Assembly (NCBI GenBank): GCA_944390825.1
Contig: CALXRG010000005.1
Coordinates: 1 to 64,000, forward strand
Reading direction: 5' to 3'
Source of the DNA: an uncultured Akkermansia sp.
GTDB lineage: Bacteria > Verrucomicrobiota > Verrucomicrobiia > Verrucomicrobiales > Akkermansiaceae
Length of the DNA stretch: 64,000 nt
The position numbers were made by a program, and so were the translations under genes. The notes below the pieces were generated by a model that was not told the origin of the DNA, searched no databases, and was given only the letters and a program-made list of their open reading frames with translations. Of the stretch, positions 1-64,000 are shown piece by piece. Position 1 is the stretch's first letter. Every line of letters starts with the position of its first letter.

Positions 1-2
1 GC

Positions 3-68
3 CAAGTGCACTTCATGCGCCTTCAAAGACTCCACAAAACCTCCCACGACTACTACCAGCAAATTTGA
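3..68 (+). CDS. possible 3' end of an upstream gene (partial)
   Basis: The third forward frame is open from the window edge to a TGA at 66-68 and reads QVHFMRLQRLHKTSHDYYQQI, a plausible protein C-terminus. A weak hairpin (arms CCCCG 75-79 and CGGGG 88-92) follows the stop closely. Only 21 codons are visible, so neither family nor reality can be judged. The other forward frames are also open here, which lowers confidence. Confidence 0.22.
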   Translation, partial: QVHFMRLQRLHKTSHDYYQQI

Positions 69-99
69 AACAGACCCCGTATTTCTGCGGGGACCGGGC

Positions 100-127
100 T
101 TGCAATTTGCGGGAGCGGGTGTATAAT
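100..127 (+). promoter_or_regulatory. sigma70-type promoter for leuA
   Basis: A TTGCAA -35 box (100-105) and a perfect TATAAT -10 box (122-127) are separated by 16 bp. The predicted transcript starts near 134 and gives a leader of about 58 nt before leuA. Confidence 0.7.
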
Positions 128-131
128 CATG

Positions 132-154
132 ACCACACACAATTTGTGTGTGGT
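132..154. promoter_or_regulatory. perfect inverted repeat over the leuA transcription start
   Basis: Arms ACCACACACAA (132-142) and TTGTGTGTGGT (144-154) form an 11-bp perfect inverted repeat around one central T. It begins 5 bp after the -10 box, so it covers the predicted start site. That placement fits a repressor operator; as RNA it could only form a truncated 5' hairpin. No regulator gene is adjacent. Confidence 0.55.
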
Positions 155-191
155 ATTCACAACCGATAACGTTAAATAGAGTATTAAGCAG

Positions 192-1742
192 ATGAGCGAC
201 AAAGTATTATTCTTCGACACCACGCTGCGCGATGGTGAGCAGTGCCCCGGAGCTTCTATGAATCTCCGGCAGAAGCTGGAAGTTGCACGTCAGCTCGAGA
301 AGCTAGGTGTGGATATTATTGAGGCGGGGTTCCCCTGCATTTCGGATGGCGATTTTGAGGCGGTGAGTTCGATTGCCCGCACGGTGAAGAATTGCCGTAT
401 TGCGGGGCTTGCCCGTTGCGTGGAGAATGATATTCGCGTGGCTGGGGCTGCGGTGGCACCTGCCGGTGACCGCGGGCGTATTCATACGTTCCTGGCAACG
501 AGTCCGCTGCACCGCGAGTTTAAGCTCAAGAAGAGTAAGGAGGAGATTATCGCGATGGCTGTGGCCGGGGTGAAGCTGGCCAGGACTTTGGTGAACGATG
601 TGGAGTTCTCCGCGGAGGATGCGAGCCGCACGGAGTTGGATTATCTGGCTCAGGTGGTGGAGGCGGTGATTGCTGCCGGTGCTACGACGGTGAATATCCC
701 GGATACGGTGGGCTTTACGACGCCGACGGAGTATTTTAATATCATTCGCTACCTCAAGGAGAATGTGCCTAATATCGGTCAGGCGGTGATTTCGGTGCAT
801 TGTCACAATGATATCGGCTTGGCTGTGGCGAATTCGCTGGCGGCTGTGCAGGCGGGTGCCCGCCAGGTGGAGGGTGCGATCAATGGTATTGGTGAGCGCG
901 CGGGTAATGCGGCTCTGGAGGAGATTTGCATGGCGCTGACGACGCGTCCGGAGGCGTTCGGTTTCCCGAAGGGGGAATCCCCGCACAATTTGGTGACTCG
1001 CGAGATTGTGAAGACGAGCCGTGTGGTGGCCCGTTGCAGTGGGTTGGCGGTGCAGCGTTCCAAGGCCATCGTGGGTGAGAATGCTTTTGCTCACAGTTCC
1101 GGTATTCACCAGCATGGGATTTTGGCGAAGCGTGAGACGTATGAGATTATTGACCCGCGTGATGTGGGCTGGGGTGAGACGGAGCTGCCGCTTACGAAGC
1201 ATTCCGGTCGCGCGGCGGTGAAGGCTCGCCTGGAGAAGTTGGGTCACACGCTTTCCAATGAGGAGCTGACGCACGTGTTCGAGCGTTTCAAGAAGATCGG
1301 CGACAGCAAGAAGTTCGTGTATGACGATGATCTCGCGACGCTGGTGCATGATTCGCTGGATACGAATGATGGTACCTGGAAGTTGGTGCAGATTCAGTTT
1401 ATTGCCGGTGATAAGACTTGCCCGACGGCGACGGTGACACTGGAGAAGGAGGGTAAGCTGTATACGGATTGTGCGATTGGCAATGGTCCGGTGAATGCTT
1501 GCTTTAAGGCGATTGACCGTATTACGAAGTCCAAGGGTGAGCTGGTCGATTACAATGTGCGCTCGACTTCGGTCGGGCAGGATGCGCTCGGTGAGGTGAC
1601 GGTGAAGGTGATGTTCGGTTCGGACTGCTCCTGCAAGCCGGTGGTGGGTAAGGGCGCTGCGACGGACGTGATTGAGGCGTCGGCCCGTTCGTACCTTAAC
1701 GCGTTGAACCGCAATATTCATTTCTCGCAGATGGGTATTTGA
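192..1742 (+). CDS. leuA: 2-isopropylmalate synthase
   Basis: This enzyme condenses acetyl-CoA with 2-oxoisovalerate, the first committed step of leucine biosynthesis in the cytoplasm. The 516-residue protein has the HMGL-like TIM barrel: FDTTLRDGEQ at residues 8-17 carries the metal-binding Asp9 and catalytic Arg13, and HCHND supplies the metal-binding His203 and His205. The C-terminal LeuA dimerisation/feedback domain begins near residue 385, and the length is normal for bacterial LeuA. The gene stands alone, with its own promoter, an operator-like palindrome in the leader and a strong terminator, so leucine-linked control of this single gene is likely. There is no Shine-Dalgarno sequence before the ATG. 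Confidence 0.97.
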   Translation: MSDKVLFFDTTLRDGEQCPGASMNLRQKLEVARQLEKLGVDIIEAGFPCISDGDFEAVSSIARTVKNCRIAGLARCVENDIRVAGAAVAPAGDRGRIHTFLATSPLHREFKLKKSKEEIIAMAVAGVKLARTLVNDVEFSAEDASRTELDYLAQVVEAVIAAGATTVNIPDTVGFTTPTEYFNIIRYLKENVPNIGQAVISVHCHNDIGLAVANSLAAVQAGARQVEGAINGIGERAGNAALEEICMALTTRPEAFGFPKGESPHNLVTREIVKTSRVVARCSGLAVQRSKAIVGENAFAHSSGIHQHGILAKRETYEIIDPRDVGWGETELPLTKHSGRAAVKARLEKLGHTLSNEELTHVFERFKKIGDSKKFVYDDDLATLVHDSLDTNDGTWKLVQIQFIAGDKTCPTATVTLEKEGKLYTDCAIGNGPVNACFKAIDRITKSKGELVDYNVRSTSVGQDALGEVTVKVMFGSDCSCKPVVGKGAATDVIEASARSYLNALNRNIHFSQMGI

Positions 1743-1757
1743 GACGGTGTTTTTCGG

Positions 1758-1793
1758 GCGGGTGCCGCGGCCTGCGGCACCCGCTTTTCTTTT
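1758..1793 (+). terminator. rho-independent terminator of leuA
   Basis: Arms GCGGGTGCCGC (1758-1768) and GCGGCACCCGC (1774-1784) form a perfect 11-bp stem with a 5-nt loop. The T-rich tract TTTTCTTTT follows at 1785-1793. Confidence 0.92.
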
Positions 1794-1897
1794 CATGGTG
1801 CCTGGGGCGTTGATGCTGCGAGGGGAAAGAAAGTCGGGTGTTTGGCCGGATGCCGGCCGGCAGGCATGGACTGGGTGCCGGCAGATGTAGATGGAGT

Positions 1898-2593
1898 ATG
1901 GAACAGATTCGGATGATTGCAGGGCTGGGTAATCCCGGGCGGGAGTACGCGGAGACCCGGCATAATGTGGGGTTTATGCTGCTGGATCGCTTGGCGGCGC
2001 GTTTCGGTGCGGCCTGGAAGCTGGATCGGGCCCGTAAGGGGGAGCTGGCGGCAGGCAGCGGGGTGCTGCTGGTGAAGCCGCAGACTTTTATGAACGGTTC
2101 CGGCGAGTGTGTGGGGCCGCTGATGCGTTATTTTAAGTTTGCGCCGGAGCAGGTGCTGGTGATTTACGATGATATGTCGTTTCCGGTGGGGACGATGAAG
2201 TTGCGCGCGGGTGGTTCGGCTGGCGGGCACAATGGGATGAAGTCGCTTATCGCGCACCTCGGGACGGAGAAGTTCCCGCGCCTGCGGGTGGGTATCGGTC
2301 TGCCGGGGCAGAAGAGTATGGTGGGGCATGTGCTGGGCAAGTTCAGTCCGGAGGAGCGCCCGCTGCTGGAGGAGTGCCTGACGCGGGCGGAGGCGGCGGT
2401 TCTGATGCTGCTGCGTGAAGGCTTTGAGAAGGCGGCTAATACTTACAACCCCCGCAGGGAAAAGAAGCCACGCGAGCGTAAGCCTGCGCCGGCGGCGGAG
2501 GGTGAGGTAAGGGGTGGCGAGGTAAAAGAGGGCGATGTCAGGGAGGTCGAAGTAAGGGAGGGCGAGGCGTCTGACATGGCGGCCGATTCCTGA
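1898..2593 (+). CDS. pth: peptidyl-tRNA hydrolase with a repetitive C-terminal tail
   Basis: Pth recycles peptidyl-tRNAs released prematurely by ribosomes. GLGNPG (Asn12), TRHNVGF (catalytic His22), FMNGSG (Asn66), YDDMSFP (Asp91) and GGHNGMKS (Asn112) are all present. Translation can begin upstream in frame at 1838, but ATG 1898 places MIAGLGNPG where the family has it. The core ends near residue 190. The last 40 or so residues are a charged tail with a five-residue period (GEVRG, GEVKE, GDVRE, VEVRE, GEASD) encoded by a 15-nt DNA repeat. The tail is absent from typical Pth and is probably dispensable. Confidence 0.95.
   Translation: MEQIRMIAGLGNPGREYAETRHNVGFMLLDRLAARFGAAWKLDRARKGELAAGSGVLLVKPQTFMNGSGECVGPLMRYFKFAPEQVLVIYDDMSFPVGTMKLRAGGSAGGHNGMKSLIAHLGTEKFPRLRVGIGLPGQKSMVGHVLGKFSPEERPLLEECLTRAEAAVLMLLREGFEKAANTYNPRREKKPRERKPAPAAEGEVRGGEVKEGDVREVEVREGEASDMAADS
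2501..2575 (+). repeat. 15-nt tandem repeat inside the pth 3' end
   Basis: Five imperfect 15-nt units start at 2501, 2516, 2531, 2546 and 2561 (first unit GGTGAGGTAAGGGGT, second GGCGAGGTAAAAGAG). They stay in frame and encode the pentapeptide-periodic Pth tail. Confidence 0.85.
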
Positions 2594-2663
2594 GGTCCGG
2601 ATTTCTTCGCCCGCCGGTTCCTGGGTCGCTGTTGCTTTCCTTTTCGGTTTCTGGATTTCTGAT

Positions 2664-2768
2664 ACCTCCGGCTCTGACACTTGACGCTCTGATATTGTAA
2701 CAACCGACATTGCAAGTACCAACTTTGTAAGCACCGACATTGTACGTACCAACGCCGCAAGCAACGAT
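2664..2768 (+). repeat. degenerate 15-nt tandem repeat between pth and the acyltransferase gene
   Basis: Seven 15-nt units run from 2664. The best four are ATTGTAACAACCGAC (2694), ATTGCAAGTACCAAC (2709), TTTGTAAGCACCGAC (2724) and ATTGTACGTACCAAC (2739). The array runs into the start codon of the next gene and so may supply its leader or promoter. TTGTAA/TTGCAA hexamers recur every 15 bp, but no good -10 box was found. Confidence 0.85.
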
Positions 2769-4878
2769 GGCCAGCCCCCACCAGTTCCTGCCCCATGTCA
2801 ATGGCCTTCGCGGTCTCGCGATTCTGGCGATCTTCCTCTACCACCTCAATGCGGTGCTTTGTCCCTGCGGGTATTTCGGGGTGGATATTTTCCTGGTGAT
2901 CAGCGGTTTTTTCCTGTTCCGTCAGGATGTGCCGCGCTTGCAGAACGGCCAGCAGAGTTTCTGGGGGTTCGCGCGCCGGAAGCTGTGGCGCATCGTGCCG
3001 CCCTGGGTGGCGGTGGCGCTCCCGGTCGCGCTGGTGTGCCTGCTTGTGATGGTGCACGAGCGCAATGTGACGATCGCCTGCACCATGGCGGCGACGGCTT
3101 TCGGGTTCGGTAATGACTACGTGGCGTTCAGCGGCAGCTACTTCAACCCGCATGTGCAGCAGAACCCGCTGATGCACCTCTGGTACATCGGCCTTACGGA
3201 GCAGGTTTATGTGTTGCTGCCGCTGCTGGCGCTGGCGGTGCTGCGCGGGCTGGGGGAGCGGGCGCTCAGACCCGCGCTGGCGGGGGTCGGGGTGCTGTCG
3301 CTGCTGGCGTTTCTTTTCCTGGCTTACGGACAGCTTGTGCCGGCTTGGTCGGATGCGGTCCAGGAGCTCAATGAGCATTGGATTCGCCCGTATTACAGTG
3401 TTGTGACGCGGCTCTGGGAGCCTGTGCTGGGGGCGCTGGCAGCGGAGTGGGCTACCGGGGGCGGGCGGGGTGTTTCCACGGGGTGTGTTCCCGCGGAGGG
3501 TGTTTCCGCGGAGGAGGCTCCGCAGCAGGTGGCGGGCCGTTATGGTCGGGGCGGCTTGGCTCTGCTGGGGCTGGCGGCGGTGGTGGTGCCGATGTACGGG
3601 TGTGAGGTCGGGTCGTTTTGTGTGTTCCCGGCGGCGCTGGCAGCAGTGGCGCTGCTGCTGACGGGACAGGGGGGGCTGGTGGGGCGTTTGCTGGCCTGGC
3701 GCCCGTTGCAGTGGCTGGGCAAGGTGTCGTTTTCCCTGTATCTGGTGCATTGGCCGGTGTTCGTGCTCTGGCAGTACACCCAGCTGTGGCAGCCGGATGC
3801 CTGGGCCCAGCTGGGCATGGCGTTCCTGGCGCTGCTGCTGGCCTGGCTGCTGTGGCGGCTGGTGGAGTCGCGCTGCGGGCTGTGGCAGCGCGACTGGAGC
3901 CGCCGTCGGCGCTGGCTGGTGGTGGGTATTGGGGTTCATGTGCTGATCGGCGCGTGGGGGCTCTGCCTTTGGAAGCTTCCTTTCCTTGATCACGTGCTGC
4001 CCAAGGCCGTGCCGCAGAGTGTGTCCGGGTTTAGCCACCCCTACCTCTTCCCGCCGCAGGACAGCACCTGGAGCGATTTCCCGAACCGGGCTTTCCCCCA
4101 CGGCATGCGCCAGCTCGGGGACAATGATGCCGCACCGGTGCGTTTCCTGCTGATCGGGGACAGCCACGCCTGGCATCTCTGTGAGGGATTGCACCGGGCT
4201 TGCGCGGCGAAGGGGAACCTCCGCGGCGTTTACCTTGATGCAGCACTGCTGCCGGCCTGGAACTGCCGCATCTCGTTCCTTCAGGGCAGCGCGGTGTGGG
4301 GCAGGGAGCAGGGCGAAGGTCTGCTGCGCTGGGTGGCAGCTCACCCGGAGTTCGAGGTTGTGGTGGTTTCGGTGCACTGGTGGCTGCGTCTCCAGCCGGA
4401 GCCCATCCGCGACTGGCAGGGCAACCCCATCCCCCCGGAGCAGTTTCAGGCTGCCGTGGAGGCCGGTCTGGAGGAGACCTGCCGCCGCCTGCAGGCCTTG
4501 GGGCGGCGGGTGGTCCTGCTGCTTGATACACCCAAATACGTGGAAGGCGATCCCTTTGAAGGCGTACTGATGCGCACTATTTTCCACCAGCCCATGCCCT
4601 GGGTCGGCGTCAGCGCACAGCAACACGCACACAACACCGCCACCGAACGCGCGATGATAGCCCGCATCTGCGCCGCCGTGCCCGGCGTGCAGCAATACGA
4701 CCTCGCCGAGCCCCTGCTGATCGGCGGCGCCTACCCGTTCCTCGATGAACAGGGTCGCTTCCTCTACCGCGACACGAATCACGTCAGCACGCACGGCTCG
4801 AGGCGCGTCTCCTACCCCCTCCTCGAATTCCTGCTGCCCCTGATGGCACCTGAGCAAGCCCCACTTCAAAAAAAGTAG
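2767..4878 (+). CDS. membrane O-acyltransferase (OafA type) with C-terminal SGNH domain
   Basis: The predicted inner-membrane acyltransferase would move acetyl or acyl groups onto a surface polysaccharide, peptidoglycan or lipid. The N-terminal half (residues 1-390) is a multi-pass Acyl_transf_3 domain: NGLRGLAILAIFLYH supplies the conserved His, and GYFGVDIFLVISGFFL and RRKLWRIVPPW are typical. The C-terminal half is an SGNH hydrolase-like domain with FLLIGDSHAWHL and DTNHVS (catalytic Asp/His). ATG 2767 is preferred over the in-frame ATG 2740, which lies within the 15-nt repeat array. A loop between membrane segments (about residues 235-254) is a 15-nt in-frame repeat. The substrate is unknown and no polysaccharide genes adjoin. 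Confidence 0.85.
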   Translation: MASPHQFLPHVNGLRGLAILAIFLYHLNAVLCPCGYFGVDIFLVISGFFLFRQDVPRLQNGQQSFWGFARRKLWRIVPPWVAVALPVALVCLLVMVHERNVTIACTMAATAFGFGNDYVAFSGSYFNPHVQQNPLMHLWYIGLTEQVYVLLPLLALAVLRGLGERALRPALAGVGVLSLLAFLFLAYGQLVPAWSDAVQELNEHWIRPYYSVVTRLWEPVLGALAAEWATGGGRGVSTGCVPAEGVSAEEAPQQVAGRYGRGGLALLGLAAVVVPMYGCEVGSFCVFPAALAAVALLLTGQGGLVGRLLAWRPLQWLGKVSFSLYLVHWPVFVLWQYTQLWQPDAWAQLGMAFLALLLAWLLWRLVESRCGLWQRDWSRRRRWLVVGIGVHVLIGAWGLCLWKLPFLDHVLPKAVPQSVSGFSHPYLFPPQDSTWSDFPNRAFPHGMRQLGDNDAAPVRFLLIGDSHAWHLCEGLHRACAAKGNLRGVYLDAALLPAWNCRISFLQGSAVWGREQGEGLLRWVAAHPEFEVVVVSVHWWLRLQPEPIRDWQGNPIPPEQFQAAVEAGLEETCRRLQALGRRVVLLLDTPKYVEGDPFEGVLMRTIFHQPMPWVGVSAQQHAHNTATERAMIARICAAVPGVQQYDLAEPLLIGGAYPFLDEQGRFLYRDTNHVSTHGSRRVSYPLLEFLLPLMAPEQAPLQKK
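3469..3513 (+). repeat. in-frame 15-nt tandem repeat in the acyltransferase gene
   Basis: Three 15-nt units occur: GGTGTTTCCACGGGG (3469), TGTGTTCCCGCGGAG (3484) and GGTGTTTCCGCGGAG (3499), with a decayed fourth to 3528. They encode GVSTG, CVPAE and GVSAE in a loop between membrane segments. Confidence 0.85.
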
Positions 4879-4898
4879 AAAAAATCCCAAGAAAAGGC

Positions 4899-4926
4899 TT
4901 GCCAAAGCGCGAAAATATAGTAAAAT
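4899..4926 (+). promoter_or_regulatory. promoter of the ribosomal protein cluster
   Basis: TTGCCA (4899-4904) and TAAAAT (4921-4926) are 16 bp apart, preceded by an A-rich, UP-element-like stretch (4868-4895). This gives a leader of about 150 nt ahead of rpsL. Confidence 0.7.
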
Positions 4927-4932
4927 GCGTGC

Positions 4933-5083
4933 CCCTTACCCGTGCTTTAATGCGCGTGCGTGAAAGGGGTTATCGGGTCCGCCGCCGGAGAAACGGCAGG
5001 TCTCTTTCCGATGGAAATCATGGGGAGAGCGCTTGTCGGGAATCTTGCCAAGACCCTGAAAACTAAGTATTAAGAAGCAAGAT
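4933..5083 (+). promoter_or_regulatory. long untranslated leader of rpsL
   Basis: This non-coding stretch of about 150 nt can form competing pairings: CCCCTT (4932-4937) with AAGGGG (4964-4969), or ACCCG (4938-4942) with CGGGT (4974-4978). A further GCCG/CGGC hairpin lies near 4980-4996. Such a leader could hold an autoregulatory ribosomal-protein site, but it does not match any leader motif known to me. Confidence 0.35.
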
Positions 5084-5488
5084 ATGCCGACCATCAATCA
5101 GCTCGTCCGCAAAGGACGTACCGCCCCGGAAGAGGTATCGAAGTCTCGTGCTCTTCACAGCTGCCCGCAGCGTCGCGGCGTCTGCCTTCAGGTCATGACC
5201 CGTACGCCCAAGAAACCGAACTCCGCCCTTCGTAAGATCGCTAAAGTTCGCCTTACCAATGGTGAAGAAGTTCTCGCCTACATCGGTGGCGAGGGCCATA
5301 ACCTTCAGGAACACTCCATCGTGCTGGTGCGCGGCGGCCGTGTTCGTGACTTGCCCGGTGTCCGTTATCACATTGTTCGTGGTGCTCTGGACTGCCTCGG
5401 TGTTGACAAACGCCGCCGCGGCCGTTCGAAGTACGGTGCCAAGCGCCCGAAAGCCGGTGCCGCCGCCACTCCCGCTAAGAAGAAGTAA
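5084..5488 (+). CDS. rpsL: 30S ribosomal protein S12
   Basis: S12 sits at the decoding centre of the small subunit. The 134-residue sequence has the family start [12 protein letters not shown], the [11 protein letters not shown] loop with the lysine associated with streptomycin sensitivity, and RDLPGVRYH, whose Asp is methylthiolated in many bacteria. It is the first gene of the str-S10 cluster, directly before rpsG. The ATG is preceded by AAGAAGCAAGAT, with no clear Shine-Dalgarno. Confidence 0.98.
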
Positions 5489-5516
5489 ACCCTTAACCCA
5501 CTTAGATTAAGATACT

Positions 5517-5990
5517 ATGGCTCGTCGTAAACGCGTCTACAAGAAGATTGAACGTCGTGACTCCCGTTACGATTCCGTGCTCGTGGGTAAGCTCATCGGC
5601 AAGGTGATGCTCTGCGGCAAGCGCTCCCTGGCTGAGCGCATCGTCTACAAAGCGATTGATATGGCCAACGAAGGCACCGACACTGTCAGCCCGCTTGAGG
5701 TACTGACCCGCGCCATCGAGAACGCCAAGCCCCGTGTGGAGGTGAAGAGCCGCCGCGTGGGCGGTGCCACCTACCAGGTGCCGCTGGAGGTTGCTCCCGA
5801 TCGCTCCGAGGCCCTCGCTATGCGCTGGATCATCGGCTACGCCCGCAACCGCAAGGGTATCCCGATGGCCAAGGCTCTTGCCAACGAAATCAAGGAAGCC
5901 GCCGCCAATCAGGGTGCTGCCGTCCGCAAGCGCGACGACGTGCACAAGATGGCCCAGGCCAACCGCGCCTTTGCTCACTTCCGCTGGTAA
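5517..5990 (+). CDS. rpsG: 30S ribosomal protein S7
   Basis: S7 is a primary 16S rRNA-binding protein that nucleates assembly of the 30S head. The 157 residues start MARRKRVYKK and include LVGKLIGKVMLCGKRSLAERIVYKA and RRVGGATYQVPLEV, hallmarks of the family. It lies 28 nt after rpsL in the usual rpsL-rpsG-fusA order. No Shine-Dalgarno is visible; ATTAAGATACT precedes the ATG. Confidence 0.98.
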   Translation: MARRKRVYKKIERRDSRYDSVLVGKLIGKVMLCGKRSLAERIVYKAIDMANEGTDTVSPLEVLTRAIENAKPRVEVKSRRVGGATYQVPLEVAPDRSEALAMRWIIGYARNRKGIPMAKALANEIKEAAANQGAAVRKRDDVHKMAQANRAFAHFRW

Positions 5991-6048
5991 TGCCGGCGGA
6001 AGTTCTCGTATTCTCTGAAAACCACTAACCTACAATCAATTTTCAATT

Positions 6049-8229
6049 ATGGCAAGTGTAAGCAGCCCCCAACGCAAAGCCCCGCTTGAGCGCTACCGCA
6101 ACTTCGGTATCGCTGCACACATCGACGGTGGCAAAACCACGCTTTCCGAGCGCATCCTCTTCTACACCGGTATGATCCACAAGATCGGTGAGGTGCATGA
6201 TGGCGCCGCTACCACCGACTGGATGGAGCAGGAGCAGGAGCGTGGCATCACCATCACCTCCGCCGCTGTGACGACCAACTGGAAACAGCTCCACTCTGAG
6301 GGCTGCTACAAGCTTTTCGAGAACGAGAACTTCCAGTTCAACGTGATTGACACCCCCGGGCACGTGGACTTCACCGCTGAGGTGGAGCGCTCTCTGCGCG
6401 TGCTCGACGGTGCCATCGTGGTGTTCTGCGGTGTGGCCGGTGTCCAGCCCCAGACCCAGACTGTGTGGCGCCAGGCCACGAAGTACAATGTCCCGCGCAT
6501 GTGCTTCGTCAACAAGATGGACCGCATCGGCGCAAACTTTGACAACGTCCTCAACGACATCCGCACGAAGCTCGGCGCCAACGCCGCTCCCATCCTCATC
6601 CCCATCGGCTCTGAGGATTCCCTCTGCGGCCAGCTCGACGTGGTGAACCAGAAGGCCATCATGTACTCCGACAGCGACCGTCAGGGTTCCACCTACGAGG
6701 TGGTCGACATCCCCGAGGAGCTCAAGGAGAAGGCCGCTCTGGCCCTCGAGGAGCTCAAGGAGCGTGTGGCAGATGTGGACGACGAGCTCGGCGAGCTTTT
6801 CCTGATGGAGGAGCCCATCGATGCCCCGACCCTCAAGGCTGCCATCCGTCGCGCCACGATCGCCAACAAGTTCGTGCCCGTCGCCGGAGGTTCCGCCTTC
6901 AAGAACAAGGGTGTGCAGGGCCTGCTCGACGCCGTGGTGGACTACCTGCCCTCCCCGCTTGAGGCCAAGGCTGCTACGGTGACCTCCACCGTTGCTACCG
7001 GCTTGGATGAGAACGGCTACGAAGTCTTCGACACCAAGGAGATCATCCCCTCTGACGACGACAAGCCCGTCGCCCTGGCCTTCAAGCTCTGGGCCGACAA
7101 GTTCGTGGGTTCTCTGGTGTTCATCCGCGTGTACACCGGCGTCATCCGCAAGGGCGACACCGTCTACAATCCCCGCACCCGCAAGCGTGAGCGCGTCGGT
7201 CGTCTGCTGCAGATCCAGGCCAACGTTCACACCGACGTGGACGAGGTGTTCTCCGGCGATATCGCCGCCATCGTGGGTCTGAAGAACGCCACAACCGGCG
7301 ACACCCTCGCTTCCGACGACTTCGACTACACCCTCGAGCCCCCGACCTTCCCGGATACCGTGATCTCCATGGCTGTGGAGCCGCTCACCAAGGGCGACCA
7401 GGAGAAGATGTCCAACGCCCTCCAGCGCCTCTCGGCCGAAGACCCGACCTTCCGCGTCAAGACCGACGAGGAGACCGGCCAGACCATCATCGCCGGCATG
7501 GGCGAGCTGCACCTCGACATCATCGTTGACCGTCTCCGCCGCGAGTTCAAGGTGGAGGCCAACACCGGCAAGCCCCAGATCGCCTACCGCGAGACCATCA
7601 CCAAGAGCGCCGACCGCGTGCAGGGCAAGCTCGTCAAGCAGTCCGGCGGCCGCGGCCAGTACGGTGACGTCGTCATCGCGATGCGCCCGGGCGAGCGTGG
7701 TTCCGGCCTCAAGATCGCCAACAAGATCGTCGGCGGCGCCATTCCGAAGGAGTACATGAACGCCGTCTACGCCGGCCTCAACGAAGCCATGAACTCCGGT
7801 TGCGTGGCCGGTTACCCGGTGGAAGACGTGGAAGTGGACGTCATCGACGGCTCCTACCACGAAGTGGACTCCAACGAAAACGCCTTCAAGATGGCTGCTA
7901 TCTTCGCCATGAAGAACGCCTTTGCCAAGTGCGGCCCCGTGCTGCTGGAGCCCATCATGAGCGTGGAAGTCTCCACCCCGGCAGAGAACCAGGGCGACAT
8001 CATGGGCGACCTCAACCGCCGCCGCGCCCAGGTCAACAACATGGAACACAAAGGCACCGAGTGCATCCTGACCGCCTCCGTGCCGCTGGCCGAGATGTTC
8101 GGTTACTCCACCGACATCCGCACCCTCTCCAAGGGCCTGGCCTCCTACTCCATGGAACCCTCTCACTTCGAACAAGTGCCCCCGAACCTCGTCGCTCAGA
8201 TCGTTAAGGCCCGCGGTGGCAGCAAATAA
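6049..8229 (+). CDS. fusA: translation elongation factor G
   Basis: EF-G is the GTPase that drives ribosomal translocation. The G1 motif is AHIDGGKTTLSE, with Gly where many EF-Gs have Ala; G3 is DTPGHVDFT and G4 is NKMDRIGA. The effector region ending QEQERGITITSAAV and domains II-V are intact. At 726 residues it is slightly longer than the typical 690-705, owing to short acidic insertions near residues 205-220 and 315-345. It lies in the str cluster between rpsG and rpsJ. The start is preceded by CAATTTTCAATT, an A/T-rich site without Shine-Dalgarno. Confidence 0.98.
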   Translation: MASVSSPQRKAPLERYRNFGIAAHIDGGKTTLSERILFYTGMIHKIGEVHDGAATTDWMEQEQERGITITSAAVTTNWKQLHSEGCYKLFENENFQFNVIDTPGHVDFTAEVERSLRVLDGAIVVFCGVAGVQPQTQTVWRQATKYNVPRMCFVNKMDRIGANFDNVLNDIRTKLGANAAPILIPIGSEDSLCGQLDVVNQKAIMYSDSDRQGSTYEVVDIPEELKEKAALALEELKERVADVDDELGELFLMEEPIDAPTLKAAIRRATIANKFVPVAGGSAFKNKGVQGLLDAVVDYLPSPLEAKAATVTSTVATGLDENGYEVFDTKEIIPSDDDKPVALAFKLWADKFVGSLVFIRVYTGVIRKGDTVYNPRTRKRERVGRLLQIQANVHTDVDEVFSGDIAAIVGLKNATTGDTLASDDFDYTLEPPTFPDTVISMAVEPLTKGDQEKMSNALQRLSAEDPTFRVKTDEETGQTIIAGMGELHLDIIVDRLRREFKVEANTGKPQIAYRETITKSADRVQGKLVKQSGGRGQYGDVVIAMRPGERGSGLKIANKIVGGAIPKEYMNAVYAGLNEAMNSGCVAGYPVEDVEVDVIDGSYHEVDSNENAFKMAAIFAMKNAFAKCGPVLLEPIMSVEVSTPAENQGDIMGDLNRRRAQVNNMEHKGTECILTASVPLAEMFGYSTDIRTLSKGLASYSMEPSHFEQVPPNLVAQIVKARGGSK

Positions 8230-8266
8230 ACCAACATCCATATTAACCTAAACATACCGCACGTTC

Positions 8267-8575
8267 ATGCAAAGCCCGAAAATCCGCATTCGTCTCCGTG
8301 CCTTTGACAACCGCGCGATCGACCGTTCCGCTTCCGAAATCGTCGAGACCGCCAAGCGCACAGGCGCCAAGGTAGCCGGTCCGATTCCTTTGCCGACTCG
8401 CATCGAGAAGTTCTCTGTGAACCGCTCGGTACATGTTAACAAGAAATCTGCCGACCAGTTCGAAATCCGCACCCACAAGCGCGTGCTTGACATCGTCGAG
8501 CCGACCTCGCGCACGGTGGAAGAGCTCAAGAAGCTCAACCTGCCCGCCGGTGTGGACATCACCATCAAGATCTAA
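8267..8575 (+). CDS. rpsJ: 30S ribosomal protein S10
   Basis: S10 is part of the 30S head and, with NusB, of antitermination complexes. The 102 residues contain the family blocks [36 protein letters not shown] and [15 protein letters not shown]. It is normally the first gene of the S10 operon; here it follows fusA by 37 nt with no promoter evident, so it is probably co-transcribed with the str genes. Confidence 0.98.
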
Positions 8576-8628
8576 TCGCCCTGAGGCAAGGATCCTATTA
8601 AGAACCCTCAACACAGATTTTACGTAAC

Positions 8629-9273
8629 ATGTCTTTAGGACTTATTGGTAAGAAGGTTGGCATGACCCGCGTCTTCAACCAGGAGACCGGCGCCATGATC
8701 CCTGTCACCGTCATCGACGTGACCGGCAACACCTACGGCCAGATCAAGACGGCAGAGAAGGACGGCTACACCGCCATCCAGGTCGCCTTTGACGCCCAGA
8801 AGGAGAGCCGCCTCTCCAAGCCGGTAGCCGGTCACTTCAAGAAACTCGGCATCGCTCCCGCCAAGCTCCTCAAGGAGTTCCGCGTGGAGGCTTCCGAGCT
8901 GCCCGCCGAGGGCGCAGCCCATCCCGGCTGCGAGCTCTTCGCGGAAGGCGCCTGGGTCGACGTGATCGGCACGTCCAAGGGCAAGGGCTTCCAGGGTGTT
9001 ATGCGTCGCCATAACTTCCAGGGCTCCCCGGCCACCCACGGCTCCATGATGCACCGCCGCACCGGTGGTGTAGGTGCCTGCGCCACCCCCTCCCGCGTCT
9101 GGAAGGGCCAGAAGATGCCCGGTCACATGGGCAACGAGCGCAAGACTGTCCAGAACCTGAAAGTCGTTCAGGTGCGCAAGGACGACAACGTGATCCTGGT
9201 CTCCGGCCCCGTGCCCGGTGCCAAGGGCTCCTACGTTGTGATCCGTCCCGCCAAGAAGAAGAACGGTAAATAA
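8629..9273 (+). CDS. rplC: 50S ribosomal protein L3
   Basis: L3 is an early-assembly protein whose long loop reaches the peptidyl-transferase centre. The 214 residues begin MSLGLIGKKVGMTRVF and contain the loop signature FQGSPATHGSMMHRRTGGVG, including the Gln that is N5-methylated in some bacteria, then GQKMPGHMGNE. Standard S10-operon position and length. Confidence 0.98.
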   Translation: MSLGLIGKKVGMTRVFNQETGAMIPVTVIDVTGNTYGQIKTAEKDGYTAIQVAFDAQKESRLSKPVAGHFKKLGIAPAKLLKEFRVEASELPAEGAAHPGCELFAEGAWVDVIGTSKGKGFQGVMRRHNFQGSPATHGSMMHRRTGGVGACATPSRVWKGQKMPGHMGNERKTVQNLKVVQVRKDDNVILVSGPVPGAKGSYVVIRPAKKKNGK

Positions 9274-9301
9274 GACAACCACGAACTAGGAGAACCTATC
9301 T

Positions 9302-9910
9302 ATGTCCGCTACAGAATTTACGCTTGAGGCCGCCAACGCCGCCAACATCGTGACGGTGGGGCCCGAGAAAGGCAGCCAGGCCGTCCATGACCTCGTGACC
9401 GCCTACCGCGCCAACCGCCGCACCGGCTCCGCCAACACCAAGACCCGTGGCGAAGTCTCCGGCAACAACCGCAAGATGTTCCGCCAGAAAGGCACCGGTA
9501 ACGCCCGTCACGGCGACCACCGCGCCCCGATCTTCGTCGGTGGCGGCGTGGTCTTCGGCCCGCGTCCCTGCGACTACAGCAAGAAGGTGAACAAATCCAC
9601 CCGCAAGCTGGCCCTGCGCCGCGTGCTCGGTGACATCATCGCCGGTGGCAAGGTTGTATCCGTTCCTTCCTTCAGCATCGAAGACGGCAAGACCAAGAGC
9701 TTTGTCGCCGCTGTCTCCGGCATCGCTGAGGGCAAGAAGATCCTCATCATTGCCGATTCCTTCGACGAGAAGACCATGCTCGCCGGCCGCAACGTGGCCG
9801 ACGTCCTGCTCATGAGCGCCGCAGAGGTGAACGTGGAGCAACTCCTCAATGCCAACAAGGTCGTACTCGTTGAATCCGCCCTTGAAACCATCGCCAACCG
9901 CACCAAGTAA
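9302..9910 (+). CDS. rplD: 50S ribosomal protein L4
   Basis: L4 lines the exit tunnel. The 202 residues contain [19 protein letters not shown] and [22 protein letters not shown], the conserved tunnel loop. In many bacteria L4 represses its own operon, but no matching leader was identified here. AGGAG at about 12 nt before the ATG is one of the few Shine-Dalgarno-like sites in the cluster. rplW begins 3 nt after its stop. Confidence 0.98.
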
Positions 9911-9912
9911 CC

Positions 9913-10197
9913 ATGAACGACATCTACGACGTTATCCGCAAGCCCCGCGTGTCCGAGAAGGCCACAGTACTTCACGAGAGCACCGGCGAGCTCGTACTTG
10001 AAGTGGCGGTCAAGGCCACTAAGATTGAAATCAAGCAGGCCGTGCAGAAGGCCCTCGGCAAGAAGGTTGCTTCCGTCCGCACCGCTAACTACGACGGCAA
10101 GGAGCGCCGCAAGCGCACCAAAGATGCCGGCACCGCCCCCGCCTGGAAAAAGGCCTACGTGCGGCTCGCCGCAGGTGAGAGCCTCGACCTTGTCTAA
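9913..10197 (+). CDS. rplW: 50S ribosomal protein L23
   Basis: L23 sits at the tunnel exit and docks trigger factor and SRP. The 94 residues contain VIRKPRVSEKAT, KIEIKQAVQKALGKKVASVRT and the C-terminal WKKAYVRLA. It starts 3 nt after the rplD stop, so translational coupling is likely. Confidence 0.97.
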   Translation: MNDIYDVIRKPRVSEKATVLHESTGELVLEVAVKATKIEIKQAVQKALGKKVASVRTANYDGKERRKRTKDAGTAPAWKKAYVRLAAGESLDLV

Positions 10198-10223
10198 TGC
10201 GAACCCCTAAAACGTAAGCTATC

Positions 10224-11057
10224 ATGTCCCTCAAGTCATTCAAGCCTACCACTCCGTCCAACCGCTACAAGGTTCTGCCCGCGTTTGACGAGATCACCAA
10301 GAGCAAGCCGGAGAAGAGCCTGCTCTCTCCCCTTCGCAAGAGCGGCGGCCGCAACAACAACGGCCGCATCACCACCCGCCACATCGGCGGCGGCCACAAG
10401 CAGCACTACCGCCTGGTCGACTTCCGCCGCACCAAGACGGAACCCGCCACCGTGCTCGCCATCGAATACGATCCGAACCGCACCTGCCGCATCGCGCTCG
10501 TGCAGTACACCGACGGCACCAAGAGCTACATCCTGGCTCCTGTTGGTCTTACTGTCGGCATGACCGTCCAGGCCGGTGAGAACGTTGCCCCCAAGGTCGG
10601 CAACGCCATGCCGCTCAAGAGCGTGCCCCTGGGCACCGCCATCCACAACATCGAAGTTCGCCCCGGCACCGGTGGCAAAATCGCCCGCTCCGCCGGCCAG
10701 CAGGCCGTGCTCTCCAACCGCGACGGCGAGTATGCCCTTGTGAAGATGCCCTCCGGCGAAATCCGCAAGTTCCGTGTTGACTGCTACTGCACCATTGGTC
10801 AGGTTGGCAACACGCAGCACATGAACGAATCCTCCGGCAAAGCCGGCCGCACCCGCTGGATGGGCATCCGCCCGACCGTGCGCGGTATGTGCATGAACCC
10901 CGTCGACCACCCCAACGGTGGTGGTGAGGGTAAATCCAAGTCCGGCGGTGGCCGCCAGCACCTCAAGTCCCCCTGGGGTCACGTCAAGGGTCAGAAGACC
11001 CGCCGCCTCCGCAAGCCGACCGACACCTTCATCGTGCAGCGCCGCAAGTCCAAGTAA
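10224..11057 (+). CDS. rplB: 50S ribosomal protein L2
   Basis: L2 is needed for subunit association and peptidyl-transferase activity. The 277 residues carry [21 protein letters not shown] near the N-terminus and [19 protein letters not shown], with the conserved His of the catalytic-centre region, near the C-terminus. Standard length and operon position. Confidence 0.98.
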
Positions 11058-11084
11058 ACCTAACCTTCAACACAATATCATACA

Positions 11085-11354
11085 ATGGGACGTTCCCTCA
11101 AAAAAGGACCCTTCGTTAGCCAGCCTCTACTCGATAAGGTTGACGCCCAGCTTCAGAGTGGCGACCGCAAGCCGATTAAGACCTGGAGCCGTGCCTCCAT
11201 GGTCATTCCGGACTTCGTCGGTCTGACCTTCCTCGTGCACTGCGGCAAGAGCTTTGCCACGGTGTACGTGACAGAGAACATGGTCGGCCACAAGCTTGGT
11301 GAGTTCGCACCGACGCGCATCTTCAAGGCGCACGGCGGCATCGGCAAGAAGTAA
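11085..11354 (+). CDS. rpsS: 30S ribosomal protein S19
   Basis: S19 is a 30S head protein that contacts 16S rRNA with S13. The 89 residues start [11 protein letters not shown] and contain [19 protein letters not shown] and [13 protein letters not shown]. In most bacteria rplV follows directly; here a foreign-looking exported-protein gene intervenes. Confidence 0.98.
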
Positions 11355-11379
11355 TACCACCAACTGATCTCAATCAACC

Positions 11380-12096
11380 ATGCCCGCCCTCCGTCGCATC
11401 ACCTGCCAGCTTGCCCCGGCGATCCTCGCCCTGGGGGCAGTGGCCGGCGCTGCGGAGGAGACCGCGGCTGGTTCGGACAAAGCCAAAATCGCTTCGCTGG
11501 AGCGTCAGCTCACCACCCTGCGTGAGAGCTACGCCATGGCACGCGCCGATGCCGATGCGGCCCGCAAGCAGGTGCAGGAAATCCGCGCCCGCCTGGAAGC
11601 CCTCGGCAGCGGTGCCCTCGGTGAGGGGGAAGAGCGGCTGATCGAGGCGGTCTCCCAACTGGAGGCCTCCCGCCGGCAACTCCAGGAAACACGCCAGAGT
11701 GTCCTGCGCCTCACCGCCGCCATGAACGCCTACATCCAAAGCGCCCTCAGTGAGGACGCCGAGGCCCGCATGCAGCTCGAAGCCGCCATGCGGGACATGG
11801 AGGTAACCCTCGGGTTGCGCGCCATGCCTCAGGATGAGCTCGCCGGCACGGTGGATGATGCCACGATCCTGAGCATCGACTCAGAATCCGGCCTCATCGT
11901 CATCAACGCCGGGCGCGATGCCAAAGTCATGGTGGGCATGCCCATGCTCATCACGCGCGGCACCCAGCAAATCGCCGAAGCGGTTGTCACCGACGTACGC
12001 AAAAAAGTCGCCGGGCTGCTGGTGCGCAAGCACCTCAACCCAGCACTCAAAATAGACGTCGGCGACCATGCGTCCGTGACATCAACCACATACTAA
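11380..12096 (+). CDS. exported coiled-coil protein of unknown function inserted in the S10 operon
   Basis: I do not recognise the family. The 238-residue protein begins with a basic start and a hydrophobic stretch ending AGAAEE (residues 1-25), a probable signal peptide, so it should work in the periplasm or at the membrane. Residues 33-150 are charged, Gln/Ala/Leu-rich coiled coil. Residues 160-235 look like a small beta-rich domain (ILSIDSESGLIVINAGRDAK, VGMPMLITRG, AEAVVTDVRKKVAGLLV) resembling the SH3-like C-terminal repeats common in exported Verrucomicrobiota/Planctomycetota proteins. It lies 25 nt after rpsS and 23 nt before rplV on the same strand, so it should be co-transcribed with the ribosomal genes. 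Codon use matches its neighbours, which argues against a recent arrival. Confidence 0.85.
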   Translation: MPALRRITCQLAPAILALGAVAGAAEETAAGSDKAKIASLERQLTTLRESYAMARADADAARKQVQEIRARLEALGSGALGEGEERLIEAVSQLEASRRQLQETRQSVLRLTAAMNAYIQSALSEDAEARMQLEAAMRDMEVTLGLRAMPQDELAGTVDDATILSIDSESGLIVINAGRDAKVMVGMPMLITRGTQQIAEAVVTDVRKKVAGLLVRKHLNPALKIDVGDHASVTSTTY

Positions 12097-12119
12097 ATTC
12101 TTCAACAAATACCGAAACA

Positions 12120-12458
12120 ATGGAAGTGAAAGCAGTATACAAAAATGCACGCATCTCTGCGAAGAAGATGCGCGACGTAGCCGCCGCCGTCCAGGGCATG
12201 CCTGTCTCGCAGGCGACCGACGTGCTGAGCTACTCCCCGAAGAAGGGCGCCTACCTCCTCAATAAGACGCTCAAAGCCGCCGTCGCCAATGCGGAGAACA
12301 ACAACGGCCTTGCCGCCGATGAGCTCGTGCTCAAGAGCGTCATGGTCGACGAAGGACCCACCTTCCGCCGCACGATGGCCCGCGCCCGCGGATCCGCCAA
12401 CATGATCCGCAAGCGCACCTCCCACATCACCATCATCCTCGCCAACGTTCAGGCATAA
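12120..12458 (+). CDS. rplV: 50S ribosomal protein L22
   Basis: L22 lines the exit tunnel opposite L4 and is a known site of macrolide resistance changes. The 112 residues contain [20 protein letters not shown] and the C-terminal tunnel hairpin [21 protein letters not shown], followed by TSHITIIL. It resumes the S10 order after the inserted exported-protein gene. Confidence 0.98.
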
Positions 12459-12481
12459 CCCTCACAAAACTACATAACACT

Positions 12482-13216
<735 letters not shown>

Positions 13217-13249
13217 TCCACGAACCCTCAACACAAAGGAGAATAAGAT

Positions 13250-13684
13250 ATGCCTTTAATGCCAAAACGAGTCAAGGGTAACCTCCGCAAGATGCACCGC
13301 GGCAACCGCGGCGGCAACGCCACCAGCGGAGACTATGTTGCCTTCGGTGAATACGGCCTGCAGGTCCTCACCCGCGGCTGGGTCACCAACAACCAGATCG
13401 AAGCCTGCCGTATCGCCATCAACCGCTACCTGCGCCGCCGCGGCCGCGTCTTCATCCGCATCTTCCCGCAGAAGTCCTTCACCAAGCGCCCGCCGGACAC
13501 CCGTATGGGTAAGGGCAAGGGTGCTGTCGAGGGCTGGGTAGCCGTCTGCCGTCCCGGCAACATCATGTTTGAAGTCGGCGGCGTGACCGAATCCGCAGCC
13601 CGCGAAGCACTTCGCCTCGCCTCCAACAAGCTCGGCATCCGCACGCGCTTCGTTTATCGCCAGGGTCTTGATCCCCAGGCCTAA
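13250..13684 (+). CDS. rplP: 50S ribosomal protein L16
   Basis: L16 helps place tRNAs in the A and P sites. The 144 residues contain [40 protein letters not shown] and [20 protein letters not shown] true Shine-Dalgarno AAGGAG 8 nt upstream favours ATG 13250 over the in-frame ATG 13259, giving an MPLMPKR start. Confidence 0.97.
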
Positions 13685-13715
13685 CCAGTAATACAACACC
13701 GAACACACTACTATT

Positions 13716-13925
13716 ATGCCTGTCAAGAAAGCCAAAGACTTCCGCGGTATGCCCGCCAAGGAGCTTGCCGCCCACATCAGGAGCCTGCGCGAGGAGCTCT
13801 TCCAGCTCCGCCTTCAGCACGCCACCGGCCAGCTGGAGAACAACCAGCGCATGCGCATCGTCCGCAAAGAACTCGCCTGCGCCCTCACTGTCCAGGGCGA
13901 AGGCAGCAACCCCGAGGCCAAGTAA
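13716..13925 (+). CDS. rpmC: 50S ribosomal protein L29
   Basis: L29 is a small tunnel-exit protein beside L23. The 69 residues match the family: MPAKELAAHIRSLREELFQLRLQHATGQLENNQRMR followed by IVRKELA. It sits in the standard rplP-rpmC-rpsQ order. Confidence 0.96.
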   Translation: MPVKKAKDFRGMPAKELAAHIRSLREELFQLRLQHATGQLENNQRMRIVRKELACALTVQGEGSNPEAK

Positions 13926-13946
13926 CTGCGAACCCCAAAGGATATC

Positions 13947-14219
13947 ATGAGCGAAGAAACCACTACGACCAAGCCCCAGGGCCTTCGTAAGACCCGCGTC
14001 GGCGTTGTTGTCTCCACCAAGATGAGCAAGACCATCGTCGTGGAGTACGTTGCCCGTGTGCCGCACCCCATCTTCAAGAAGATCGTTAAGAAGAGCAAGA
14101 AATTCTATGCTCACGACGAGAATGAGACCGCCAAGGTCGGCGACAAGGTGCGCATCCGCGAAACCCGCCCGCTCTCCGCGCTCAAGCGCTGGGAGCTCGT
14201 GGAAATCATCAAACACTAA
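13947..14219 (+). CDS. rpsQ: 30S ribosomal protein S17
   Basis: S17 is an early-binding OB-fold 30S protein. The 90 residues contain [40 protein letters not shown] and [19 protein letters not shown], typical of S17, with a short Thr-rich N-terminal extension. AAAGGA before the ATG is a weak Shine-Dalgarno. Confidence 0.97.
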
Positions 14220-14241
14220 ACCGGAAAGGACATCATTAACC

Positions 14242-14607
14242 ATGCTCCAGATGGAATCCCTCGTACAGGTCGCCGACAACACCGGCGCCCGCACCGCCAA
14301 GATGATCGGCGTGATCGGCAAAGCCACCGACCAGGCCCACATCGGCGACATCATCACCTGCCACATCCGTGAGTCCATCCCCACCGCCTCGGTGAAGAAG
14401 GGCTCCGTCGTCAAGGCAGTCGTCGTCCGCACCGCCGCCCCCATCCGCCGTGATGACGGCTCCGTGCTGCGCTTCGACTCCAACGCCGTCGTGGTGATCG
14501 ACAAGGACAACAACCCGCGCGGTACCCGTATCTTCGGGCCCGTCGCCCGCGAACTTCGTGAAAAAGGCTTCATGAAGATCGTGTCCCTTGCCCCCGAAGT
14601 GCTCTAA
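14242..14607 (+). CDS. rplN: 50S ribosomal protein L14
   Basis: L14 forms inter-subunit bridges. The 121-residue frame from ATG 14242 starts [17 protein letters not shown], the family start, and ends VSLAPEVL. A longer in-frame reading from 14050 only overlaps rpsQ and is not credible. It is the last ribosomal gene here: rplX and rplE, which usually follow, are absent, and a long hairpin comes next. Confidence 0.97.
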
Positions 14608-14614
14608 CGCACCC

Positions 14615-14705
14615 GGCGCCGCGAGGCGCCACCCCGGGAAGGGTATTTGTTGAAGAATCACTTCCCCCCCAAAACAGGCCGGCAGCATCCCGCTGCCGGC
14701 CTGTT
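14615..14705 (+). terminator. hairpins ending the ribosomal cluster
   Basis: A GGCGCC/GGCGCC hairpin (14615-14630) is followed by a perfect 14-bp stem with arms AACAGGCCGGCAGC (14673-14686) and GCTGCCGGCCTGTT (14692-14705) and a 5-nt loop. No T tract follows, so termination may need Rho or the hairpin may only stabilise the mRNA 3' end. Confidence 0.6.
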
Positions 14706-14714
14706 GCGTACCCA

Positions 14715-14835
14715 GCACCCCAGTGCTCGGCGCACCCCAGTACTCGGCGCACCCTCGTACGGCTCACTCCCGACCGGCCTGCTCCCGCACGGTCATCTCC
14801 CACACGGTCATCTCCCACACACGAGCATCTCCACC
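14715..14835 (+). repeat. intergenic tandem repeats of 17-nt then 15-nt period
   Basis: Two and a half 17-nt units (first GCACCCCAGTGCTCGGC at 14715, next at 14732) pass into 15-nt units at 14761, 14776, 14791 and 14806. The last two are identical (GGTCATCTCCCACAC), and a decayed fifth runs to 14835. No gene is supported in the 14608-15088 gap; it holds the hairpins, these repeats and the prfB promoter. Confidence 0.88.
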
Positions 14836-15050
14836 ACCCTGGCCACCACGCACGAGGCGCAAAACCGCATGTTGAGCAATGACCGGGCGCCGGTAGGGGA
14901 GGCATGGGATAGAGAGACAGTTACTGGCGGAGTGGCAGATCTGAAGCCCCGCCGGGGCGTTTCTGTGCGAAGCCACCGGGATACCGAGGTTTCGTGCCGC
15001 CCGTTGCGGCCGCGGAGCGAGCGCTGAGCAGCACCCGGACGGGTTTAACG

Positions 15051-15079
15051 TTGACAAGCAGGGGGGAGGCTTGTATACT
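15051..15079 (+). promoter_or_regulatory. prfB promoter, near-leaderless
   Basis: A perfect TTGACA (15051-15056) and TATACT (15074-15079) are 17 bp apart. The -10 box ends 9 nt before the prfB ATG, so the transcript should start about 2 nt upstream of the start codon. Confidence 0.85.
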
Positions 15080-15088
15080 CGGGCGCGT

Positions 15089-16201
15089 ATGGAGAACCCG
15101 TCTACCACGATTGATCTTTCGCTGCTGGATACGGCGGCGATGCGTAGCCGTTTGACTGAGCTTGGCCGTTACCTTGACCTGGAGGGTATCGAGGCGAAGG
15201 TGGCTGAGCTGGATGCCCGCATGAGTGCTCCTGATTTCTGGGATGACCCGGCGGCCGCCCGGGCACTGATGAGTGAGGTGAATCCCCTCAAGCACCGCCT
15301 GGAGCAGTACCGCGCACTGGAGAGCAAGCTCGAGGACGTCGAGGTGGCTATCGAGATGGCACGCGAGGAGCCGGAGATGGCAGCCGAGGCCAAGCGCGAG
15401 TATGATGAGTGGTTCCGCAAGCTTCAGGAGTTCGAGTTGCTGACGCTGCTGAACGGACCGCACGACAGCGCGGGTTGCTACGTGACGATTCACGCCGGCG
15501 CCGGTGGTACGGAGGCGTGCGACTGGGCCAGTATGCTGATGCGTATGTACCTGCGCTATTGCGAGCGCCATGGTTTCCACACGGAGATCATGGAGAGTAC
15601 GGACGGCGATGAGGCCGGCATCCGCTCGGTGACGATTAAGATTGACGGTGAGTACGCCTATGGTTATCTGAAGAATGAGCGCGGTATCCACCGCCTGGTG
15701 CGGATGAGTCCGTTCGATTCCGCGGGCAAGCGTCATACGTCGTTCTGCTCGCTGGATGCGACGCCTGATATTTCCGATGATGTGGAGATTGAGGTGAAGG
15801 AGGCGGACGTCAAGATGGATACGTACCGCTCCGGCGGCAAGGGAGGCCAGAATGTGAATAAGGTGGAGACCGCCGTCCGCCTGACGCATTTACCGACGGG
15901 TATTATCGTGGCTTGCCAGACGCAGCGTTCCCAGCTCCGCAACCGCGAGGAGGCGATGCGCATGCTCAAGGCCCGCCTGATCCAGCTGGAGGAGGACCGC
16001 AAGCGCGCCGAGGCCGACCGTGAGTACTCGGAAAAGGGGGATATCGCCTGGGGTAATCAGATCCGCTCGTATGTGTTCCAGCCGTACCAGATGGTGAAGG
16101 ATTTGCGTACGGGTGTGGAGTCCGGCAATATCCAGGATGTGATGGATGGCAATATCGATGCTTACATCGAGGGGATGCTGCGCCGGAATGCCAATGCCTG
16201 A
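15089..16201 (+). CDS. prfB: peptide chain release factor 2
   Basis: RF2 terminates translation at UGA and UAA. From ATG 15089 the protein is 370 residues, with the SPF stop-recognition tripeptide (207-209) and the catalytic GGQ (252-254). An in-frame TTG at 15071 lies upstream but overlaps the -10 box, so it cannot be used by this promoter. At the place where most bacteria have the CTT TGA C programmed +1 frameshift, this gene reads CTT GAC in frame (15173-15178, Leu29-Asp30), so RF2 frameshift autoregulation is absent. trmD follows. Confidence 0.97.
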
Positions 16202-16292
16202 TGCAGGCCGTTCCCCGTGGATGGCGGCCGCCCGTCGGCCGTGTGCCGGTTGAGGGGGGACGGAGGCGCAGCAGTTGCTTTGTCAGGATACT

Positions 16293-17135
16293 ATGCTGGA
16301 GATTGATGTGCTGACGCTGTTCCCGGAGATGATTACGGGACCGCTTTCGCAGAGTATCATGGGCCGCGCGGCGGAGCAGGGATGCTTGCGGGTGCGCGCA
16401 CACCAGCTGCGCGACTGGACGCACGACAAGTACCGCCGGACGGATGATTATCTCTGCGGCGGCGGGCAGGGGATGCTGATGAAGTGCGAACCGATCTTCG
16501 AGGCCATCGAGGAGTTGCGCCGGGAGCATACCCAGGTGATTCTGATGACGCCGCAGGGCCGGGTGTTCTGCCAGGCGATGGCGCAGGAGCTTGCGGCCCC
16601 CTGTATGGATGGCGGTGATGCTCATTATATCGTGCTTTGCGGTCACTACGAGGGAGTGGATCAGCGGGTGATTGATACGCTGGTGGATCGTGAGATTTCG
16701 ATTGGCGATTATATCCTGACCAATGGGGCGATCGCGGCGGTGGTGCTGATAGATGCGGTGGCCCGTCTGCTGCCCGGAGCGCTGGGCAATGCACTGAGCA
16801 GTCAGGAGGAGTCGTTCGCTGATGGCTTGCTGGAGGCCCCGGCGTATACGAAGCCGAATGTATACCGCGGGATGGAGGTGCCGGCGGTCTTCCTGTCGGG
16901 CAATCACCAGGCGATTGCAGAGTGGCGCATGGAGCAGGCCCTGCGCCGTACTCGTGAGAACCGCCCCGATCTTTATGAGGCTTGGGTGGCGGCTCACCCG
17001 GAGTATTTCCAAAAGAAGCGCCGCAAGGTGCGCCAGACTGCGTATAAGCCCCGGCCTCAGGCCGCTGCGGAGCACGGTGAGGGTGGTGAGCCTTCCCCCG
17101 GGGCCGATGGAGGCGGGCCTGAGGAAGCCCGCTGA
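16293..17135 (+). CDS. trmD: tRNA (guanine-N1)-methyltransferase
   Basis: TrmD makes m1G37 in tRNAs and so prevents frameshifting. The 280-residue protein shows the SPOUT knot and substrate motifs: IDVLTLFPEMI, DDYLCGGGQGMLMK, VLCGHYEGVDQRV and EISIGDYILTNGAIAAVV, then YTKPNVYRGMEVPAVFLSGNH. ATG 16293 (MLEIDVLTLFPEM) is the family-like start; a TTG 18 nt upstream is unlikely. The Pro/Gly-rich tail after residue 240 is longer than usual. It follows prfB by 91 nt rather than lying in the usual rpsP-rimM-trmD-rplS operon. Confidence 0.96.
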   Translation: MLEIDVLTLFPEMITGPLSQSIMGRAAEQGCLRVRAHQLRDWTHDKYRRTDDYLCGGGQGMLMKCEPIFEAIEELRREHTQVILMTPQGRVFCQAMAQELAAPCMDGGDAHYIVLCGHYEGVDQRVIDTLVDREISIGDYILTNGAIAAVVLIDAVARLLPGALGNALSSQEESFADGLLEAPAYTKPNVYRGMEVPAVFLSGNHQAIAEWRMEQALRRTRENRPDLYEAWVAAHPEYFQKKRRKVRQTAYKPRPQAAAEHGEGGEPSPGADGGGPEEAR

Positions 17136-17211
17136 GGCGTCTGCGCCGCATGCTCCGGATGGTTCCCGGGGAAGCGTATAGGCCGCCGCGGGGCTTGCGT
17201 GGTATGGCGGG

Positions 17212-18249
17212 TTAGCTTCTGGCGTTTTTGGGCAGGAAGTAGCCGCGCTGTTTGTCGCTGATGGGGAGCCCGGCGAGTTGCATGACACCGAGCATTTCTT
17301 CCCAGAGGCGCCGCCGCTCGGTCAGGTCGCTGGTGCGCAGCAGATAGCTGGGATGGTGCGTGACCACCACGGGAATGCCGTTGTAGTCATGCCGCTGGGC
17401 CTGGTACTCAGCCAGCGGCAGGTCGCCGCGCTGGAGGAGCCCCCGAGCGGCAACAACGCCAAGGGCGACGATCACCTTCGGCTGAACCAGGCGGATTTCC
17501 AGCTCGACGATGGAGCGGGAGAAGAGGATTTCCTTGGGAGAGGGGGTGCGGTTGTTGGTGGTTTGTCGCGGCAGGGCAGGCCGGAATTTGACGAGGTGGG
17601 TGATGTAGACCTGCTCGCGGGTGAGTCCCATGGCGGTGAGCATGCCGTCGAGTTTTTTGCCGGCTTCGCCCTGGAAGGGCTGCTTGGCGAGTTCGTCGTA
17701 GTAGCCGGGGGCGTCGCCGAGAAACAGAATGTCGGCGTCGCGTTTGCCGGTGCCCATGACGGCAGTGCTGCGCAGGGTGCCGAGGGTTTGCAGGGGTGTC
17801 CAGACGGGCAGCAGCCGCTCCATGTGCTGCCAGAGTTCGGCAGGGGTGCTGCCGGGGACCCGGAAGTAGGGGATGTCTTCCGGGGTGGTCGTGTCGCTGG
17901 CTCCGGGCGGCGGGTCAGATGCGATGGCGGCGCTGAGAGGGCCGCTGCGGACTGCTTGAACCGCTTGGGTTTCTTGGGCCGCTTGGGTCGCCAGGGTTTC
18001 TTGGGTCGTGCCAGGTGCCGCCTCCGGCTGTCGGCTGTCTCCCGCGGATGGGCCGGCCTGCGTGTGGTCGGCGTGTGGTTCTTGCGCGGGGGCTGGCCGT
18101 AGCGGGCCGGGCTGGAGGCGCCGCCCCTGGCGGGCAGCGAGTATCCAGCTGCGCAGGATGGCACGCGCACCCTCATCTACGGCGATACGGCTGTGCCCAC
18201 GCTGAAGCAGGACACTGAGGTAGCGGTGGATGAGTTCTTGGAGGGTCAC
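17212..18249 (-). CDS. cysteine-free uracil-DNA glycosylase, family 4-like
   Basis: A UDG-superfamily base-excision enzyme expected to remove uracil from DNA. Motif A is GDAPGYYDE (178-186), the PFQGEAGKKLD block follows, and motif C is HHPSYLL (298-304). Family-4 enzymes bind a 4Fe-4S cluster through four cysteines; this 345-residue protein has no cysteine at all (for example KFRP at 221-224 where the family has KCRP). The first 130 residues are extra: a helical start, then a disordered Pro/Ala/Gln stretch with a three-residue TQA/TQE repeat (81-100) from a 9-nt DNA repeat. It is probably co-transcribed with the lipoprotein gene upstream (36 nt gap). Confidence 0.85.
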   Translation of the reverse strand: MTLQELIHRYLSVLLQRGHSRIAVDEGARAILRSWILAARQGRRLQPGPLRPAPAQEPHADHTQAGPSAGDSRQPEAAPGTTQETLATQAAQETQAVQAVRSGPLSAAIASDPPPGASDTTTPEDIPYFRVPGSTPAELWQHMERLLPVWTPLQTLGTLRSTAVMGTGKRDADILFLGDAPGYYDELAKQPFQGEAGKKLDGMLTAMGLTREQVYITHLVKFRPALPRQTTNNRTPSPKEILFSRSIVELEIRLVQPKVIVALGVVAARGLLQRGDLPLAEYQAQRHDYNGIPVVVTHHPSYLLRTSDLTERRRLWEEMLGVMQLAGLPISDKQRGYFLPKNARS

Positions 18250-18285
18250 GGTGGAGCCGGTGCTGAGCGGTGGTTTAGCGGTGGT

Positions 18286-18771
18286 TTAGCGGATGCTGAA
18301 GTTGCCTTTGCCTGTGCTGAGAAGCCGCCCGCTGTTGTCGCGCGTTTCGACGGTGTAGGTGCCGGCGGTGGAGCTGGTGAAGGTCAGGTTGTAGGTGGAG
18401 GTGGTGAGCAGGGTGCTGCCTTGGGTGCTGCGCTTGGTGAGGGTGGCTTGCTTGTCATCGCTGCGGGTGTAGGTGCACTGGCTGGTCGTGTTGCCTGCCT
18501 GCTGCCGGAAGTGATTGCCGGTGAAGGTGAAGGCTTCAGTAGCCGGGGTTTCGGTGCCGCCGGTGGCGATTTGGCTGCCCTGGAGTTGTACGGTGCAGTC
18601 GTCCAGCTGTTCGGGGGCTCCGCTGCTCAGGAGGTTGGAGACGGCGTTGACGGGATTGAGGGAGGGAAAGGCAGCGCTGCCGGTTGCTGCGGCGACGGCT
18701 GCGGCAATGCAGGAGTTGAGGGCGAGGCTGCTCGCTGCGAGGCAGGCGAGGATACAGACGTTGCGAATCAT
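18286..18771 (-). CDS. small predicted lipoprotein
   Basis: I do not recognise the family. The 161-residue protein begins MIRNVCILACLAASSLALNSC, a signal sequence with a plausible lipobox (LNSC) that would anchor it by Cys21. The mature part is Ser/Thr-rich with a beta-sandwich-like pattern (TYNLTFTSSTAGTYTVETRD). ATG 18771 is chosen because a promoter ends 10 nt upstream; a longer frame reaching 18810 would overlap that promoter. Confidence 0.72.
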   Translation of the reverse strand: MIRNVCILACLAASSLALNSCIAAAVAAATGSAAFPSLNPVNAVSNLLSSGAPEQLDDCTVQLQGSQIATGGTETPATEAFTFTGNHFRQQAGNTTSQCTYTRSDDKQATLTKRSTQGSTLLTTSTYNLTFTSSTAGTYTVETRDNSGRLLSTGKGNFSIR

Positions 18772-18781
18772 GGCGGGCGGA

Positions 18782-18810
18782 ATCCTACTCGCAGATGGGC
18801 TGATTGTCAA
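18782..18810 (-). promoter_or_regulatory. promoter of the small lipoprotein gene, near-leaderless
   Basis: On the minus strand TTGACA (18810-18805) and TAGGAT (18787-18782) are 17 bp apart. The -10 box ends 10 nt before the ATG, predicting a leader of 3-4 nt. Confidence 0.75.
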
Positions 18811-18854
18811 GTTTAATGCAGGAGGGAACCGGGTGCTCCGGGCTCAGCAGCCGG

Positions 18855-18943
18855 GGTGTTTCCTGCTTTGCTGCCGGGAGGGCTGTGGGTGCTCTGCCGG
18901 TGCGTTATCCACGGGGGTATCCCCCGCCGGTGTGTTTAGCGTG
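18855..18943 (+). repeat. degenerate 15-nt repeat at the 3' end of the Sel1 gene
   Basis: Units at 18899 (GGTGCGTTATCCACG), 18914 (GGGGTATCCCCCGCC) and 18929 (GGTGTGTTTAGCGTG) are weakly similar to each other. They share GGTGT and CCACGGGG elements with the array at 3469-3513, and a stray GGTGTTTCC lies at 18855. The array crosses the stop codon of the Sel1 gene. Confidence 0.55.
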
Positions 18944-19343
18944 CCCGGGCGAGGCGCAGCAGGGCACTGTAGGCCCGGGAATCGCCCAAGTGGTTGGCTT
19001 TGTGGTACCAGTAGGCGGCCATGATGGGGCTGCGGGGGGCGCCGAGTCCTTGCTCAAAGCAGGTGCCGAGTTTGTAGGCGGCTGCGGCATGGCCGGTTTC
19101 GGCGGCGCGTTCCAGGCAGCTGACGCCGCCTCCGGGGTCGCGCAGGCAGCCGATGCCTTTCAGGTAGCATTTGCCGAGTTGGTAGAGGGCGTCGGGCAGG
19201 CCGGCTCGCGCGGCTGTGTCGAGGAGGGCGACGGCGCGTTCGTAATCACGCGGGAGGCCGCGGCCGCGCTGGAGTTTCCGGGCCAGTTGCACGCAGGCTT
19301 GGGGGTCTCCCGCTGCGGCGCGGATTTCGAGGTCGGTGCTCAT
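18936..19343 (-). CDS. Sel1-like repeat protein
   Basis: The 135-residue protein is built almost wholly of Sel1-type helical repeats: DPQACVQLARKLQRGRGLPRDYERAVALL, DALYQLGKCYLKGIGCL and AAAYKLGTCFEQGLGAP. These form a superhelical protein-binding scaffold. There is no signal peptide, so it is probably cytoplasmic. It lies 23 nt downstream of the ABC-2 permease gene on the same strand, suggesting one transcript. Partner and role are unknown. Confidence 0.82.
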   Translation of the reverse strand: MSTDLEIRAAAGDPQACVQLARKLQRGRGLPRDYERAVALLDTAARAGLPDALYQLGKCYLKGIGCLRDPGGGVSCLERAAETGHAAAAYKLGTCFEQGLGAPRSPIMAAYWYHKANHLGDSRAYSALLRLARAR

Positions 19344-19366
19344 CAGGGGGAAGGGCCGGTGGCTGG

Positions 19367-20281
19367 TCAGAATTCTTTGCGGCTGAAGACCCAGGTGGCG
19401 ATGAGAAGGTGCAGCAGTACATAGCCCCCGGCGATGAGGGCCAGTCCGCCGATCATGCTCCAGCCGGGTTGCACGCCTGCGGTGGCACCGTCGGTGATGC
19501 TGAAAAGTCCGAAGTCCGGCAGGAGGACGGCAACAATCAGCGAGAGGTGCCGGAGGGTGTCGCTGATCCCCTCGCCGGCTGCCAGCATGAGGATGAACTG
19601 ATCCTGAAACATGCCGATGAAGTAGGCGCCGATGCCAAAGATGATGCTGACAATGGTGCCGCTGGTAAAGCAGGAGAACAGAAGGGTGAGACTGCTCAGC
19701 ACGGTAAAGCCCAGGGCCATGGCGAGGATGCTTTGCTGGGTGGCCAGGGTATTGCCGGCGCTGTGAACCTGGTCGAGGTAGGTGGCGATTTCAGCAGGGG
19801 TGAGCCCGCGCTCCGTGAGGACGGCGGTGAGCTGCTCGCAGATGCTGGTTTCGCGCAGCAGAAGCAGCAGACTCATGAGGCCGTCCATGAGCGCCAGCAT
19901 GAGGGCCAGAAGGGCCAGCACGCCGAGCAGTTTGCCGGCGAGGTAGTCGAACTTCGGGACGGGTTTGCAGAGGATGGTGTAGAGAATGCGATCCTCGCTG
20001 TCGCGCGGTATGAGCAGCGCCGTGGCCGCAATGCAGAACATGAGCCCGAAGAGCTGCATGCAGCCCGTGCAGATGTCTTTGAGCAGCTGGAGCTGCTGAA
20101 TGCCTTGAAACTCGATGCTGATGTTTTGCTGGTAGGGGATGAATTGCAGCCCGAGCACCAGCAGAATGAACAGTCCCGGTACCAGAAAGAGGCGCATGCG
20201 TACCAGCTGAATCAAGGTAACACCCGCAACGGCGGTGATCCGTGCGGGTGCGTGCAGAAGGCTGGTGAGAGGGCCTGGCAT
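19367..20281 (-). CDS. ABC-2 type transporter permease
   Basis: The 304-residue membrane protein has about six hydrophobic segments, with a first segment around 28-48, the ABC-2 coupling region (LLIPRDSEDRILYTILCKPV) and a C-terminal ATWVFSRKEF typical of NosY/GldF-like permeases. The substrate is unknown. No ATPase gene is adjacent, so the nucleotide-binding subunit must be encoded elsewhere. It lies 28 nt downstream of the RelE-like gene. Confidence 0.78.
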   Translation of the reverse strand: MPGPLTSLLHAPARITAVAGVTLIQLVRMRLFLVPGLFILLVLGLQFIPYQQNISIEFQGIQQLQLLKDICTGCMQLFGLMFCIAATALLIPRDSEDRILYTILCKPVPKFDYLAGKLLGVLALLALMLALMDGLMSLLLLLRETSICEQLTAVLTERGLTPAEIATYLDQVHSAGNTLATQQSILAMALGFTVLSSLTLLFSCFTSGTIVSIIFGIGAYFIGMFQDQFILMLAAGEGISDTLRHLSLIVAVLLPDFGLFSITDGATAGVQPGWSMIGGLALIAGGYVLLHLLIATWVFSRKEF

Positions 20282-20309
20282 GCCGGGCGTGCTCAGTGGG
20301 CTCGCCGCC

Positions 20310-20675
20310 TTATTTGCGGGCGGCTTTTTCGCCTTCTTCGATGAGTTTCCAGAAGGAGCGCGAGTTGCCCAGTTTCTGGTCTTCCGAGCCGCCTATGCTG
20401 GAGCGGAACAGGAAGTCTTTCAGTGAGTTGGCATGCAGGACGCGCTGGACGATGACGGTGCCGTCCTCGACGGTGAAGTAGATGCGGTAGTCCTTGGAAC
20501 GGAAGCGGTAGATTTTGTGGCCGTCGCGCTCGACGACGCCGAAGCGGGAATCGGTGGAGGCGTCGTGCAGGCAGGCATCATCGACCTTGAAGGAGGAGAT
20601 GAGATCCAGCTGCTCAAGCGTGGGGATGGCAGAGACTTCTGCCGCGCTGATTTCATTGAAGACGATCTGGTGCAC
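20310..20675 (-). CDS. RelE/ParE-fold small protein (orphan)
   Basis: The 121-residue protein contains HKIYRFRSKDYRIYFTVEDG and TVIVQRVLHANSLKDF, a pattern like the core of RelE/ParE/YoeB-type toxins (a basic beta strand, then a strand ending in H-x-N/K). There is no antitoxin-like gene on either side, the N-terminus is longer than in toxins, and it heads a three-gene unit with a permease and a Sel1 protein. It may therefore be domesticated rather than a toxin. The start codon is GTG at 20675, only 6 nt after the -10 box. Confidence 0.6.
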   Translation of the reverse strand: MHQIVFNEISAAEVSAIPTLEQLDLISSFKVDDACLHDASTDSRFGVVERDGHKIYRFRSKDYRIYFTVEDGTVIVQRVLHANSLKDFLFRSSIGGSEDQKLGNSRSFWKLIEEGEKAARK

Positions 20676-20681
20676 GGGCTC

Positions 20682-20710
20682 AGTTTATGCAAGCCGCGGC
20701 TGCTTGGCAA
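20682..20710 (-). promoter_or_regulatory. promoter of the RelE-like/permease/Sel1 unit, leaderless
   Basis: On the minus strand TTGCCA (20710-20705) and TAAACT (20687-20682) are 17 bp apart. The GTG start lies 6 nt downstream of the -10 box, placing the predicted first transcribed base at the start codon. Confidence 0.8.
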
Positions 20711-20775
20711 GCCAAAATCGCGCCAGCGGGTGTTTTTGTAGAGTTCGCTCGAGGTGGGGGCGGGGGAAAAGTGCG

Positions 20776-21540
20776 TCAGTAATTGACGGGGCTGCCCGGG
20801 TGTTGTTTCTTGCCCTGCTCGATGTTGTTCATCATGTAGCGGTACTGGTCGGATTCGCGGCCGCCGGGGTTGGTGATGAGGTCGTATTTGTTGCCGCTGG
20901 TGCGGACGGAGTACCAGTGCTCAATGGGGTGCTGGTGGCCCTCGGTGTAGTAGTTGCACAGGAGCGAGACGATGGCAGGGCGGTCTTCCCAGCGCTTGAG
21001 GTTGAGTTCCCAGGCGGCGTCGACACTCAGGCGTCCGTTCCACTTCCAGGCGTCGAGAACCCAGGCTTTGGGCCAGGGCTCGCTGATGGGGGCGATGTAG
21101 ACGCAGTTGTGCTCGGAGGCGTCTCCGCAGTCGCGGACGCAGCAGCCGATGCGGAAGAAGTTCAGCGGACGGCGGCGCAGCTCGCGGTACATGTCGTGCT
21201 GGTAGTGCCAGCAGAGACCGCGTTCCTGGAAGTGCATGTTGACGAGGGAGTTGCCGGCCCAGCCGGGGAAGTGTGAGTCGTTGATGCGCGAGATGCCGGC
21301 GGCTGCCTTGTAGGCGGTGTCGGAGAGCCATTGAGCTTCGGCTTGGGCCTCGGGAAGCTGGCGCTGGTTTTCGGGAAGGAGTTCCAGGAGGTTTTCGTAG
21401 AGGGTGACGCGCCGCTCGGTGACCAGTTCGGTGTAGGGGTAGCCGATCTGCGGGGGAGCGCAGGTGCTGAGGGTGGCGGCGGTGCTCAGGGTGAGCAGGC
21501 CGGTCAGAAGGTGTAAGGTGGTGGTGTGCGTGGGGGGCAT
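20776..21540 (-). CDS. predicted lipoprotein with possible transglutaminase-like triad
   Basis: I do not recognise the family. The 254-residue protein starts MPPTHTTTLHLLTGLLTLST and has a candidate lipobox LSTC. The mature part contains GLCWHYQHDMYREL, then EHNCVYIAP, then WVLDAWKW. This Cys...His...Asp order and spacing resembles transglutaminase-like/papain-like cysteine proteins, which is inference only. ATG 21540 is chosen because the in-frame ATG 21558 overlaps the -10 box. Downstream RYMMNNIEQGKKQ is polar and unstructured. The gene appears monocistronic. Confidence 0.7.
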   Translation of the reverse strand: MPPTHTTTLHLLTGLLTLSTAATLSTCAPPQIGYPYTELVTERRVTLYENLLELLPENQRQLPEAQAEAQWLSDTAYKAAAGISRINDSHFPGWAGNSLVNMHFQERGLCWHYQHDMYRELRRRPLNFFRIGCCVRDCGDASEHNCVYIAPISEPWPKAWVLDAWKWNGRLSVDAAWELNLKRWEDRPAIVSLLCNYYTEGHQHPIEHWYSVRTSGNKYDLITNPGGRESDQYRYMMNNIEQGKKQHPGSPVNY

Positions 21541-21556
21541 GGTGACGCGAGCGGGC

Positions 21557-21585
21557 ATACTACCCCATCTGCCGGTCGATGTCAA
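21557..21585 (-). promoter_or_regulatory. promoter of the 21540 lipoprotein gene
   Basis: On the minus strand TTGACA (21585-21580) and TAGTAT (21562-21557) are 17 bp apart. The -10 box ends 16 nt before ATG 21540 and overlaps the upstream ATG at 21558. Confidence 0.8.
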
Positions 21586-21743
21586 GTGTATAGGTTTTGG
21601 GGGCAGGCAGCAGGGGCGGAGCAGGGACTGCCGGCAGCAACCCGCAGGCGCTGCCTGCTGCCGGGTGATGCAAAATGGCGCAGGCAAAAACCTGCGCCGT
21701 TGTAGCAAGCCACATAGCGTGAGAGATAGAGGAAAAAGTGTCG

Positions 21744-22832
21744 TCAGGAGTGCATGGGCATGAGAACGTAGAGGAACTCGTCGGCTACGCGCATGACACA
21801 GGGGCTGGAGGAGTCGATGAGATCCATCGCGACTTCTCCTTCTCCGACGGCCTTGAGCGGCGCGAGGATGAAGTCGGCGTTGAAGGAGATGGTCAGCTCC
21901 CGGCCGTTGTAGTCGATGGGCATTTCTTCATTGGCTTCACCGAGGTCGGCGGCGCTGGAGAGGACTTCCATGGTGCCGGGCGCGAGGCGGAAGCGTACGG
22001 TGTTGACCTTTTCGGAGGCGAGGAGGGAGACGCGGCGTACGGTTTCGTTGAGGTCCTGGGCTGGCAGGACGATGCGCTCGTTGTAGCGGCTGGGGATGAC
22101 TTGCCGGTAGTTCGGGTAGTTGCCGTCGATGAGTTTGGTGATGAGCAGTGTGTCACCGAAGTCGAAGCTGGCTTGGTTTGAGGTGACCCGGACAATGACT
22201 TCTCCGGCTTCGCCCAGCAGGCGGTGTATCTCAGCAACGGCGCGGCTGGGGATGTCGATGCAGACGTTTTGCGATTCGGGGAACTCCAGCTCGTTCTCAA
22301 AGAGGGCCAGGCGGCGCCCGTCGGTCGCGACGAGCGTGAGTTTGCCGTCCTGAAAACAGGTGTAGATACCGTTGAGGACGTAGCGGGTGCCGTCATTGGA
22401 GATGGCAAACTCGGTGTAGCGCAGGCCGCGGTTGAGCATGGCCTGCGGAACTTTGAACTCGCGGACTTCCTTGAAAACCGGCATGCCGGGGAATTCGTCC
22501 GCCGCCAATCCATGGAGTTTGAAGACGGCCCGGTTGCAGGTGATGGTGGCGACGGTGCCGTTGGTTTGGATGGTGACCTCGCCGTCGCGCATTTCGCGGA
22601 TGATGCTTTGCAGTTTCTTGGCCGGCAGGGTGATGGCGCCTTCTGCTTCTACGCCGCAGGGGACTTTGGCCTGAATGGTGAGCTCCATGTTGGTGGTGGT
22701 CAGGCTCAGTTCGCCGCTGCTGGCCCGCAGTTGGACGTTGGAAAGGATGGGCATGCTTGGGCGCGTCGAGACGACGCCTACGACTTTGTTCAAACCATCC
22801 AGGAGTACTTGTTTCGCCAGTGCAATTTTCAT
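21744..22832 (-). CDS. dnaN: DNA polymerase III beta subunit (sliding clamp)
   Basis: The 362-residue clamp encircles DNA and tethers polymerase III and repair enzymes. Its start MKIALAKQVLLDGLNKVVGVVSTRPSMPIL... matches the family, as do LPAKKLQSIIREM, FPGMP and the C-terminal AVGEGEVAMDLIDSSSPCVMR. The frame is open to 23279, but ATG 22832, preceded by GAGGATTGAC, is the family start. dnaA and oriC-like boxes are not in view. Confidence 0.97.
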   Translation of the reverse strand: MKIALAKQVLLDGLNKVVGVVSTRPSMPILSNVQLRASSGELSLTTTNMELTIQAKVPCGVEAEGAITLPAKKLQSIIREMRDGEVTIQTNGTVATITCNRAVFKLHGLAADEFPGMPVFKEVREFKVPQAMLNRGLRYTEFAISNDGTRYVLNGIYTCFQDGKLTLVATDGRRLALFENELEFPESQNVCIDIPSRAVAEIHRLLGEAGEVIVRVTSNQASFDFGDTLLITKLIDGNYPNYRQVIPSRYNERIVLPAQDLNETVRRVSLLASEKVNTVRFRLAPGTMEVLSSAADLGEANEEMPIDYNGRELTISFNADFILAPLKAVGEGEVAMDLIDSSSPCVMRVADEFLYVLMPMHS

Positions 22833-22854
22833 GTCAATCCTCGTGTTTGATCGC

Positions 22855-22883
22855 ATCGTAGCATTTTTTGTCGATGATGGCAA
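22855..22883 (-). promoter_or_regulatory. dnaN promoter
   Basis: On the minus strand TTGCCA (22883-22878) and TACGAT (22860-22855) are 17 bp apart. The leader is about 15 nt and includes a Shine-Dalgarno-like GAGG. Further upstream AGCTTC (22915-22920) and GAAGCT (22923-22928) form a short palindrome. Confidence 0.72.
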
Positions 22884-23085
22884 GTATAAAACACGGTTTT
22901 TACTATATTTGCCTAGCTTCAAGAAGCTTTGATACAATATGTTGTGCGTTCGTCCAACGGGGCCCCGCGGGTGGTGGTGACGGGGCAGTGGGGTGGCTGT
23001 CGGGCGGGCAAAAAAGAGGGGCGAAACAAGGGGTGGCGCGGGGCGGATGCGCAAGCAGCGCCCGGTCAGGTGCCCCGGCAGAAGA

Positions 23086-23116
23086 AGGCGCCCGCGGCTT
23101 TTGGGCGCGGGCGCCT
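23086..23116 (-). terminator. terminator-like hairpin after the GH20 gene
   Basis: Arms AGGCGCCCGCG (23086-23096) and CGCGGGCGCCT (23106-23116) form a perfect 11-bp stem with a 9-nt loop. No U tract follows on the minus strand. The 22833-23291 gap otherwise holds only the dnaN promoter and GC-rich non-coding sequence, including a direct TGGCTGCCCGG repeat near 23229 and 23249. Confidence 0.5.
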
Positions 23117-23291
23117 GGCGATGGGGCGGAAGCCGGGGTAGCCGGCGTCTGAAAAATCGGTTTAGGTGATTCTTTCTGTGCCTGGCGGGAAGCCCCGGGC
23201 GAGCGGGGCCTGCCTTGGAGGTGGTTGTGGCTGCCCGGAAGGCGCTTATGGCTGCCCGGGGAAACAAGCCCTGAGACACGGAAAGGACGCG

Positions 23292-24956
23292 TCAGGAGCC
23301 TGGAGGGGTGTCGCGGGTCATGGCCTCGCGGTCGCGGCGGGGTGTGCCGTCGTCTTCCCGGAAGTTGATGTGCTCGCTGTCGAGGTAGTCATACTGGCCG
23401 TGGAGTCGCTGCTTAAAGTCTTCCGCGTTCCGCTGGGCTTTGGGGAGCCAAGCGACTTCGGCAAGGGCGCAGAGCCGCGGTACGAGCATGTATTGGAATT
23501 TGCTGTAGGTGGGGAGGTATTCGCTCCAGAGGTTGCCCTGGACGCCTAGGATGCGGGCTTGCTGCTCCGGAGTGAGGTCTGCCAGGCTGGGGTCGAAATC
23601 ATAAACGAAGCGCCAATCGCAGTCCCAGTGTTCGGTGATGGGTTTGTAGCCGGGGTCTTTCGGGTACTTTCCCTGGCCGTAGTCAAAGTAGAACCAGGGC
23701 AGGGGGGTAAGGATCACGGAATGGCCGGCTTTCAGGGCAGAGTATGCGGGCTGAATCCCCCGCCAGACCATGACGATGGCGCTGGGGTCGATGCCGCCGT
23801 CTTCCTGGATTTCATCCCAGCCGATGAGGCGGCGCTGGTGCTTGGCCAGTTCCCCGAGGCAGAAGTGGGTGAAGTAGTGCTGGATGCCTGCTTCGGTGGT
23901 GAGGTTGTGCTGCTTCATGAAGGCTTGGGCCTGGGGGCTTTGCTGCCACTGGGTGCGCGGGGCTTCGTCGCCGCCGATGTGGATGTAGGGGGCGTCCGGG
24001 AAGAGGTCGCAGATTTCGGTGATCAGATTGCTGAGGAACCGGAAGGTCTCGGGCTTCGGGGCGAGAACGTAGTCGTGCACGCCAAAGGTACAGGCGACTT
24101 GCGGGTTGTAGCCGGGGATGTCGCTGTTGCCGAGTTCGGGGTAGGCTGCAAGCAGGGCACAGCTGTGGCCGGGTACTTCAATCTCCGGGATGATGGTGAT
24201 GCCCCGTTCCCGGGCATAGGCGGTGATGTCGAGAATGTCCTCGCGGGTGTAGAAGCCGGACTCCGGTTTGTCGGTGTTGATGTGATCGCGCGTGACGGTG
24301 TCCCAGGTGCCCGGGCGGTGTGAGCCGATTTCGGTGAGTTTTGGGTATTGCTTGATTTCGACGCGCCAGCCCTGGTCATCGGTGAGGTGCCAGTGCAGGT
24401 GGTTGAGTTTGTAGCGGGCCATGAGGCGGATGATTTGCTTCATCTCGTCTTTGGTTCGGAAGTGGCGGCAGACGTCCACCATGAGGCCGCGGTATGCCAT
24501 GAGTGGCTGGTCTTCGATGTCCATGGCGGGCAGGGCCGCTTTGCCGTCACGCGCCTTCGTGGCGGCTTGGGCGAGAGTCTGGGCGGCAAGATGCAGGGCC
24601 TTGGGGTCGTTGACGGTGATGCTGATGCCCTCCGGTGCTACAGAGAGTGCGTACCACTCGGGGTCGATGCCACGGGCCTGCCGCAGGGTGAGGTCGCTTT
24701 GGGGGGCTCCCGTCCGGATGGTGATGCCTGCGGCTTGCAGGGCTCGCACGGCTGCGCTGCCGAGGGGGCTGCTGCTCGTCTGGGCGTCTACGTTGATGCC
24801 GTTTTCCAGGGAAAAGCCCGGAGCACCGGTTGTGACGTTGGCCCGGACGGGGTGCGGAATGAGGGCTGGAACTTGGTCTACGGGCGCGGAGGGGGCTGCC
24901 AGGGTGCAGGTGGCTCCCAGCAGGGACAGCATCGGTAGGATGGCTCGTGCGTTCAT
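23292..24956 (-). CDS. secreted beta-N-acetylhexosaminidase, GH20
   Basis: It removes terminal beta-linked GlcNAc/GalNAc from glycans such as mucin O-glycans. A signal peptide occupies residues 1-20 (...TCTLAAPSAP). The GH20b-like N-terminal domain runs to about 150, and the catalytic barrel begins YRGLMVDVCRHF. HLHWHLTDDQGWR and HIGGDEAPR carry the catalytic Asp330-Glu331 pair for substrate-assisted hydrolysis. NLWSEYLPTYSKFQYMLVPR is the conserved C-terminal Trp region. The length of 554 residues is complete. It lies between GH84 and dnaN, with its own near-leaderless promoter. Confidence 0.95.
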   Translation of the reverse strand: MNARAILPMLSLLGATCTLAAPSAPVDQVPALIPHPVRANVTTGAPGFSLENGINVDAQTSSSPLGSAAVRALQAAGITIRTGAPQSDLTLRQARGIDPEWYALSVAPEGISITVNDPKALHLAAQTLAQAATKARDGKAALPAMDIEDQPLMAYRGLMVDVCRHFRTKDEMKQIIRLMARYKLNHLHWHLTDDQGWRVEIKQYPKLTEIGSHRPGTWDTVTRDHINTDKPESGFYTREDILDITAYARERGITIIPEIEVPGHSCALLAAYPELGNSDIPGYNPQVACTFGVHDYVLAPKPETFRFLSNLITEICDLFPDAPYIHIGGDEAPRTQWQQSPQAQAFMKQHNLTTEAGIQHYFTHFCLGELAKHQRRLIGWDEIQEDGGIDPSAIVMVWRGIQPAYSALKAGHSVILTPLPWFYFDYGQGKYPKDPGYKPITEHWDCDWRFVYDFDPSLADLTPEQQARILGVQGNLWSEYLPTYSKFQYMLVPRLCALAEVAWLPKAQRNAEDFKQRLHGQYDYLDSEHINFREDDGTPRRDREAMTRDTPPGS

Positions 24957-24964
24957 ACCCTGCC

Positions 24965-24995
24965 ACTATAGCAGGTTTAAGCGGCCTGTTGTCAA
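24965..24995 (-). promoter_or_regulatory. GH20 promoter, near-leaderless
   Basis: On the minus strand TTGACA (24995-24990) and an extended TGC-TATAGT -10 box (24970-24965) are 19 bp apart. The -10 box ends 8 nt before the ATG, so the leader would be 1-2 nt. Confidence 0.7.
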
Positions 24996-25145
24996 TCCTA
25001 AACTGCTGCGCTGTCGCAGATTGTGCGCTGCTTCTGTGTGGGGAGTTCTCATGCGGGGGGCTGAGCTCGCCTGCGGGCGGGTGCGGGCCGGGTGCGCGTC
25101 AAACGGAGAGCCTGCGGAGATGAAGTGGAGATGGTGCTGCCGGGA

Positions 25146-28100
25146 TCAGAACTCGGGTTTGCTCTTGCGGAAGATGATTTCGTGGATCCATTTGCCGGGC
25201 TGTTTGGGCGCACGCAGAGTGATGCTGCCGCCTTTGCCGGGCAGTTTGCAGTAGCGGAGGAAGCCTTTGCGTGCCGGTTTGCCGAGGCCGGGGAAGGTGC
25301 ACTGGGCGTCGCCTACGACGACGACGTACTGGGCGCCTTCGGGAACGCGAATCTTGGTGTTGACGGCTTCATCGCAACTGTAGGCGGTCTTGAGGCTGCC
25401 GTCGGTGAGGGCTTCAGCTGAGCGGTTCGGATCCTGGGGCGTGGTGTCGATCCTGATTGTGTTGAGGTGGAACTCCCGGGGAGTGCGCCCTGTGTTGGTG
25501 ATGCGAATAGCCTTGATGGGTTTCCTGGGGAGCAGAGAGCCCTCGCAGCAGAGTTTGGTGCCGTCGCGCAGCTCGGTCCGGAGCCTGACGGTTTTGCGGT
25601 CCGTCTGAATCGCTTGGATGGTAGCCCAGTCTTTGATGTCGCTGTTCTCCAGGTTGACTTCGATCCGGGTGGCTTCAACAGGGGAGGCGAGAATGAGTTC
25701 AATGAACTGGTTGGGCTTCCAGGTCATGGATTCCATGATGCGATCAATGCGGATGCTGGTGGAGTCCTGGCTGACGGCAAGCCCGGCAAGTTGCGCAATA
25801 TTGGTGCGCGGCATGGCCGCCGCCGGGGCGTTGACGCTGAATTCATTGATGGCCAGCCTGACATCGCTGGATTGGGTGAGCAGGAAGCGGATGCTGCGGG
25901 CAGTCAGTGGCTCGTTGCCAAAGTCTTTGGTGATGGAGGAGCCGCTGACAGGTTCATCGACGGGTTTCCACTGCTCGCCGTCCGGGCTGTATTCGAGCTG
26001 AGCCTCAGCCAGTACGTCGGTACCCTTCTCGCCGCCGGTGATCAGAGAAATGGAGTGGATGACCGTGGGTTCCTTAAAGTCAAAGCCGTACCACTGGCCT
26101 TCCTGTTGTTTGGTTTCGGAACTCCAGAAGGTTTTGACGTCGCCGTCCCGGAGACGTTGCGGCGCGCGGTTGGGGTCGCCGCCGTTGCAGATAAAGTCGG
26201 GCCGCACGGTCTGGATGGGACTGCCCGAGACCGCGGCGTAGAGCTTGTAGTTCACGTAGTCGAAGATGGCGTTGAGGGAGGGCTCGATGACCTGGGAGCC
26301 CACCTGCACATCCGGTACATTGTTGACTCCTTGCATACTCCAGTTGCGGCGGGTGATTCCCCGCATCTCGATCAGGCTCCTCGCTGCCGGCAGCAGGGCA
26401 TCCAGACTCCGGACAGTGTCCGTTTCACTGAGCGCCCGCAGGGCATTCGTGCCGGCTGAGCCGGCCAGCCGGAATTTTTGGAACCACGGGGCGGCGTCCT
26501 CACGGACTTCCTTGAGATCCTTGCCGGTCATCAGTACCTTGCCGGCCTGCTCGATGCGCTGGAACTCCCGGGCCATCCGCTCCACGCCCGAAGCATCCGG
26601 AGCGCCCTTGGCCAGGGAGTCCCGGAAGCGACCGGCTGTTTCCGCGAGGTCGACGGATTCCTCCCGGTAGTACCCGTGCGTACTGGGCGTCAGGCTGGAA
26701 TTGTGATCACAGAACGCCTGCACCGCATCGTGGCTCTCGGGGTAGAGCCGCCGGATGCCTTCCTTCCACGAAGGAACCGAGTCAAACCCCTTGATATTCC
26801 AGCAGTAGTCCGCCACGCCAAACAGCGCTACCTTACTGGCTTCCGATTGTTCCATCGGGTTGGAGACGAAGCCGCTCATGGCGGTTTTCATCTCGTCTTG
26901 CTGCCCAAGGCCGTAGGTGCGGCCCATCGGGAGGCGGTTGCGGCGGTAGTCGTTCACCGGCCAGTTCCACCAGATGAAGGTGGGGCGACCGACTTGTTCG
27001 TTGACCCACTGCTGGCCTCCCAGCGTGATGTCGTGGACGACAGAGTCGCCGGTCCACATGATGTGAATACTCTTGTCCAGCCCCTGACCGAGTTCGCGGA
27101 GGTAGTCGACGTTGGCCCAAGCCCGGTTATAGCCGGTGGGGCACATGATGAGCTGCTGGCTGACGTCTTTGTGCTTGCGGATGAAGTGCTCGAGCAGATA
27201 GTTGCAGAGGGTGACCTGGCGTGATGCCTTGCCGATCTCACCAAAGGCATCGTCGACGAAAACACCGAAATCACGCACGCCAATGTCATACATCTGCTCC
27301 AGTTTTTTGCAGAGCCGATCCATATCCGTCTTGCCTCCATCCTGATTCCAGTTAATCGTATTGGCAGGGTGGATGGCCCAGACAAAGCGGACGTGGTTTT
27401 TGTGGGCGTACTTGACGAGCTCCCCGAGCTTCCTGGCTTCGTCCGCCGGATAAGGGACGTAGCAGCTGCCGCCGTGGTGGTATTTATCGTCTTTCGGGGC
27501 GTAGATGTAGATGTTCATTTTGTTGCGCCCGTAGAACTCGAACTGGGACTTGCGCGCTTCCGCTGACCAGGGAGCGCCGTAGTAGCCCTCGACGGTGCCG
27601 CGGAAGGGGAGATCCGGCCAATCGATGATTTCACCCAGCGGCAGTTCGCCCATTTGGGCGACTTCTTTGAGTGATTTGTCGGGGAAGGGATCCCGCTGGG
27701 CAAGCTGAGCGTGAGGAACGTTACGCAGGAGTTGGGTGAGGGTTTGCTTGGCGTAATACAGGCCAGTTTCGTCGTTGGCAATGGCTTTGAGCGTGCCGGG
27801 AGTGATGGTGATGGCGTAGGCGCCTTCTTTCGGTGGCAGTTTGTCCCAGTTGGATCCTTTGCTTTTTCTGCTGCGGATTTCGGTGGTGATTTTGCGGACG
27901 CGGGTGTACTGCTCCTGCAGACGGCAGTCCTGTGGTGTGGGATAGATGGGCTGGCGGACGATTTCCTGTTGTTTGGTTTCCTCCGGTTGGGTGGCTGCTG
28001 TGGAGGAGGTGATGATTTCTTCCTCGGCGCCTTCGGCAAAGGTATCATCTGCGCTGCCGGTGTCAGCTGAGTTCCGGGGAGTGGGGGGCGGCTGCCCGGG

Positions 28101-28565
28101 CTCGGTGTGCTTGGCGGGAGGCGGCGGGGTTTGCGGGCTGGCGGGGGTATCCGGCTGTTTGGCGGCGGTGCCGGCCGTAGGCGAAGGGGCGGGTGCGGGC
28201 TGTTTGGCGGCAGCGGTGGAGGATGCGGTTTTCCGGGCGGGATTCGGTCTCTCTGAGAGCAGAATGGGGGCTGAAGTGGCAGCAGTGGCGGCCGCCGGCT
28301 CCTCCAGGCCCAGCCATGCGGGTGTGAAGTGCTTTTCCATCACGGCCCAGCAGGCCAGCAGAATAAGTGCGAGTATGAGCCGGGGAGTGGTGAGCAGCTG
28401 CGGTACGGGCATGCTCAGCGTGCCTGCGGCAATTTTCTTTTTCATCCAGTCGGGCATGCGGCGCCGCTTTTTCCGGGCGGAGGTCTGCTGAAGCGCCCAG
28501 ACTGCAAACAGAATAACGACCAGTATCAGGGGGAGTTTCGGGATGATCGGGAGATAATCTTCCAT
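25146..28565 (-). CDS. membrane-anchored GH84 N-acetylglucosaminidase
   Basis: The 1139-residue enzyme is predicted to hydrolyse beta-linked GlcNAc. The GH84 catalytic core has FRGTVEGYYGAPWS (321-334) and FGVFVDDAFGE with the catalytic Asp438-Asp439 pair. The N-terminus has two hydrophobic segments (about 8-27 and 62-78) around a very basic stretch, then a Pro/Ala/Thr-rich linker to about 205. It is therefore tethered to the inner membrane rather than released, which is unusual for the family. Residues 785-925 look like an F5/8-type carbohydrate-binding domain (LRDGDVKTFWSSE, QWYGFDFKEP), with a second jelly-roll-like region after it. ATG 28565 is preferred to the frame opening at 28673. No clear promoter was found. 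Confidence 0.92.
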   Translation of the reverse strand: MEDYLPIIPKLPLILVVILFAVWALQQTSARKKRRRMPDWMKKKIAAGTLSMPVPQLLTTPRLILALILLACWAVMEKHFTPAWLGLEEPAAATAATSAPILLSERPNPARKTASSTAAAKQPAPAPSPTAGTAAKQPDTPASPQTPPPPAKHTEPGQPPPTPRNSADTGSADDTFAEGAEEEIITSSTAATQPEETKQQEIVRQPIYPTPQDCRLQEQYTRVRKITTEIRSRKSKGSNWDKLPPKEGAYAITITPGTLKAIANDETGLYYAKQTLTQLLRNVPHAQLAQRDPFPDKSLKEVAQMGELPLGEIIDWPDLPFRGTVEGYYGAPWSAEARKSQFEFYGRNKMNIYIYAPKDDKYHHGGSCYVPYPADEARKLGELVKYAHKNHVRFVWAIHPANTINWNQDGGKTDMDRLCKKLEQMYDIGVRDFGVFVDDAFGEIGKASRQVTLCNYLLEHFIRKHKDVSQQLIMCPTGYNRAWANVDYLRELGQGLDKSIHIMWTGDSVVHDITLGGQQWVNEQVGRPTFIWWNWPVNDYRRNRLPMGRTYGLGQQDEMKTAMSGFVSNPMEQSEASKVALFGVADYCWNIKGFDSVPSWKEGIRRLYPESHDAVQAFCDHNSSLTPSTHGYYREESVDLAETAGRFRDSLAKGAPDASGVERMAREFQRIEQAGKVLMTGKDLKEVREDAAPWFQKFRLAGSAGTNALRALSETDTVRSLDALLPAARSLIEMRGITRRNWSMQGVNNVPDVQVGSQVIEPSLNAIFDYVNYKLYAAVSGSPIQTVRPDFICNGGDPNRAPQRLRDGDVKTFWSSETKQQEGQWYGFDFKEPTVIHSISLITGGEKGTDVLAEAQLEYSPDGEQWKPVDEPVSGSSITKDFGNEPLTARSIRFLLTQSSDVRLAINEFSVNAPAAAMPRTNIAQLAGLAVSQDSTSIRIDRIMESMTWKPNQFIELILASPVEATRIEVNLENSDIKDWATIQAIQTDRKTVRLRTELRDGTKLCCEGSLLPRKPIKAIRITNTGRTPREFHLNTIRIDTTPQDPNRSAEALTDGSLKTAYSCDEAVNTKIRVPEGAQYVVVVGDAQCTFPGLGKPARKGFLRYCKLPGKGGSITLRAPKQPGKWIHEIIFRKSKPEF

Positions 28566-28727
28566 GGGGGATGGCAAGGTGCTGTGATGAGGAGGGCTGC
28601 TTGCGGTGCGCTGCAGGGTGGATGAACGGCAGCACAGCGGCCGGTTGGTTCGTGAAGATGGGCCCCCGGCCACGCCCGGGTCTCCGCGCGGTTCGGGGGG
28701 ACGGGCGGGTTATTTCGGGCGGGTTAC

Positions 28728-28759
28728 TTAAGGCTCAGGATGATTAAGGCTCAGGATGA
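28728..28759. repeat. perfect 16-bp tandem duplication at the HAD gene stop
   Basis: TTAAGGCTCAGGATGA occurs twice head to tail (28728-28743 and 28744-28759). The duplication includes the stop codon region of the minus-strand HAD gene. Confidence 0.95.
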
Positions 28760-29396
28760 GGGGAAGAGCCTGGCGGATGTCTGTAAGTCGGTAATCGGGG
28801 TGCAGGGCTTCACAGGCTGCCCGGGTGGCTTCAGCATCAGCTGCCCAGGCAGCGTTGATGATCCGTACGCCTACAGAGTGGCAGAGAACGATGTCACTGG
28901 GCGCATCGCCCAGGTAGATGAGTTCGTCCGGGGTGAGTTGCCAGTGGGCCATGGCTTGCTGCAGCCGTTCGGCTTTCGCGTTGTGGGTGGGTTCACCGTA
29001 GCCTTTCCATTCGACGAGGTCGTTGAGCCCGAACAGGTCGAGCGTGGGCTCGGCAGTGTAGTCTTCTTTGCCGGAGATGATGCCAACGTGCAGGCCGGCT
29101 TTTTTGACGCCTTCCATCAGTTCCCGCGCTCCGTCGAAGGGCTTTGGCGCAAGGGTGGTGTGCAGGCGCCGGTAGATGTCGACAAAGTGCCGGATGGGAA
29201 GGGCCGGATCTCCGGGAGCCATGTGCAGCAGGCCCCCGAGCACTCCGCGGTCACTCAGACCGAAGAGGCTGACGACTTCCTGCTCTGAGGGGCGCTTACC
29301 GGTGATGTCTGCTGTACACTGGCGGTACGCTTCCACACAGAGTGGCAGCGTGTCGCCAAGAGTTCCGTCCATGTCAAATATGACTGCTTTGAGCAT
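28728..29396 (-). CDS. HAD-family phosphatase
   Basis: The 222-residue haloacid-dehalogenase-like hydrolase resembles phosphoglycolate/pyrophosphate phosphatases. Motif I is VIFDMDGTLGDT, motif II is VGIISGKED, and motif III/IV is YLGDAPSDIVL; the cap domain lies between residues 17 and 85. ATG 29396 (MLKAVIFDMDG) is the family-like start. The last codons lie in a perfect 16-bp tandem duplication, so the present C-terminus (SLNHPEP) results from a frame change at the very end. The substrate is unknown. Confidence 0.9.
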   Translation of the reverse strand: MLKAVIFDMDGTLGDTLPLCVEAYRQCTADITGKRPSEQEVVSLFGLSDRGVLGGLLHMAPGDPALPIRHFVDIYRRLHTTLAPKPFDGARELMEGVKKAGLHVGIISGKEDYTAEPTLDLFGLNDLVEWKGYGEPTHNAKAERLQQAMAHWQLTPDELIYLGDAPSDIVLCHSVGVRIINAAWAADAEATRAACEALHPDYRLTDIRQALPLILSLNHPEP

Positions 29397-29417
29397 GATA
29401 TTGCGGCCATGTACTCC

Positions 29418-29460
29418 ATGGTATGATGCCATACTACCATATTGTTCCCCGGGGTGGCAA
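29418..29460 (-). promoter_or_regulatory. HAD gene promoter with an overlapping palindrome
   Basis: On the minus strand TTGCCA (29460-29455) and TAGTAT (29436-29431) are 18 bp apart, giving a leader of about 28 nt. An imperfect inverted repeat with outer arms ATGGTA (29418-29423) and TACCAT (29435-29440) and inner arms GTAT/ATAC (29421-29424, 29431-29434) covers the -10 box and start site, a likely operator. Confidence 0.6.
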
Positions 29461-29641
29461 GCTCAGATTGATTTTGTTGTGGTTTTTTGCTGTGTTTTTT
29501 TGCGGGATGGTTGTGATTTGTGGTGATTGTGCGGGCAAAAAAATCTTGCGGACGGGGTGGTGTTCTGGTAGGGTGGAAGGTGTGGAGGGAGCGTGTCGGT
29601 TGGATGTTTCCCGGCGGCATGCAGATGGTGATGGAAGCTCG

Positions 29642-29670
29642 TTGATGTGTTTAAGGTATTGCGTTAATGT
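29642..29670 (+). promoter_or_regulatory. weak candidate promoter of the ankyrin gene
   Basis: TTGATG (29642-29647) and TAATGT (29665-29670) are 17 bp apart, with an in-frame ATG at 29676 five nt later. The -10 match is poor (3 of 6). The rest of 29461-29641 holds T-rich and G-rich non-coding sequence with no gene. Confidence 0.35.
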
Positions 29671-29675
29671 TTGTT

Positions 29676-30467
29676 ATGAAGAAGATGCTCAGTTTGATCA
29701 AGGCGTGCAAGGCTGGTGATATGGAGCTGGCGAGGGCCCGGCTTGCACAGGGGGAGTCGGCGGCTCAGGCGAGTCCGAAGGGGAAGACGGCTCTCATGTA
29801 TGTGTGCCGCTGGGGAGATGAGGCTTTTGCCCGCCGGCTTATCGAAGCCGGGGCGGATGTGAATGCCCGCACGCAGCGGGGAAAGTCACCGCTGATGTAT
29901 GCCTGCCGGAGTGGGGCGTGCAGTGTGGTGCGTCTGCTGCTGGAGCGCGGTGCCGGACTGGAGGTGCGGGATTGCAGGGGGCGTACACCGTTGCTTTACG
30001 CTGTCCGCCGGGGAGACCCGGAGGTGGTGCAGTTGCTGCTGGATCGGGGCGCTGATGCCGGGGTGCGTGATGCTCAGGGGCGCGGTATGGTACACCACGC
30101 TGCGTGGAAGGGAAATTGGGCTATACTGGACAGGCTGTTGCGCGACGGTGCGCATGGGGATGAGGATGTGGATGCCATGGGCTGGAATGCGCTTCACTTG
30201 GCCTGCTGGAAGGGACGCCGCAGTGTGGTGGAGTGTTTGCTGGCCCGGGGGATGAATGTGCAGAAACCGACTCCGGATGGCCGTACGCCGCTGATTCTGG
30301 CTTGCATGCGCGGACACCGCAAGCTGGCGGAGTTGCTGCTGTGGCGTGGGGCCAATCCGTTGGCTGTCGACCGGGACGGGCTGTCGGCGGCGGATTATGC
30401 CGACCGCAGCGGTAAGAGAAAGCTGCAAATGGCACTGGGCCGCTGTCGGTCAGAGCCGGACAGATGA
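29676..30467 (+). CDS. ankyrin-repeat protein
   Basis: The roughly 263-residue protein consists of seven or so ankyrin repeats of 33 residues, each with the G-x-TPLhxA / h-x-LLL-x-GA pattern (GKTALMYVCRWGDEAFARRL, GKSPLMYACRSG, GRTPLLYAVRRG, GWNALHLACWKG, GRTPLILACMRG). It has no signal peptide or other domain, so it is a cytoplasmic protein-interaction scaffold of unknown partner. Possible starts are ATG 29667, 29676 and 29685; 29676 is chosen because 29667 overlaps the candidate -10 box. Orientation differs from both neighbours. Confidence 0.88.
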   Translation: MKKMLSLIKACKAGDMELARARLAQGESAAQASPKGKTALMYVCRWGDEAFARRLIEAGADVNARTQRGKSPLMYACRSGACSVVRLLLERGAGLEVRDCRGRTPLLYAVRRGDPEVVQLLLDRGADAGVRDAQGRGMVHHAAWKGNWAILDRLLRDGAHGDEDVDAMGWNALHLACWKGRRSVVECLLARGMNVQKPTPDGRTPLILACMRGHRKLAELLLWRGANPLAVDRDGLSAADYADRSGKRKLQMALGRCRSEPDR

Positions 30468-30578
30468 GCGTTGCTCAGGCCGGATGGGGTGTGTGACTGG
30501 GGACTGTGACCGGGGACAGCAGATGGCTGCCGGCGGGTCAGAGAAGGCCCCGGGAGGGCAGAGCTGGCTGCGGGCGGG

Positions 30579-30827
30579 TCAGATCCAGCGGTAGACGATG
30601 TGGCCGTCCCCGTCGCGGAAGCTGCCGAAAATGATCAGCAGGCAGTCAATGATGGTCCAGATACCGAACCCGCCCAGTGTAGCCATCATCAGCAGTCCGG
30701 TGATGTAGCGGCGTGCAACGAGTCGGTGAATGCCGGCGAGGCCTCCTATGCCGACGATGGCAAGGATGAGCATCATGAGGCGGCTGAGGGAGGAAACAGG
30801 GAAGTTATCGGTGGGGGGTATTTGCAT
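30579..30827 (-). CDS. TM2-domain small membrane protein
   Basis: The 82-residue protein has two hydrophobic helices joined by the TM2 signature: GIHRLVARRYITGLLMMATL, then GGFGIWTIID. The function of bacterial TM2 proteins is unknown. ATG 30827 (MQIPPTDN) is preferred; the frame continues upstream to 31037 only as a Pro/Ser-rich stretch from non-coding sequence. It lies downstream of recR on the same strand. Confidence 0.85.
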   Translation of the reverse strand: MQIPPTDNFPVSSLSRLMMLILAIVGIGGLAGIHRLVARRYITGLLMMATLGGFGIWTIIDCLLIIFGSFRDGDGHIVYRWI

Positions 30828-30945
30828 GATGAGTGGCGGAGAATGAGGGGAAAAGCAGAGAGGGGAGCCGGGTGAATGCGGAATAGACGGATTAAAGGGA
30901 TTAGGCGGGTTCGGGAAGCTCGGGCTGGGGAATGCGGGCCCCGGG

Positions 30946-31557
30946 CTAGGAAAGGGTGCGGCGGTCCTGCAGCGCTCGCATGACGGTGATGGCGTCGGCA
31001 TGCGAGAGGGATGCGCCGGCCGGCATGCCTTGCGCAAGCCGGGTGACGCGGCAGTGCAGGGGAGCCAGTTGCTCGGCGAGGTAGAGGGAGGTGGCTTCGC
31101 CTTCCACGTCGGAACTCAGGGCGAGGATGACTTCGCAGCCGGGGTGGGCGCGGACGCGGTCGAGGAGTTTGACGATGGCGAGATCCTCGGGCATGATGCC
31201 GTCCAGCGGGGAGATTTTGCCGCCGAGGCAGTGGTAGAGTCCGCGGAAGGTGCCGGAGCGTTCGATGGGCAGGACATCGGTGGGCTGTTCGACAACGCAG
31301 AGGGTATCGGCGTCCCGGGCGGGGTCACTGCAGGCAGTACAGCGCTCCCCCCGGCTGGCGAAGAAGCCGCACTCGGGGCAGGAGCCGATGCTTTCGGCGG
31401 CTTGCTCGAGGGCCTCGGCCAGCTGGCGCGCTTCCTGCCGCCCCTGCTGGAGAAACCAGAGGGCGTAGCGCTCGGCGCCCCTGCTGCCGATGCCGGGCAG
31501 GTTTTTGAGCCGGCTGATGAGCTCCAGCACGGCTTGGGGGTATTCCTGGGCTTTCAT
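30946..31557 (-). CDS. recR: recombination mediator protein RecR
   Basis: RecR works with RecO (and RecF) to load RecA on gapped DNA. The 203-residue protein has the N-terminal helix-hairpin-helix (LKNLPGIGSRGAERYALWFL), a four-Cys zinc finger (CPECGFFASRGERCTAC) and a Toprim domain (LCVVEQPTDVLPIERSG, YHCLGGKISPLDGI). Its ATG overlaps the stop of the membrane-protein gene before it as ATGA, so the two are translationally coupled. An open frame extends far upstream, but only ATG 31557 gives a RecR-like start. Confidence 0.96.
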   Translation of the reverse strand: MKAQEYPQAVLELISRLKNLPGIGSRGAERYALWFLQQGRQEARQLAEALEQAAESIGSCPECGFFASRGERCTACSDPARDADTLCVVEQPTDVLPIERSGTFRGLYHCLGGKISPLDGIMPEDLAIVKLLDRVRAHPGCEVILALSSDVEGEATSLYLAEQLAPLHCRVTRLAQGMPAGASLSHADAITVMRALQDRRTLS

Positions 31558-32249
31558 GCGCTGCGTCGGATGTAGAAGGGTATGAGTGAGGTTAGAAGCC
31601 AGAGCGCGACGACACTGCTGACTGGGCCGAGGGGGGTGATGATGCCGCTCCAGAGGACGCAGAGAAGGCCGGGCATGGCAAGGACGGCGGCTGCCAGGAA
31701 TGCGAGTTGGGTGCGCCGGGCCCAGCGCGGTTCGCGCAGGAGGACGAGGCTGAGGTAGAGGGTGACGATGACGCTGACGGCGAAGTTGCCGATGGTGCTC
31801 AGGAGAGGTTCCTGGAGTTGCTGGGCTTCGATGTAGAAGGGTTCCCGGCAGAGGAGTTGTGTTTGCCACTCTTCGACACGGGTCTGGAAACCGGAGAGCA
31901 TCAGCAGCAGGACAAGGCTCAGAACGATCAGACTGAGGGTTATCCAGCGTACGAGAAACATGTTGCCTTCCCGGATTTGCCGGCGGCGGTTGGCTTCCTG
32001 GCGGATGCGCTCGGTGGCGGTGAGCAGGGTGGCTGGTACTTGGCGGCGCATGCCGAAGGTGCCGATGATGCGCATGAGCCGCGGGACGCGCCGCAGGGAG
32101 CGTCCCCAGTGGCGGAGTTTGCCGGAGGCGGTGGAATGCCGCTGGTTTGCGTCGCTGCTTTGGCCGGCCCGGGTCGCCCGCTGGCGGAGCCGCTCGGGCT
32201 GTGCGGTTTTGGGGGCGTTGGGGCCCTGGCTGTGCTGGGAGGGGCTCAT
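31554..32249 (-). CDS. predicted four-helix membrane protein, unknown function
   Basis: I do not recognise the family. The 231-residue protein has a basic, polar N-terminal region (1-95, with MRRQVPATLLTATERIRQEANRRRQ), then about four transmembrane segments (near 100-120, 150-170, 182-200 and 205-225), and ends IPFYIRRSA. The stop codon overlaps the recR start (ATGA), so synthesis of the two is coupled although no functional link is obvious. The start at 32249 is the first ATG; a later start is possible. Confidence 0.72.
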   Translation of the reverse strand: MSPSQHSQGPNAPKTAQPERLRQRATRAGQSSDANQRHSTASGKLRHWGRSLRRVPRLMRIIGTFGMRRQVPATLLTATERIRQEANRRRQIREGNMFLVRWITLSLIVLSLVLLLMLSGFQTRVEEWQTQLLCREPFYIEAQQLQEPLLSTIGNFAVSVIVTLYLSLVLLREPRWARRTQLAFLAAAVLAMPGLLCVLWSGIITPLGPVSSVVALWLLTSLIPFYIRRSA

Positions 32250-32314
32250 GGCCGTGTCGGGTGGGGGAACCTGGCTGCTTGCGCTGGCAGGTGGCGGTGC
32301 GCTGCCGGGCTACA

Positions 32315-32351
32315 GGAAACGGCGGTGGGTTGGTCACCCAGCCGCCGTTCC
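32315..32351 (-). terminator. terminator-like hairpin after fabF
   Basis: Plus-strand arms GGAAACGGCGGTGGGT (32315-32330) and ACCCAGCCGCCGTTCC (32336-32351) pair with two mismatches around a 5-nt loop. It lies 24 bp past the fabF stop on the minus strand and lacks a U tract. Confidence 0.55.
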
Positions 32352-32374
32352 GGAAGCTCAGGGGGAAGGGCGGA

Positions 32375-33628
32375 TCAGTCTACGTAGCGTTTGACGACCA
32401 GCGAGGCGTTGTGCCCGCCGAAGCCGAAGGAGTTGCTCAGCGCGACGTCGACCTTCATGCTGCGCCCGACGTTGGGGCAGACGTCCAGGTCGCATTCCGG
32501 ATCCTGGTTGAAGACGTTGATGGTCGGGGGAACGAAGTTGTCCCGGATGGCCATGACGCAGGCAAGCAGCTCGATGCCGCCGGCGGCACCGAGGAGGTGA
32601 CCGGTCATGGATTTGGTGGAGCTGACAACCAGACCATTCTTGGCATAGTCGCCGAAGGTGCGCTTGATGGCCTTGGTCTCACAGATGTCGCCCAGGTGGG
32701 TGGAGGTGCCGTGTGTGTTGACGTAGTCCACGTCTTCGGGTTTGAGTCCGGCGTGTTTGAGTGCCATATCCATGCAGCGGCTGGCGCCCTCGCCTTCCGG
32801 CATGGGGGAGGTGAGGTGGTAGGCGTCGGCGCTGAGGCCGTAGCCGACAAGCTCGGCGAGGATGCGCGCTCCGCGGGCCTTGGCGTGCTCCAGGGTCTCC
32901 AGGATGATGACTGCCGCGCCTTCACCCATGACGAAACCGTCGCGGTCGATGTCGTACGGACGGGATGCTGTGGTGGGGTCGTCGTTGCGGGTGGAGAGGG
33001 CCTTCATGTTGGCGAAGCCTGCGATGCCGATCGGCAGGATGGTGGCTTCGGCACCGCCGCAGATCATGACATCGGCATCGCCGAACTTCATGATGCGCCA
33101 TGCTTCACCAATGGAGTGGTTGGAGGTCGCGCAGGCGGTGGAAATGCTCATGTTCGGGCCGCCGAAGCCGTACTCGATGCTCACCATGCCGCTGGCCATG
33201 TTGGTGATCATGTAGGGGATGCAGAAGGGAGAGACGCGACGGGGGCCGCTCTTGATGAGGGTTTCGCAGTTGGTGCTGTGGATGCCCAGACCGCCAATGC
33301 CGGAACCGATCATGACGCCAACCCTGCTTTTGTCTTCTGCTTCGGGGTCGAGTTTGGCGTCCTCCATGGCCATGACTGTGGCGGCCATGGCGAGTTGTTC
33401 GAAGCGGTCACAGCGACGCACTGCTTTGGGATCTTTGACAAAGTAGGGCGTCGGGTCAAAGTTGCGCACTTCACCAGCGATCTGGGAGGGGAAGGGCGAC
33501 GCATCGATGCTCTCGATCTTCGAGATGCCCGAGCGGCCCGCTTTCATGCCTTCCCATGTCTCGGCGGCGGTGTTGCCGAGGGGGGATAAGGCGCCTATAC
33601 CGGTAATTACGATGCGTCGGTCTGTCAT
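32375..33628 (-). CDS. fabF: 3-oxoacyl-[acyl-carrier-protein] synthase II
   Basis: The condensing enzyme elongates acyl-ACP with malonyl-ACP in fatty-acid synthesis. The 417-residue protein has the full thiolase-fold signature: active-site Cys in STACATSNHSIG, His in NTHGTSTHLGD and His in KSMTGHLLGAAGG, then SNSFGFGGHNASL. ATG 33628 (MTDRRIVITGIG) is the family start and lies 12 nt after a -10 box; the frame opens at 33664 inside that promoter. No acpP or fabG gene adjoins it, unlike in many genomes. Confidence 0.97.
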   Translation of the reverse strand: MTDRRIVITGIGALSPLGNTAAETWEGMKAGRSGISKIESIDASPFPSQIAGEVRNFDPTPYFVKDPKAVRRCDRFEQLAMAATVMAMEDAKLDPEAEDKSRVGVMIGSGIGGLGIHSTNCETLIKSGPRRVSPFCIPYMITNMASGMVSIEYGFGGPNMSISTACATSNHSIGEAWRIMKFGDADVMICGGAEATILPIGIAGFANMKALSTRNDDPTTASRPYDIDRDGFVMGEGAAVIILETLEHAKARGARILAELVGYGLSADAYHLTSPMPEGEGASRCMDMALKHAGLKPEDVDYVNTHGTSTHLGDICETKAIKRTFGDYAKNGLVVSSTKSMTGHLLGAAGGIELLACVMAIRDNFVPPTINVFNQDPECDLDVCPNVGRSMKVDVALSNSFGFGGHNASLVVKRYVD

Positions 33629-33640
33629 AGTTGTGACTTC

Positions 33641-33669
33641 AAGGTACCTGATGAGCCGGTTCAAGTCAA
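33641..33669 (-). promoter_or_regulatory. fabF promoter, near-leaderless
   Basis: On the minus strand TTGACT (33669-33664) and TACCTT (33646-33641) are 17 bp apart. The -10 box ends 12 nt before the ATG, predicting a leader of about 5 nt. Confidence 0.7.
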
Positions 33670-33901
33670 GCCTAAATGCATCTTTTTGCGTCCTGAGAGG
33701 GGCTGCGCGGGAGGAGTGCCGGTTGTGATTGAAGGGGATGATTGAGAGTGATAATGCCTTGAATTTCTTGGTGCTGGAGTTATTGACCGAGAAAATGTGG
33801 AGTTTGCTCTAGTTTTGTGAGTGCGGCGAACGGTGACGGGGAATGCCCGGGGAGTGTGGTTAGAGCGTATCGGCAGCGGGGGGCGGCTGGCTCAGAGAAG
33901 G

Positions 33902-33975
33902 GGTGTTTTGGGCTGCGGCGAGTGGTGTTTTGGGTGGAAGTTGGGCTTGCCAGGGGTGGGGGGAGCTGGTATACT
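33902..33975 (+). promoter_or_regulatory. leaderless promoter of the spermidine-synthase-like gene with upstream direct repeat
   Basis: TTGCCA (33947-33952) and TATACT (33970-33975) are 17 bp apart and the ATG lies 6 nt after the -10 box, so the A of ATG is the predicted first base. Two exact GGTGTTTTGGG copies (33902-33912 and 33924-33934) lie 22 bp apart just upstream of the -35 box, a possible activator site. The rest of the 33670-33901 gap shows no gene. Confidence 0.75.
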
Positions 33976-33981
33976 GCGGGC

Positions 33982-34659
33982 ATGAAGCCATTGACTAAAC
34001 TGGGTGAGCAACGTGTGGAGGATGGTACGCTCTGGGAGTTGTGGGAGCGCGATGGAGTGCTGACGCTGCAGCATGACGGGATGCCGTGTGCCAGCTCGTT
34101 TACGCATGGCAGTGAGGATTCTCTGGCGGAAATTGCGGTGTCGCCGGTGTCTCGCGCCGGTCAGCCTGTGGTGATGATTGCGGGGCTGGGTTTGGGGTAT
34201 GGCTTGGCTAAGGCAATGGAGTGCCTGCCTAAAGAGAAGGCTCGTTTTATTGTGGCAGAGCCGGTGGAGAGCGTGGTGATGTGGGCCCGCAGTTACGGCG
34301 AGCTGACTGGCTTGTGGGCGGACAAGCGTGTGAGTGTGGAGACGGCCGCGGCGGCGGATCTGTGCCGCAAGCGCACGGGTTCGCTGCATGCGATTATCAT
34401 GCGTCATGCGCATGCCCGCTGCGTGATGGGGCTGGGTGAGGCGCAGGCGTTTTTTAATGCGTTGAAGGGGGGGAGTTTGCTGGCAATTTCGCTGGCGCGG
34501 CCTGACCGCCGGCTCGAAGGAACGCTGCGCAAGGCAGGTTTTGAGACGAGTACGACGGCTGTGCCGGCTTCTTCCAAGGGTAAGCAGTTGCGCATGCATA
34601 CGATTCTTCTGGCGCGTCGCGGACGGTTTGTCCCGTTTGCGGAGAGGACGGCCAATTAA
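33982..34659 (+). CDS. spermidine synthase-like (SAM-fold) protein
   Basis: The 225-residue protein has a Rossmann methyltransferase-like core: PVVMIAGLGLGYGLAKAM as the nucleotide-binding loop, then RFIVAEPVESVVMWARSY ending strand 2, as in the polyamine synthase superfamily. Catalytic Asp residues of true spermidine synthase are not evident, so substrate and reaction are unknown. ATG 33982 is fixed by the promoter 6 nt upstream. An FtsB-like gene follows after 70 nt on the same strand. Confidence 0.7.
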   Translation: MKPLTKLGEQRVEDGTLWELWERDGVLTLQHDGMPCASSFTHGSEDSLAEIAVSPVSRAGQPVVMIAGLGLGYGLAKAMECLPKEKARFIVAEPVESVVMWARSYGELTGLWADKRVSVETAAAADLCRKRTGSLHAIIMRHAHARCVMGLGEAQAFFNALKGGSLLAISLARPDRRLEGTLRKAGFETSTTAVPASSKGKQLRMHTILLARRGRFVPFAERTAN

Positions 34660-34729
34660 GGGCGGCAGAGGGGGCGGTGCAGGCGGGTGCTTGATGCTGG
34701 GTTAAAGGCTGGGAGCGTTGGCTGACGAT

Positions 34730-35116
34730 ATGAGAATATTTCCGCGGAGACGGCGTAATTTGGATGAGCGGGATGCGCTGCGGGTGCAGCGTTCGGTGGG
34801 GATTCGTGGGGTGCTGGGTGTGGTGGCGGTGATTTTGCTGGTGGTGGTGGCGTTTATCGCGTCGATGGTGGTGCTTTCCCCTCTGTTCGAGTTGAATAAT
34901 CTGAGGGAGGAGAAGGTCACGGTGCTTAAGCAGTTGGAGCAGGCCCGGCGCGAGGAGAAGATGGCACAGGATCGCTATCACTGGATGATGGATCCGGAGT
35001 ATTTCGAGCAGGTGGCGCGTGACCGCGCTAATATGGCTAAGGATGGCGAGACCGTGATCCGGCGTCCTGCTCCTTCGGCGGAGAAGCCGGCACCCGAGCC
35101 GCGCGGACGCGATTGA
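34730..35116 (+). CDS. septum formation initiator (FtsB/DivIC-like)
   Basis: The 128-residue bitopic membrane protein has a basic N-terminus (MRIFPRRRRNLDERD), one transmembrane helix (residues about 28-55) and a coiled coil (LFELNNLREEKVTVLKQLEQARREE) ending in YFEQVARDRANMAKDGE, the FtsB/DivIC signature. It should act in the divisome with FtsL/FtsQ. The Pro-rich tail is variable. A TTG 12 nt upstream in frame is an alternative start. Confidence 0.85.
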   Translation: MRIFPRRRRNLDERDALRVQRSVGIRGVLGVVAVILLVVVAFIASMVVLSPLFELNNLREEKVTVLKQLEQARREEKMAQDRYHWMMDPEYFEQVARDRANMAKDGETVIRRPAPSAEKPAPEPRGRD

Positions 35117-35150
35117 GCTGCGGGACTCCCTCCGAGCACTTGAGCTGCGG
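35113..35150 (+). repeat. short direct repeat at the FtsB-like gene stop
   Basis: TTGAGCTGCGG occurs at 35113-35123, including the TGA stop, and again at 35140-35150, 27 bp apart. Confidence 0.7.
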
Positions 35151-35236
35151 CGGTTCCCGGGGAGGTGTCACTTGCGCCCCTGCGGGGCAGGGTGGTGGTC
35201 AAATGGGTTGGCGGCTGCGAAATGGCTGGCGGCTGC

Positions 35237-35503
35237 TCATGCGTTGGCCGGCAGAAGTTGCAGCAGGTCTATGCCGCAGGCGTAGCGCAGGGTGAGGTAG
35301 ATGACGCAGATCATGAAGAGCAGACCGACGATTTTGCGAACGACTCGGGCAAAGAACCAGATGGCGCCAAGGGCAATGGCCGCGGTGCTGCCGCCGATGG
35401 CCCCGGAATCCCAGTGCCCCCAGCCGGAGACTGCCTGCCGCCACAGTTCGCCGAGGGTGTCGGTGTCGATTCCGGCGAGTAGGTTGAGTATCTCCTGTAG
35501 CAT
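35237..35503 (-). CDS. small membrane protein, unknown function
   Basis: I do not recognise the family. The 88-residue protein starts MLQEILNLLAGIDTDTLGELW, has a Gly/Ala-rich first hydrophobic stretch (39-53), then VRKIVGLLFMICVIYLTLRYACGI as a clear transmembrane helix, and ends LLQLLPANA. The short length and a promoter 10 nt before ATG 35503 support a real gene; the frame continues upstream to 35995 only as low-complexity reading of PBP DNA. Confidence 0.68.
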   Translation of the reverse strand: MLQEILNLLAGIDTDTLGELWRQAVSGWGHWDSGAIGGSTAAIALGAIWFFARVVRKIVGLLFMICVIYLTLRYACGIDLLQLLPANA

Positions 35504-35513
35504 GGCGGGGGTG

Positions 35514-35542
35514 AGACTAACACAGCTGCCTGACTTTGGCAA
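35514..35542 (-). promoter_or_regulatory. promoter of the 88-residue membrane protein gene, near-leaderless
   Basis: On the minus strand TTGCCA (35542-35537) and TAGTCT (35519-35514) are 17 bp apart. The -10 box ends 10 nt before the ATG. Confidence 0.75.
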
Positions 35543-35591
35543 GTGGAATGTCGCGGCTTGTCCGGAGGCGGTGGCGGAGGCTTGATTTTGC

Positions 35592-35620
35592 TTGCGTCCG
35601 TGCGGGAAATGGGGCATACT
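35592..35620 (+). promoter_or_regulatory. promoter of the class A PBP gene
   Basis: TTGCGT (35592-35597) and CATACT (35615-35620) are 17 bp apart. It diverges from the promoter of the small membrane protein gene 50 bp away and gives a leader of about 29 nt. Confidence 0.6.
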
Positions 35621-35655
35621 GGGGTGACTCTGGCAGGGCTTGGCCTGCCCCGTGA

Positions 35656-38490
35656 ATGTGTGCTCGCTATAAAGCTCCTGATGATGATGCTCCGCAGCGC
35701 CGCAGTGCTGCGGGGGCGTACCGCCGCGGCCAGGCTCCGCCCCAGCCGAGGACGCGGGTTGTGCGTCCCACCCGCCGGGAGATGGCCGAAGAGGAGGTGG
35801 CCGGGGATGAGCTGGACGGGGATGGTTTGTCGCCGGTTGGGATGGCCGGGGTTGAGTACTCGGGAGGGAGGGGGGAGGACTTTCCCCAGCCGGATGCGGC
35901 GGGCGGTGCCGAGTGGTCCCGCCGGCGTTTGAGGCGCCCTGTGGGAGGGGACGGGGCTTGGTTCGGGCCGGATGATGCGGCGCCGGATGCGGCACAGGAG
36001 AGGGATGCCGGGTATGGGGAGAGAGGGGCGACGGGGGAGAGTGGGCCGACGGTGCCGCCGGCCGGGACGGTGGATGGCCGGGTTGATTCCGCTTTCGGGA
36101 CGCCGGGGCCGGAGCGTCAGTACCGGCGGCATGCTCCCGGTGAACCGGTGGCTCCGTGGGAGGAGTTCCGTATGCCTCCCCGAAAGGGAATGACGTTTTG
36201 GCGGGCTGTGTGGAAGCTTGTGACGCTGCCGTTTCGGGTGATTGCGTTTTGCACGCGTACGCTGCCGCGTATGGTGCTGCTGCCGATTCGTTTGCTGCTG
36301 AGTTTTTGTTTTGTGGGTTGTGTGGCTGGGGCTGTGGTGGCGGTGCTGTATGGTATTAAGGCGGAGCGGTATGATATTACGCAGGTGCTGCGTATGCCGG
36401 AGCGCTCGATTGTGTTGGATCGCAAGGGGAATGAGATCGGGACGCTGCATGGGGAGAATCGCCGCAGTATCAGTGATTTGCATGGTGAGGTGCCGCAGTA
36501 TTTCATTGATGCGCTGGTGATGCAGGAGGACCGGTCGTTCTGGACGCACGGGGGGGTCGATCCCCGAGGGGTTCTCCGGGCTCTGGCTCAGGTGGCTAAG
36601 CATCACCGTACGACTCAGGGTGCGTCGACGCTGACGATGCAGCTGGCGAAGAATACGTATAACCACCGCGTGCGCAACATGGATGCTAAGTTGCTGGAGG
36701 TGGCGCTTGCCCGCCGTATTGAGGCGACGTATGACAAGGAGACGATCCTGACGTGCTACATTAACCGTGTGTTCTGGGGGCATACGTTTTTGGGGCTGAA
36801 GCAGGCGGCTTACGGGTACTTTAATAAGCTGCCGCGTGATTTGACGATCGGGGAGGCGGCTTTGCTGGCTGGGATTATTTGCAGCCCGAATGAGTTTTCT
36901 CCTTATCGCAACCCGTCTGCGGCCAGGACGCAGCGTGATAAGGTGCTGAAGCTGATGCATGATAACGGCTATATCACCCGCAATGAGTACCAGGCTGCCC
37001 TGGCTGAGCCGATTGTTACGCATATGCCGGAGCGGCGTGGTAATGATAATTACGCGCTTGATTTGATTCGCCGCGAGGTGGATCATATTCTGACGATGCT
37101 GGATTCGGAGCAGCAGCGTATCAAGGAGGAGTCGATTTATGCCGGCGGGCTTACGATTCGGACGACGCTGGATGTGGATTTGCAGGATGATGCGATGCAT
37201 GAGATGGATGACCGCCTGACGGAGATGTTTGAGCAGAGGCGCGGGTACCGCCACCAGACGCGTGCGGGGTTCGTGGCGGAGAAGCAGGCGCTGCTGCAGA
37301 CGGATCCCGAGGCTGCTGCCCGGATGCAGCCGAAGTATTTGCAGGCGGCTTGTGTGCTGATCGATAATGCAACCGGTGCTCTGCTGGCGGTGGTCGGCGG
37401 TCGTGACAGTACGGAGTCTGCTCTTAATCGTGCGGTGCAGAGTCGGCGCCAGGTGGGGTCGCTTTTTAAGCCGATTGTGTATACGACGTTTTTCGAGCGG
37501 GGGGGGAGTCCCAATACGATTATTTCGGATGACCGCTTGCAGCCGGGCGAGATTCCGAATGCCCGCCGCTGGAACCCAGGGAACTCGGATGGGCGCTTCA
37601 CGGGGCCTCACCCGGCGGGCTGGGGCCTGCTGAAGAGCCGCAATACGATGACGGTGCGGGTTGGTACAGTGGCCGGACTGAAGAATGTGGTGTCGTCTGC
37701 GCTGATGGCGGGGTTTCCTCCTATGGCGGCTAAGCCGGGGCCGACGATTTTTCTGGGGACGTGGGAGGCGTCGCCGCTGGAGGTGGCCAGTGCGTTTACG
37801 GTGTTTGCGAATGGCGGGGTGCGGCCGACTCCTTACATCATCGAGAGTATCACGGATGCTGACGGGCATGTGCTTTGGCAAAATCAGCCGTCGGTTCGCC
37901 GTGTTTTTTCGCAGCGCAGTACGGCTGCGACGACGGCGATCCTGCAGCAGATTACGAAGCCGGGAGGGACGGCCGGGCGGACGCAACAGCTTGGTTTTAC
38001 TGCGCCCTGCGGTGGCAAAACGGGTACGACGAATGCGTATAAGAATGCGTGGTTTTGCGGGTTTACGTCCAATATTACGGCTGCTGTTTGGGTGGGATTT
38101 GACCGTCCGGCGACGATTGCTGACCGCGCGTATGGCGGTACGGTGGCGTTGCCTTTGTGGGTAGGAATCATGAAGAAGGCTCAGGAGCGGGGCTATGCCA
38201 TGGGGGAGATCCGCCAGGTTCCGGCAGCGCCGCGAAGTTTGGGGCTGAAGCTTTGCCGGGTGTCCGGAAATCTGGCCCATGAGGGTTGTGATTATGCCGG
38301 TACGTCTTACATTGATACGATGGTGGATTTGACGAAGCCCCGCCCGCTGTGCACGGTTCATGAGGTGAAGCCTGCCGATCCTTATGAGGAGGAGGTAGCG
38401 GTGGATCCGGATGCGGAGGATGTGGCGGTGGATCCCGATGCTTTGCCTGATGTTGATGCGGAGGATGTGGCGGTGGAGGCAGAGGAGTAG
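35656..38490 (+). CDS. class A penicillin-binding protein (bifunctional peptidoglycan synthase)
   Basis: It polymerises glycan strands and cross-links peptides in the periplasm. The 944 residues hold a long, polar, Gly/Pro/Arg/Asp-rich cytoplasmic region (1-175), one transmembrane helix (about 208-232), a GT51 transglycosylase domain (QEDRSFWTHGGVDPRG with catalytic Glu291; TLTMQLAKN) and a transpeptidase domain with SxxK at 602-605 (GSLFKP), SRN at 661-663 and KTG at 788-790. The C-terminus (about 910-944) is an acidic tail with a repeated DAEDVAV block. The 175-residue N-terminal extension is longer than in most PBP1 proteins. The start ATG 35656 could lie further downstream within that region. 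Confidence 0.95.
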   Translation: MCARYKAPDDDAPQRRSAAGAYRRGQAPPQPRTRVVRPTRREMAEEEVAGDELDGDGLSPVGMAGVEYSGGRGEDFPQPDAAGGAEWSRRRLRRPVGGDGAWFGPDDAAPDAAQERDAGYGERGATGESGPTVPPAGTVDGRVDSAFGTPGPERQYRRHAPGEPVAPWEEFRMPPRKGMTFWRAVWKLVTLPFRVIAFCTRTLPRMVLLPIRLLLSFCFVGCVAGAVVAVLYGIKAERYDITQVLRMPERSIVLDRKGNEIGTLHGENRRSISDLHGEVPQYFIDALVMQEDRSFWTHGGVDPRGVLRALAQVAKHHRTTQGASTLTMQLAKNTYNHRVRNMDAKLLEVALARRIEATYDKETILTCYINRVFWGHTFLGLKQAAYGYFNKLPRDLTIGEAALLAGIICSPNEFSPYRNPSAARTQRDKVLKLMHDNGYITRNEYQAALAEPIVTHMPERRGNDNYALDLIRREVDHILTMLDSEQQRIKEESIYAGGLTIRTTLDVDLQDDAMHEMDDRLTEMFEQRRGYRHQTRAGFVAEKQALLQTDPEAAARMQPKYLQAACVLIDNATGALLAVVGGRDSTESALNRAVQSRRQVGSLFKPIVYTTFFERGGSPNTIISDDRLQPGEIPNARRWNPGNSDGRFTGPHPAGWGLLKSRNTMTVRVGTVAGLKNVVSSALMAGFPPMAAKPGPTIFLGTWEASPLEVASAFTVFANGGVRPTPYIIESITDADGHVLWQNQPSVRRVFSQRSTAATTAILQQITKPGGTAGRTQQLGFTAPCGGKTGTTNAYKNAWFCGFTSNITAAVWVGFDRPATIADRAYGGTVALPLWVGIMKKAQERGYAMGEIRQVPAAPRSLGLKLCRVSGNLAHEGCDYAGTSYIDTMVDLTKPRPLCTVHEVKPADPYEEEVAVDPDAEDVAVDPDALPDVDAEDVAVEAEE
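38398..38481 (+). repeat. in-frame repeat in the PBP acidic tail
   Basis: GATGCGGAGGATGTGGCGGT appears at 38410-38429 and 38455-38474, and a related GTAGCGGTGGATCC element at 38396. They encode the DAEDVAV repeats of the tail. Confidence 0.7.
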
Positions 38491-38652
38491 GCCTGGTCGG
38501 ATGCCGGGCCGCGTGTGCCGGGGAGGGGTGGGATGTGTGCTGTGTGGAGGGAGGTGGGTATGTGGTGCTGTTTTCGGGATGATCTGTCCCGGATGGGGCT
38601 CTGGATGGTGTGTATGGCTGCTCCCGTGATGCTTTGGGGCATCGCTCTTAGC

Positions 38653-38681
38653 TTGACAATCTAACCCGCTGCTGTTACACT
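38653..38681 (+). promoter_or_regulatory. promoter of the MBOAT operon
   Basis: TTGACA (38653-38658) and TACACT (38676-38681) are 17 bp apart. The leader is about 39 nt. The 38491-38652 stretch before it is G/T-rich without a supported gene. Confidence 0.78.
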
Positions 38682-38726
38682 GCTCTGCAGTGCAGGGGCC
38701 CGTAGGGCTGTTGCTGTTGTCGTCTT

Positions 38727-40142
38727 ATGGATTTCTCAACCTGCGAATTTTGGCTTGCTCTTCTGCCGGCTGTGCTCCTTTTCCTGGTCGGGCATGCTTT
38801 GTTGCGGCACAGGCCGGAGGGAAGGCGCCGTTTTAATAAGGGGCTGATGCTGGTGACGAGTCTGACGTTGCTGGGGCTTGCGAGTGCCGTGACGCTGGGT
38901 ATTTTTTTGACGGTGTCGGTCGTGGCTTATTTGGTGTGTTTGTGGGCCAGGCGGTTGGAGTGCGGGCGCAAGGTGGTGCTGGGGGTGCTGATTGCATTGC
39001 TGTTGCTGCCGCTGCTGTACTACAAGTACGGCTATTTTATTTGCAGTAATGTTCGTCCTGATGGTCAATGGGATACGCTGCGGGATCTCGTCATACCCAT
39101 TGGTATTTCCTTTTACACGTTTCAGGTGATTGGCTTTTGCATAGATACGCTGATTCGTCGCCTTCCTGTCCCTGGATTTTGGGATTACATGAACTTTTGC
39201 AGTTTTTTCCCTCAGGTTGTAGCCGGTCCTATTGAGCGACGGGATGATTTGCTGCCTCAGGTGCAGGAGATGAGCCTGCCGTGCAATCCGGATAATGTCT
39301 CTGTGGGGCTTCGTTATATTATTCTCGGCTTGTTTTTCAAGTGCTGCGTGGCCGATAATTTGGCCTCGGTGTTTCTGGGGCGTGGTGATGTTTACTTTCA
39401 TCATGCGTTGCTCGTCTGGATCAACAATCTGGTATTCACGTTCCGGATTTATTTTGACTTTGCCGGCTATGGGTTGACTGCTTACGGCTTGGGCAGGGCT
39501 ATGGGCATTTCGTTGCGCATGAACTTCCTCAGCCCCTACACGGCTACTAATGTGACGGATTTCTGGCGCAGATGGCATACTTCTCTTACCCTTTGGTTCC
39601 GGGATTATATTTACTTCCCCATGGGGGGTAGCCGTACAAAACGATGGGCTCTCAACATTTTTGTTGTGTTTCTGGTTTCCGGTTTGTGGCATGGCGCCAA
39701 CTGGAACTTCCTGATTTGGGGTGGGTTGATTGCGGTAACCATGGTGGTATACCGCCTCTACCGCCGAACGGGGTGGCATCTGCCGGCCCCGTTGGGGTGG
39801 ATGCTGACATTCGCGTGCATGGTGTTTATATGGATGTTTTTTTATGAGGAGGATCTCAGCGTGCTGGGTACACGGCTCGAGATGATTTGCCAGCCTGAGG
39901 CTTACGATCTGGAGCGCTTCCTTTCCTTTTTGAAACACAAGCACTTCCTGGCGGTATTTGTCATGGTGCCTCCGTCATTGCTGATGAGTGCTGTTATCAT
40001 TGTGCTCGAGGCTATATCATACAAGCGCTGTGGCGATCCTTATGCTTTGTTGATCAATCCATATGCCTGTTGTGCGATGGTGTTCACGATGGTTGTGTTT
40101 GCTTCCAATGTGGTCAGCCCCTTCATCTACTTTGCTTTCTGA
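38727..40142 (+). CDS. MBOAT-family membrane O-acyltransferase (AlgI/DltB-like)
   Basis: The 471-residue multi-pass protein should transfer acyl groups to an exported polymer. The conserved core includes IPIGISFYTFQ, CSFFPQVVAGPIER, NVTDFWRRWHTSLTLWFRDYIYFPMGGS and SGLWHGANWNFLIWG with the catalytic His. About eleven hydrophobic segments are visible. It forms a pair with the next gene (4 nt apart), the usual arrangement of an MBOAT protein with an exported SGNH-like partner. The substrate is unknown. Confidence 0.93.
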   Translation: MDFSTCEFWLALLPAVLLFLVGHALLRHRPEGRRRFNKGLMLVTSLTLLGLASAVTLGIFLTVSVVAYLVCLWARRLECGRKVVLGVLIALLLLPLLYYKYGYFICSNVRPDGQWDTLRDLVIPIGISFYTFQVIGFCIDTLIRRLPVPGFWDYMNFCSFFPQVVAGPIERRDDLLPQVQEMSLPCNPDNVSVGLRYIILGLFFKCCVADNLASVFLGRGDVYFHHALLVWINNLVFTFRIYFDFAGYGLTAYGLGRAMGISLRMNFLSPYTATNVTDFWRRWHTSLTLWFRDYIYFPMGGSRTKRWALNIFVVFLVSGLWHGANWNFLIWGGLIAVTMVVYRLYRRTGWHLPAPLGWMLTFACMVFIWMFFYEEDLSVLGTRLEMICQPEAYDLERFLSFLKHKHFLAVFVMVPPSLLMSAVIIVLEAISYKRCGDPYALLINPYACCAMVFTMVVFASNVVSPFIYFAF

Positions 40143-40146
40143 AGCT

Positions 40147-41187
40147 ATGAAAAAGCTCCTCCTGATTTTGGGTGTATCACTGGTGCTAGGGGTGATTTGT
40201 GCGAATCTGTTCAATCGTTATGTGCATCCCGACATCCGTTTTTTCCTGAGTGCCGCTGCTCTGAGCGACCGGTGGGCTGAGCAGATACGCCAGCAGGCTC
40301 AGGGGAGCCCAGTTTATATTATTGCAGGGGGATCAGAGGGGCGTACAGGGGTTGACCCTGCCATCCTGGCAAGCGAGTATGGCATCCCGTCGATCAATGC
40401 GGCGATGGCTGCAGGTTTCGCGATGCGTCCCAACCTGCAGATGGCATTGCACTATGCCCGCCCGGGTGATGTGCTGATCGCGAAGGTAGGCCTGGGTACA
40501 GGGGACGGCACTTCCCTGGAGGGTATCAGGGTGGCCGTATACAGGATGGGCTGGAGGGCATTTGACTCTCACCTGCTTAAACCGTCATTTTCGGCGTTGA
40601 ACGCGATGCTAACCAGTAATTCCAAGACCGTAACCACATACCTCGCCAAGCTTCTGTTGCGGGACGGCGAGGTGTATCGCTATGACCGGCAGACGACCTT
40701 GCACGCATCCGGATGGATGGAAATTGATTACACCGATGTGCGTTCAGCAACTTGCTTGCCGAAGGAGGTCAGTGAATTGCTGCAGAGCCCCACGGTGACC
40801 GGGGAGGATAAGGCTTTCGCCCGTGATTTGGATATGGAGTTGAGACGGCGCGGTGTTGAACTATGGGTGTGGTATCCTCCGGAGATGCAACATCCGTCTT
40901 ACCGGGTGCATCGCGCACTGGAGGCCCTCACGCTGGTCAGAATGGGGTATCGTGTGCTTCGTGATGATACCTTCAACGTCTACCCCGATGGGTCGCTTTT
41001 TTCTGACTTTCGCTTTCACTCCAGTGCCCGGGGTGCGGCGATGAATACCCGCAAGCTGGGGGAGCTGATCCTCAAACCTGAGTTCTGGACAGAGAAGAGC
41101 CTGCTGGAGTGGCTGGCAGAACACGGCGTTGACGGAAACAGTACTCCTGCTGCCGGGACAGTCACCGCTCCAGAGGCGCAGAAATAA
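40147..41187 (+). CDS. exported partner of the MBOAT acyltransferase
   Basis: The 346-residue protein starts MKKLLLILGVSLVLGVICANL, a signal anchor, so the rest lies in the periplasm. VYIIAGGSEGRTGVDPAIL (about 56-74) resembles the first block of DltD/AlgJ/SGNH-like partners (G-x-S), followed by GIPSINAAMAAG. The family His/Asp blocks are less obvious (PDGSLFSDFRFHSS near the end). It probably completes acyl transfer on the periplasmic side. It is 4 nt from the MBOAT gene and ends at a shared terminator. Confidence 0.75.
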   Translation: MKKLLLILGVSLVLGVICANLFNRYVHPDIRFFLSAAALSDRWAEQIRQQAQGSPVYIIAGGSEGRTGVDPAILASEYGIPSINAAMAAGFAMRPNLQMALHYARPGDVLIAKVGLGTGDGTSLEGIRVAVYRMGWRAFDSHLLKPSFSALNAMLTSNSKTVTTYLAKLLLRDGEVYRYDRQTTLHASGWMEIDYTDVRSATCLPKEVSELLQSPTVTGEDKAFARDLDMELRRRGVELWVWYPPEMQHPSYRVHRALEALTLVRMGYRVLRDDTFNVYPDGSLFSDFRFHSSARGAAMNTRKLGELILKPEFWTEKSLLEWLAEHGVDGNSTPAAGTVTAPEAQK

Positions 41188-41213
41188 GTGCCCCCCCTTC
41201 CGCCGGTACGTTA

Positions 41214-41242
41214 AAAAGCCGCAGGCTCAGCCTGCGGCTTTT
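41214..41242. terminator. bidirectional terminator between convergent genes
   Basis: Arms AAAAGCCGCAGGC (41214-41226) and GCCTGCGGCTTTT (41230-41242) form a perfect 13-bp stem with a 3-nt loop and A/T-rich flanks. It serves the MBOAT operon (+) and clpB (-). Confidence 0.92.
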
Positions 41243-41288
41243 GTCACCGGGATAAACACGGGTGCCGGGATGGGGGGATAACCCGTGA

Positions 41289-43865
41289 TCAGTTGAAAAC
41301 GATCTCCCCGTCGTGCACATCCACATGGATGGTGCTGCCCTCCGGGAAGCGCCCTTCCAGAATGGCCAGGCTGAGCGGATCCAGAATATCGTGCTGGATG
41401 GCCCGCTTGAGCGGACGCGCACCATAGACCGGGTCGTATCCGTGCTCGGCCACCAGTTCGGCTGCGGCATCGCTGAGTTCCAGCTTGAGTCCGCGGGCGG
41501 CGAGGCGCTTGTGAACGCGGCGCAGCTGGATGTTGACGATGCGCTTGAGATCTTCCCCTTCCAGGCGGTCGAAGATGATGATCTCGTCGATTCGGTTGAG
41601 GAACTCCGGGCGGAAGTGTCCGCGCAGGGCATCCAGGGCTTTGGTGTTGCGCTGGGCGGCGTCGGTTTCGTTCAGGATGAACTGGCTGCCGATGTTGCTC
41701 GTCATGATCAGAACCGTGTTGGTGAAGTCCACGGTGCGACCCTGGCCATCGGTGATGCGTCCGTCATCGAGCACTTGCAGCAGGACGTTGAAGACGTCCG
41801 GATGAGCCTTCTCGATTTCATCGAAGAGAACGACACTGTAGGGCCGGCGGCGCACGGCCTCGGTCAGCTGACCGCCCTCATCATAACCAACGTAACCTGG
41901 AGGCGCTCCGATAAGTCGCGAGACACTGTGCTTCTCCATGTACTCGGACATGTCGATGCGCACCATCGCCGCCTCATCGTCGAAGAGGAACTCCGCCAGC
42001 GCCTTGGCCAGCTCGGTTTTGCCGACGCCGGTCGGGCCGAGGAAGATGAAGGAGCCCAGCGGGCGGTTCTCATCCTGCAGACCGGCTCGCGAGCGCCGAA
42101 CGGCGTCCGCCACGGCTTTGACGGCGAGTTTCTGGCCGATGAGACGCTCACCGATGCGCTCTTCCATGTGCAGGAGCTTCTCGCGCTCGCCCTCTGCCAG
42201 CCGCGCGGCGGGGATGCCGGTCCAGGTGGAGACAACTTTGGCGATGTCGCTTTCCGTCACCTCCTCCTTCAGCAGGCCGTCACCGCTGCTTTGCAGCTTG
42301 GCCAGGGCAGAGCGTGCTTCTTTGGCGGCAGCTTCGGCTGCGGGGATCTCGCCGTAGAGAATCTCTGATGCGCGGCCGAGGTTGCCCTTGCGCTGGGCTT
42401 GCTCGGCTTCCGTGCGCAGCTCGTCGATTTTCTTCTGGGCATCACGCGCTTTGACGACTACTTCCTTCTCGCTCTTCCACTGGGCAATCATCGCTTCCAC
42501 TTTTTCCTTGGTGTCAGCCAGCTCGTGGTTGATTTTTTCGAGACGCTGGCGGGAGTCGTCGTCTTTTTCCTTGGCGAGAGCCTGGCGCTCCATCTCCAGC
42601 TGCATGGCGGCTCGGTTGAGTTCATCGATCTCACTGGGCATGGAGTCCAGCTCGATTTTCAGGCGCGCGGCAGCTTCATCGACAAGATCGACAGCTTTGT
42701 CCGGCAGGAAACGGTCGGTGATGTAGCGGTTGCTCAGGGTGGCGGCGGCTACCAGGGCGCCATCGGTGATGTGGACACCGTGGTGGACCTCATAGCGTTC
42801 TTTCAGCCCGCGCAGGATGGCGATGGTGTCCTCCACGCTCGGCTCTGCGACGTAGACCGGCTGGAAGCGGCGCTCCAGTGCCGCATCTTTCTCGATGTAC
42901 TTGCGGTATTCATCCAGCGTGGTCGCGCCGATGGTGCGCAATTCACCGCGGGCGAGTGCCGGTTTGAGCAGGTTGGCGGCATCCATTGAGCTGTCGCCGC
43001 CGGCCCCGGCTCCCACCAGGGTGTGAAGCTCATCGATGAAGAGGATGATCTCGCCGTTGCTGGCGGTCACTTCCTTGATGAAGGCCTTGAGGCGCTCCTC
43101 AAACTCACCGCGGTATTTGGCGCCGGCGAGCATTGAGCCGATGTTGAGCGAGATGAGGCGCTTGCCCTTCATGCTCTCCGGCACGTCGCCGTTGACAATG
43201 CGGCGGGCGAGCCCCTCAGCGATGGCGGTTTTGCCGACACCGGGCTCGCCGATAAGCACGGGGTTGTTCTTCGTGCGACGGGAGAGGATTTGCAGCACGC
43301 GGCGAATCTCCGGATCACGGCCAATAACGGGGTCGATTTTACCCTGGCGGGCACGGGCTGTCAGGTCTGTACCGTATTTCTCCAGCGTTTGGTATTTGTC
43401 CTCGGGATCCTGGTCGGTGATGCGCTGGCTGCCGCGCACTTCCTTGAGTGCTTCCATGTATTTGGCCTGGGTGAGGCCAGCGGCTTCCAGAACGCGGCGC
43501 AGCTCGGCGTCGTCGCGGAAGACTCCGAGTACGAAGTGCTCCACGCTCAGATAATCATCCTTCATCTGCTTGCGCAGCTCCTCGGCCGCGTTCAGATCAC
43601 GGTCGAGTTCCTGGCTGAGTCCCGGACTCTGTGCAATGGCCCCGCGCTGGCGCGGCTGCTTGTCCAGCGCTGCGCGCAGGTCGGAGGTCAGACGCCGCGG
43701 GTCAACGCCTGCTTTGTTCAACACGGAGGCCAGTACACCGCCTTCCTGCTGAACCAGAGCGAGCATCAGCTCCGCCGGGTAGATTTGAGCACGCCCGCCG
43801 GATTGGGCGCTTTTCTGCGCCGCCTGCAGGGCTTCCATGAATTTTGTGGTAAGGTTGTTGTTCAT
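41289..43865 (-). CDS. clpB: ATP-dependent disaggregase ClpB
   Basis: ClpB resolubilises aggregated proteins with DnaK. The 858 residues contain the N-terminal Clp repeat domain (1-145), AAA1 with Walker [14 protein letters not shown], the long coiled-coil middle domain (about 410-525, with [20 protein letters not shown]), and AAA2 with [14 protein letters not shown] and Walker [14 protein letters not shown]. Sensor and arginine-finger regions are intact. The length is full. The promoter is unclear: TTGAAC and TGTCAA 16 bp apart lie before the ATG, and no CIRCE or sigma32 box is visible. Confidence 0.97.
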
Positions 43866-43954
43866 CTTGCCGTTTTGACACGCAGACGCAGTGAATGTTC
43901 AAAAAAAATTATGCGAAGTTATACAGCGGCTTCGACCATGGCCTGAGTGAGGTG

Positions 43955-44011
43955 GCCGGTGGCGTGGGAGAAAGCCGGTGGCGTGGGAGAGGGCCGGTGG
44001 CGTGGGAGAGA
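43955..44011 (+). repeat. three 19-nt tandem repeats between clpB and the exonuclease gene
   Basis: GCCGGTGGCGTGGGAGA plus two variable bases occurs three times, starting at 43955, 43974 and 43993. No gene is supported in 43866-44048. Confidence 0.92.
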
Positions 44012-44048
44012 GAAGCGGGGAGTGATCGGGAACGGAGAGGCGCGCCTG

Positions 44049-44624
44049 TTATTCAAGGCTCCAGTCGACGTCGATCCGCACGCGGTTTCCTTCTTTGTCG
44101 TCGTAGTGGACGAAGCCGTGGGAGGCACCGAAGCGGAAGACTTCCATGGTGACTTTCACGTCGAAGCAGCAGTATTTGGCAATGTCAAGCAGCAACTGGG
44201 GGTCGCCGTTTTTTTCGTACTCGGCCCACCATTTGAGGGCATCGGTGCCGTCGGCTGTTTTGGAGCAGCCATCGAGGGTGGCTTTGGCGATGGTGTCGAG
44301 TTTGAGTCGGTGTCCGGTGCGCTCGCTGAGGTAGGTGCAGAGGTCGAGGTTGCGTGTGGTGTCGCAGAGATTCCAGAAGGTGAAGGGCTGGAGTACGGCG
44401 TAGTCGAAGCCGAGGTGGTTGTAGCCGACGACGAGGTCTGCTTCCCTCAGCTCGCTAATCAGGGCATCTGCCTGCTCCTCAGTGTATATGTGATAGGCTT
44501 GGTCGCGGGTGGAGTAGGTGACGGCGACGGAGATTCCCATTTTGGCGCAGGCCTCGGCATCCCAGCCGCCGACTTGGGCAGCTGAGCGACGGGTTTCCAG
44601 ATCAAAGCAGACGATGTTTTTCAT
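44049..44624 (-). CDS. RNase H-fold (YprB-like) exonuclease
   Basis: The 191-residue protein has the DEDD exonuclease blocks: CFDLETR (Asp8, Glu10), VVGYNHLGFDYAVLQ with the second Asp, and YCCFDVKVTMEV with the third. It matches the predicted 3'-5' exonuclease domain found in YprB-like proteins. The nucleic acid substrate is unknown. Its ATG overlaps the trmL stop (ATGA), making it the last gene of the five-gene AsmA operon. Confidence 0.82.
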   Translation of the reverse strand: MKNIVCFDLETRRSAAQVGGWDAEACAKMGISVAVTYSTRDQAYHIYTEEQADALISELREADLVVGYNHLGFDYAVLQPFTFWNLCDTTRNLDLCTYLSERTGHRLKLDTIAKATLDGCSKTADGTDALKWWAEYEKNGDPQLLLDIAKYCCFDVKVTMEVFRFGASHGFVHYDDKEGNRVRIDVDWSLE

Positions 44625-45103
44625 AGTGGTGTGGGGATAAGGGCACGCCGCAGTCCTTCGTAGAGCATGATGGCGACGGAGGTTGAGAGGTTGAGGGATC
44701 GCGCGTGGTCTCCGGGCATGGGGATGGTGAGGGCGGTGTCGGGGTGGCCGGTGATCCAGCGTTCGGGAAGTCCTTTGGATTCCGGGCCAAAGACGAAATA
44801 GTCTCCCGGTCGGATGGGCAGGGCGGGATCCCAGAAGTTGTGGCTGGCTTTGGTGGAGAGGTACCAGAAGTGGGCGCCGGGCTCGGCTGCCTGCTCGAGT
44901 GCTTCCAGGGAATCCCAGAGATGGAGATCGACGTGCTGCCAGTAGTCCAGCCCGGTGCGGCGTACGTATTTCTCTGCCAGGCTGAAGCCGAGGGGCTTGA
45001 TGAGGTGGAGACGGGATCCGGTGGCGACAGCCAGCCGTCCGGCAGCTCCTGTGTTGTGTGGGATTTCAGGGTGGTAGAGGACGAGGTTGAACATGGGGCT
45101 CAT
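44621..45103 (-). CDS. trmL: tRNA (cytidine/uridine-2'-O-)-methyltransferase
   Basis: TrmL methylates the wobble ribose of certain leucine tRNAs. The 160-residue SPOUT protein has NLVLYHPEIPHNTGAAGRL, the SAM-knot blocks FVFGPESKGLPERW and IPMPGDHARSLNLSTSVAIMLYE, typical of TrmL. ATG 45103 overlaps the preceding stop (ATGA), so coupling favours it over ATG 45094. Its own stop overlaps the exonuclease start in the same way. Confidence 0.94.
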   Translation of the reverse strand: MSPMFNLVLYHPEIPHNTGAAGRLAVATGSRLHLIKPLGFSLAEKYVRRTGLDYWQHVDLHLWDSLEALEQAAEPGAHFWYLSTKASHNFWDPALPIRPGDYFVFGPESKGLPERWITGHPDTALTIPMPGDHARSLNLSTSVAIMLYEGLRRALIPTPL

Positions 45104-46500
45104 TTGGCTCCCCGGCCAAAGATGACTGCGGGAATGGTGCGGAAGAAGAGTTTGACATCCAGCCACAGGCTCCAGTTGTCGATGTACTTGAGGTCTTTCT
45201 GGACCATGTCGTCGAATGTGGAGTTTTCGCTGCGTCCCTCCACCTGCCAGAAACAGGTAAGGCCGGGAAGCACGCTGAGCCTCCTGCGGTGCGCGATGTC
45301 TGTGAAGGCTGCTGTCTCGTAAAGGGGCAGGGGGCGGGGCCCGACGATGCTCATGTCGCCTTTGAGGACGTTGAGGAGTTGGGGAAGCTCATCGATGGAG
45401 AACTTGCGGATGAAGTGGCCGAAGGGGAAGATGCGCGGGTCGTTGGTGAGCTTGAAGATGGGGCCGCCCATCTCGTTGCCGTAGGCGGCTTTAATTTCCT
45501 CCAGCCTCTGCTCAGCGTCCTTGTACATGGAGCGGAATTTCCACATGGCGAAGGGTTTCCCGTAGAGCCCGGAACGCTGCTGGCGGTAGAAAATTGGCCC
45601 CTTCGGGTCACTGATTTTGATGCCGATAGCGGCGATGAGCCAAATCGGCAGGCTGCAGATCAGAAGCAGAAGCGCTACCGAACGATCCATCAGGGACTTG
45701 ATCAGGAGGGGCCAGGAATAGGAGGGAGCCGAGTTGAGAACGAGGATGCGCTGATCGCCGACATCGGTGATATCTGCCCGGATGCTGACGGGTAATGTGT
45801 CATCGAGCACGATGTAGAGGTCGATGCCCTGGAGTTCGCATTGGATGAGGTTTTTGGCGTTGTCGTGATAGGCGGTGATGCCACCGAACAGCAGTACTTG
45901 GGCCACGTGATTATTTTCCACGTAGGCCTGGACTTCTTCTTCTGTCGTTTCCGGGGTGACGTGGCCTACCACGTGAAGGGAGCGTTTCCAAAAATCGGAT
46001 AAGCGCTGCCAGCCGCGTTCGACAGCCTCATCTGTTCCCACCAGCAGCACTTGGGTGAGGTTATCCGTACCCCGGGCACGCCACAGCCTCAAACTGCGGT
46101 AGCAGATGAAACGCAGAAACAGCACCAGGGGGACGACGACGATGTTGACCAGGACAATGTGGTTACTGGCTTCTGTGAGGGAAAAGAGCGTCTGGTAGAG
46201 GGCAAGCGCACAGAGATAGTAAATGCCAAAGGTAATCAGCTGCTTGATGGCGGTGGAGACCCGCTGCAGACCGTACCGCCGGTAAAACCCGACGAGGTTC
46301 AGGATGATCGGAGCCGCGACGACGGCAGCACCAGCCAGAAAGGGGGCTACTTTGAGGACGTGGTATTCCCAGATAATAGCCCAGTCGAATAGCGGTGCGA
46401 CTGTGTTGGTGATGTACGGGGAGGCGCACACGCAACCCAGAATCAACATCAGGTCTGCCAGTGGCAGGAGGTTGGAGAACAAAAGTCGTTTACCCATCAT
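45100..46500 (-). CDS. polyprenyl glycosylphosphotransferase (initiating sugar transferase)
   Basis: It is expected to transfer a sugar-1-phosphate to undecaprenyl phosphate and start exopolysaccharide or O-antigen synthesis. The 466 residues have four N-terminal transmembrane helices (about 10-120), a CoA-binding-like domain (135-260), one more helix (about 275-300) and the bacterial sugar transferase domain with AMWKFRSMYKDAEQRL, FIRKFSIDELPQLLNVLKGD, MSIVGPRPLP and RRLSVLPGLTCFWQV. Further polysaccharide genes are not nearby. It is coupled to genes on both sides by ATGA overlaps. Confidence 0.94.
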   Translation of the reverse strand: MMGKRLLFSNLLPLADLMLILGCVCASPYITNTVAPLFDWAIIWEYHVLKVAPFLAGAAVVAAPIILNLVGFYRRYGLQRVSTAIKQLITFGIYYLCALALYQTLFSLTEASNHIVLVNIVVVPLVLFLRFICYRSLRLWRARGTDNLTQVLLVGTDEAVERGWQRLSDFWKRSLHVVGHVTPETTEEEVQAYVENNHVAQVLLFGGITAYHDNAKNLIQCELQGIDLYIVLDDTLPVSIRADITDVGDQRILVLNSAPSYSWPLLIKSLMDRSVALLLLICSLPIWLIAAIGIKISDPKGPIFYRQQRSGLYGKPFAMWKFRSMYKDAEQRLEEIKAAYGNEMGGPIFKLTNDPRIFPFGHFIRKFSIDELPQLLNVLKGDMSIVGPRPLPLYETAAFTDIAHRRRLSVLPGLTCFWQVEGRSENSTFDDMVQKDLKYIDNWSLWLDVKLFFRTIPAVIFGRGAK

Positions 46501-46754
46501 GGAAGGAAGGAGTTTGGTGCGTGGGCGATGATGCGTGCCCGATCCAGGTCTGCCGGGCTGATACTGACCTGAACATGCTGTCCCGGCTGAATCTGCTCAA
46601 GGAGGTGCTGCTCGGGTTTTTGGACGAAGGCGACGGTCAGTTTGCCGTTGGGAAGTGCGGCGCGGAAGGCTGTCGGGGCAAAGCGTTCTTTGATGCGGCA
46701 GGTTGTTATGATGTATTGAGATGGATACAAACCGCTGATGGAGTGCTGTTTCAT
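46497..46754 (-). CDS. IF-1-like OB-fold small protein
   Basis: The 85-residue protein reads IITTCRIKERFAPTAFRAAL, then PNGKLTVAFVQKPEQHLLEQ, then IQPGQHVQVSISPADLDRARIIAH. This follows translation initiation factor IF-1 block by block (V-L-x-N-x-x-FxVxLxNG; I-R-I-L-x-GDxVxVExSPYDLxxGRI) but with many changes. It is likely an S1/IF-1-type RNA-binding OB fold, a paralogue rather than the main InfA, which normally lies by the ribosomal genes. Its stop overlaps the sugar-transferase start; it begins 14 nt after the AsmA-like stop. Confidence 0.7.
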   Translation of the reverse strand: MKQHSISGLYPSQYIITTCRIKERFAPTAFRAALPNGKLTVAFVQKPEQHLLEQIQPGQHVQVSISPADLDRARIIAHAPNSFLP

Positions 46755-46768
46755 CGTGTCGGAAGAGG

Positions 46769-48484
46769 TCAGAAAAGTTTGCGCAGTCCGCGCTGGATGC
46801 TTTCTGCTGCTGAGTTTGTTGCGCTGTCGATAATGTCTGCTGGTGTGACCCGGCGTTGCTGAGCGCCATCTTGCCCGGCGTTCCGCGGTGAGCTGTTGAC
46901 CGGCCCGTCACCCGGTTCTGCTGCATCCGATGATGAGCCGGGTCTATTCCCTCCATCAGCGGAGGCCTGCGTATTCGTGCCGGCGGCAGAAGACGCGCCG
47001 GTGGGCGATCCTCTGAGCATGTCGGCCAGGGTTCCCCCCAGGGAGCGGATGGCCTGGTCAGCTGCTTTGCCCGCAGCCTGGGGCAGGATTGCGCGCAGTT
47101 CGGTGCTCAGTCGGGCGCTGAGGTCTTCCACGGGATTGTCGATGGTGCCGCTGAGGTTGATGGTCAGCCAGCGGAACCCGGGGGCACCCTGTGCGTTGAA
47201 GATCTTGTTGACGATGTCGGCGTTGATGGATTCGAGCAGGGCGACGTCAGATTCAGGCAGCCCCACCCTCAGAGTACCGGCCAGTTGCTTGTCCTCTCCC
47301 ACGAGGATGCGACCGGTCACCCGGAGTTTATCTCCCTTGGCCCTCAGATCAATATGATCAAACAGCCAGGCATCACTGATGTGATGCTGGGATTCGGAAA
47401 AGGGATACATGATAGCACACTCGGCGGTTTCCAGTTCGACGGTGCGGTAGGGGGTCGTGTTGCCAAAGGGCAGGTCTGAAAGAATCGGCAGGCCTTCGAT
47501 GACGGCATTGCTCAGTGAGATATCACCTCTCCCGTTGTGGATGCGGTTGTCGTTTCCGCTGATGCGCAGATTAGCGAAAAGAGTACCCTTGATCCGCCTG
47601 CGCCACGTTTCCGGCAGCAGAATGCCTAAATCCGCCTTGGTGACTTCCAGTTGGGCTTGCCAGGCTTTGCTTTGGAGATTGTAGTCGCCGGCTGCGCGCA
47701 ATTCTCCGACCCCGGGTGTGAGTTGCAGGGCGCACCGTTGCAGGCGTATCCGTTTACCGTCGATGGAGGCGGCAGCTATTTTCACCCCGAACTCCCGGAG
47801 CAGAGGGAAACTGGTGGTGGCTTTTCCACCCGTCAATAACAGGTTCCATGAGCGGAAATCACTCGGGCGGATTGGCTCGGCTTTCACGGCGCAATGCTGG
47901 AGCATCAGCAGGAGGTTTTCCCCTTTCGCCAGATTGAGGTTGGTATCCCGGCACTCAACTTCGGCGATCTCCACCCAGTTGGGCCGGGTGGACGCTGTGT
48001 CTGCCTTCCGGGAATCGCCGGACTGCTTTGGTTGGGAAGCTGCGCCTGGGAGAGGCTGCTTTTTCAGGTTGGCGTGCAGGGTGAGGCTTTCTGCATTGAT
48101 TTTGGAGAAAGCCAGGCAGCCGTCCCAAAGTCGTTGGCGTTTCAGGTCAGCGGTGATGTTTTCCACCGTAATGCGCCTGCAGGCATCGAGCCGCTGCATT
48201 TCACCACCTGCCAGAGTCAGGCGGCTGGCGTCGATGTCCAGGTTGGAGGTAAAAGTGACTTTTTCCGTTTTTCCTTTGTGGCTGAGTTTTTCCTCCATCA
48301 GCGCACGGAAAGAGTCGCTTTGCAGGTAGGCCAGCGCCTGGTAATACCCCACCACGAGCGCCAGAAGCAGTACGCCCAGAATCCCCAGAAGCCAGCAGAT
48401 GACCCTGCGGCCGATTCCTCCCTTGCCGAAGGTTGACCTTCTGCCGCTCCTTCTGCTGCGTGCTCTGCTTCTGCTTGTGGACAT
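46769..48484 (-). CDS. AsmA-like outer-membrane assembly protein
   Basis: The 571-residue protein has a very basic start (SRSRARSRRSGRRS), one transmembrane helix (about 28-52) and a large periplasmic part of AsmA/DUF748-like beta repeats (VTFTSNLDIDASRLTLAGGE, DLGILLPETWRRRIKGTLF, LSDLPFGNTTPYRTVELETAE). Proteins of this type bridge the envelope and handle lipids or outer-membrane assembly. The C-terminal 80 residues are Gly/Ser/Ala-rich. ATG 48484 is chosen because the in-frame ATG 48505 overlaps the promoter. It heads the operon with the IF-1-like, sugar transferase, trmL and exonuclease genes. Confidence 0.82.
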   Translation of the reverse strand: MSTSRSRARSRRSGRRSTFGKGGIGRRVICWLLGILGVLLLALVVGYYQALAYLQSDSFRALMEEKLSHKGKTEKVTFTSNLDIDASRLTLAGGEMQRLDACRRITVENITADLKRQRLWDGCLAFSKINAESLTLHANLKKQPLPGAASQPKQSGDSRKADTASTRPNWVEIAEVECRDTNLNLAKGENLLLMLQHCAVKAEPIRPSDFRSWNLLLTGGKATTSFPLLREFGVKIAAASIDGKRIRLQRCALQLTPGVGELRAAGDYNLQSKAWQAQLEVTKADLGILLPETWRRRIKGTLFANLRISGNDNRIHNGRGDISLSNAVIEGLPILSDLPFGNTTPYRTVELETAECAIMYPFSESQHHISDAWLFDHIDLRAKGDKLRVTGRILVGEDKQLAGTLRVGLPESDVALLESINADIVNKIFNAQGAPGFRWLTINLSGTIDNPVEDLSARLSTELRAILPQAAGKAADQAIRSLGGTLADMLRGSPTGASSAAGTNTQASADGGNRPGSSSDAAEPGDGPVNSSPRNAGQDGAQQRRVTPADIIDSATNSAAESIQRGLRKLF

Positions 48485-48495
48485 GTCTGCAAGGC

Positions 48496-48524
48496 AGCGT
48501 ATCATATTGCCCCTTTGTTATCAA
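48496..48524 (-). promoter_or_regulatory. AsmA operon promoter, near-leaderless
   Basis: On the minus strand TTGATA (48524-48519) and TACGCT (48501-48496) are 17 bp apart. The -10 box ends 11 nt before ATG 48484. Confidence 0.68.
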
Positions 48525-48532
48525 GATTGTTG

Positions 48533-48613
48533 TTGCGGGTGACGCAAAATGATGTTGCAATGATGGCAGGAAACAGGGTGATATTTCCGGGTGACGCAAA
48601 AACACGTTGCTAT
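48533..48613. promoter_or_regulatory. paired operator-like repeats between AsmA and GH36 promoters
   Basis: Two copies of a 26-bp element (48536-48561 and 48588-48613) share CGGGTGACGCAAAA and a following GTTGC, exactly 52 bp apart, five helical turns. The first copy extends to a palindrome TTGCG-GGTGA-CGCAA (48533-48547) just upstream of the AsmA -35 box. The second overlaps the GH36 -35 box. A dimeric regulator binding both sites could control the two divergent units. Confidence 0.6.
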
Positions 48614-48635
48614 CCGGGACCCTTTGTGGTAGAGT
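48607..48635 (+). promoter_or_regulatory. GH36 promoter, near-leaderless
   Basis: TTGCTA (48607-48612) and TAGAGT (48630-48635) are 17 bp apart. The GTG start lies 9 nt after the -10 box. Confidence 0.68.
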
Positions 48636-48644
48636 GATTCTGCT

Positions 48645-50777
48645 GTGAAGCGACTTGTTATCAAAACGGCTGCCGTAGCACTGGGGCTTCCGGTGCTGTT
48701 CTCAGGCATGTCCCTGGCTGCTGATGTTCCGGTGGAGTCTACGGTTCCCTACCCTGGTGCAGAGCCTTCACAGGTGAGCCTTTCCGAGTCCGGGTCGGGC
48801 GAGTGCAGAACGCTGACGATGGGCAATAACCTGGTGCAGATGCAGGTGCGGGCGGATGCCGTGCCGAGCGCTGTGTTTTCCAGCCCGGTGGAAGCTTCCG
48901 GTGTGGCTGTTCCAACAGCCGCAGAGCCTTTTGTGGTGAAGCTTTCAAGTGGTGAGTTTCCTGCGTCTTCCTTTACATGCAGCGGGTTGAGCCTGGGGGA
49001 TGCCGCTGCTGCTGCGCCGGATAAGGTGCGCCGCGCGTCCGAGTCCCTGGCTGGTCATACGATTGCCGCCACCTTTACGAACAAGGAGGCGGGCGTTGAA
49101 GTTACGTGGGTGGCTACGATGCGCGATAAGACGTCCTACATCCGCCAGAGCTATAATATCCGTGCACTTAAGGACATTGAGCTTACCGGGTTTTCTCCGG
49201 TTCGTTTGACCGGTACCGGGTTTAGCATTCCAGGGCAGGTACCCGGTACTCCTTTGGTGAAGGAAGACGCGCGCCTCTTCTTTGGCGTGGAGTTGCCCGT
49301 GGCCCAGGCTACGGTTTCCGACAGTGGCGCGACGATCAGTTTTGACTGTACTCTCCCCATGAAACAGGGGGAATCCTACAGCTTCTCCACTGTAACCGGA
49401 GCCTACCCGGAGGGGCAGCTGCGGCGCGCCCTGCTGAGCTATATCGAACTCGAGCGGGCTCGGCCGTACCACCTCTTCCTCCAGTACAACTGCTGGTATG
49501 ATCACGGTCTCAATCCTACGGAGCAGAACATGCTCGCCACGGTGAAGGCTTATGGCGAAGAATTGGTCGGAAAGCGCGGTATCAAGCTGAATTCCTTCGT
49601 GCTGGACGACGGCTGGGACGACTACAATGACGACCTCTGGCAGCCCAATCCGCAGAAGTTCCCCAACGGGTTTGGCAAGCTGGCCGAGGCGATCCGGGCC
49701 ATTGATTCCAACTTTGGTATTTGGATTTCGCCGCTGGGCGGGTACTCGGGTTTTGAGGAAAGGGCCGAGCATGGACGTCGCATGGGGCTGATTCCCCCGG
49801 AGCAGAAGGTGCTTGATCTTTCCTTCCCGGGTTATTACAACTGGTATCTCAACCGTTGCAGTGAGCTGATGCAGAAAGACGGCGTGAATTTCTTCAAGTG
49901 GGATCGCGCCGGCAGTGGCGTATCGCCCCACTTTATGGCGCTGCTGCGCATTTCCGAACAACTGCGGGGAATCAATCCGGACGTTTTCCTGAGCACGACT
50001 GTCGGTACGTGGCCCAGCCCCTTCTGGCTGAATTTCGTCGACTGCATTTGGAGAACCGGTACCAGTGATGTGAACTGGATTGGCAAGGGGTCCAACCGTG
50101 AGCAATACATCACTTACCGTGATGCCGCCTGCTACCGCGTCATCGTGCAGAAGGCTCCGATCTTCCCCCTCAATTCACTGATGCACCACGGTATTGTGCT
50201 GGGTGTCGAGTTCCAGGGTAAGCGCACGTCTGACGCCCGTGCTTACGTCGAAGGCAAGGCGGAGGAACCGAAAGACGGCGATGGGGATTTCCTCTCCGAT
50301 ACGACAAAGAACACCGTGGATTTCCCCGTCAACAACGACCTCAAGAAAGACATCCGCATCCTGCTGGGTGCCGGTGCCAACCTTCAGGAACTCTACCTGA
50401 CTCCTGCCATGATGAATGACAAGGCATGGGATGACATCACGGAGGCGATCAAGTGGAGCCGCCGCTTTGCCGATGTGACGGCTGACACTCACTGGGTAGG
50501 GGGTGACCCCGAGAAGCTGGAGGTCTACGGCTATGCCTCGTGGCGCAAGGATAAAGGCGCAACTCTTGCTCTGCGCAACCCGGATGACCAACCGCGCACG
50601 AGTCGCCTCAATGCTCAAATTTTTGAGCCGACCACGCCCGGTGCCATCAAGCTCGGTGCTTCCTATCCCGATCAGCGCGTGAAGGAGCTTGAGTTGCCGG
50701 ATAACGGCTTCGTCGAGATCAAGCTTGAGCCCTTTGAGGTGCTGGTGTTCGACGTGCGCTTTGACAGTGCCCGGTGA
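48645..50777 (+). CDS. secreted GH36-like alpha-galactosidase/N-acetylgalactosaminidase
   Basis: The 710-residue protein has a signal peptide (1-26, ending MSLAA). VLDDGWDDYNDD and FFKWDRAG in the barrel are the GH27/GH36/raffinose-synthase-type LDDGW and KWD motifs, the latter with the likely nucleophile Asp. The N-terminal region (30-280) is a beta-sandwich as in GH36 enzymes and the C-terminus (about 620-710) a beta domain. Terminal alpha-linked Gal or GalNAc, as on mucin blood-group structures, is a plausible substrate, but specificity cannot be read from the sequence. The start is GTG 48645. It ends 99 nt before the small lipoprotein gene. Confidence 0.85.
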   Translation: MKRLVIKTAAVALGLPVLFSGMSLAADVPVESTVPYPGAEPSQVSLSESGSGECRTLTMGNNLVQMQVRADAVPSAVFSSPVEASGVAVPTAAEPFVVKLSSGEFPASSFTCSGLSLGDAAAAAPDKVRRASESLAGHTIAATFTNKEAGVEVTWVATMRDKTSYIRQSYNIRALKDIELTGFSPVRLTGTGFSIPGQVPGTPLVKEDARLFFGVELPVAQATVSDSGATISFDCTLPMKQGESYSFSTVTGAYPEGQLRRALLSYIELERARPYHLFLQYNCWYDHGLNPTEQNMLATVKAYGEELVGKRGIKLNSFVLDDGWDDYNDDLWQPNPQKFPNGFGKLAEAIRAIDSNFGIWISPLGGYSGFEERAEHGRRMGLIPPEQKVLDLSFPGYYNWYLNRCSELMQKDGVNFFKWDRAGSGVSPHFMALLRISEQLRGINPDVFLSTTVGTWPSPFWLNFVDCIWRTGTSDVNWIGKGSNREQYITYRDAACYRVIVQKAPIFPLNSLMHHGIVLGVEFQGKRTSDARAYVEGKAEEPKDGDGDFLSDTTKNTVDFPVNNDLKKDIRILLGAGANLQELYLTPAMMNDKAWDDITEAIKWSRRFADVTADTHWVGGDPEKLEVYGYASWRKDKGATLALRNPDDQPRTSRLNAQIFEPTTPGAIKLGASYPDQRVKELELPDNGFVEIKLEPFEVLVFDVRFDSAR

Positions 50778-50818
50778 TCGGAGAAACAAAAAATCCCGCG
50801 CGAATCAAAAGATAAGGG

Positions 50819-50847
50819 TTGACTTGAGGCCAGATATCTGCTTCAAT
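50819..50847 (+). promoter_or_regulatory. candidate promoter of the 56-residue lipoprotein gene
   Basis: TTGACT (50819-50824) and TTCAAT (50842-50847) are 17 bp apart. The leader would be about 23 nt. Confidence 0.5.
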
Positions 50848-50876
50848 ACCCAAGAAGTCATCTAACGCTATAAGCC

Positions 50877-51047
50877 ATGAAAGTTATTACTCTCGCTCTT
50901 ACCATCGCTGCCGCTGTTGCCGTGAGCTCCTGCTGCTGCCAGTCTCAGCCGGCTCCGGCTCTGCACAAGATGCCCCGCAACATGGATCCCATGGACACCG
51001 TTGTGACGGAGCCCGTGAAGATTCTGCCTGACAAGTCCGGCAAGTAA
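50877..51047 (+). CDS. 56-residue predicted lipoprotein
   Basis: This short gene encodes MKVITLALTIAAAVAVSSC followed by a second and third Cys, then a Pro-rich mature part ending ILPDKSGK. VSSC is a good lipobox, so it should be a lipid-anchored peptide of about 38 residues with a Cys triplet at its N-terminus. It has a promoter-like element upstream and a strong terminator downstream, both supporting a real stand-alone gene. Function unknown. Confidence 0.75.
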   Translation: MKVITLALTIAAAVAVSSCCCQSQPAPALHKMPRNMDPMDTVVTEPVKILPDKSGK

Positions 51048-51070
51048 GTTTTCGTCTTCATTCTTATCGG

Positions 51071-51104
51071 GGCCGCCAACCTGTCAGGTTTGGCGGCCTT
51101 TTTT
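51071..51104 (+). terminator. rho-independent terminator of the 56-residue lipoprotein gene
   Basis: GGCCGCCAACCTG pairs with CAGGTTTGGCGGCC (one bulge) at 51071-51098, followed by six T residues (51099-51104). Confidence 0.9.
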
Positions 51105-51486
51105 GCTGTGTTTCCTGTTGGCGCTGGTACTCCGCTGGGGGCGTTTTACACGCCCCGCCTTGAGGTTATGACCCTTCCCGCTTTGTGGTTATGTTTGCCC
51201 GAAGCGAGAGGCCGCGATGCGTGGGCATCCCAGGGGATCTCTGCCAGTGAAGGAGTACTCTTTCTCTGATAGTGAAGAAAAGTGTAATATCTGCCCCAGC
51301 CTCCGTTTGTTGGGAATATCGCCGCGCCGCTGTGCGAGGGGCAGTGCCTGTGCATCCTTGCTAACTGTTGATAGAAAGTAGAATGCGACGCTAAATCCAG
51401 CAGGGGGAGTGCGCGTGTTGCTGTGGCGTATGTTAGGATGCCGGCACCCCCGCGCAGAGAAAATTCTGGTATCTCACAAATCTTTC
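51105..51486 (+). other. non-coding gap before exbB
   Basis: No convincing gene is seen. It holds a GGGGCGT/ACGCCCC hairpin with a 5-nt loop (51138-51156) and two copies of a TTGnGGTTATG...CCCG element about 21 bp apart (51161-51200). A minus-strand reading of 115 codons (51146-51493) has no family features or start signals. A small RNA cannot be ruled out. Confidence 0.5.
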
Positions 51487-51515
51487 TTGCCAAAACGAGA
51501 GAATATGCTTAAATA
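51487..51515 (+). promoter_or_regulatory. promoter of the exb/TPR operon
   Basis: TTGCCA (51487-51492) and TAAATA (51510-51515) are 17 bp apart. The leader is about 31 nt. Confidence 0.65.
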
Positions 51516-51552
51516 GAAGGCGTCAAATCCGCATAATTGCAGTTTTACCATT

Positions 51553-52398
51553 ATGAAAGCAACGATTACACGTTTCGGTGTCAGGGCTCTCTCCCTTGGG
51601 ATGATGGCCGCATTCGCAGTCTCTTCTTCCGCTTTTGCGCAGGATGCAGCAGCTGAGGGAGCAGCCGCAGTACAGAAGACCATGCTCGATAAGTGGGTGA
51701 TTGATGGTGGCTGGACCATGATCCCGCTCGTCATCCTTCTGTTCATCACGCTTTATCTCATGCTTCATTGTGAGATGACACTCAAAAAGGCCAAGTTCTG
51801 CCCGGATGATCTCAAGGCCCAGCTGATTGCTCTGATGGGCGAGTGCCGTGTGCGCTCCGCCATTGAGCTCGCTGCTCAGAATCCCTCTTACCTTGGCCGT
51901 CTCGTCGCATATGCGCTGCCGAACATTGACGCCAACCGGCCTGAGGATCTCGGCAAGGACGGCATCGAGGATGCTATTGCGGATTTCACCGCCAACGAGC
52001 GCCCCGGCATGATGAAGACGGTGGACATGCTCGCCCTCTCCTCCACCATTGCTCCGTCCATCGGTCTGTTCGGTACGGTGCAGGGCATGGTTGAGGCTTT
52101 CGCCATTCTCGCTGAGACAGGCCAGGCCGACCCGACCACGCTGGCAGGTTCCATTTCCGTGGCTCTGCTCACGACCTTCTGGGGTCTGATTATTTCCATC
52201 ATCGCCATGCCGGGCTTCTTCTTCTACAAGAAGCGTGCCCAGGCTCTGGAGGCCTCCTGCATCAACGCCGTTGAGGAAATGATCAGCACCTCCATCAACG
52301 TCCTTAACGCTGATGCTCAGCTCGCCCGCATCCCGGAGGGTCTTAGCGGCGGCGAAGAAGAGGAGTACATCGAAGAAGGTGAGGAGGCTCAAGCCTGA
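51553..52398 (+). CDS. MotA/TolQ/ExbB proton-channel protein
   Basis: The 281-residue inner-membrane protein forms the proton channel that energises an envelope machine with ExbD. It has a cleavable signal-like start (to about 30, SSSAFAQDA), a first transmembrane helix (WTMIPLVILLFITLYLML), a cytoplasmic loop and the two C-terminal helices with the signature TVDMLALSSTIAPSIGLFGTVQGM and SISVALLTTFWGLIISIIAMP. The acidic tail (GGEEEEYIEEGEEAQA) is lineage-specific. It leads the operon with two exbD genes and the TPR gene; no tonB gene adjoins. Confidence 0.93.
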   Translation: MKATITRFGVRALSLGMMAAFAVSSSAFAQDAAAEGAAAVQKTMLDKWVIDGGWTMIPLVILLFITLYLMLHCEMTLKKAKFCPDDLKAQLIALMGECRVRSAIELAAQNPSYLGRLVAYALPNIDANRPEDLGKDGIEDAIADFTANERPGMMKTVDMLALSSTIAPSIGLFGTVQGMVEAFAILAETGQADPTTLAGSISVALLTTFWGLIISIIAMPGFFFYKKRAQALEASCINAVEEMISTSINVLNADAQLARIPEGLSGGEEEEYIEEGEEAQA

Positions 52399-52489
52399 GT
52401 CATACCTCCATGTCCGGGTCTGCCCGCTGTGAGTCAGGCTTCGAGCCGCCTTGCTCGGGCAGGCATGAATTCAACATCATCAGATAACG

Positions 52490-53017
52490 ATGGCAAGCAA
52501 AAAAAACAAGCGCCCCAATGATGAGGTGAGCGGAGACGTCAATCTGTCTCCGATGATCGACTGCTGCTTCCTTCTGCTGATTTTCTTCGTGGTAAATGCT
52601 ACCGCCATTACCGTGGCCAAGGATCCCTCCATCAAGATGCCCAATGCAGTCACCTGCTCGGAGCTCAAAGATGCCAAGGGCTGTATCGTGGTCAATGTCT
52701 ATGCGGATGCAGAGAAAATGAGCACCAAGGCCTTGGATAAGTACAACAAAGCTTTCGGCGGCAAGGGCGTCCAGTGGAGCATGGCAGACGTCAACGGCAA
52801 GACTACTGGCTACGCGCCCGGAGAGGAGCAAAAGCTTATTGACGACATAGGCAAGACCAAGGATATCCTGAAGTCTCAGAAAATCGATGAGACCCAGATC
52901 CGGCTCTACGTGCGCGGCGATCAGAACACTCCGTGGGAGCGCACCGCCAAAGCAATCCAGTGTGCTGCCCAGGCAGGTATCTCCAACCTGGTGTTCGGCA
53001 CGTTGCCGACCAAATAA
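52490..53017 (+). CDS. ExbD/TolR-family protein, first copy
   Basis: The 175-residue bitopic protein has the ExbD core near the N-terminus: VNLSPMIDCCFLLLIFFVV with the essential membrane Asp, then a periplasmic domain. The periplasmic part is longer than usual and contains a 65-residue stretch (ADAEKMSTKALDKYNK...) before the final TPWERTAKAIQCAAQAGISNL that ends ExbD domains. It lies 91 nt after exbB. Confidence 0.9.
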   Translation: MASKKNKRPNDEVSGDVNLSPMIDCCFLLLIFFVVNATAITVAKDPSIKMPNAVTCSELKDAKGCIVVNVYADAEKMSTKALDKYNKAFGGKGVQWSMADVNGKTTGYAPGEEQKLIDDIGKTKDILKSQKIDETQIRLYVRGDQNTPWERTAKAIQCAAQAGISNLVFGTLPTK

Positions 53018-53040
53018 CCCCGAGCGTATCATCAGTAACC

Positions 53041-53535
53041 ATGGCAAGACATAAAAAAATCGAAGTCGAAGAGCAGGGAGATCCCGAGATGAACATCTCC
53101 TCCCTCATTGACTGCTGCTTCCTTCTGCTGATTTACTTCCTGGTGGCTACCACCCTGGTGAGCGAGAAGAAGATCGACATGGCCATGCCTTCTTCCTCCC
53201 CGTCGGATGGCGCCCCGCCCCCGCTGGAGCCCGGACGCATTCAGATCAAGGCCGACGGCTCGGTGCTCTGGGGCTCCGGTGCCAGTGCTGTCCAGGTAGG
53301 GTCGGCTTCGGTCGGTATTGATCCGGCCTCCGATGCTTACCGCGATGTCGGTCGCCTCAGCGAGCTCGTCGATAACCTCAAAACCCTGAAGGACAACGCC
53401 AAAGCCGTTGATGCCGAGCCCATCATCATGCTCAACAGCAACGGCAGCACCCCTCACCAGCGCGTCGTGGACGTCATGTCCGCCCTTGCTGAAGCGGGCA
53501 TTCAGTCCGTCGGTTTGGAAACATCCATCGAGTAA
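53041..53535 (+). CDS. ExbD/TolR-family protein, second copy
   Basis: The 164-residue protein has MNISSLIDCCFLLLIYFLV with the essential Asp in the single transmembrane helix, a Pro/Ser-rich linker (SSSPSDGAPPPLEPG) and an ExbD periplasmic domain ending GSTPHQRVVDVMSALAEAGIQSVGL. It differs enough from the first copy (24 nt upstream) to form a heteromeric ExbD pair rather than a recent duplicate. ATG 53041 follows the first copy directly. Confidence 0.9.
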   Translation: MARHKKIEVEEQGDPEMNISSLIDCCFLLLIYFLVATTLVSEKKIDMAMPSSSPSDGAPPPLEPGRIQIKADGSVLWGSGASAVQVGSASVGIDPASDAYRDVGRLSELVDNLKTLKDNAKAVDAEPIIMLNSNGSTPHQRVVDVMSALAEAGIQSVGLETSIE

Positions 53536-53561
53536 TCCCCTTCACTTGAACCATCCCAAGA

Positions 53562-53596
53562 GGGGAGTCGTGCGGCTTTGCCGCAGCTCCCCTTTT
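53562..53596 (+). terminator. terminator/attenuator between exbD and the TPR gene
   Basis: GGGGAG...TGCGGC (53562-53576) pairs with GCCGCA.CTCCCC (53580-53592), followed by TTTTC. The next gene starts 44 nt later without a clear promoter, so partial read-through could set the ExbBD:TPR ratio. Confidence 0.75.
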
Positions 53597-53639
53597 CTTG
53601 TCCTTCCAACAATTAATCTTTTAACTACACGCACCGCAT

Positions 53640-56600
53640 ATGTTCCAATACTCCAAAACCGCGGCACTAGTCGCCATTGCTGCCCTCGTGGCGCCGGCAG
53701 TATGCCAGGCGCAGGACCTCGTGGGCTCCTTGGGGCAGGCCGAAAAACTCAACAAGGGCGGCAAGCCGGAGGAAGCCATTAAACTCTGCAACGCCGTCCT
53801 CAAGAAATTTGAGGCCAACACCAAGGTCGCGCAGCAATTCAAATACATGGCGCCCTTCTACTACTGGCAGCGCGCTACAGCCCAACTGCGCCTTAACAAA
53901 CTGGATGACGCTTACGAGTCCTTCAGAAAGATTGCAGAGGACGCCCAGTGGAAAGACGATCTCCTGCGTCAGCGTGCCAAGGACGCCCAAGCCCAGGCAT
54001 CCGGCGGCAAGAAACGCACCGTTGGCTACGACCCGCTGCTGACCATGTCTCTTTTCCAGATGGGCTACCTGCGCTTCAAACAGGCAGCTGGCGACGGCAA
54101 AACCCCGGGGGATCCCGCTAAGTTTGATGACGCCATCAAGAATCTCGAAGCTTATCTGGAACTGCTGGAAAAGGGAAAAGTCTCCGCGCAGGAGCGTGAG
54201 CAAAAGCTCAATGGCCAGGTCTGCTTCCTGCTGCTGCAGTCTTACCTTCTGAAAGAAAAACCGGATTTTGCGAAAGGGACCGAGTATTTGGAGCGCAGCC
54301 GCAAAGGCAAAGGCAAATTGCCCGAAGACATGGTGATGGATGGTCTCAACACCATCATCGGCGTGGCTTTGGATGAAAAGAAAGGTGCCAATGCTGATAT
54401 GATGGATCTGGCCTACAAGGCTCTTTCCACCATTCCTGCCATGGAGCCCACGGCTGCTGCACCGAATGTCAGCAAGTTCATCGCCTACGGCAGCCGGGCC
54501 GCCAGCTTTGCACAGCGCGAGCTCAAGGCGGGCAACGCAGCTACCGCAGAAGCAGCCGGACGCATCATGGCGACGGTGTTTGGCATGGTTCCGGGCACGG
54601 ATGACGTGCTCGCAGATCTTGAAGTCCAGAGCAAGTGGGCGGGCAAGGATCCGGCCATTGCCCTTCCGGTGGACTCAGGCAGCGGACGCCGCTACAGCGT
54701 CAAAGCCATCAACGCACTTAACACGGCGTACGGCAAACTGGTAAGCGATAACACTGATCCGGAAGCCTATGCCCTGCTTTCCGCTGCCAATGTCAACCTG
54801 AGCATGGGCTCCAACCGCATGGGCAAGGCAGGCTTCCAGGTCCTGCTCGATCGCTATCCCGGCATTTCCAACAAGAACAAAGAAGGCAAAGTGGAGCAGC
54901 TCGCCCCCAAGCTGAAGTTCCAGCTGGCGCAACTGCAGTACCTCACCGGCAACGAAGCTGTAGGTCAGCAGCTGGAAGCCTCTCTGAGCGATGCCGACCT
55001 GGGGGATGAACAGTCCAAGAACCTCGTCTTCAACAAGATGCGGCGTCTGCTCAAGGAGAACAACTGGGAGGGAGTCATCCCCGTGGCCGAAGAAGTCGTT
55101 GCTGTCAACAAAGCCGCACCCTCGAGCATCGCGGCAGCCACCGCTCAGTTCGTCATATGCGCCGCCAACTTCAAACTGGGCAGACCGGATGAAGTTGTCG
55201 CCAAGACGGAGGCCTTCCTTGCCAGCGGTAATCTCAAACCCGGCACGACCAAAAACGATCTCAAGCCCGCTCAGGTCGCCGATTACGAGCACCAGCTCTA
55301 CTTCTTCCTCATCGACGCCTACAACAAACTGGGAGCCGCGAACCCCGCCAACTATGACAAGGTCGTGGAGACCTTTGACAAGTTCCGTCAGAAGTATCCG
55401 TCCAACGACGAGGCAGAGAACAAGCTCATCTCCAACACCGTCTACACGGTCGTTGATGCTCTGCTGAAGCGCGCCACCATGGCCGATGAGGAGGGCCACA
55501 AGGCAGATGTTGCCAAGGCGCTGGAGTACGCCAAACTGATCAGTGACAACTGGCCCGCCTGCGACGTCTATCCGGCTGCACAACTGCTGCGGGGCAACAT
55601 CATGATCAACGGCGACGACGACGCGGCCAAGCCCGAGGGCATGAAGGCACTCGAGATGGCGTGCGAAGCCGCCCTGAAACAGGAAAACGGCAAAGGCAAA
55701 CCCATCGCTGCCAACGCTCTCTATCTGCTCTACTCATACGGTCCCGAGTTCAAGCAGGAAGGCGAGACGGATGAAGCCCTTGCTGCCCGTATGAAGCAGC
55801 TTGCCGATCGCTTCTGGAATGAGGCTGACCATGAGGGCAACAACTACGCTCTCGACATGAGTGGCGTCCAGCTGCGCCGCGATGTCAAGGACAAGGCGGG
55901 CAAGGACGTCTTTGAAGCGGATCTGGCCAAAGCCCGTGAGGTCATTGCCCGCGAGGCCACCTATGCCTTCAAGAACAACCGCACCAACAAAGGCTTGGAG
56001 ATGGCTATCAACTCCTACGTGGACTCCTACGTGGAAGGCAACGAGGCTCTCTCCGGTCAGAAGCTTACTGCGGATCAGGTCATTGGGCACTTGGAGAGCT
56101 TCCCCGGTATCCAGCCGGACGACAAGTACACGCAGGCTATTCTTTACATGGCCCGCATCACTCAACTGCAGAAGCAGATGGATGCTATCCGCCAGTCCAT
56201 GGGCAATAACGAAGCCGAAAATGCAGCCAAGAATACTGAGATTGCCCGCATGCGAGAAAACGTGCAGACTCAGATCCGGCAGATGCGCAACAAGTTCAAG
56301 CCCGAGGAGCTCACGGACTTTATCTGCCTCCAGGTGGGTGATAACCTCGTGAACTTCGTGGAGGCAGTCGGAGCGGCCGGCAACAACAGTGATGATCTGA
56401 AAGACGCCGTTTCGTACTACGACAAGGTGATTGAGCGCAAGAGCCCGCAGACGATGGCTGCTACCGTGGGCAAAGCCCGCGCGGCGAAGCTCTCGGGTGA
56501 TGTGGATGGAGCCATCACTCTGCTGACGCAGGTGACAGCTCCCGGCGCCTGCTCCGATGGAACCGTGGTTGCCAACGCGCTTTATCTCCTCACCGAGAGC

Positions 56601-57080
56601 TACCTGCAGAAGGGAGACACTGCCAAGGCCCTAGCCACCGGCAAGACTTACCTGAACAACCGCAGCGCTACTCGCCGCATCGAGATGAATATGCTCATGG
56701 CCAATGCTTACCAGAAGGCCGGCGACGACAAGAATGCACTGGTGACCTACATGAACATCTACAGTTCCAACAAGGGCAACGTCAAGTACTCGGCTCCGGC
56801 CTGTGCAGCCCTGATGAAGCTGCTCTGGGAGCGCAATACGCCCACCTCCGGTGATCGTCTTTCCCGCGAGTTCAAGAACTCTGACCGCTGGACCGCCTGG
56901 AACACGGGTGCCGACTACGTGAAGGTCCTCAAGGCTAACAAGTTCGAAGAGAAGATGAACTCGGAGGAACGCACGGCCTTCCGCGAAGTGGAAAAACTCG
57001 TCGAGCAGTACGGCAGTGATCCCGCTGTGCAGCGCGAGGAGAGCGACAACAGGCGTTTCCGTCAGCAGCTTGGCAAGTAA
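53640..57080 (+). CDS. giant exported TPR-repeat protein
   Basis: The 1146-residue protein has a signal peptide (1-25, ending AVCQAQ) and is otherwise almost wholly helical TPR-like repeats, for example AEKLNKGGKPEEAIKLCNAVL, YYWQRATAQLRLNKLDDAYESF, ATAQFVICAANFKLGRPDEVV and YLLTESYLQKGDTAKALATGK, ending RRFRQQLGK. It should form a large periplasmic scaffold. Its place directly after exbB-exbD-exbD suggests that it is the load moved or held by that proton-driven motor. I recall, without verification, that A. muciniphila uses a similar TPR/ExbBD-type complex for mucin uptake. The exact partner cannot be read from the sequence. Confidence 0.88.
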   Translation: MFQYSKTAALVAIAALVAPAVCQAQDLVGSLGQAEKLNKGGKPEEAIKLCNAVLKKFEANTKVAQQFKYMAPFYYWQRATAQLRLNKLDDAYESFRKIAEDAQWKDDLLRQRAKDAQAQASGGKKRTVGYDPLLTMSLFQMGYLRFKQAAGDGKTPGDPAKFDDAIKNLEAYLELLEKGKVSAQEREQKLNGQVCFLLLQSYLLKEKPDFAKGTEYLERSRKGKGKLPEDMVMDGLNTIIGVALDEKKGANADMMDLAYKALSTIPAMEPTAAAPNVSKFIAYGSRAASFAQRELKAGNAATAEAAGRIMATVFGMVPGTDDVLADLEVQSKWAGKDPAIALPVDSGSGRRYSVKAINALNTAYGKLVSDNTDPEAYALLSAANVNLSMGSNRMGKAGFQVLLDRYPGISNKNKEGKVEQLAPKLKFQLAQLQYLTGNEAVGQQLEASLSDADLGDEQSKNLVFNKMRRLLKENNWEGVIPVAEEVVAVNKAAPSSIAAATAQFVICAANFKLGRPDEVVAKTEAFLASGNLKPGTTKNDLKPAQVADYEHQLYFFLIDAYNKLGAANPANYDKVVETFDKFRQKYPSNDEAENKLISNTVYTVVDALLKRATMADEEGHKADVAKALEYAKLISDNWPACDVYPAAQLLRGNIMINGDDDAAKPEGMKALEMACEAALKQENGKGKPIAANALYLLYSYGPEFKQEGETDEALAARMKQLADRFWNEADHEGNNYALDMSGVQLRRDVKDKAGKDVFEADLAKAREVIAREATYAFKNNRTNKGLEMAINSYVDSYVEGNEALSGQKLTADQVIGHLESFPGIQPDDKYTQAILYMARITQLQKQMDAIRQSMGNNEAENAAKNTEIARMRENVQTQIRQMRNKFKPEELTDFICLQVGDNLVNFVEAVGAAGNNSDDLKDAVSYYDKVIERKSPQTMAATVGKARAAKLSGDVDGAITLLTQVTAPGACSDGTVVANALYLLTESYLQKGDTAKALATGKTYLNNRSATRRIEMNMLMANAYQKAGDDKNALVTYMNIYSSNKGNVKYSAPACAALMKLLWERNTPTSGDRLSREFKNSDRWTAWNTGADYVKVLKANKFEEKMNSEERTAFREVEKLVEQYGSDPAVQREESDNRRFRQQLGK

Positions 57081-57104
57081 TTAACCCCCAGCCTTACCAC
57101 AGAT

Positions 57105-58139
57105 ATGAAAGTATTGAATGTTATGACTCTGGCGCTTGCCGCCTTCAGTGGATTCGCTGTAGCGCAGGATGCCCCTGCCGCGCCCAAGCTTATTGTCTCG
57201 ATCATGAACAATAAGCGCTGGGTAGCGATCCCCTCTCTGCAGGCTCAAGGCAAGAACCTTGTTTTCATCAACCCGCAGACGACCGAACCCGCCGCAATGC
57301 CCGTTCGTGCGCCCTACCTGATTCACACCCCCAAGGAACTTGACAACGCCTTTGTTGACTACCGGGGTGGCGATTTGGCTGCGGCGATGAAGCAATTTGA
57401 ACAGGTGCGCGGCAAATATGCCGAGTACCGCGAGCTGGATGGCAACCCCTCTCTGCGGGCTGCCATGGCTGAACTTGACTGCGCGATGCGTCTCCAGAAC
57501 TGGGCGCACCTGGCGCAGGTGGGCGATGCCATCGCGGCCAAGACCTACGGAGACATCACACCCCGTCAGCTTGCCACCGTGCAGGCAGCGCGTTACGTGG
57601 CGCAGGCCATGAATGGCGTGGCTGATGCTTCGAAAGCCAAAGGCCTTTACAATGCCATCGCCAAGCAGCAGGCCAAGTATGCCGCGCTGAACAGCAATGG
57701 CACTGTGGAGAACATCGGTTTGCGTCCCTACAGCTGGTACTGCTATTGTCTGGGGCGCCTCGCCGAGGCCCAGATTCCGGCGGATCAGCTTCAGGGCACG
57801 ATCGCTGCGGGTGCTCTGCCTGTGGCCAATGAAGCTATCGACCGCTATTGCCAGGCTGCCGTCGCCCTTCATGGCAGCTCGCCTGAGCTTGCTGGCGACG
57901 CTACGATGCGAGCTCTCAAACTCCTCAACGCCATGCCCGGTGTGAAAGAGTATGCCAAGACCGCCAGTGCTGCGGGCCAGATGGATACCGCCGCCTGGAA
58001 CAAAGCCCCCAATGACTTCAAGGACGCCGTCGCCATGGCCCACCTCATCAAAACCGTCTATGCGCCGGAGGTGAAGGACAGCCTGGTAGACAGTCTTTCC
58101 GTCCTTTACCCGAAGCCGCAACCCAAGGCGGCGGAGTAA
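57105..58139 (+). CDS. exported protein of the ExbBD-TPR operon, unknown family
   Basis: I do not recognise the family. The 344-residue protein has a signal peptide (1-20, GFAVAQ) and then a short beta part (LIVSIMNNKRWVAIPSLQAQ) followed by helical, TPR-like sequence (GGDLAAAMKQFEQVRGKYAEY, LATVQAARYVAQAM, AIDRYCQAAVALHG). It begins 24 nt after the TPR gene and ends at a strong terminator, so it belongs to the same unit and probably to the same envelope complex. Confidence 0.82.
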   Translation: MKVLNVMTLALAAFSGFAVAQDAPAAPKLIVSIMNNKRWVAIPSLQAQGKNLVFINPQTTEPAAMPVRAPYLIHTPKELDNAFVDYRGGDLAAAMKQFEQVRGKYAEYRELDGNPSLRAAMAELDCAMRLQNWAHLAQVGDAIAAKTYGDITPRQLATVQAARYVAQAMNGVADASKAKGLYNAIAKQQAKYAALNSNGTVENIGLRPYSWYCYCLGRLAEAQIPADQLQGTIAAGALPVANEAIDRYCQAAVALHGSSPELAGDATMRALKLLNAMPGVKEYAKTASAAGQMDTAAWNKAPNDFKDAVAMAHLIKTVYAPEVKDSLVDSLSVLYPKPQPKAAE

Positions 58140-58157
58140 CACACAACCCTGCTTCGG

Positions 58158-58190
58158 GGCGGGGGCGCAGGGGCGCCCCCGCCTTTCTTT
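58158..58190 (+). terminator. rho-independent terminator of the ExbBD-TPR operon
   Basis: GGCGGGGGCGC (58158-58168) and GCGCCCCCGCC (58173-58183) form a perfect 11-bp stem with a 4-nt loop, followed by TTTCTTT. Confidence 0.92.
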
Positions 58191-58285
58191 CGGGCTTGCC
58201 CCATTTCCGGGTGCAGGCGCTTGCGTACATGGGCGCCCCTGATGCGTGCGGCTGTCACGTGTGCCCCATCATACGCTTCTTCCCA

Positions 58286-58326
58286 TTCACCCACCGATTG
58301 CGTTTCCCTTTCACTCACTGATTACG
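58286..58326 (+). promoter_or_regulatory. 24-bp-spaced direct repeat upstream of the GNAT gene
   Basis: TTCACCCACCGATTGCG (58286-58302) and TTCACTCACTGATTACG (58310-58326) match at 14 of 17 bases and lie 24 bp apart. They could be a regulator site or the remnant of a duplication. No good promoter hexamers were found. Confidence 0.45.
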
Positions 58327-58357
58327 CCGCATAGGAACAAACCGACTCGTTGCTGCC

Positions 58358-58837
58358 ATGATTGACATGCTGGTTAAACTGTATGAACTCCCGGATGGTG
58401 CCCCGCTGCGCTCGGCTCTGGCGGAACGCGGGGTTACCGTGCGGCGCTGCCAACCTTATGAAGCCCACATCCTGGAAGAATGGGTGGGCCGTCACTTCAG
58501 CCCCAAGTGGGTCAGTGAATGCCGCGTCGCCATGGCACACAGCCCCGTGGGCTGCGTCATTGCCACCCGTGAGCGCACCATCATCGGCTTTGCCTGTTTT
58601 GATGTGACTGCGCGGGGATTTATTGGCCCCATGGGTGTCAGCGAGGATACACGCGGCAGCGGCATCGGCCGTGCCCTTGTGGTGACTGCCGCAGAGCAGC
58701 TTCGCGCCCTTGGATACGCCTATGCCATCATCGGTGGCGTTGGCCCGGAAGCCTTCTACGAGCGCAGCCTGGGTGCCATCCCCATCCCTGCGTCCTCGCC
58801 AGGCATCTATGCAGACCTCTTGCCCGATCCTCAGTAA
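58358..58837 (+). CDS. GNAT-family N-acetyltransferase
   Basis: The 159-residue protein has the acetyl-CoA-binding motif A in GPMGVSEDTRGSGIGRALVV (RGSGIGR loop) and motif B in YAYAIIGGVGPEAFYERSLGA. The acceptor substrate is unknown. ATG 58358 or 58367 could be the start. It stands alone between terminator-separated units. Confidence 0.88.
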   Translation: MIDMLVKLYELPDGAPLRSALAERGVTVRRCQPYEAHILEEWVGRHFSPKWVSECRVAMAHSPVGCVIATRERTIIGFACFDVTARGFIGPMGVSEDTRGSGIGRALVVTAAEQLRALGYAYAIIGGVGPEAFYERSLGAIPIPASSPGIYADLLPDPQ

Positions 58838-58901
58838 GCCCTCCTCCCACCCCTCGGAGAGTGCTTTTTTCTCTTTTTTTGAGGTAAACCGACACTTTAC
58901 C

Positions 58902-58930
58902 TTGACAGCCTCCGCAAAACCTGCTAACTT
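58902..58930 (+). promoter_or_regulatory. promoter of the 58953 lipoprotein gene
   Basis: TTGACA (58902-58907) and TAACTT (58925-58930) are 17 bp apart, giving a leader of about 16 nt. A T-rich tract (58864-58880) precedes it. Confidence 0.75.
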
Positions 58931-58952
58931 GCAACAGTAGCTTATCTTTTTC

Positions 58953-59741
58953 ATGAAACGTCTTCTCTTCATTCCCACGTGCACACTGTTGGCGCTCGGT
59001 TTCCTTTCCTCCTGCCAGAAAGAGGAAAAGTCCGCTCTCGAACTTGCCAGTGATTTGGTTACCGAGCTCCAGTCCGTCACCAACTACGAAACCGCAGAAG
59101 CCGCAGCTCCCCGCGTCGAAGCCATCAACAAGCGCTTCCAGGATGCCAGCGTGCGTACGCTGACGCTCAACGACAGCGCATTGCTGCGCAGCTCCACCGG
59201 TTCACCCGGGCATGAGGCCGACCGCTATGTGGAGGTCCTCTCCCAGCTCGCCCGCGAGATGGCCCGCGTCCGCGCCAGTCTCCCGGTTACCTCGCATGAT
59301 GGCGAGATCGACCAGCAGGAACTGCTGATGGCCGTAGGCGTCGCCTCCGGCAATGCTACCGTTTCGTCCACGGCAGAGGAAAGGGCCGCCGCCGGCAAGG
59401 CCTACTTGGAAGATGACGTGACGGAGTCGAACAAAGAGCCCGGCCGTTTTGCTGAGTGCTACGGCTCCAACGCCCTCAAGTCCGCTCTCGCCTACGTGGC
59501 CGTACCCTCGGAAGCTCCCGTGATGAAGTTCGACAGTGCGGCAGACGTGGTAGCCATCCCCGAAGCCGGTGCTGCCCCGGCCCCGGCAGCCGCCGATGGA
59601 GCTGACGCTGCCACTGCGGGTGGCGAGGAACCTGCTGCGGAAGAGACACCCGCAGACGCGCCTGCGGCTGAAGAACCGGCTCCTGCCGACACGCCCGCAG
59701 AAGGCGGTGAGGACGACCTGGATATCGAGATTGACCTCTGA
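58953..59741 (+). CDS. predicted lipoprotein with Ala/Pro/Glu-rich tail
   Basis: I do not recognise the family. The 262-residue protein starts MKRLLFIPTCTLLALGFLSS with lipobox LSSC (Cys21). Residues 25-185 are helical and polar (ELASDLVTELQSVTNYETAE, VEVLSQLAREMARVRASLP). The last 70 residues are almost only Ala, Pro, Glu, Asp and Thr (EEPAAEETPADAPAAEEPAP), a disordered acidic tail that probably extends into the periplasm, ending DLDIEIDL. Confidence 0.82.
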   Translation: MKRLLFIPTCTLLALGFLSSCQKEEKSALELASDLVTELQSVTNYETAEAAAPRVEAINKRFQDASVRTLTLNDSALLRSSTGSPGHEADRYVEVLSQLAREMARVRASLPVTSHDGEIDQQELLMAVGVASGNATVSSTAEERAAAGKAYLEDDVTESNKEPGRFAECYGSNALKSALAYVAVPSEAPVMKFDSAADVVAIPEAGAAPAPAAADGADAATAGGEEPAAEETPADAPAAEEPAPADTPAEGGEDDLDIEIDL

Positions 59742-59831
59742 TACCGGTACAGGGCACAGCCTCGCGATGGGTATTAGCCGCACGCTGGTCACAACCACTG
59801 CCTCACGTCATTGCGACGCTTGACATTTTCC

Positions 59832-59864
59832 GGCCGCACCGCCTGCCAGGCGATGCGGCCTTTT
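59832..59864 (+). terminator. rho-independent terminator of the 58953 lipoprotein gene
   Basis: GGCCGCA (59832-59838) and TGCGGCC (59854-59860) flank an inner GCCTG/CAGGC pair, and TTTT follows at 59861-59864. Confidence 0.82.
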
Positions 59865-59872
59865 AATACCTC

Positions 59873-59932
59873 CCGTACCGCCTTCCGTACCGTTTCCCGT
59901 ACCGTTTCCTATCCCTCCTCGCATCCCTCCTT
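59873..59932 (+). repeat. 12-nt tandem repeats directly upstream of truA
   Basis: Five 12-nt units start at 59873 (CCGTACCGCCTT), 59885 and 59897 (both CCGTACCGTTTC), 59909 (CTATCCCTCCTC) and 59921 (GCATCCCTCCTT). The array runs up to 2 nt before the truA ATG, so it forms the leader of truA. Confidence 0.88.
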
Positions 59933-59934
59933 CC

Positions 59935-60750
59935 ATGCCCCGCCTCCTTTTCACCTGCGCGTACGATGGATCTCCCTACCTCGGCTGGCAATCCCAGCGG
60001 GGCGGGGGAACAATCCAGGATACGCTGGAAAGCGCGTTTGCTGCCATTCTGAAGCGACCGCTGCGCATAGCTGCTGCCGGCCGCACTGATGCCGGTGTAC
60101 ACGCCCTGGGACAGCGTTTCCACACCGATGTGCCGGAGGACTGCCGCATGAGCCCGGACAACTGGCAGGCCGCCCTCAATGCCCATCTGCCGGCCAGTAT
60201 CCGCATCCTTCATGTGCAGGGGGTGGCACAGGACTTTCATGCACGCTTCGATGCCACCGGCAAAACTTATGATTATCTGATCTGCAGGGCGCCCGTACTC
60301 ATTCCCTTCCTGGCGAGGCGGGCCTGGCACCTACCTCGCGACTGGGATGCTGATCTGATGGCCGAAGCTATCAGCTGCTACCGGGGGGAACACGATTTCC
60401 GCCGCCTGGCGGCCCGCCGGGGCAACGAACCCGCCAATCCGCCGCCCGACTTCTACCGCCGCACCATCCACAGCACGGAACTTCTGGCAGAGGGCGACCT
60501 CGTGCGACTGAGATTCCGGGGAGACGGATTCATGTACCGCATGGTGCGCCTGCTCGTTGGCAGCGCCCACCAGGTAGCCCGCGGGCGTTTGAGCCTGGAT
60601 GCACTTCGCGCCTACATGGATGAACCCATGGGGCCCACGTCGCGTTTTTGTGCGCCTGCCGATGGACTCTATCTGCACCGGGTAGAGTACGCCCACAGCG
60701 CGGTGGACGATGTCCCGCCTGCGCCGTCTACCCTTCCGCACACGTCGTGA
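59935..60750 (+). CDS. truA: tRNA pseudouridine synthase A
   Basis: TruA makes pseudouridine at positions 38-40 of tRNAs. The 271-residue protein has the catalytic Asp in AAGRTDAGVHALGQ, the start RLLFTCAYDGSPYLGWQSQ, FHARFDATGKTYDYLI, and the C-terminal FRGDGFMYRMVRLLVG. The ATG is embedded at the end of a C/T-rich 12-nt repeat array, with no Shine-Dalgarno. The tail after residue 255 is variable. Confidence 0.96.
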   Translation: MPRLLFTCAYDGSPYLGWQSQRGGGTIQDTLESAFAAILKRPLRIAAAGRTDAGVHALGQRFHTDVPEDCRMSPDNWQAALNAHLPASIRILHVQGVAQDFHARFDATGKTYDYLICRAPVLIPFLARRAWHLPRDWDADLMAEAISCYRGEHDFRRLAARRGNEPANPPPDFYRRTIHSTELLAEGDLVRLRFRGDGFMYRMVRLLVGSAHQVARGRLSLDALRAYMDEPMGPTSRFCAPADGLYLHRVEYAHSAVDDVPPAPSTLPHTS

Positions 60751-60836
60751 ATTTCCGCACACGCCGGGAAACATGCGGAAGGTACCCTCGCCTTCAAGGA
60801 GGGAGGGCAGGTCCGTGCGGGACCGGGAAATCAAAC

Positions 60837-60866
60837 AGCCCGCTTCTGCACAGGCAGAAACGGGCT
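60837..60866. terminator. hairpin between convergent truA and the Sel1 gene
   Basis: AGCCCG-C-TTCTGC (60837-60849) pairs with GCAGAA-A-CGGGCT (60854-60866) around a 4-nt loop with one internal mismatch. It has no long T tract on either side. Confidence 0.6.
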
Positions 60867-60985
60867 CGCAACAGACCGTCGGTCCAGACCGCCGGTCGTA
60901 AAATGACTTTTTCCCTCCCTGCGGGCCGGGAGATCACCCATCGGTGAGTGTCCGCTTCCTTTGCCGGGCAGGGAAGGAGGGGAGA

Positions 60986-61756
60986 TCATTCACCCGGCTC
61001 AGGAGCAGTCTCGCTCTCCTCGGTCATCTCAAGGACCTCCGCCTCAGCAGTCACGGCAGCAGCATCGCCACCGTCTGCTTTGTCTTCCGTTGTCTCAGCG
61101 GCGGACTCTGCGGCAGACTCTGCGGCGGATTCCGGAGCTGCATCAGTTGCCGTGATGGCCGCGGATTCAGCCGCCTGAGCAGCAGCCGTGGGCACACAGC
61201 AACCCTGGTTCGCTGCGCGGTGGTGCTTCTTGTGTTGTTTCTTGTCCTTGCAGCACGACTTGCTGGCCTTTTCTCCCGCGCAGCACCGCGCCTTGCAGTC
61301 AGCAGCCTTCTTCATATAGGCCTCGGATTTGGCCGGATCCGCCGTTACTCCCCGCCCCTCGGCGTATGCGCGGGCCAGAGCCTTGCACGCTCTCGGGTCT
61401 CCAGCTTCGGCGGCCTGTACCAGGTTGGGTATGGCCGCAGCGTACAGCTCCGCCGCTTTGGCTGAATCCTGAGGCATGCCCACTCCGGTCTCAGTCAGGT
61501 AAGCCAGCATATACTGCGCAATCGGATCCCCGTTGGCTGCAGCCACCGTCAGCGTTTCGACGGTCAGCACCGCGGTCGGACAACCGTCCACTGGGCAGGA
61601 TTTTTCCCCGCATGCCTGGGTTTCACATCCCTTCGTATCACACGCCGCCGCCGTGCCGGCGGGGCAGGGGGGAGCAGCAGTGTCACTGGCATCCTGCGCA
61701 ACAAGCGGACTCGCGCCCAGTAATGCCACCATCATCATGAATGTTTTAGTCTTCAT
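60986..61756 (-). CDS. exported cysteine-rich Sel1-repeat protein
   Basis: The 256-residue protein has a signal peptide (1-20, ASPLVAQ). Residues 30-62 are Cys-rich (CPAGTAAACDTKGCETQACG), then come two Sel1 repeats (DPIAQYMLAYLTETGVGMPQDSAKAAELY and DPRACKALARAYAEGRGVTADPAKSEAYM). A second Cys/Lys/His-rich segment (KARCCAGEKASKSCCKDKKQ) follows, then an Ala/Glu tail with three ESAA repeats from a 12-nt DNA repeat. The Cys clusters could bind metal or form disulphides. Function unknown. A weak TTGCAG/GAGACT promoter with 17 bp spacing ends 8 nt before the ATG. Confidence 0.8.
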   Translation of the reverse strand: MKTKTFMMMVALLGASPLVAQDASDTAAPPCPAGTAAACDTKGCETQACGEKSCPVDGCPTAVLTVETLTVAAANGDPIAQYMLAYLTETGVGMPQDSAKAAELYAAAIPNLVQAAEAGDPRACKALARAYAEGRGVTADPAKSEAYMKKAADCKARCCAGEKASKSCCKDKKQHKKHHRAANQGCCVPTAAAQAAESAAITATDAAPESAAESAAESAAETTEDKADGGDAAAVTAEAEVLEMTEESETAPEPGE

Positions 61757-61808
61757 AGGTCTCCAGTCTCACATGTGCAGGCTGCTCCTGCAACCTAACT
61801 CTCCACCT

Positions 61809-61910
61809 GTTCCCACGCCATGAAGGGTGCCTTTGCGGCATGTCCACACCGGCGGCTCCGTCTCCCGGCTGGGCCCCGTCCCCGCGCCATGAAAAGCGCC
61901 TTTAGTGCAT
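61809..61910 (+). repeat. 33-nt direct repeat upstream of the tRNA-Thr-tuf unit
   Basis: Copies at 61809-61841 and 61878-61910 share CCATGAA and GCCTTT blocks and a terminal GCAT, 69 bp apart. The 61757-62034 gap has no supported gene; beyond the repeat it is A/T-rich (61911-62034), as expected for an UP element before a strong promoter. Confidence 0.75.
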
Positions 61911-62034
61911 AGAAGTTTTATATCGTATTAGGTATCAATAGATAATGATCGTTTTTCGCCTGTCCGCTCAGGCTCATTTCCGGACACTTCAGGAGGCAAG
62001 ATACAAAAAAACTCAAAAAAAATTGAAATTGTGG

Positions 62035-62063
62035 TTGACGCGCATCAGAAAGTTGTGTATATT
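62035..62063 (+). promoter_or_regulatory. promoter of the tRNA-Thr/tuf operon
   Basis: TTGACG (62035-62040) and TATATT (62058-62063) are 17 bp apart, preceded by the A tract at 62005-62022. The first product in the transcript is tRNA-Thr. Confidence 0.85.
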
Positions 62064-62103
62064 GTCCCCGCTTTCCCGTCTCTTCGACGGACCTGGAGTT
62101 AAC

Positions 62104-62175
<72 letters not shown>

Positions 62176-62221
62176 TTTGACTCAGATGCAAGAATAGCAG
62201 CCCAAAACACAACTAATTACA

Positions 62222-63403
<1,182 letters not shown>

Positions 63404-63457
63404 TCCGCTTCCCGCAAGCAACTGGGCTGCATTCTTCAGGGAATGAGTCCTTGGTCA

Positions 63458-63490
63458 GGGGGGTGCCTGACAGTAAGCCAGGCATCCCCC
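63458..63490 (+). terminator. hairpin after tuf
   Basis: GGGGGGTGCCTG (63458-63469) pairs with CAGGCATCCCCC (63479-63490), with one G-T pair and a 9-nt loop. No T tract follows; it may be a processing or partial-termination hairpin before tRNA-Trp. Confidence 0.55.
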
Positions 63491-63519
63491 GCACGACCTA
63501 AAACACAGAGTAAGGTCAT

Positions 63520-63592
63520 AGGGTATTAGCTCAATTGGTAGAGCAGCGGTCTCCAAAACCGCGTGTTGGGAGTTCGAGTCTCTCATACCCTG
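63520..63592 (+). tRNA. tRNA-Trp (CCA)
   Basis: Acceptor AGGGTAT (63520-63526) pairs with ATACCCT (63585-63591), the D arm is GCTC...GAGC, and the anticodon loop CTCCAAA (anticodon CCA) sits on GCGGT/ACCGC. The T arm has TTCGAGT. The discriminator base is G, as expected for tRNA-Trp. The tuf-trnW-secE-nusG order is typical. Confidence 0.97.
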
Positions 63593-63671
63593 CCAGCCTT
63601 CTCTTTTTTTTTCTACATATGCCCGCCTCCGGAGCGGGTAATCGAGCAATCCTCCATCCGCGATACCGTTT

Positions 63672-63899
63672 ATGTTCAAGTCCATTTTTACCTTCATTGG
63701 CAACGTCAAAACCGAGCTTGGCAAGTGCTCCTGGCCCTGGGATCAGGATCCCAAAGTGAAGGGATTCAAGAAGTACCGCGAGCTGTGGAGTTCAACAATC
63801 ATGGTGCTGATCACCATGGTGTTGCTGGGCGCGTACGTCGCCTTCTTTGATTTTGTGATGGCGAAGGTCATCAATGCCGCCATCATTTACCTTTCCTGA
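63672..63899 (+). CDS. secE: protein translocase subunit SecE
   Basis: SecE clamps the SecY channel. The 75-residue protein has the single conserved helix at the C-terminus (TIMVLITMVLLGAYVAFFDFV) preceded by the amphipathic region TELGKCSWPW and FKKYRELWSS, typical of short SecE. It precedes nusG by 31 nt. Confidence 0.93.
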   Translation: MFKSIFTFIGNVKTELGKCSWPWDQDPKVKGFKKYRELWSSTIMVLITMVLLGAYVAFFDFVMAKVINAAIIYLS

Positions 63900-63930
63900 T
63901 TGTCCGCATCCCCAACTGCACAACGGCACC

Positions 63931-64000
63931 ATGTCCCGCCCGTACGATCGTAAATCCTCCAAGGTACGCAGCATTCCCGAAGCTAAAGACCAGTGGTACG
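63931..64000 (+). CDS. nusG: transcription antitermination factor NusG (5' end only)
   Basis: The window ends 70 nt into this gene. The visible start MSRPYDRKSSKVRSIPEAKD leads into QWY, the beginning of the NusG N-terminal domain (family W-Y-V). Position after secE supports the call. Confidence 0.85.
   Translation, partial: MSRPYDRKSSKVRSIPEAKDQWY

Follow-up and report, generated by a model that had tools for sequence, protein, structure and literature searches.

The five-gene operon at positions 51553-58139 of the window (the whole 64,000-nucleotide stretch of DNA analysed here) is, judged from its sequence, almost certainly Mul1, the already named locus for mucin use, in a species of Akkermansia. 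A wider reading, which joins this identity to a direct coupling of motor and scaffold without a TonB-type lever and to kinship with a module found across the Verrucomicrobiota, is given a probability of about 0.5. The placement of Mul1 among phylum-wide ExbBDD-TPR motors leads to a concrete hypothesis on how large mucin pieces enter Akkermansia, namely that a TPR scaffold is pulled without TonB; two aspartates, two threonines and a single motif at the C-terminus allow it to be probed simply.

Identity and distribution of the operon

All five genes proposed in the preliminary description of this DNA, encoding ExbB, two different ExbDs, an exported TPR solenoid and a further exported protein, were confirmed on the + strand:

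51553..52398, + strand: exbB, MotA/TolQ/ExbB proton-channel subunit of 281 aa (PF01618, E 9.1e-23)
52490..53017, + strand: exbD1, ExbD/TolR subunit of 175 aa with Asp24 present (PF02472, E 7.7e-16)
53041..53535, + strand: exbD2 (start ATG at 53041), second, different ExbD/TolR subunit of 164 aa with Asp24 present (PF02472, E 4.4e-23)
53558..53596, + strand: terminator-like or attenuator-like stem-loop with a T-rich stretch behind it, in the gap between exbD2 and the TPR gene
53640..57080, + strand: mul1A-like gene, exported all-helical TPR solenoid of 1146 aa with weak TPR matches
56790..56918, + strand: residues 1051-1093 of the TPR protein, a conserved, family-specific C-terminal block with SAPA..M...W.RN and D...A...G..Y
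57105..58139, + strand: mul1B, exported protein of 344 aa with a small beta domain (29-73) and TPR-like helices (NF052542)

The 344-aa protein matches the NCBIfam model NF052542 (mucin_mul1B_fam) with 248.5 bits, which is above the curated cut-off of 75 bits, and the operon is therefore identified as the Mul1 locus. This match bears out the earlier reference to a TPR/ExbBD locus for mucin uptake in Akkermansia muciniphila and overturns the earlier view that the 344-residue partner was undescribed, as the protein is Mul1B. The Mul1A-type TPR gene is positioned directly upstream of mul1B and ends 25 bases before it, an arrangement that is conserved in the family. The mul1A/mul1B locus of A. muciniphila was reported by Davey et al. 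(2023), as represented in the citing papers (PMC11790493, PMC12418764, PMC13174399), according to which the mul genes are required for the internal accumulation of mucin products in this species (PMC12418764; PMC13174399) and hydrolases are marked as Mul1A-associated (PMC11790493). The operon in the window resembles that locus in its Mul1B family membership, in the large exported partner adjoining Mul1B, and in its five genes, which occur in identical order in an A. muciniphila isolate (locus L123); it differs in belonging to another species, with identities to the A. muciniphila-type copies of 25% for Mul1A and 34% or less for Mul1B.

Mul1 loci were collected using an ExbB alignment, as a scan of genome contigs with Mul1B alone gave no matches. 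The five-gene order was intact in 72 of the 72 Akkermansiaceae contigs of sufficient length, including those of free-living Haloferula, Luteolibacter and Roseibacillus. This result contradicts a 2026 paper in which MUL1 synteny, examined in 444 genomes, was described as absent from aquatic Akkermansiaceae and was regarded as a mucin-specific adaptation (PMC13174399), and it points to a general uptake machine for large glycans. The presence of the five-gene order in water-living Akkermansiaceae looks new relative to the descriptions found, as do the position of Mul1 as a branch of a wider transducer-bearing module and the conserved hairpin in the gap after exbD2.

Three glycoside hydrolase genes in the window had been taken as fitting a role in glycan use:

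23292-24956, opposite strand to the operon: GH20
25146-28673, opposite strand to the operon: GH84
48645-50777, upstream of exbB: GH36-like gene with a weak melibiase match (4.6e-8)

The GH36 gene adjoins ExbB in the window and in only 3 of the fetched loci, the other neighbours being housekeeping genes; it was rejected as a functional neighbour because this linkage is not conserved. The GH20 and GH84 genes are indeed present, but they are located about 23-27 kb from the operon and on the other strand.

Motor subunits, exported proteins and the intergenic hairpin

The first three genes encode a MotA/TolQ/ExbB-TolR/ExbD motor in which the channel threonines and the aspartate of the ExbD helix are intact. 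The threonines T175, T207 and T208 of ExbB are invariant in 81/81 family sequences, and the proton-binding Asp24 is found in 79/79 ExbD1 and 77/77 ExbD2 sequences of the family alignments. ExbB can be aligned to the TolQ/ExbB structures 8vlw and 5sv0, and its best PDB matches are TolQ; together with a weak similarity of Mul1A and of the distant Mul1B proteins to YbgF/CpoB, this would suit an envelope-stabilising or division-linked machine of the Tol-Pal type, for which a defect in mucin uptake would be merely indirect. Such a machine is considered very improbable: the scores of the NCBIfam tolQ and tolR models are far below their cut-offs, and none of the genes seen adjoining the operon encodes TolB, Pal or TolA.

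Both Mul1A and Mul1B begin with hydrophobic leaders that resemble signal peptides, as read from the sequence. A lipoprotein reading of the two proteins was rejected, since a loose lipobox occurs in 2/77 and 8/73 sequences, respectively, and the copies in the window are without one. The AlphaFold2 model of Mul1A (mean pLDDT 88.6) forms one long TPR solenoid with helices from residue 27 to 1145, and its Foldseek matches are large TPR scaffolds, including the scaffold that supports the flagellar motor of Campylobacter in the periplasm (9hmf_K, 3.6e-6) and the type IX system protein SprE (8gl8_I); these matches are generic for the TPR-solenoid fold, with TM-scores of 0.1-0.3. For the Mul1B model (mean pLDDT 91.4), no match in the PDB was obtained at E 0.001 or better. 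Residues 1051-1093 of Mul1A lie within the best-conserved 50-residue block of the family alignment and are absent from 13 distant TPR relatives; this C-terminal block is a candidate docking site. The genome has a second ExbBD-TPR locus (C18); its TPR protein showed no significant similarity to Mul1A, and homology between the two was rejected.

The hairpin noted earlier in the exbD2-TPR gap proved to be real, with a folding energy of -27.3 kcal/mol (z -3.9) that was equalled by 0/200 shuffles. A terminator scan missed it because its stem is interrupted, and it was detected by folding. Family members keep it in the same position (a mean z of -2.85 across 76 loci, compared with -0.1 to -0.2 for controls), and its pairing covaries, with compensatory changes in 69 cells versus 29 in shuffles.

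Probable kinship with a phylum-wide module

Mul1 is probably akin, as a rearranged branch, to a TPR-Mul1B-ExbB-ExbD-ExbD module that is distributed across the Verrucomicrobiota. The same four gene types were found in 47 of 49 loci of this distant module, drawn from 19 family-level groups. In 30 loci, the next gene downstream encodes a protein whose N-terminus contains a membrane helix, and 26 of these 30 proteins carry an [ST]xxxH motif, compared with 4 of 102 control helices. A related motor cluster in PVC bacteria, in which a TPR gene is followed by a tolQ-like gene, two different tolR-like genes and a vWA transducer, has been described (PMC12204202). Mul1 shares with that cluster one TolQ/ExbB, two different TolR/ExbD subunits and one large TPR gene, and it differs in that the gene order is changed, Mul1B is last, after the TPR gene, and no SxxxH transducer adjoins it.

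The distant module thus looks as if it usually ends in a TonB-type transducer with an SxxxH membrane anchor, whereas the Akkermansiaceae branch appears to have none at its operon. A search reaching 2.5 kb from each of 73 complete Akkermansiaceae operons gave no gene for a TonB-type transducer, and a hidden transducer near these operons was rejected, since each of the six pattern matches in the 73 loci lay on the strand opposite to the operon and was unconvincing. An alignment of SQHop/vWA-type transducers gave no match in the genome containing the window. The earlier description of a motor without TonB accordingly holds for the operon and not for the cell: searches of the genome, which covered named families, recovered one TonB and one TonB-dependent receptor, both outside the Mul1 operon, and the idea that the genome lacks TonB altogether was rejected.

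Possible coupling of the motor to its partners

Direct action of the ExbBD motor on the Mul1A/Mul1B scaffold is given slightly less than an even chance. ExbB and both ExbDs would form a proton-driven 5:2 inner-membrane motor, presumably with a mixed ExbD1/ExbD2 pair, which would contact the exported Mul1A solenoid and Mul1B without a TonB-type lever and pass force on to a putative outer-membrane partner. Large glycans (mucin in gut species) would thereby be helped to pass the outer membrane, and bound hydrolases would cut them in the periplasm. In a fuller and more tentative version, Mul1 would be a 5:2 proton motor that, after the loss of its TonB-type lever, drives the periplasmic TPR superhelix directly; it would be an ancient machine for glycan uptake common to all Akkermansiaceae, aquatic members included, and mucin use would be a late specialisation of it. 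Alternatively, a soluble TPR protein might do no more than keep enzymes assembled, and the motor would have another purpose.

The Mul1 motor could also be used by the orphan TonB of the genome, whose membrane helix contains SLLSH. The motor would then energise this single TonB and, through it, the single TonB-dependent receptor, leaving Mul1A and Mul1B as co-transcribed periplasmic enzyme scaffolds outside the force path. The TonB gene is part of a TBDR - SBP_bac_5 - TonB operon without its own ExbBD pair, and MUL1 has been described as Sus-like (PMC13174399). This arrangement is nevertheless judged unlikely, given that the five genes are never separated in the 72 complete loci while TonB is elsewhere, that the operon has neither a SusD match in Pfam nor an adjoining gene for a TonB-dependent receptor, and that the genome has two further ExbB-ExbD pairs, one of which (C11) directly adjoins its own TonB/TolA-like protein. 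Like the Ton system, the operon encodes ExbB and ExbD whose channel residues are intact; unlike that system, it has two ExbDs, a giant TPR partner and neither TonB nor receptor. It likewise shares with SusC/SusD of Bacteroidota a link to large-glycan import, but neither exported protein matches SusD in Pfam, no receptor gene of the SusC type adjoins the operon, and the sole TonB-dependent receptor of the genome is on another contig than Mul1.

The C11 protein itself, which has 438 aa and combines a membrane helix with SLLLH at its N-terminus with a long charged linker, might instead be an unlinked non-TonB transducer shared between motors, through which the Mul1 motor would pull; crossover of TolA and TonB between motors is known (PMC12204202). 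This is improbable, since the C11 protein has its own adjoining ExbB-ExbD pair and the wider module usually encodes its transducer directly after ExbD-ExbD. As in Mul1, one TolQ-like and two TolR-like subunits make up the AglRQS motor of Myxococcus gliding; Akkermansia is not known to have any tie to motility. The AglRQS motor is named in the report on the PVC cluster (PMC12204202).

The Mul1 operon and its motor

Five genes with short intervening gaps, all on the + strand, were found in the order given by the preliminary description, and Pfam supports ExbB and both ExbDs:

51553-52398, + strand: exbB (Pfam ExbB)
52490-53017, + strand: exbD1 (Pfam ExbD)
53041-53535, + strand: exbD2 (Pfam ExbD)
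53640-57080, + strand: mul1A, 1146 codons (weak Pfam TPR matches only)
57105-58139, + strand: mul1B, 344 codons (NCBIfam NF052542)

The contig (C5) is part of a 2.3-Mb genome, and the nearest ExbB in an alignment search is that of Candidatus Akkermansia intestinigallinarum (81%). The 344-residue exported protein, which the preliminary description took as seemingly undescribed, has no Pfam match and is Mul1B, scoring 248.5 bits against NF052542 (mucin_mul1B_fam; cut-off, 75); because of this score the operon is identified as the Mul1 locus, in agreement with the preliminary link to a mucin locus of A. muciniphila. The founding paper on Mul1 is reportedly that of Davey et al. in 2023 (doi 10.1038/s41564-023-01407-w). 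The 1146-residue protein is assigned to Mul1A from its position and the family alignment. The mul genes, for pili and a periplasmic complex, are required for mucin products to accumulate internally (PMC12418764; PMC13174399), and several hydrolases have been marked as Mul1A-associated (PMC11790493). The locus is a further example of an already known kind (Mul1). The initial observation stands and its interpretation is supported in part; what is surprising is the free-living orthologues, the kinship with a motor module of the PVC group and the missing transducer (lever).

ExbB residues T175, T207 and T208 do not vary across 81 sequences, nor does the aspartate of the ExbD helix across 79 ExbD1 and 77 ExbD2 sequences, and these residues fall on known channel positions in alignments to TolQ and ExbD structures. 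These alignments argue for an intact motor, and a putative mixed ExbD1/ExbD2 pair is plausible because the aspartate is retained in both proteins.

The hairpin described earlier between exbD and the TPR gene corresponds to a strong stem-loop at 53558-53596, separating exbD2 and mul1A. Among 76 family loci, the 100 bases 3′ of exbD2 outfolded shuffled sequences (mean z, -2.85; 36 below -3), compared with z of about -0.2 for controls after exbD1, after mul1A and within mul1A; a weaker signal (-1.87) was found 3′ of exbB. The stem-loop sequence varies by clade while pairing is kept, with 69 doubly changed cells vs. 29 in shuffles and a covariation of 0.32 vs. 0.12-0.23 in slid controls. Since its tails are only partly T-rich across loci, both an attenuator and a processing signal are possible; the proposal that it sets stoichiometry is reasonable as a putative role.

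Distribution within Akkermansiaceae

With the ExbB alignment, 80 named loci were gathered, including those of A. glycaniphila, an A. muciniphila isolate, Haloferula luteola, H. rosea, Luteolibacter marinus, Roseibacillus and pond MAGs. The order ExbB-ExbD1-ExbD2-Mul1A-Mul1B on one strand is kept in all 72 of the 72 loci whose contig is long enough, the other 8 being interrupted by contig ends. Free-living Mul1B copies reach 213-264 bits, above the cut-off of 75, which in the phylum sample was passed by 22 of the 23 genomes of the window's genus, 6 of the 9 from other Akkermansiaceae genera and none outside the family. In a quick ExbB tree, gut and aquatic copies form two sister groups that together make one group (support 98, 86 and 85). 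MUL1 synteny has been stated to be absent in aquatic Akkermansiaceae (PMC13174399); the intact free-living five-gene loci contradict this statement as written, although that study may have set a higher identity threshold or considered a larger locus.

Local variants were also observed. In A. muciniphila-type genomes, the exbD2-mul1A gap is widened to 1.1-1.35 kb with no clear gene inside (fetched loci L123:11833-12943 and L125:11834-13180), and partial duplications comprise a second Mul1A end with Mul1B (L135:7515-9122) and an additional 234-aa Mul1A piece (L070:5959-6663).

A related module and the missing transducer

Other members of the Verrucomicrobiota were reached through weak Mul1B matches. 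The broader alignment A5 matched 223 of 289 genomes at 1e-5, with weak hits that may represent generic TPR proteins; therefore, 49 strong loci outside Akkermansiaceae were inspected, spanning 19 family-level groups among module carriers. In 47 of the 49, ExbB and one or more ExbD come next after a Mul1B-like gene on its strand, with two or more ExbD in 46 of those 47, and in 34 a gene matching the Mul1A profile lies 5′ of the Mul1B-like gene; because loci were picked by Mul1B score, these fractions describe strong matches rather than the whole phylum. The resulting order, TPR-Mul1B-ExbB-ExbD-ExbD, is a rotation of that in Akkermansiaceae. The next gene encodes, in 30 loci, a 390-630-aa protein with an N-terminal membrane helix, which carries [ST]xxxH in 26 of the 30, compared with 4 of 102 other N-terminal helices from the same loci (Fisher p 3e-19). 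This is the type of motif by which TonB and TolA bind the motor (PMC12204202). The far ends of these transducers vary: of 10 tested, 7 carry a squalene-hopene-cyclase-like toroid, 1 has DUF4159 and 2 have no Pfam match. PVC clusters of this type with vWA transducers have been described (PMC12204202), and no literature text tying them to Mul1 was found. In L133, a locus from a free-living Akkermansiaceae MAG, both module types adjoin in opposite orientation:

L133:2514-8026, - strand: widespread-type TPR-Mul1B-ExbB-ExbD-ExbD, then a membrane protein of 442 aa that has SxxxH and a prenyltransferase-like part
L133:9791-15875, + strand: Mul1-type set without transducer

Among 73 complete Mul1 operons, no convincing transducer gene was found within 2.5 kb, and a transducer-alignment search of the window's genome gave zero matches. 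The Mul1A model is a single helical solenoid (pLDDT 89) of unsure curvature, since overall pTM is 0.60, and it has fold matches to large TPR scaffolds, including the Campylobacter flagellar motor periplasmic scaffold and SprE. Its best-conserved block, near the C-terminus (residues 1051-1093), is absent from 13 distant TPR relatives and is a candidate contact standing in for the transducer. The Mul1B model, of high confidence (pLDDT 91), combines a small domain of five strands (29-73) with a TPR-like helical portion and has no PDB match at 0.001.

The strongest rival to a motor working without TonB is that it is partnered by an orphan TonB encoded elsewhere. The operon contains no tonB, tolA or receptor gene, so the preliminary description of a motor without TonB holds for the operon only, because a single TonB and a single TonB-dependent receptor are encoded in the genome, together in one operon on contig C3. 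That operon has no ExbB/ExbD of its own; two more ExbB-ExbD pairs exist in the genome (C11 and C18), that on C11 adjoining a 438-aa protein whose membrane helix contains SLLLH. Partnership of this TonB with the Mul1 motor is considered unlikely. The loci concerned, together with a lone ExbB, are:

L016 (G000:C3:56000-74000), 7357-12807: TonB-dependent receptor, extracellular solute-binding protein (SBP_bac_5) and TonB
L017 (G000:C18:33000-47000), 6075-11878: second ExbB-ExbD-TPR locus of the genome, with ExbB, ExbD, 821-aa TPR protein (strong TPR_6 matches) and transglycosylase-domain protein
L019 (G000:C24:7000-19000), 5141-6904: lone ExbB, then a protein of 214 aa with a single membrane helix at its N-terminus

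The 214-aa protein has no ExbD match, and the pair perhaps resembles the ExbD-less motors of PMC12204202.

Genomic neighbours

Proximity of GH36, GH20 and GH84 genes had been taken to fit glycan use; it gives little support, because, apart from the window, only three fetched loci have GH36 adjoining ExbB, and the GH20 and GH84 genes lie 23-27 kb from the operon. Support for glycan use derives instead from published Mul1 work. The conserved neighbours are AsmA-like (other strand), endonuclease III-like, GNAT and truA-like genes. Downstream of mul1B, the GNAT gene is followed at 58953-59741 by a gene for a 262-aa protein that has a lipobox-like leader (FLSSC), belongs to no Pfam family and is kept in 29 gut-clade loci. 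Elsewhere in the window, 29667-30467 encodes a 266-aa protein consisting almost entirely of ankyrin repeats (Ank_2, E 2e-70).
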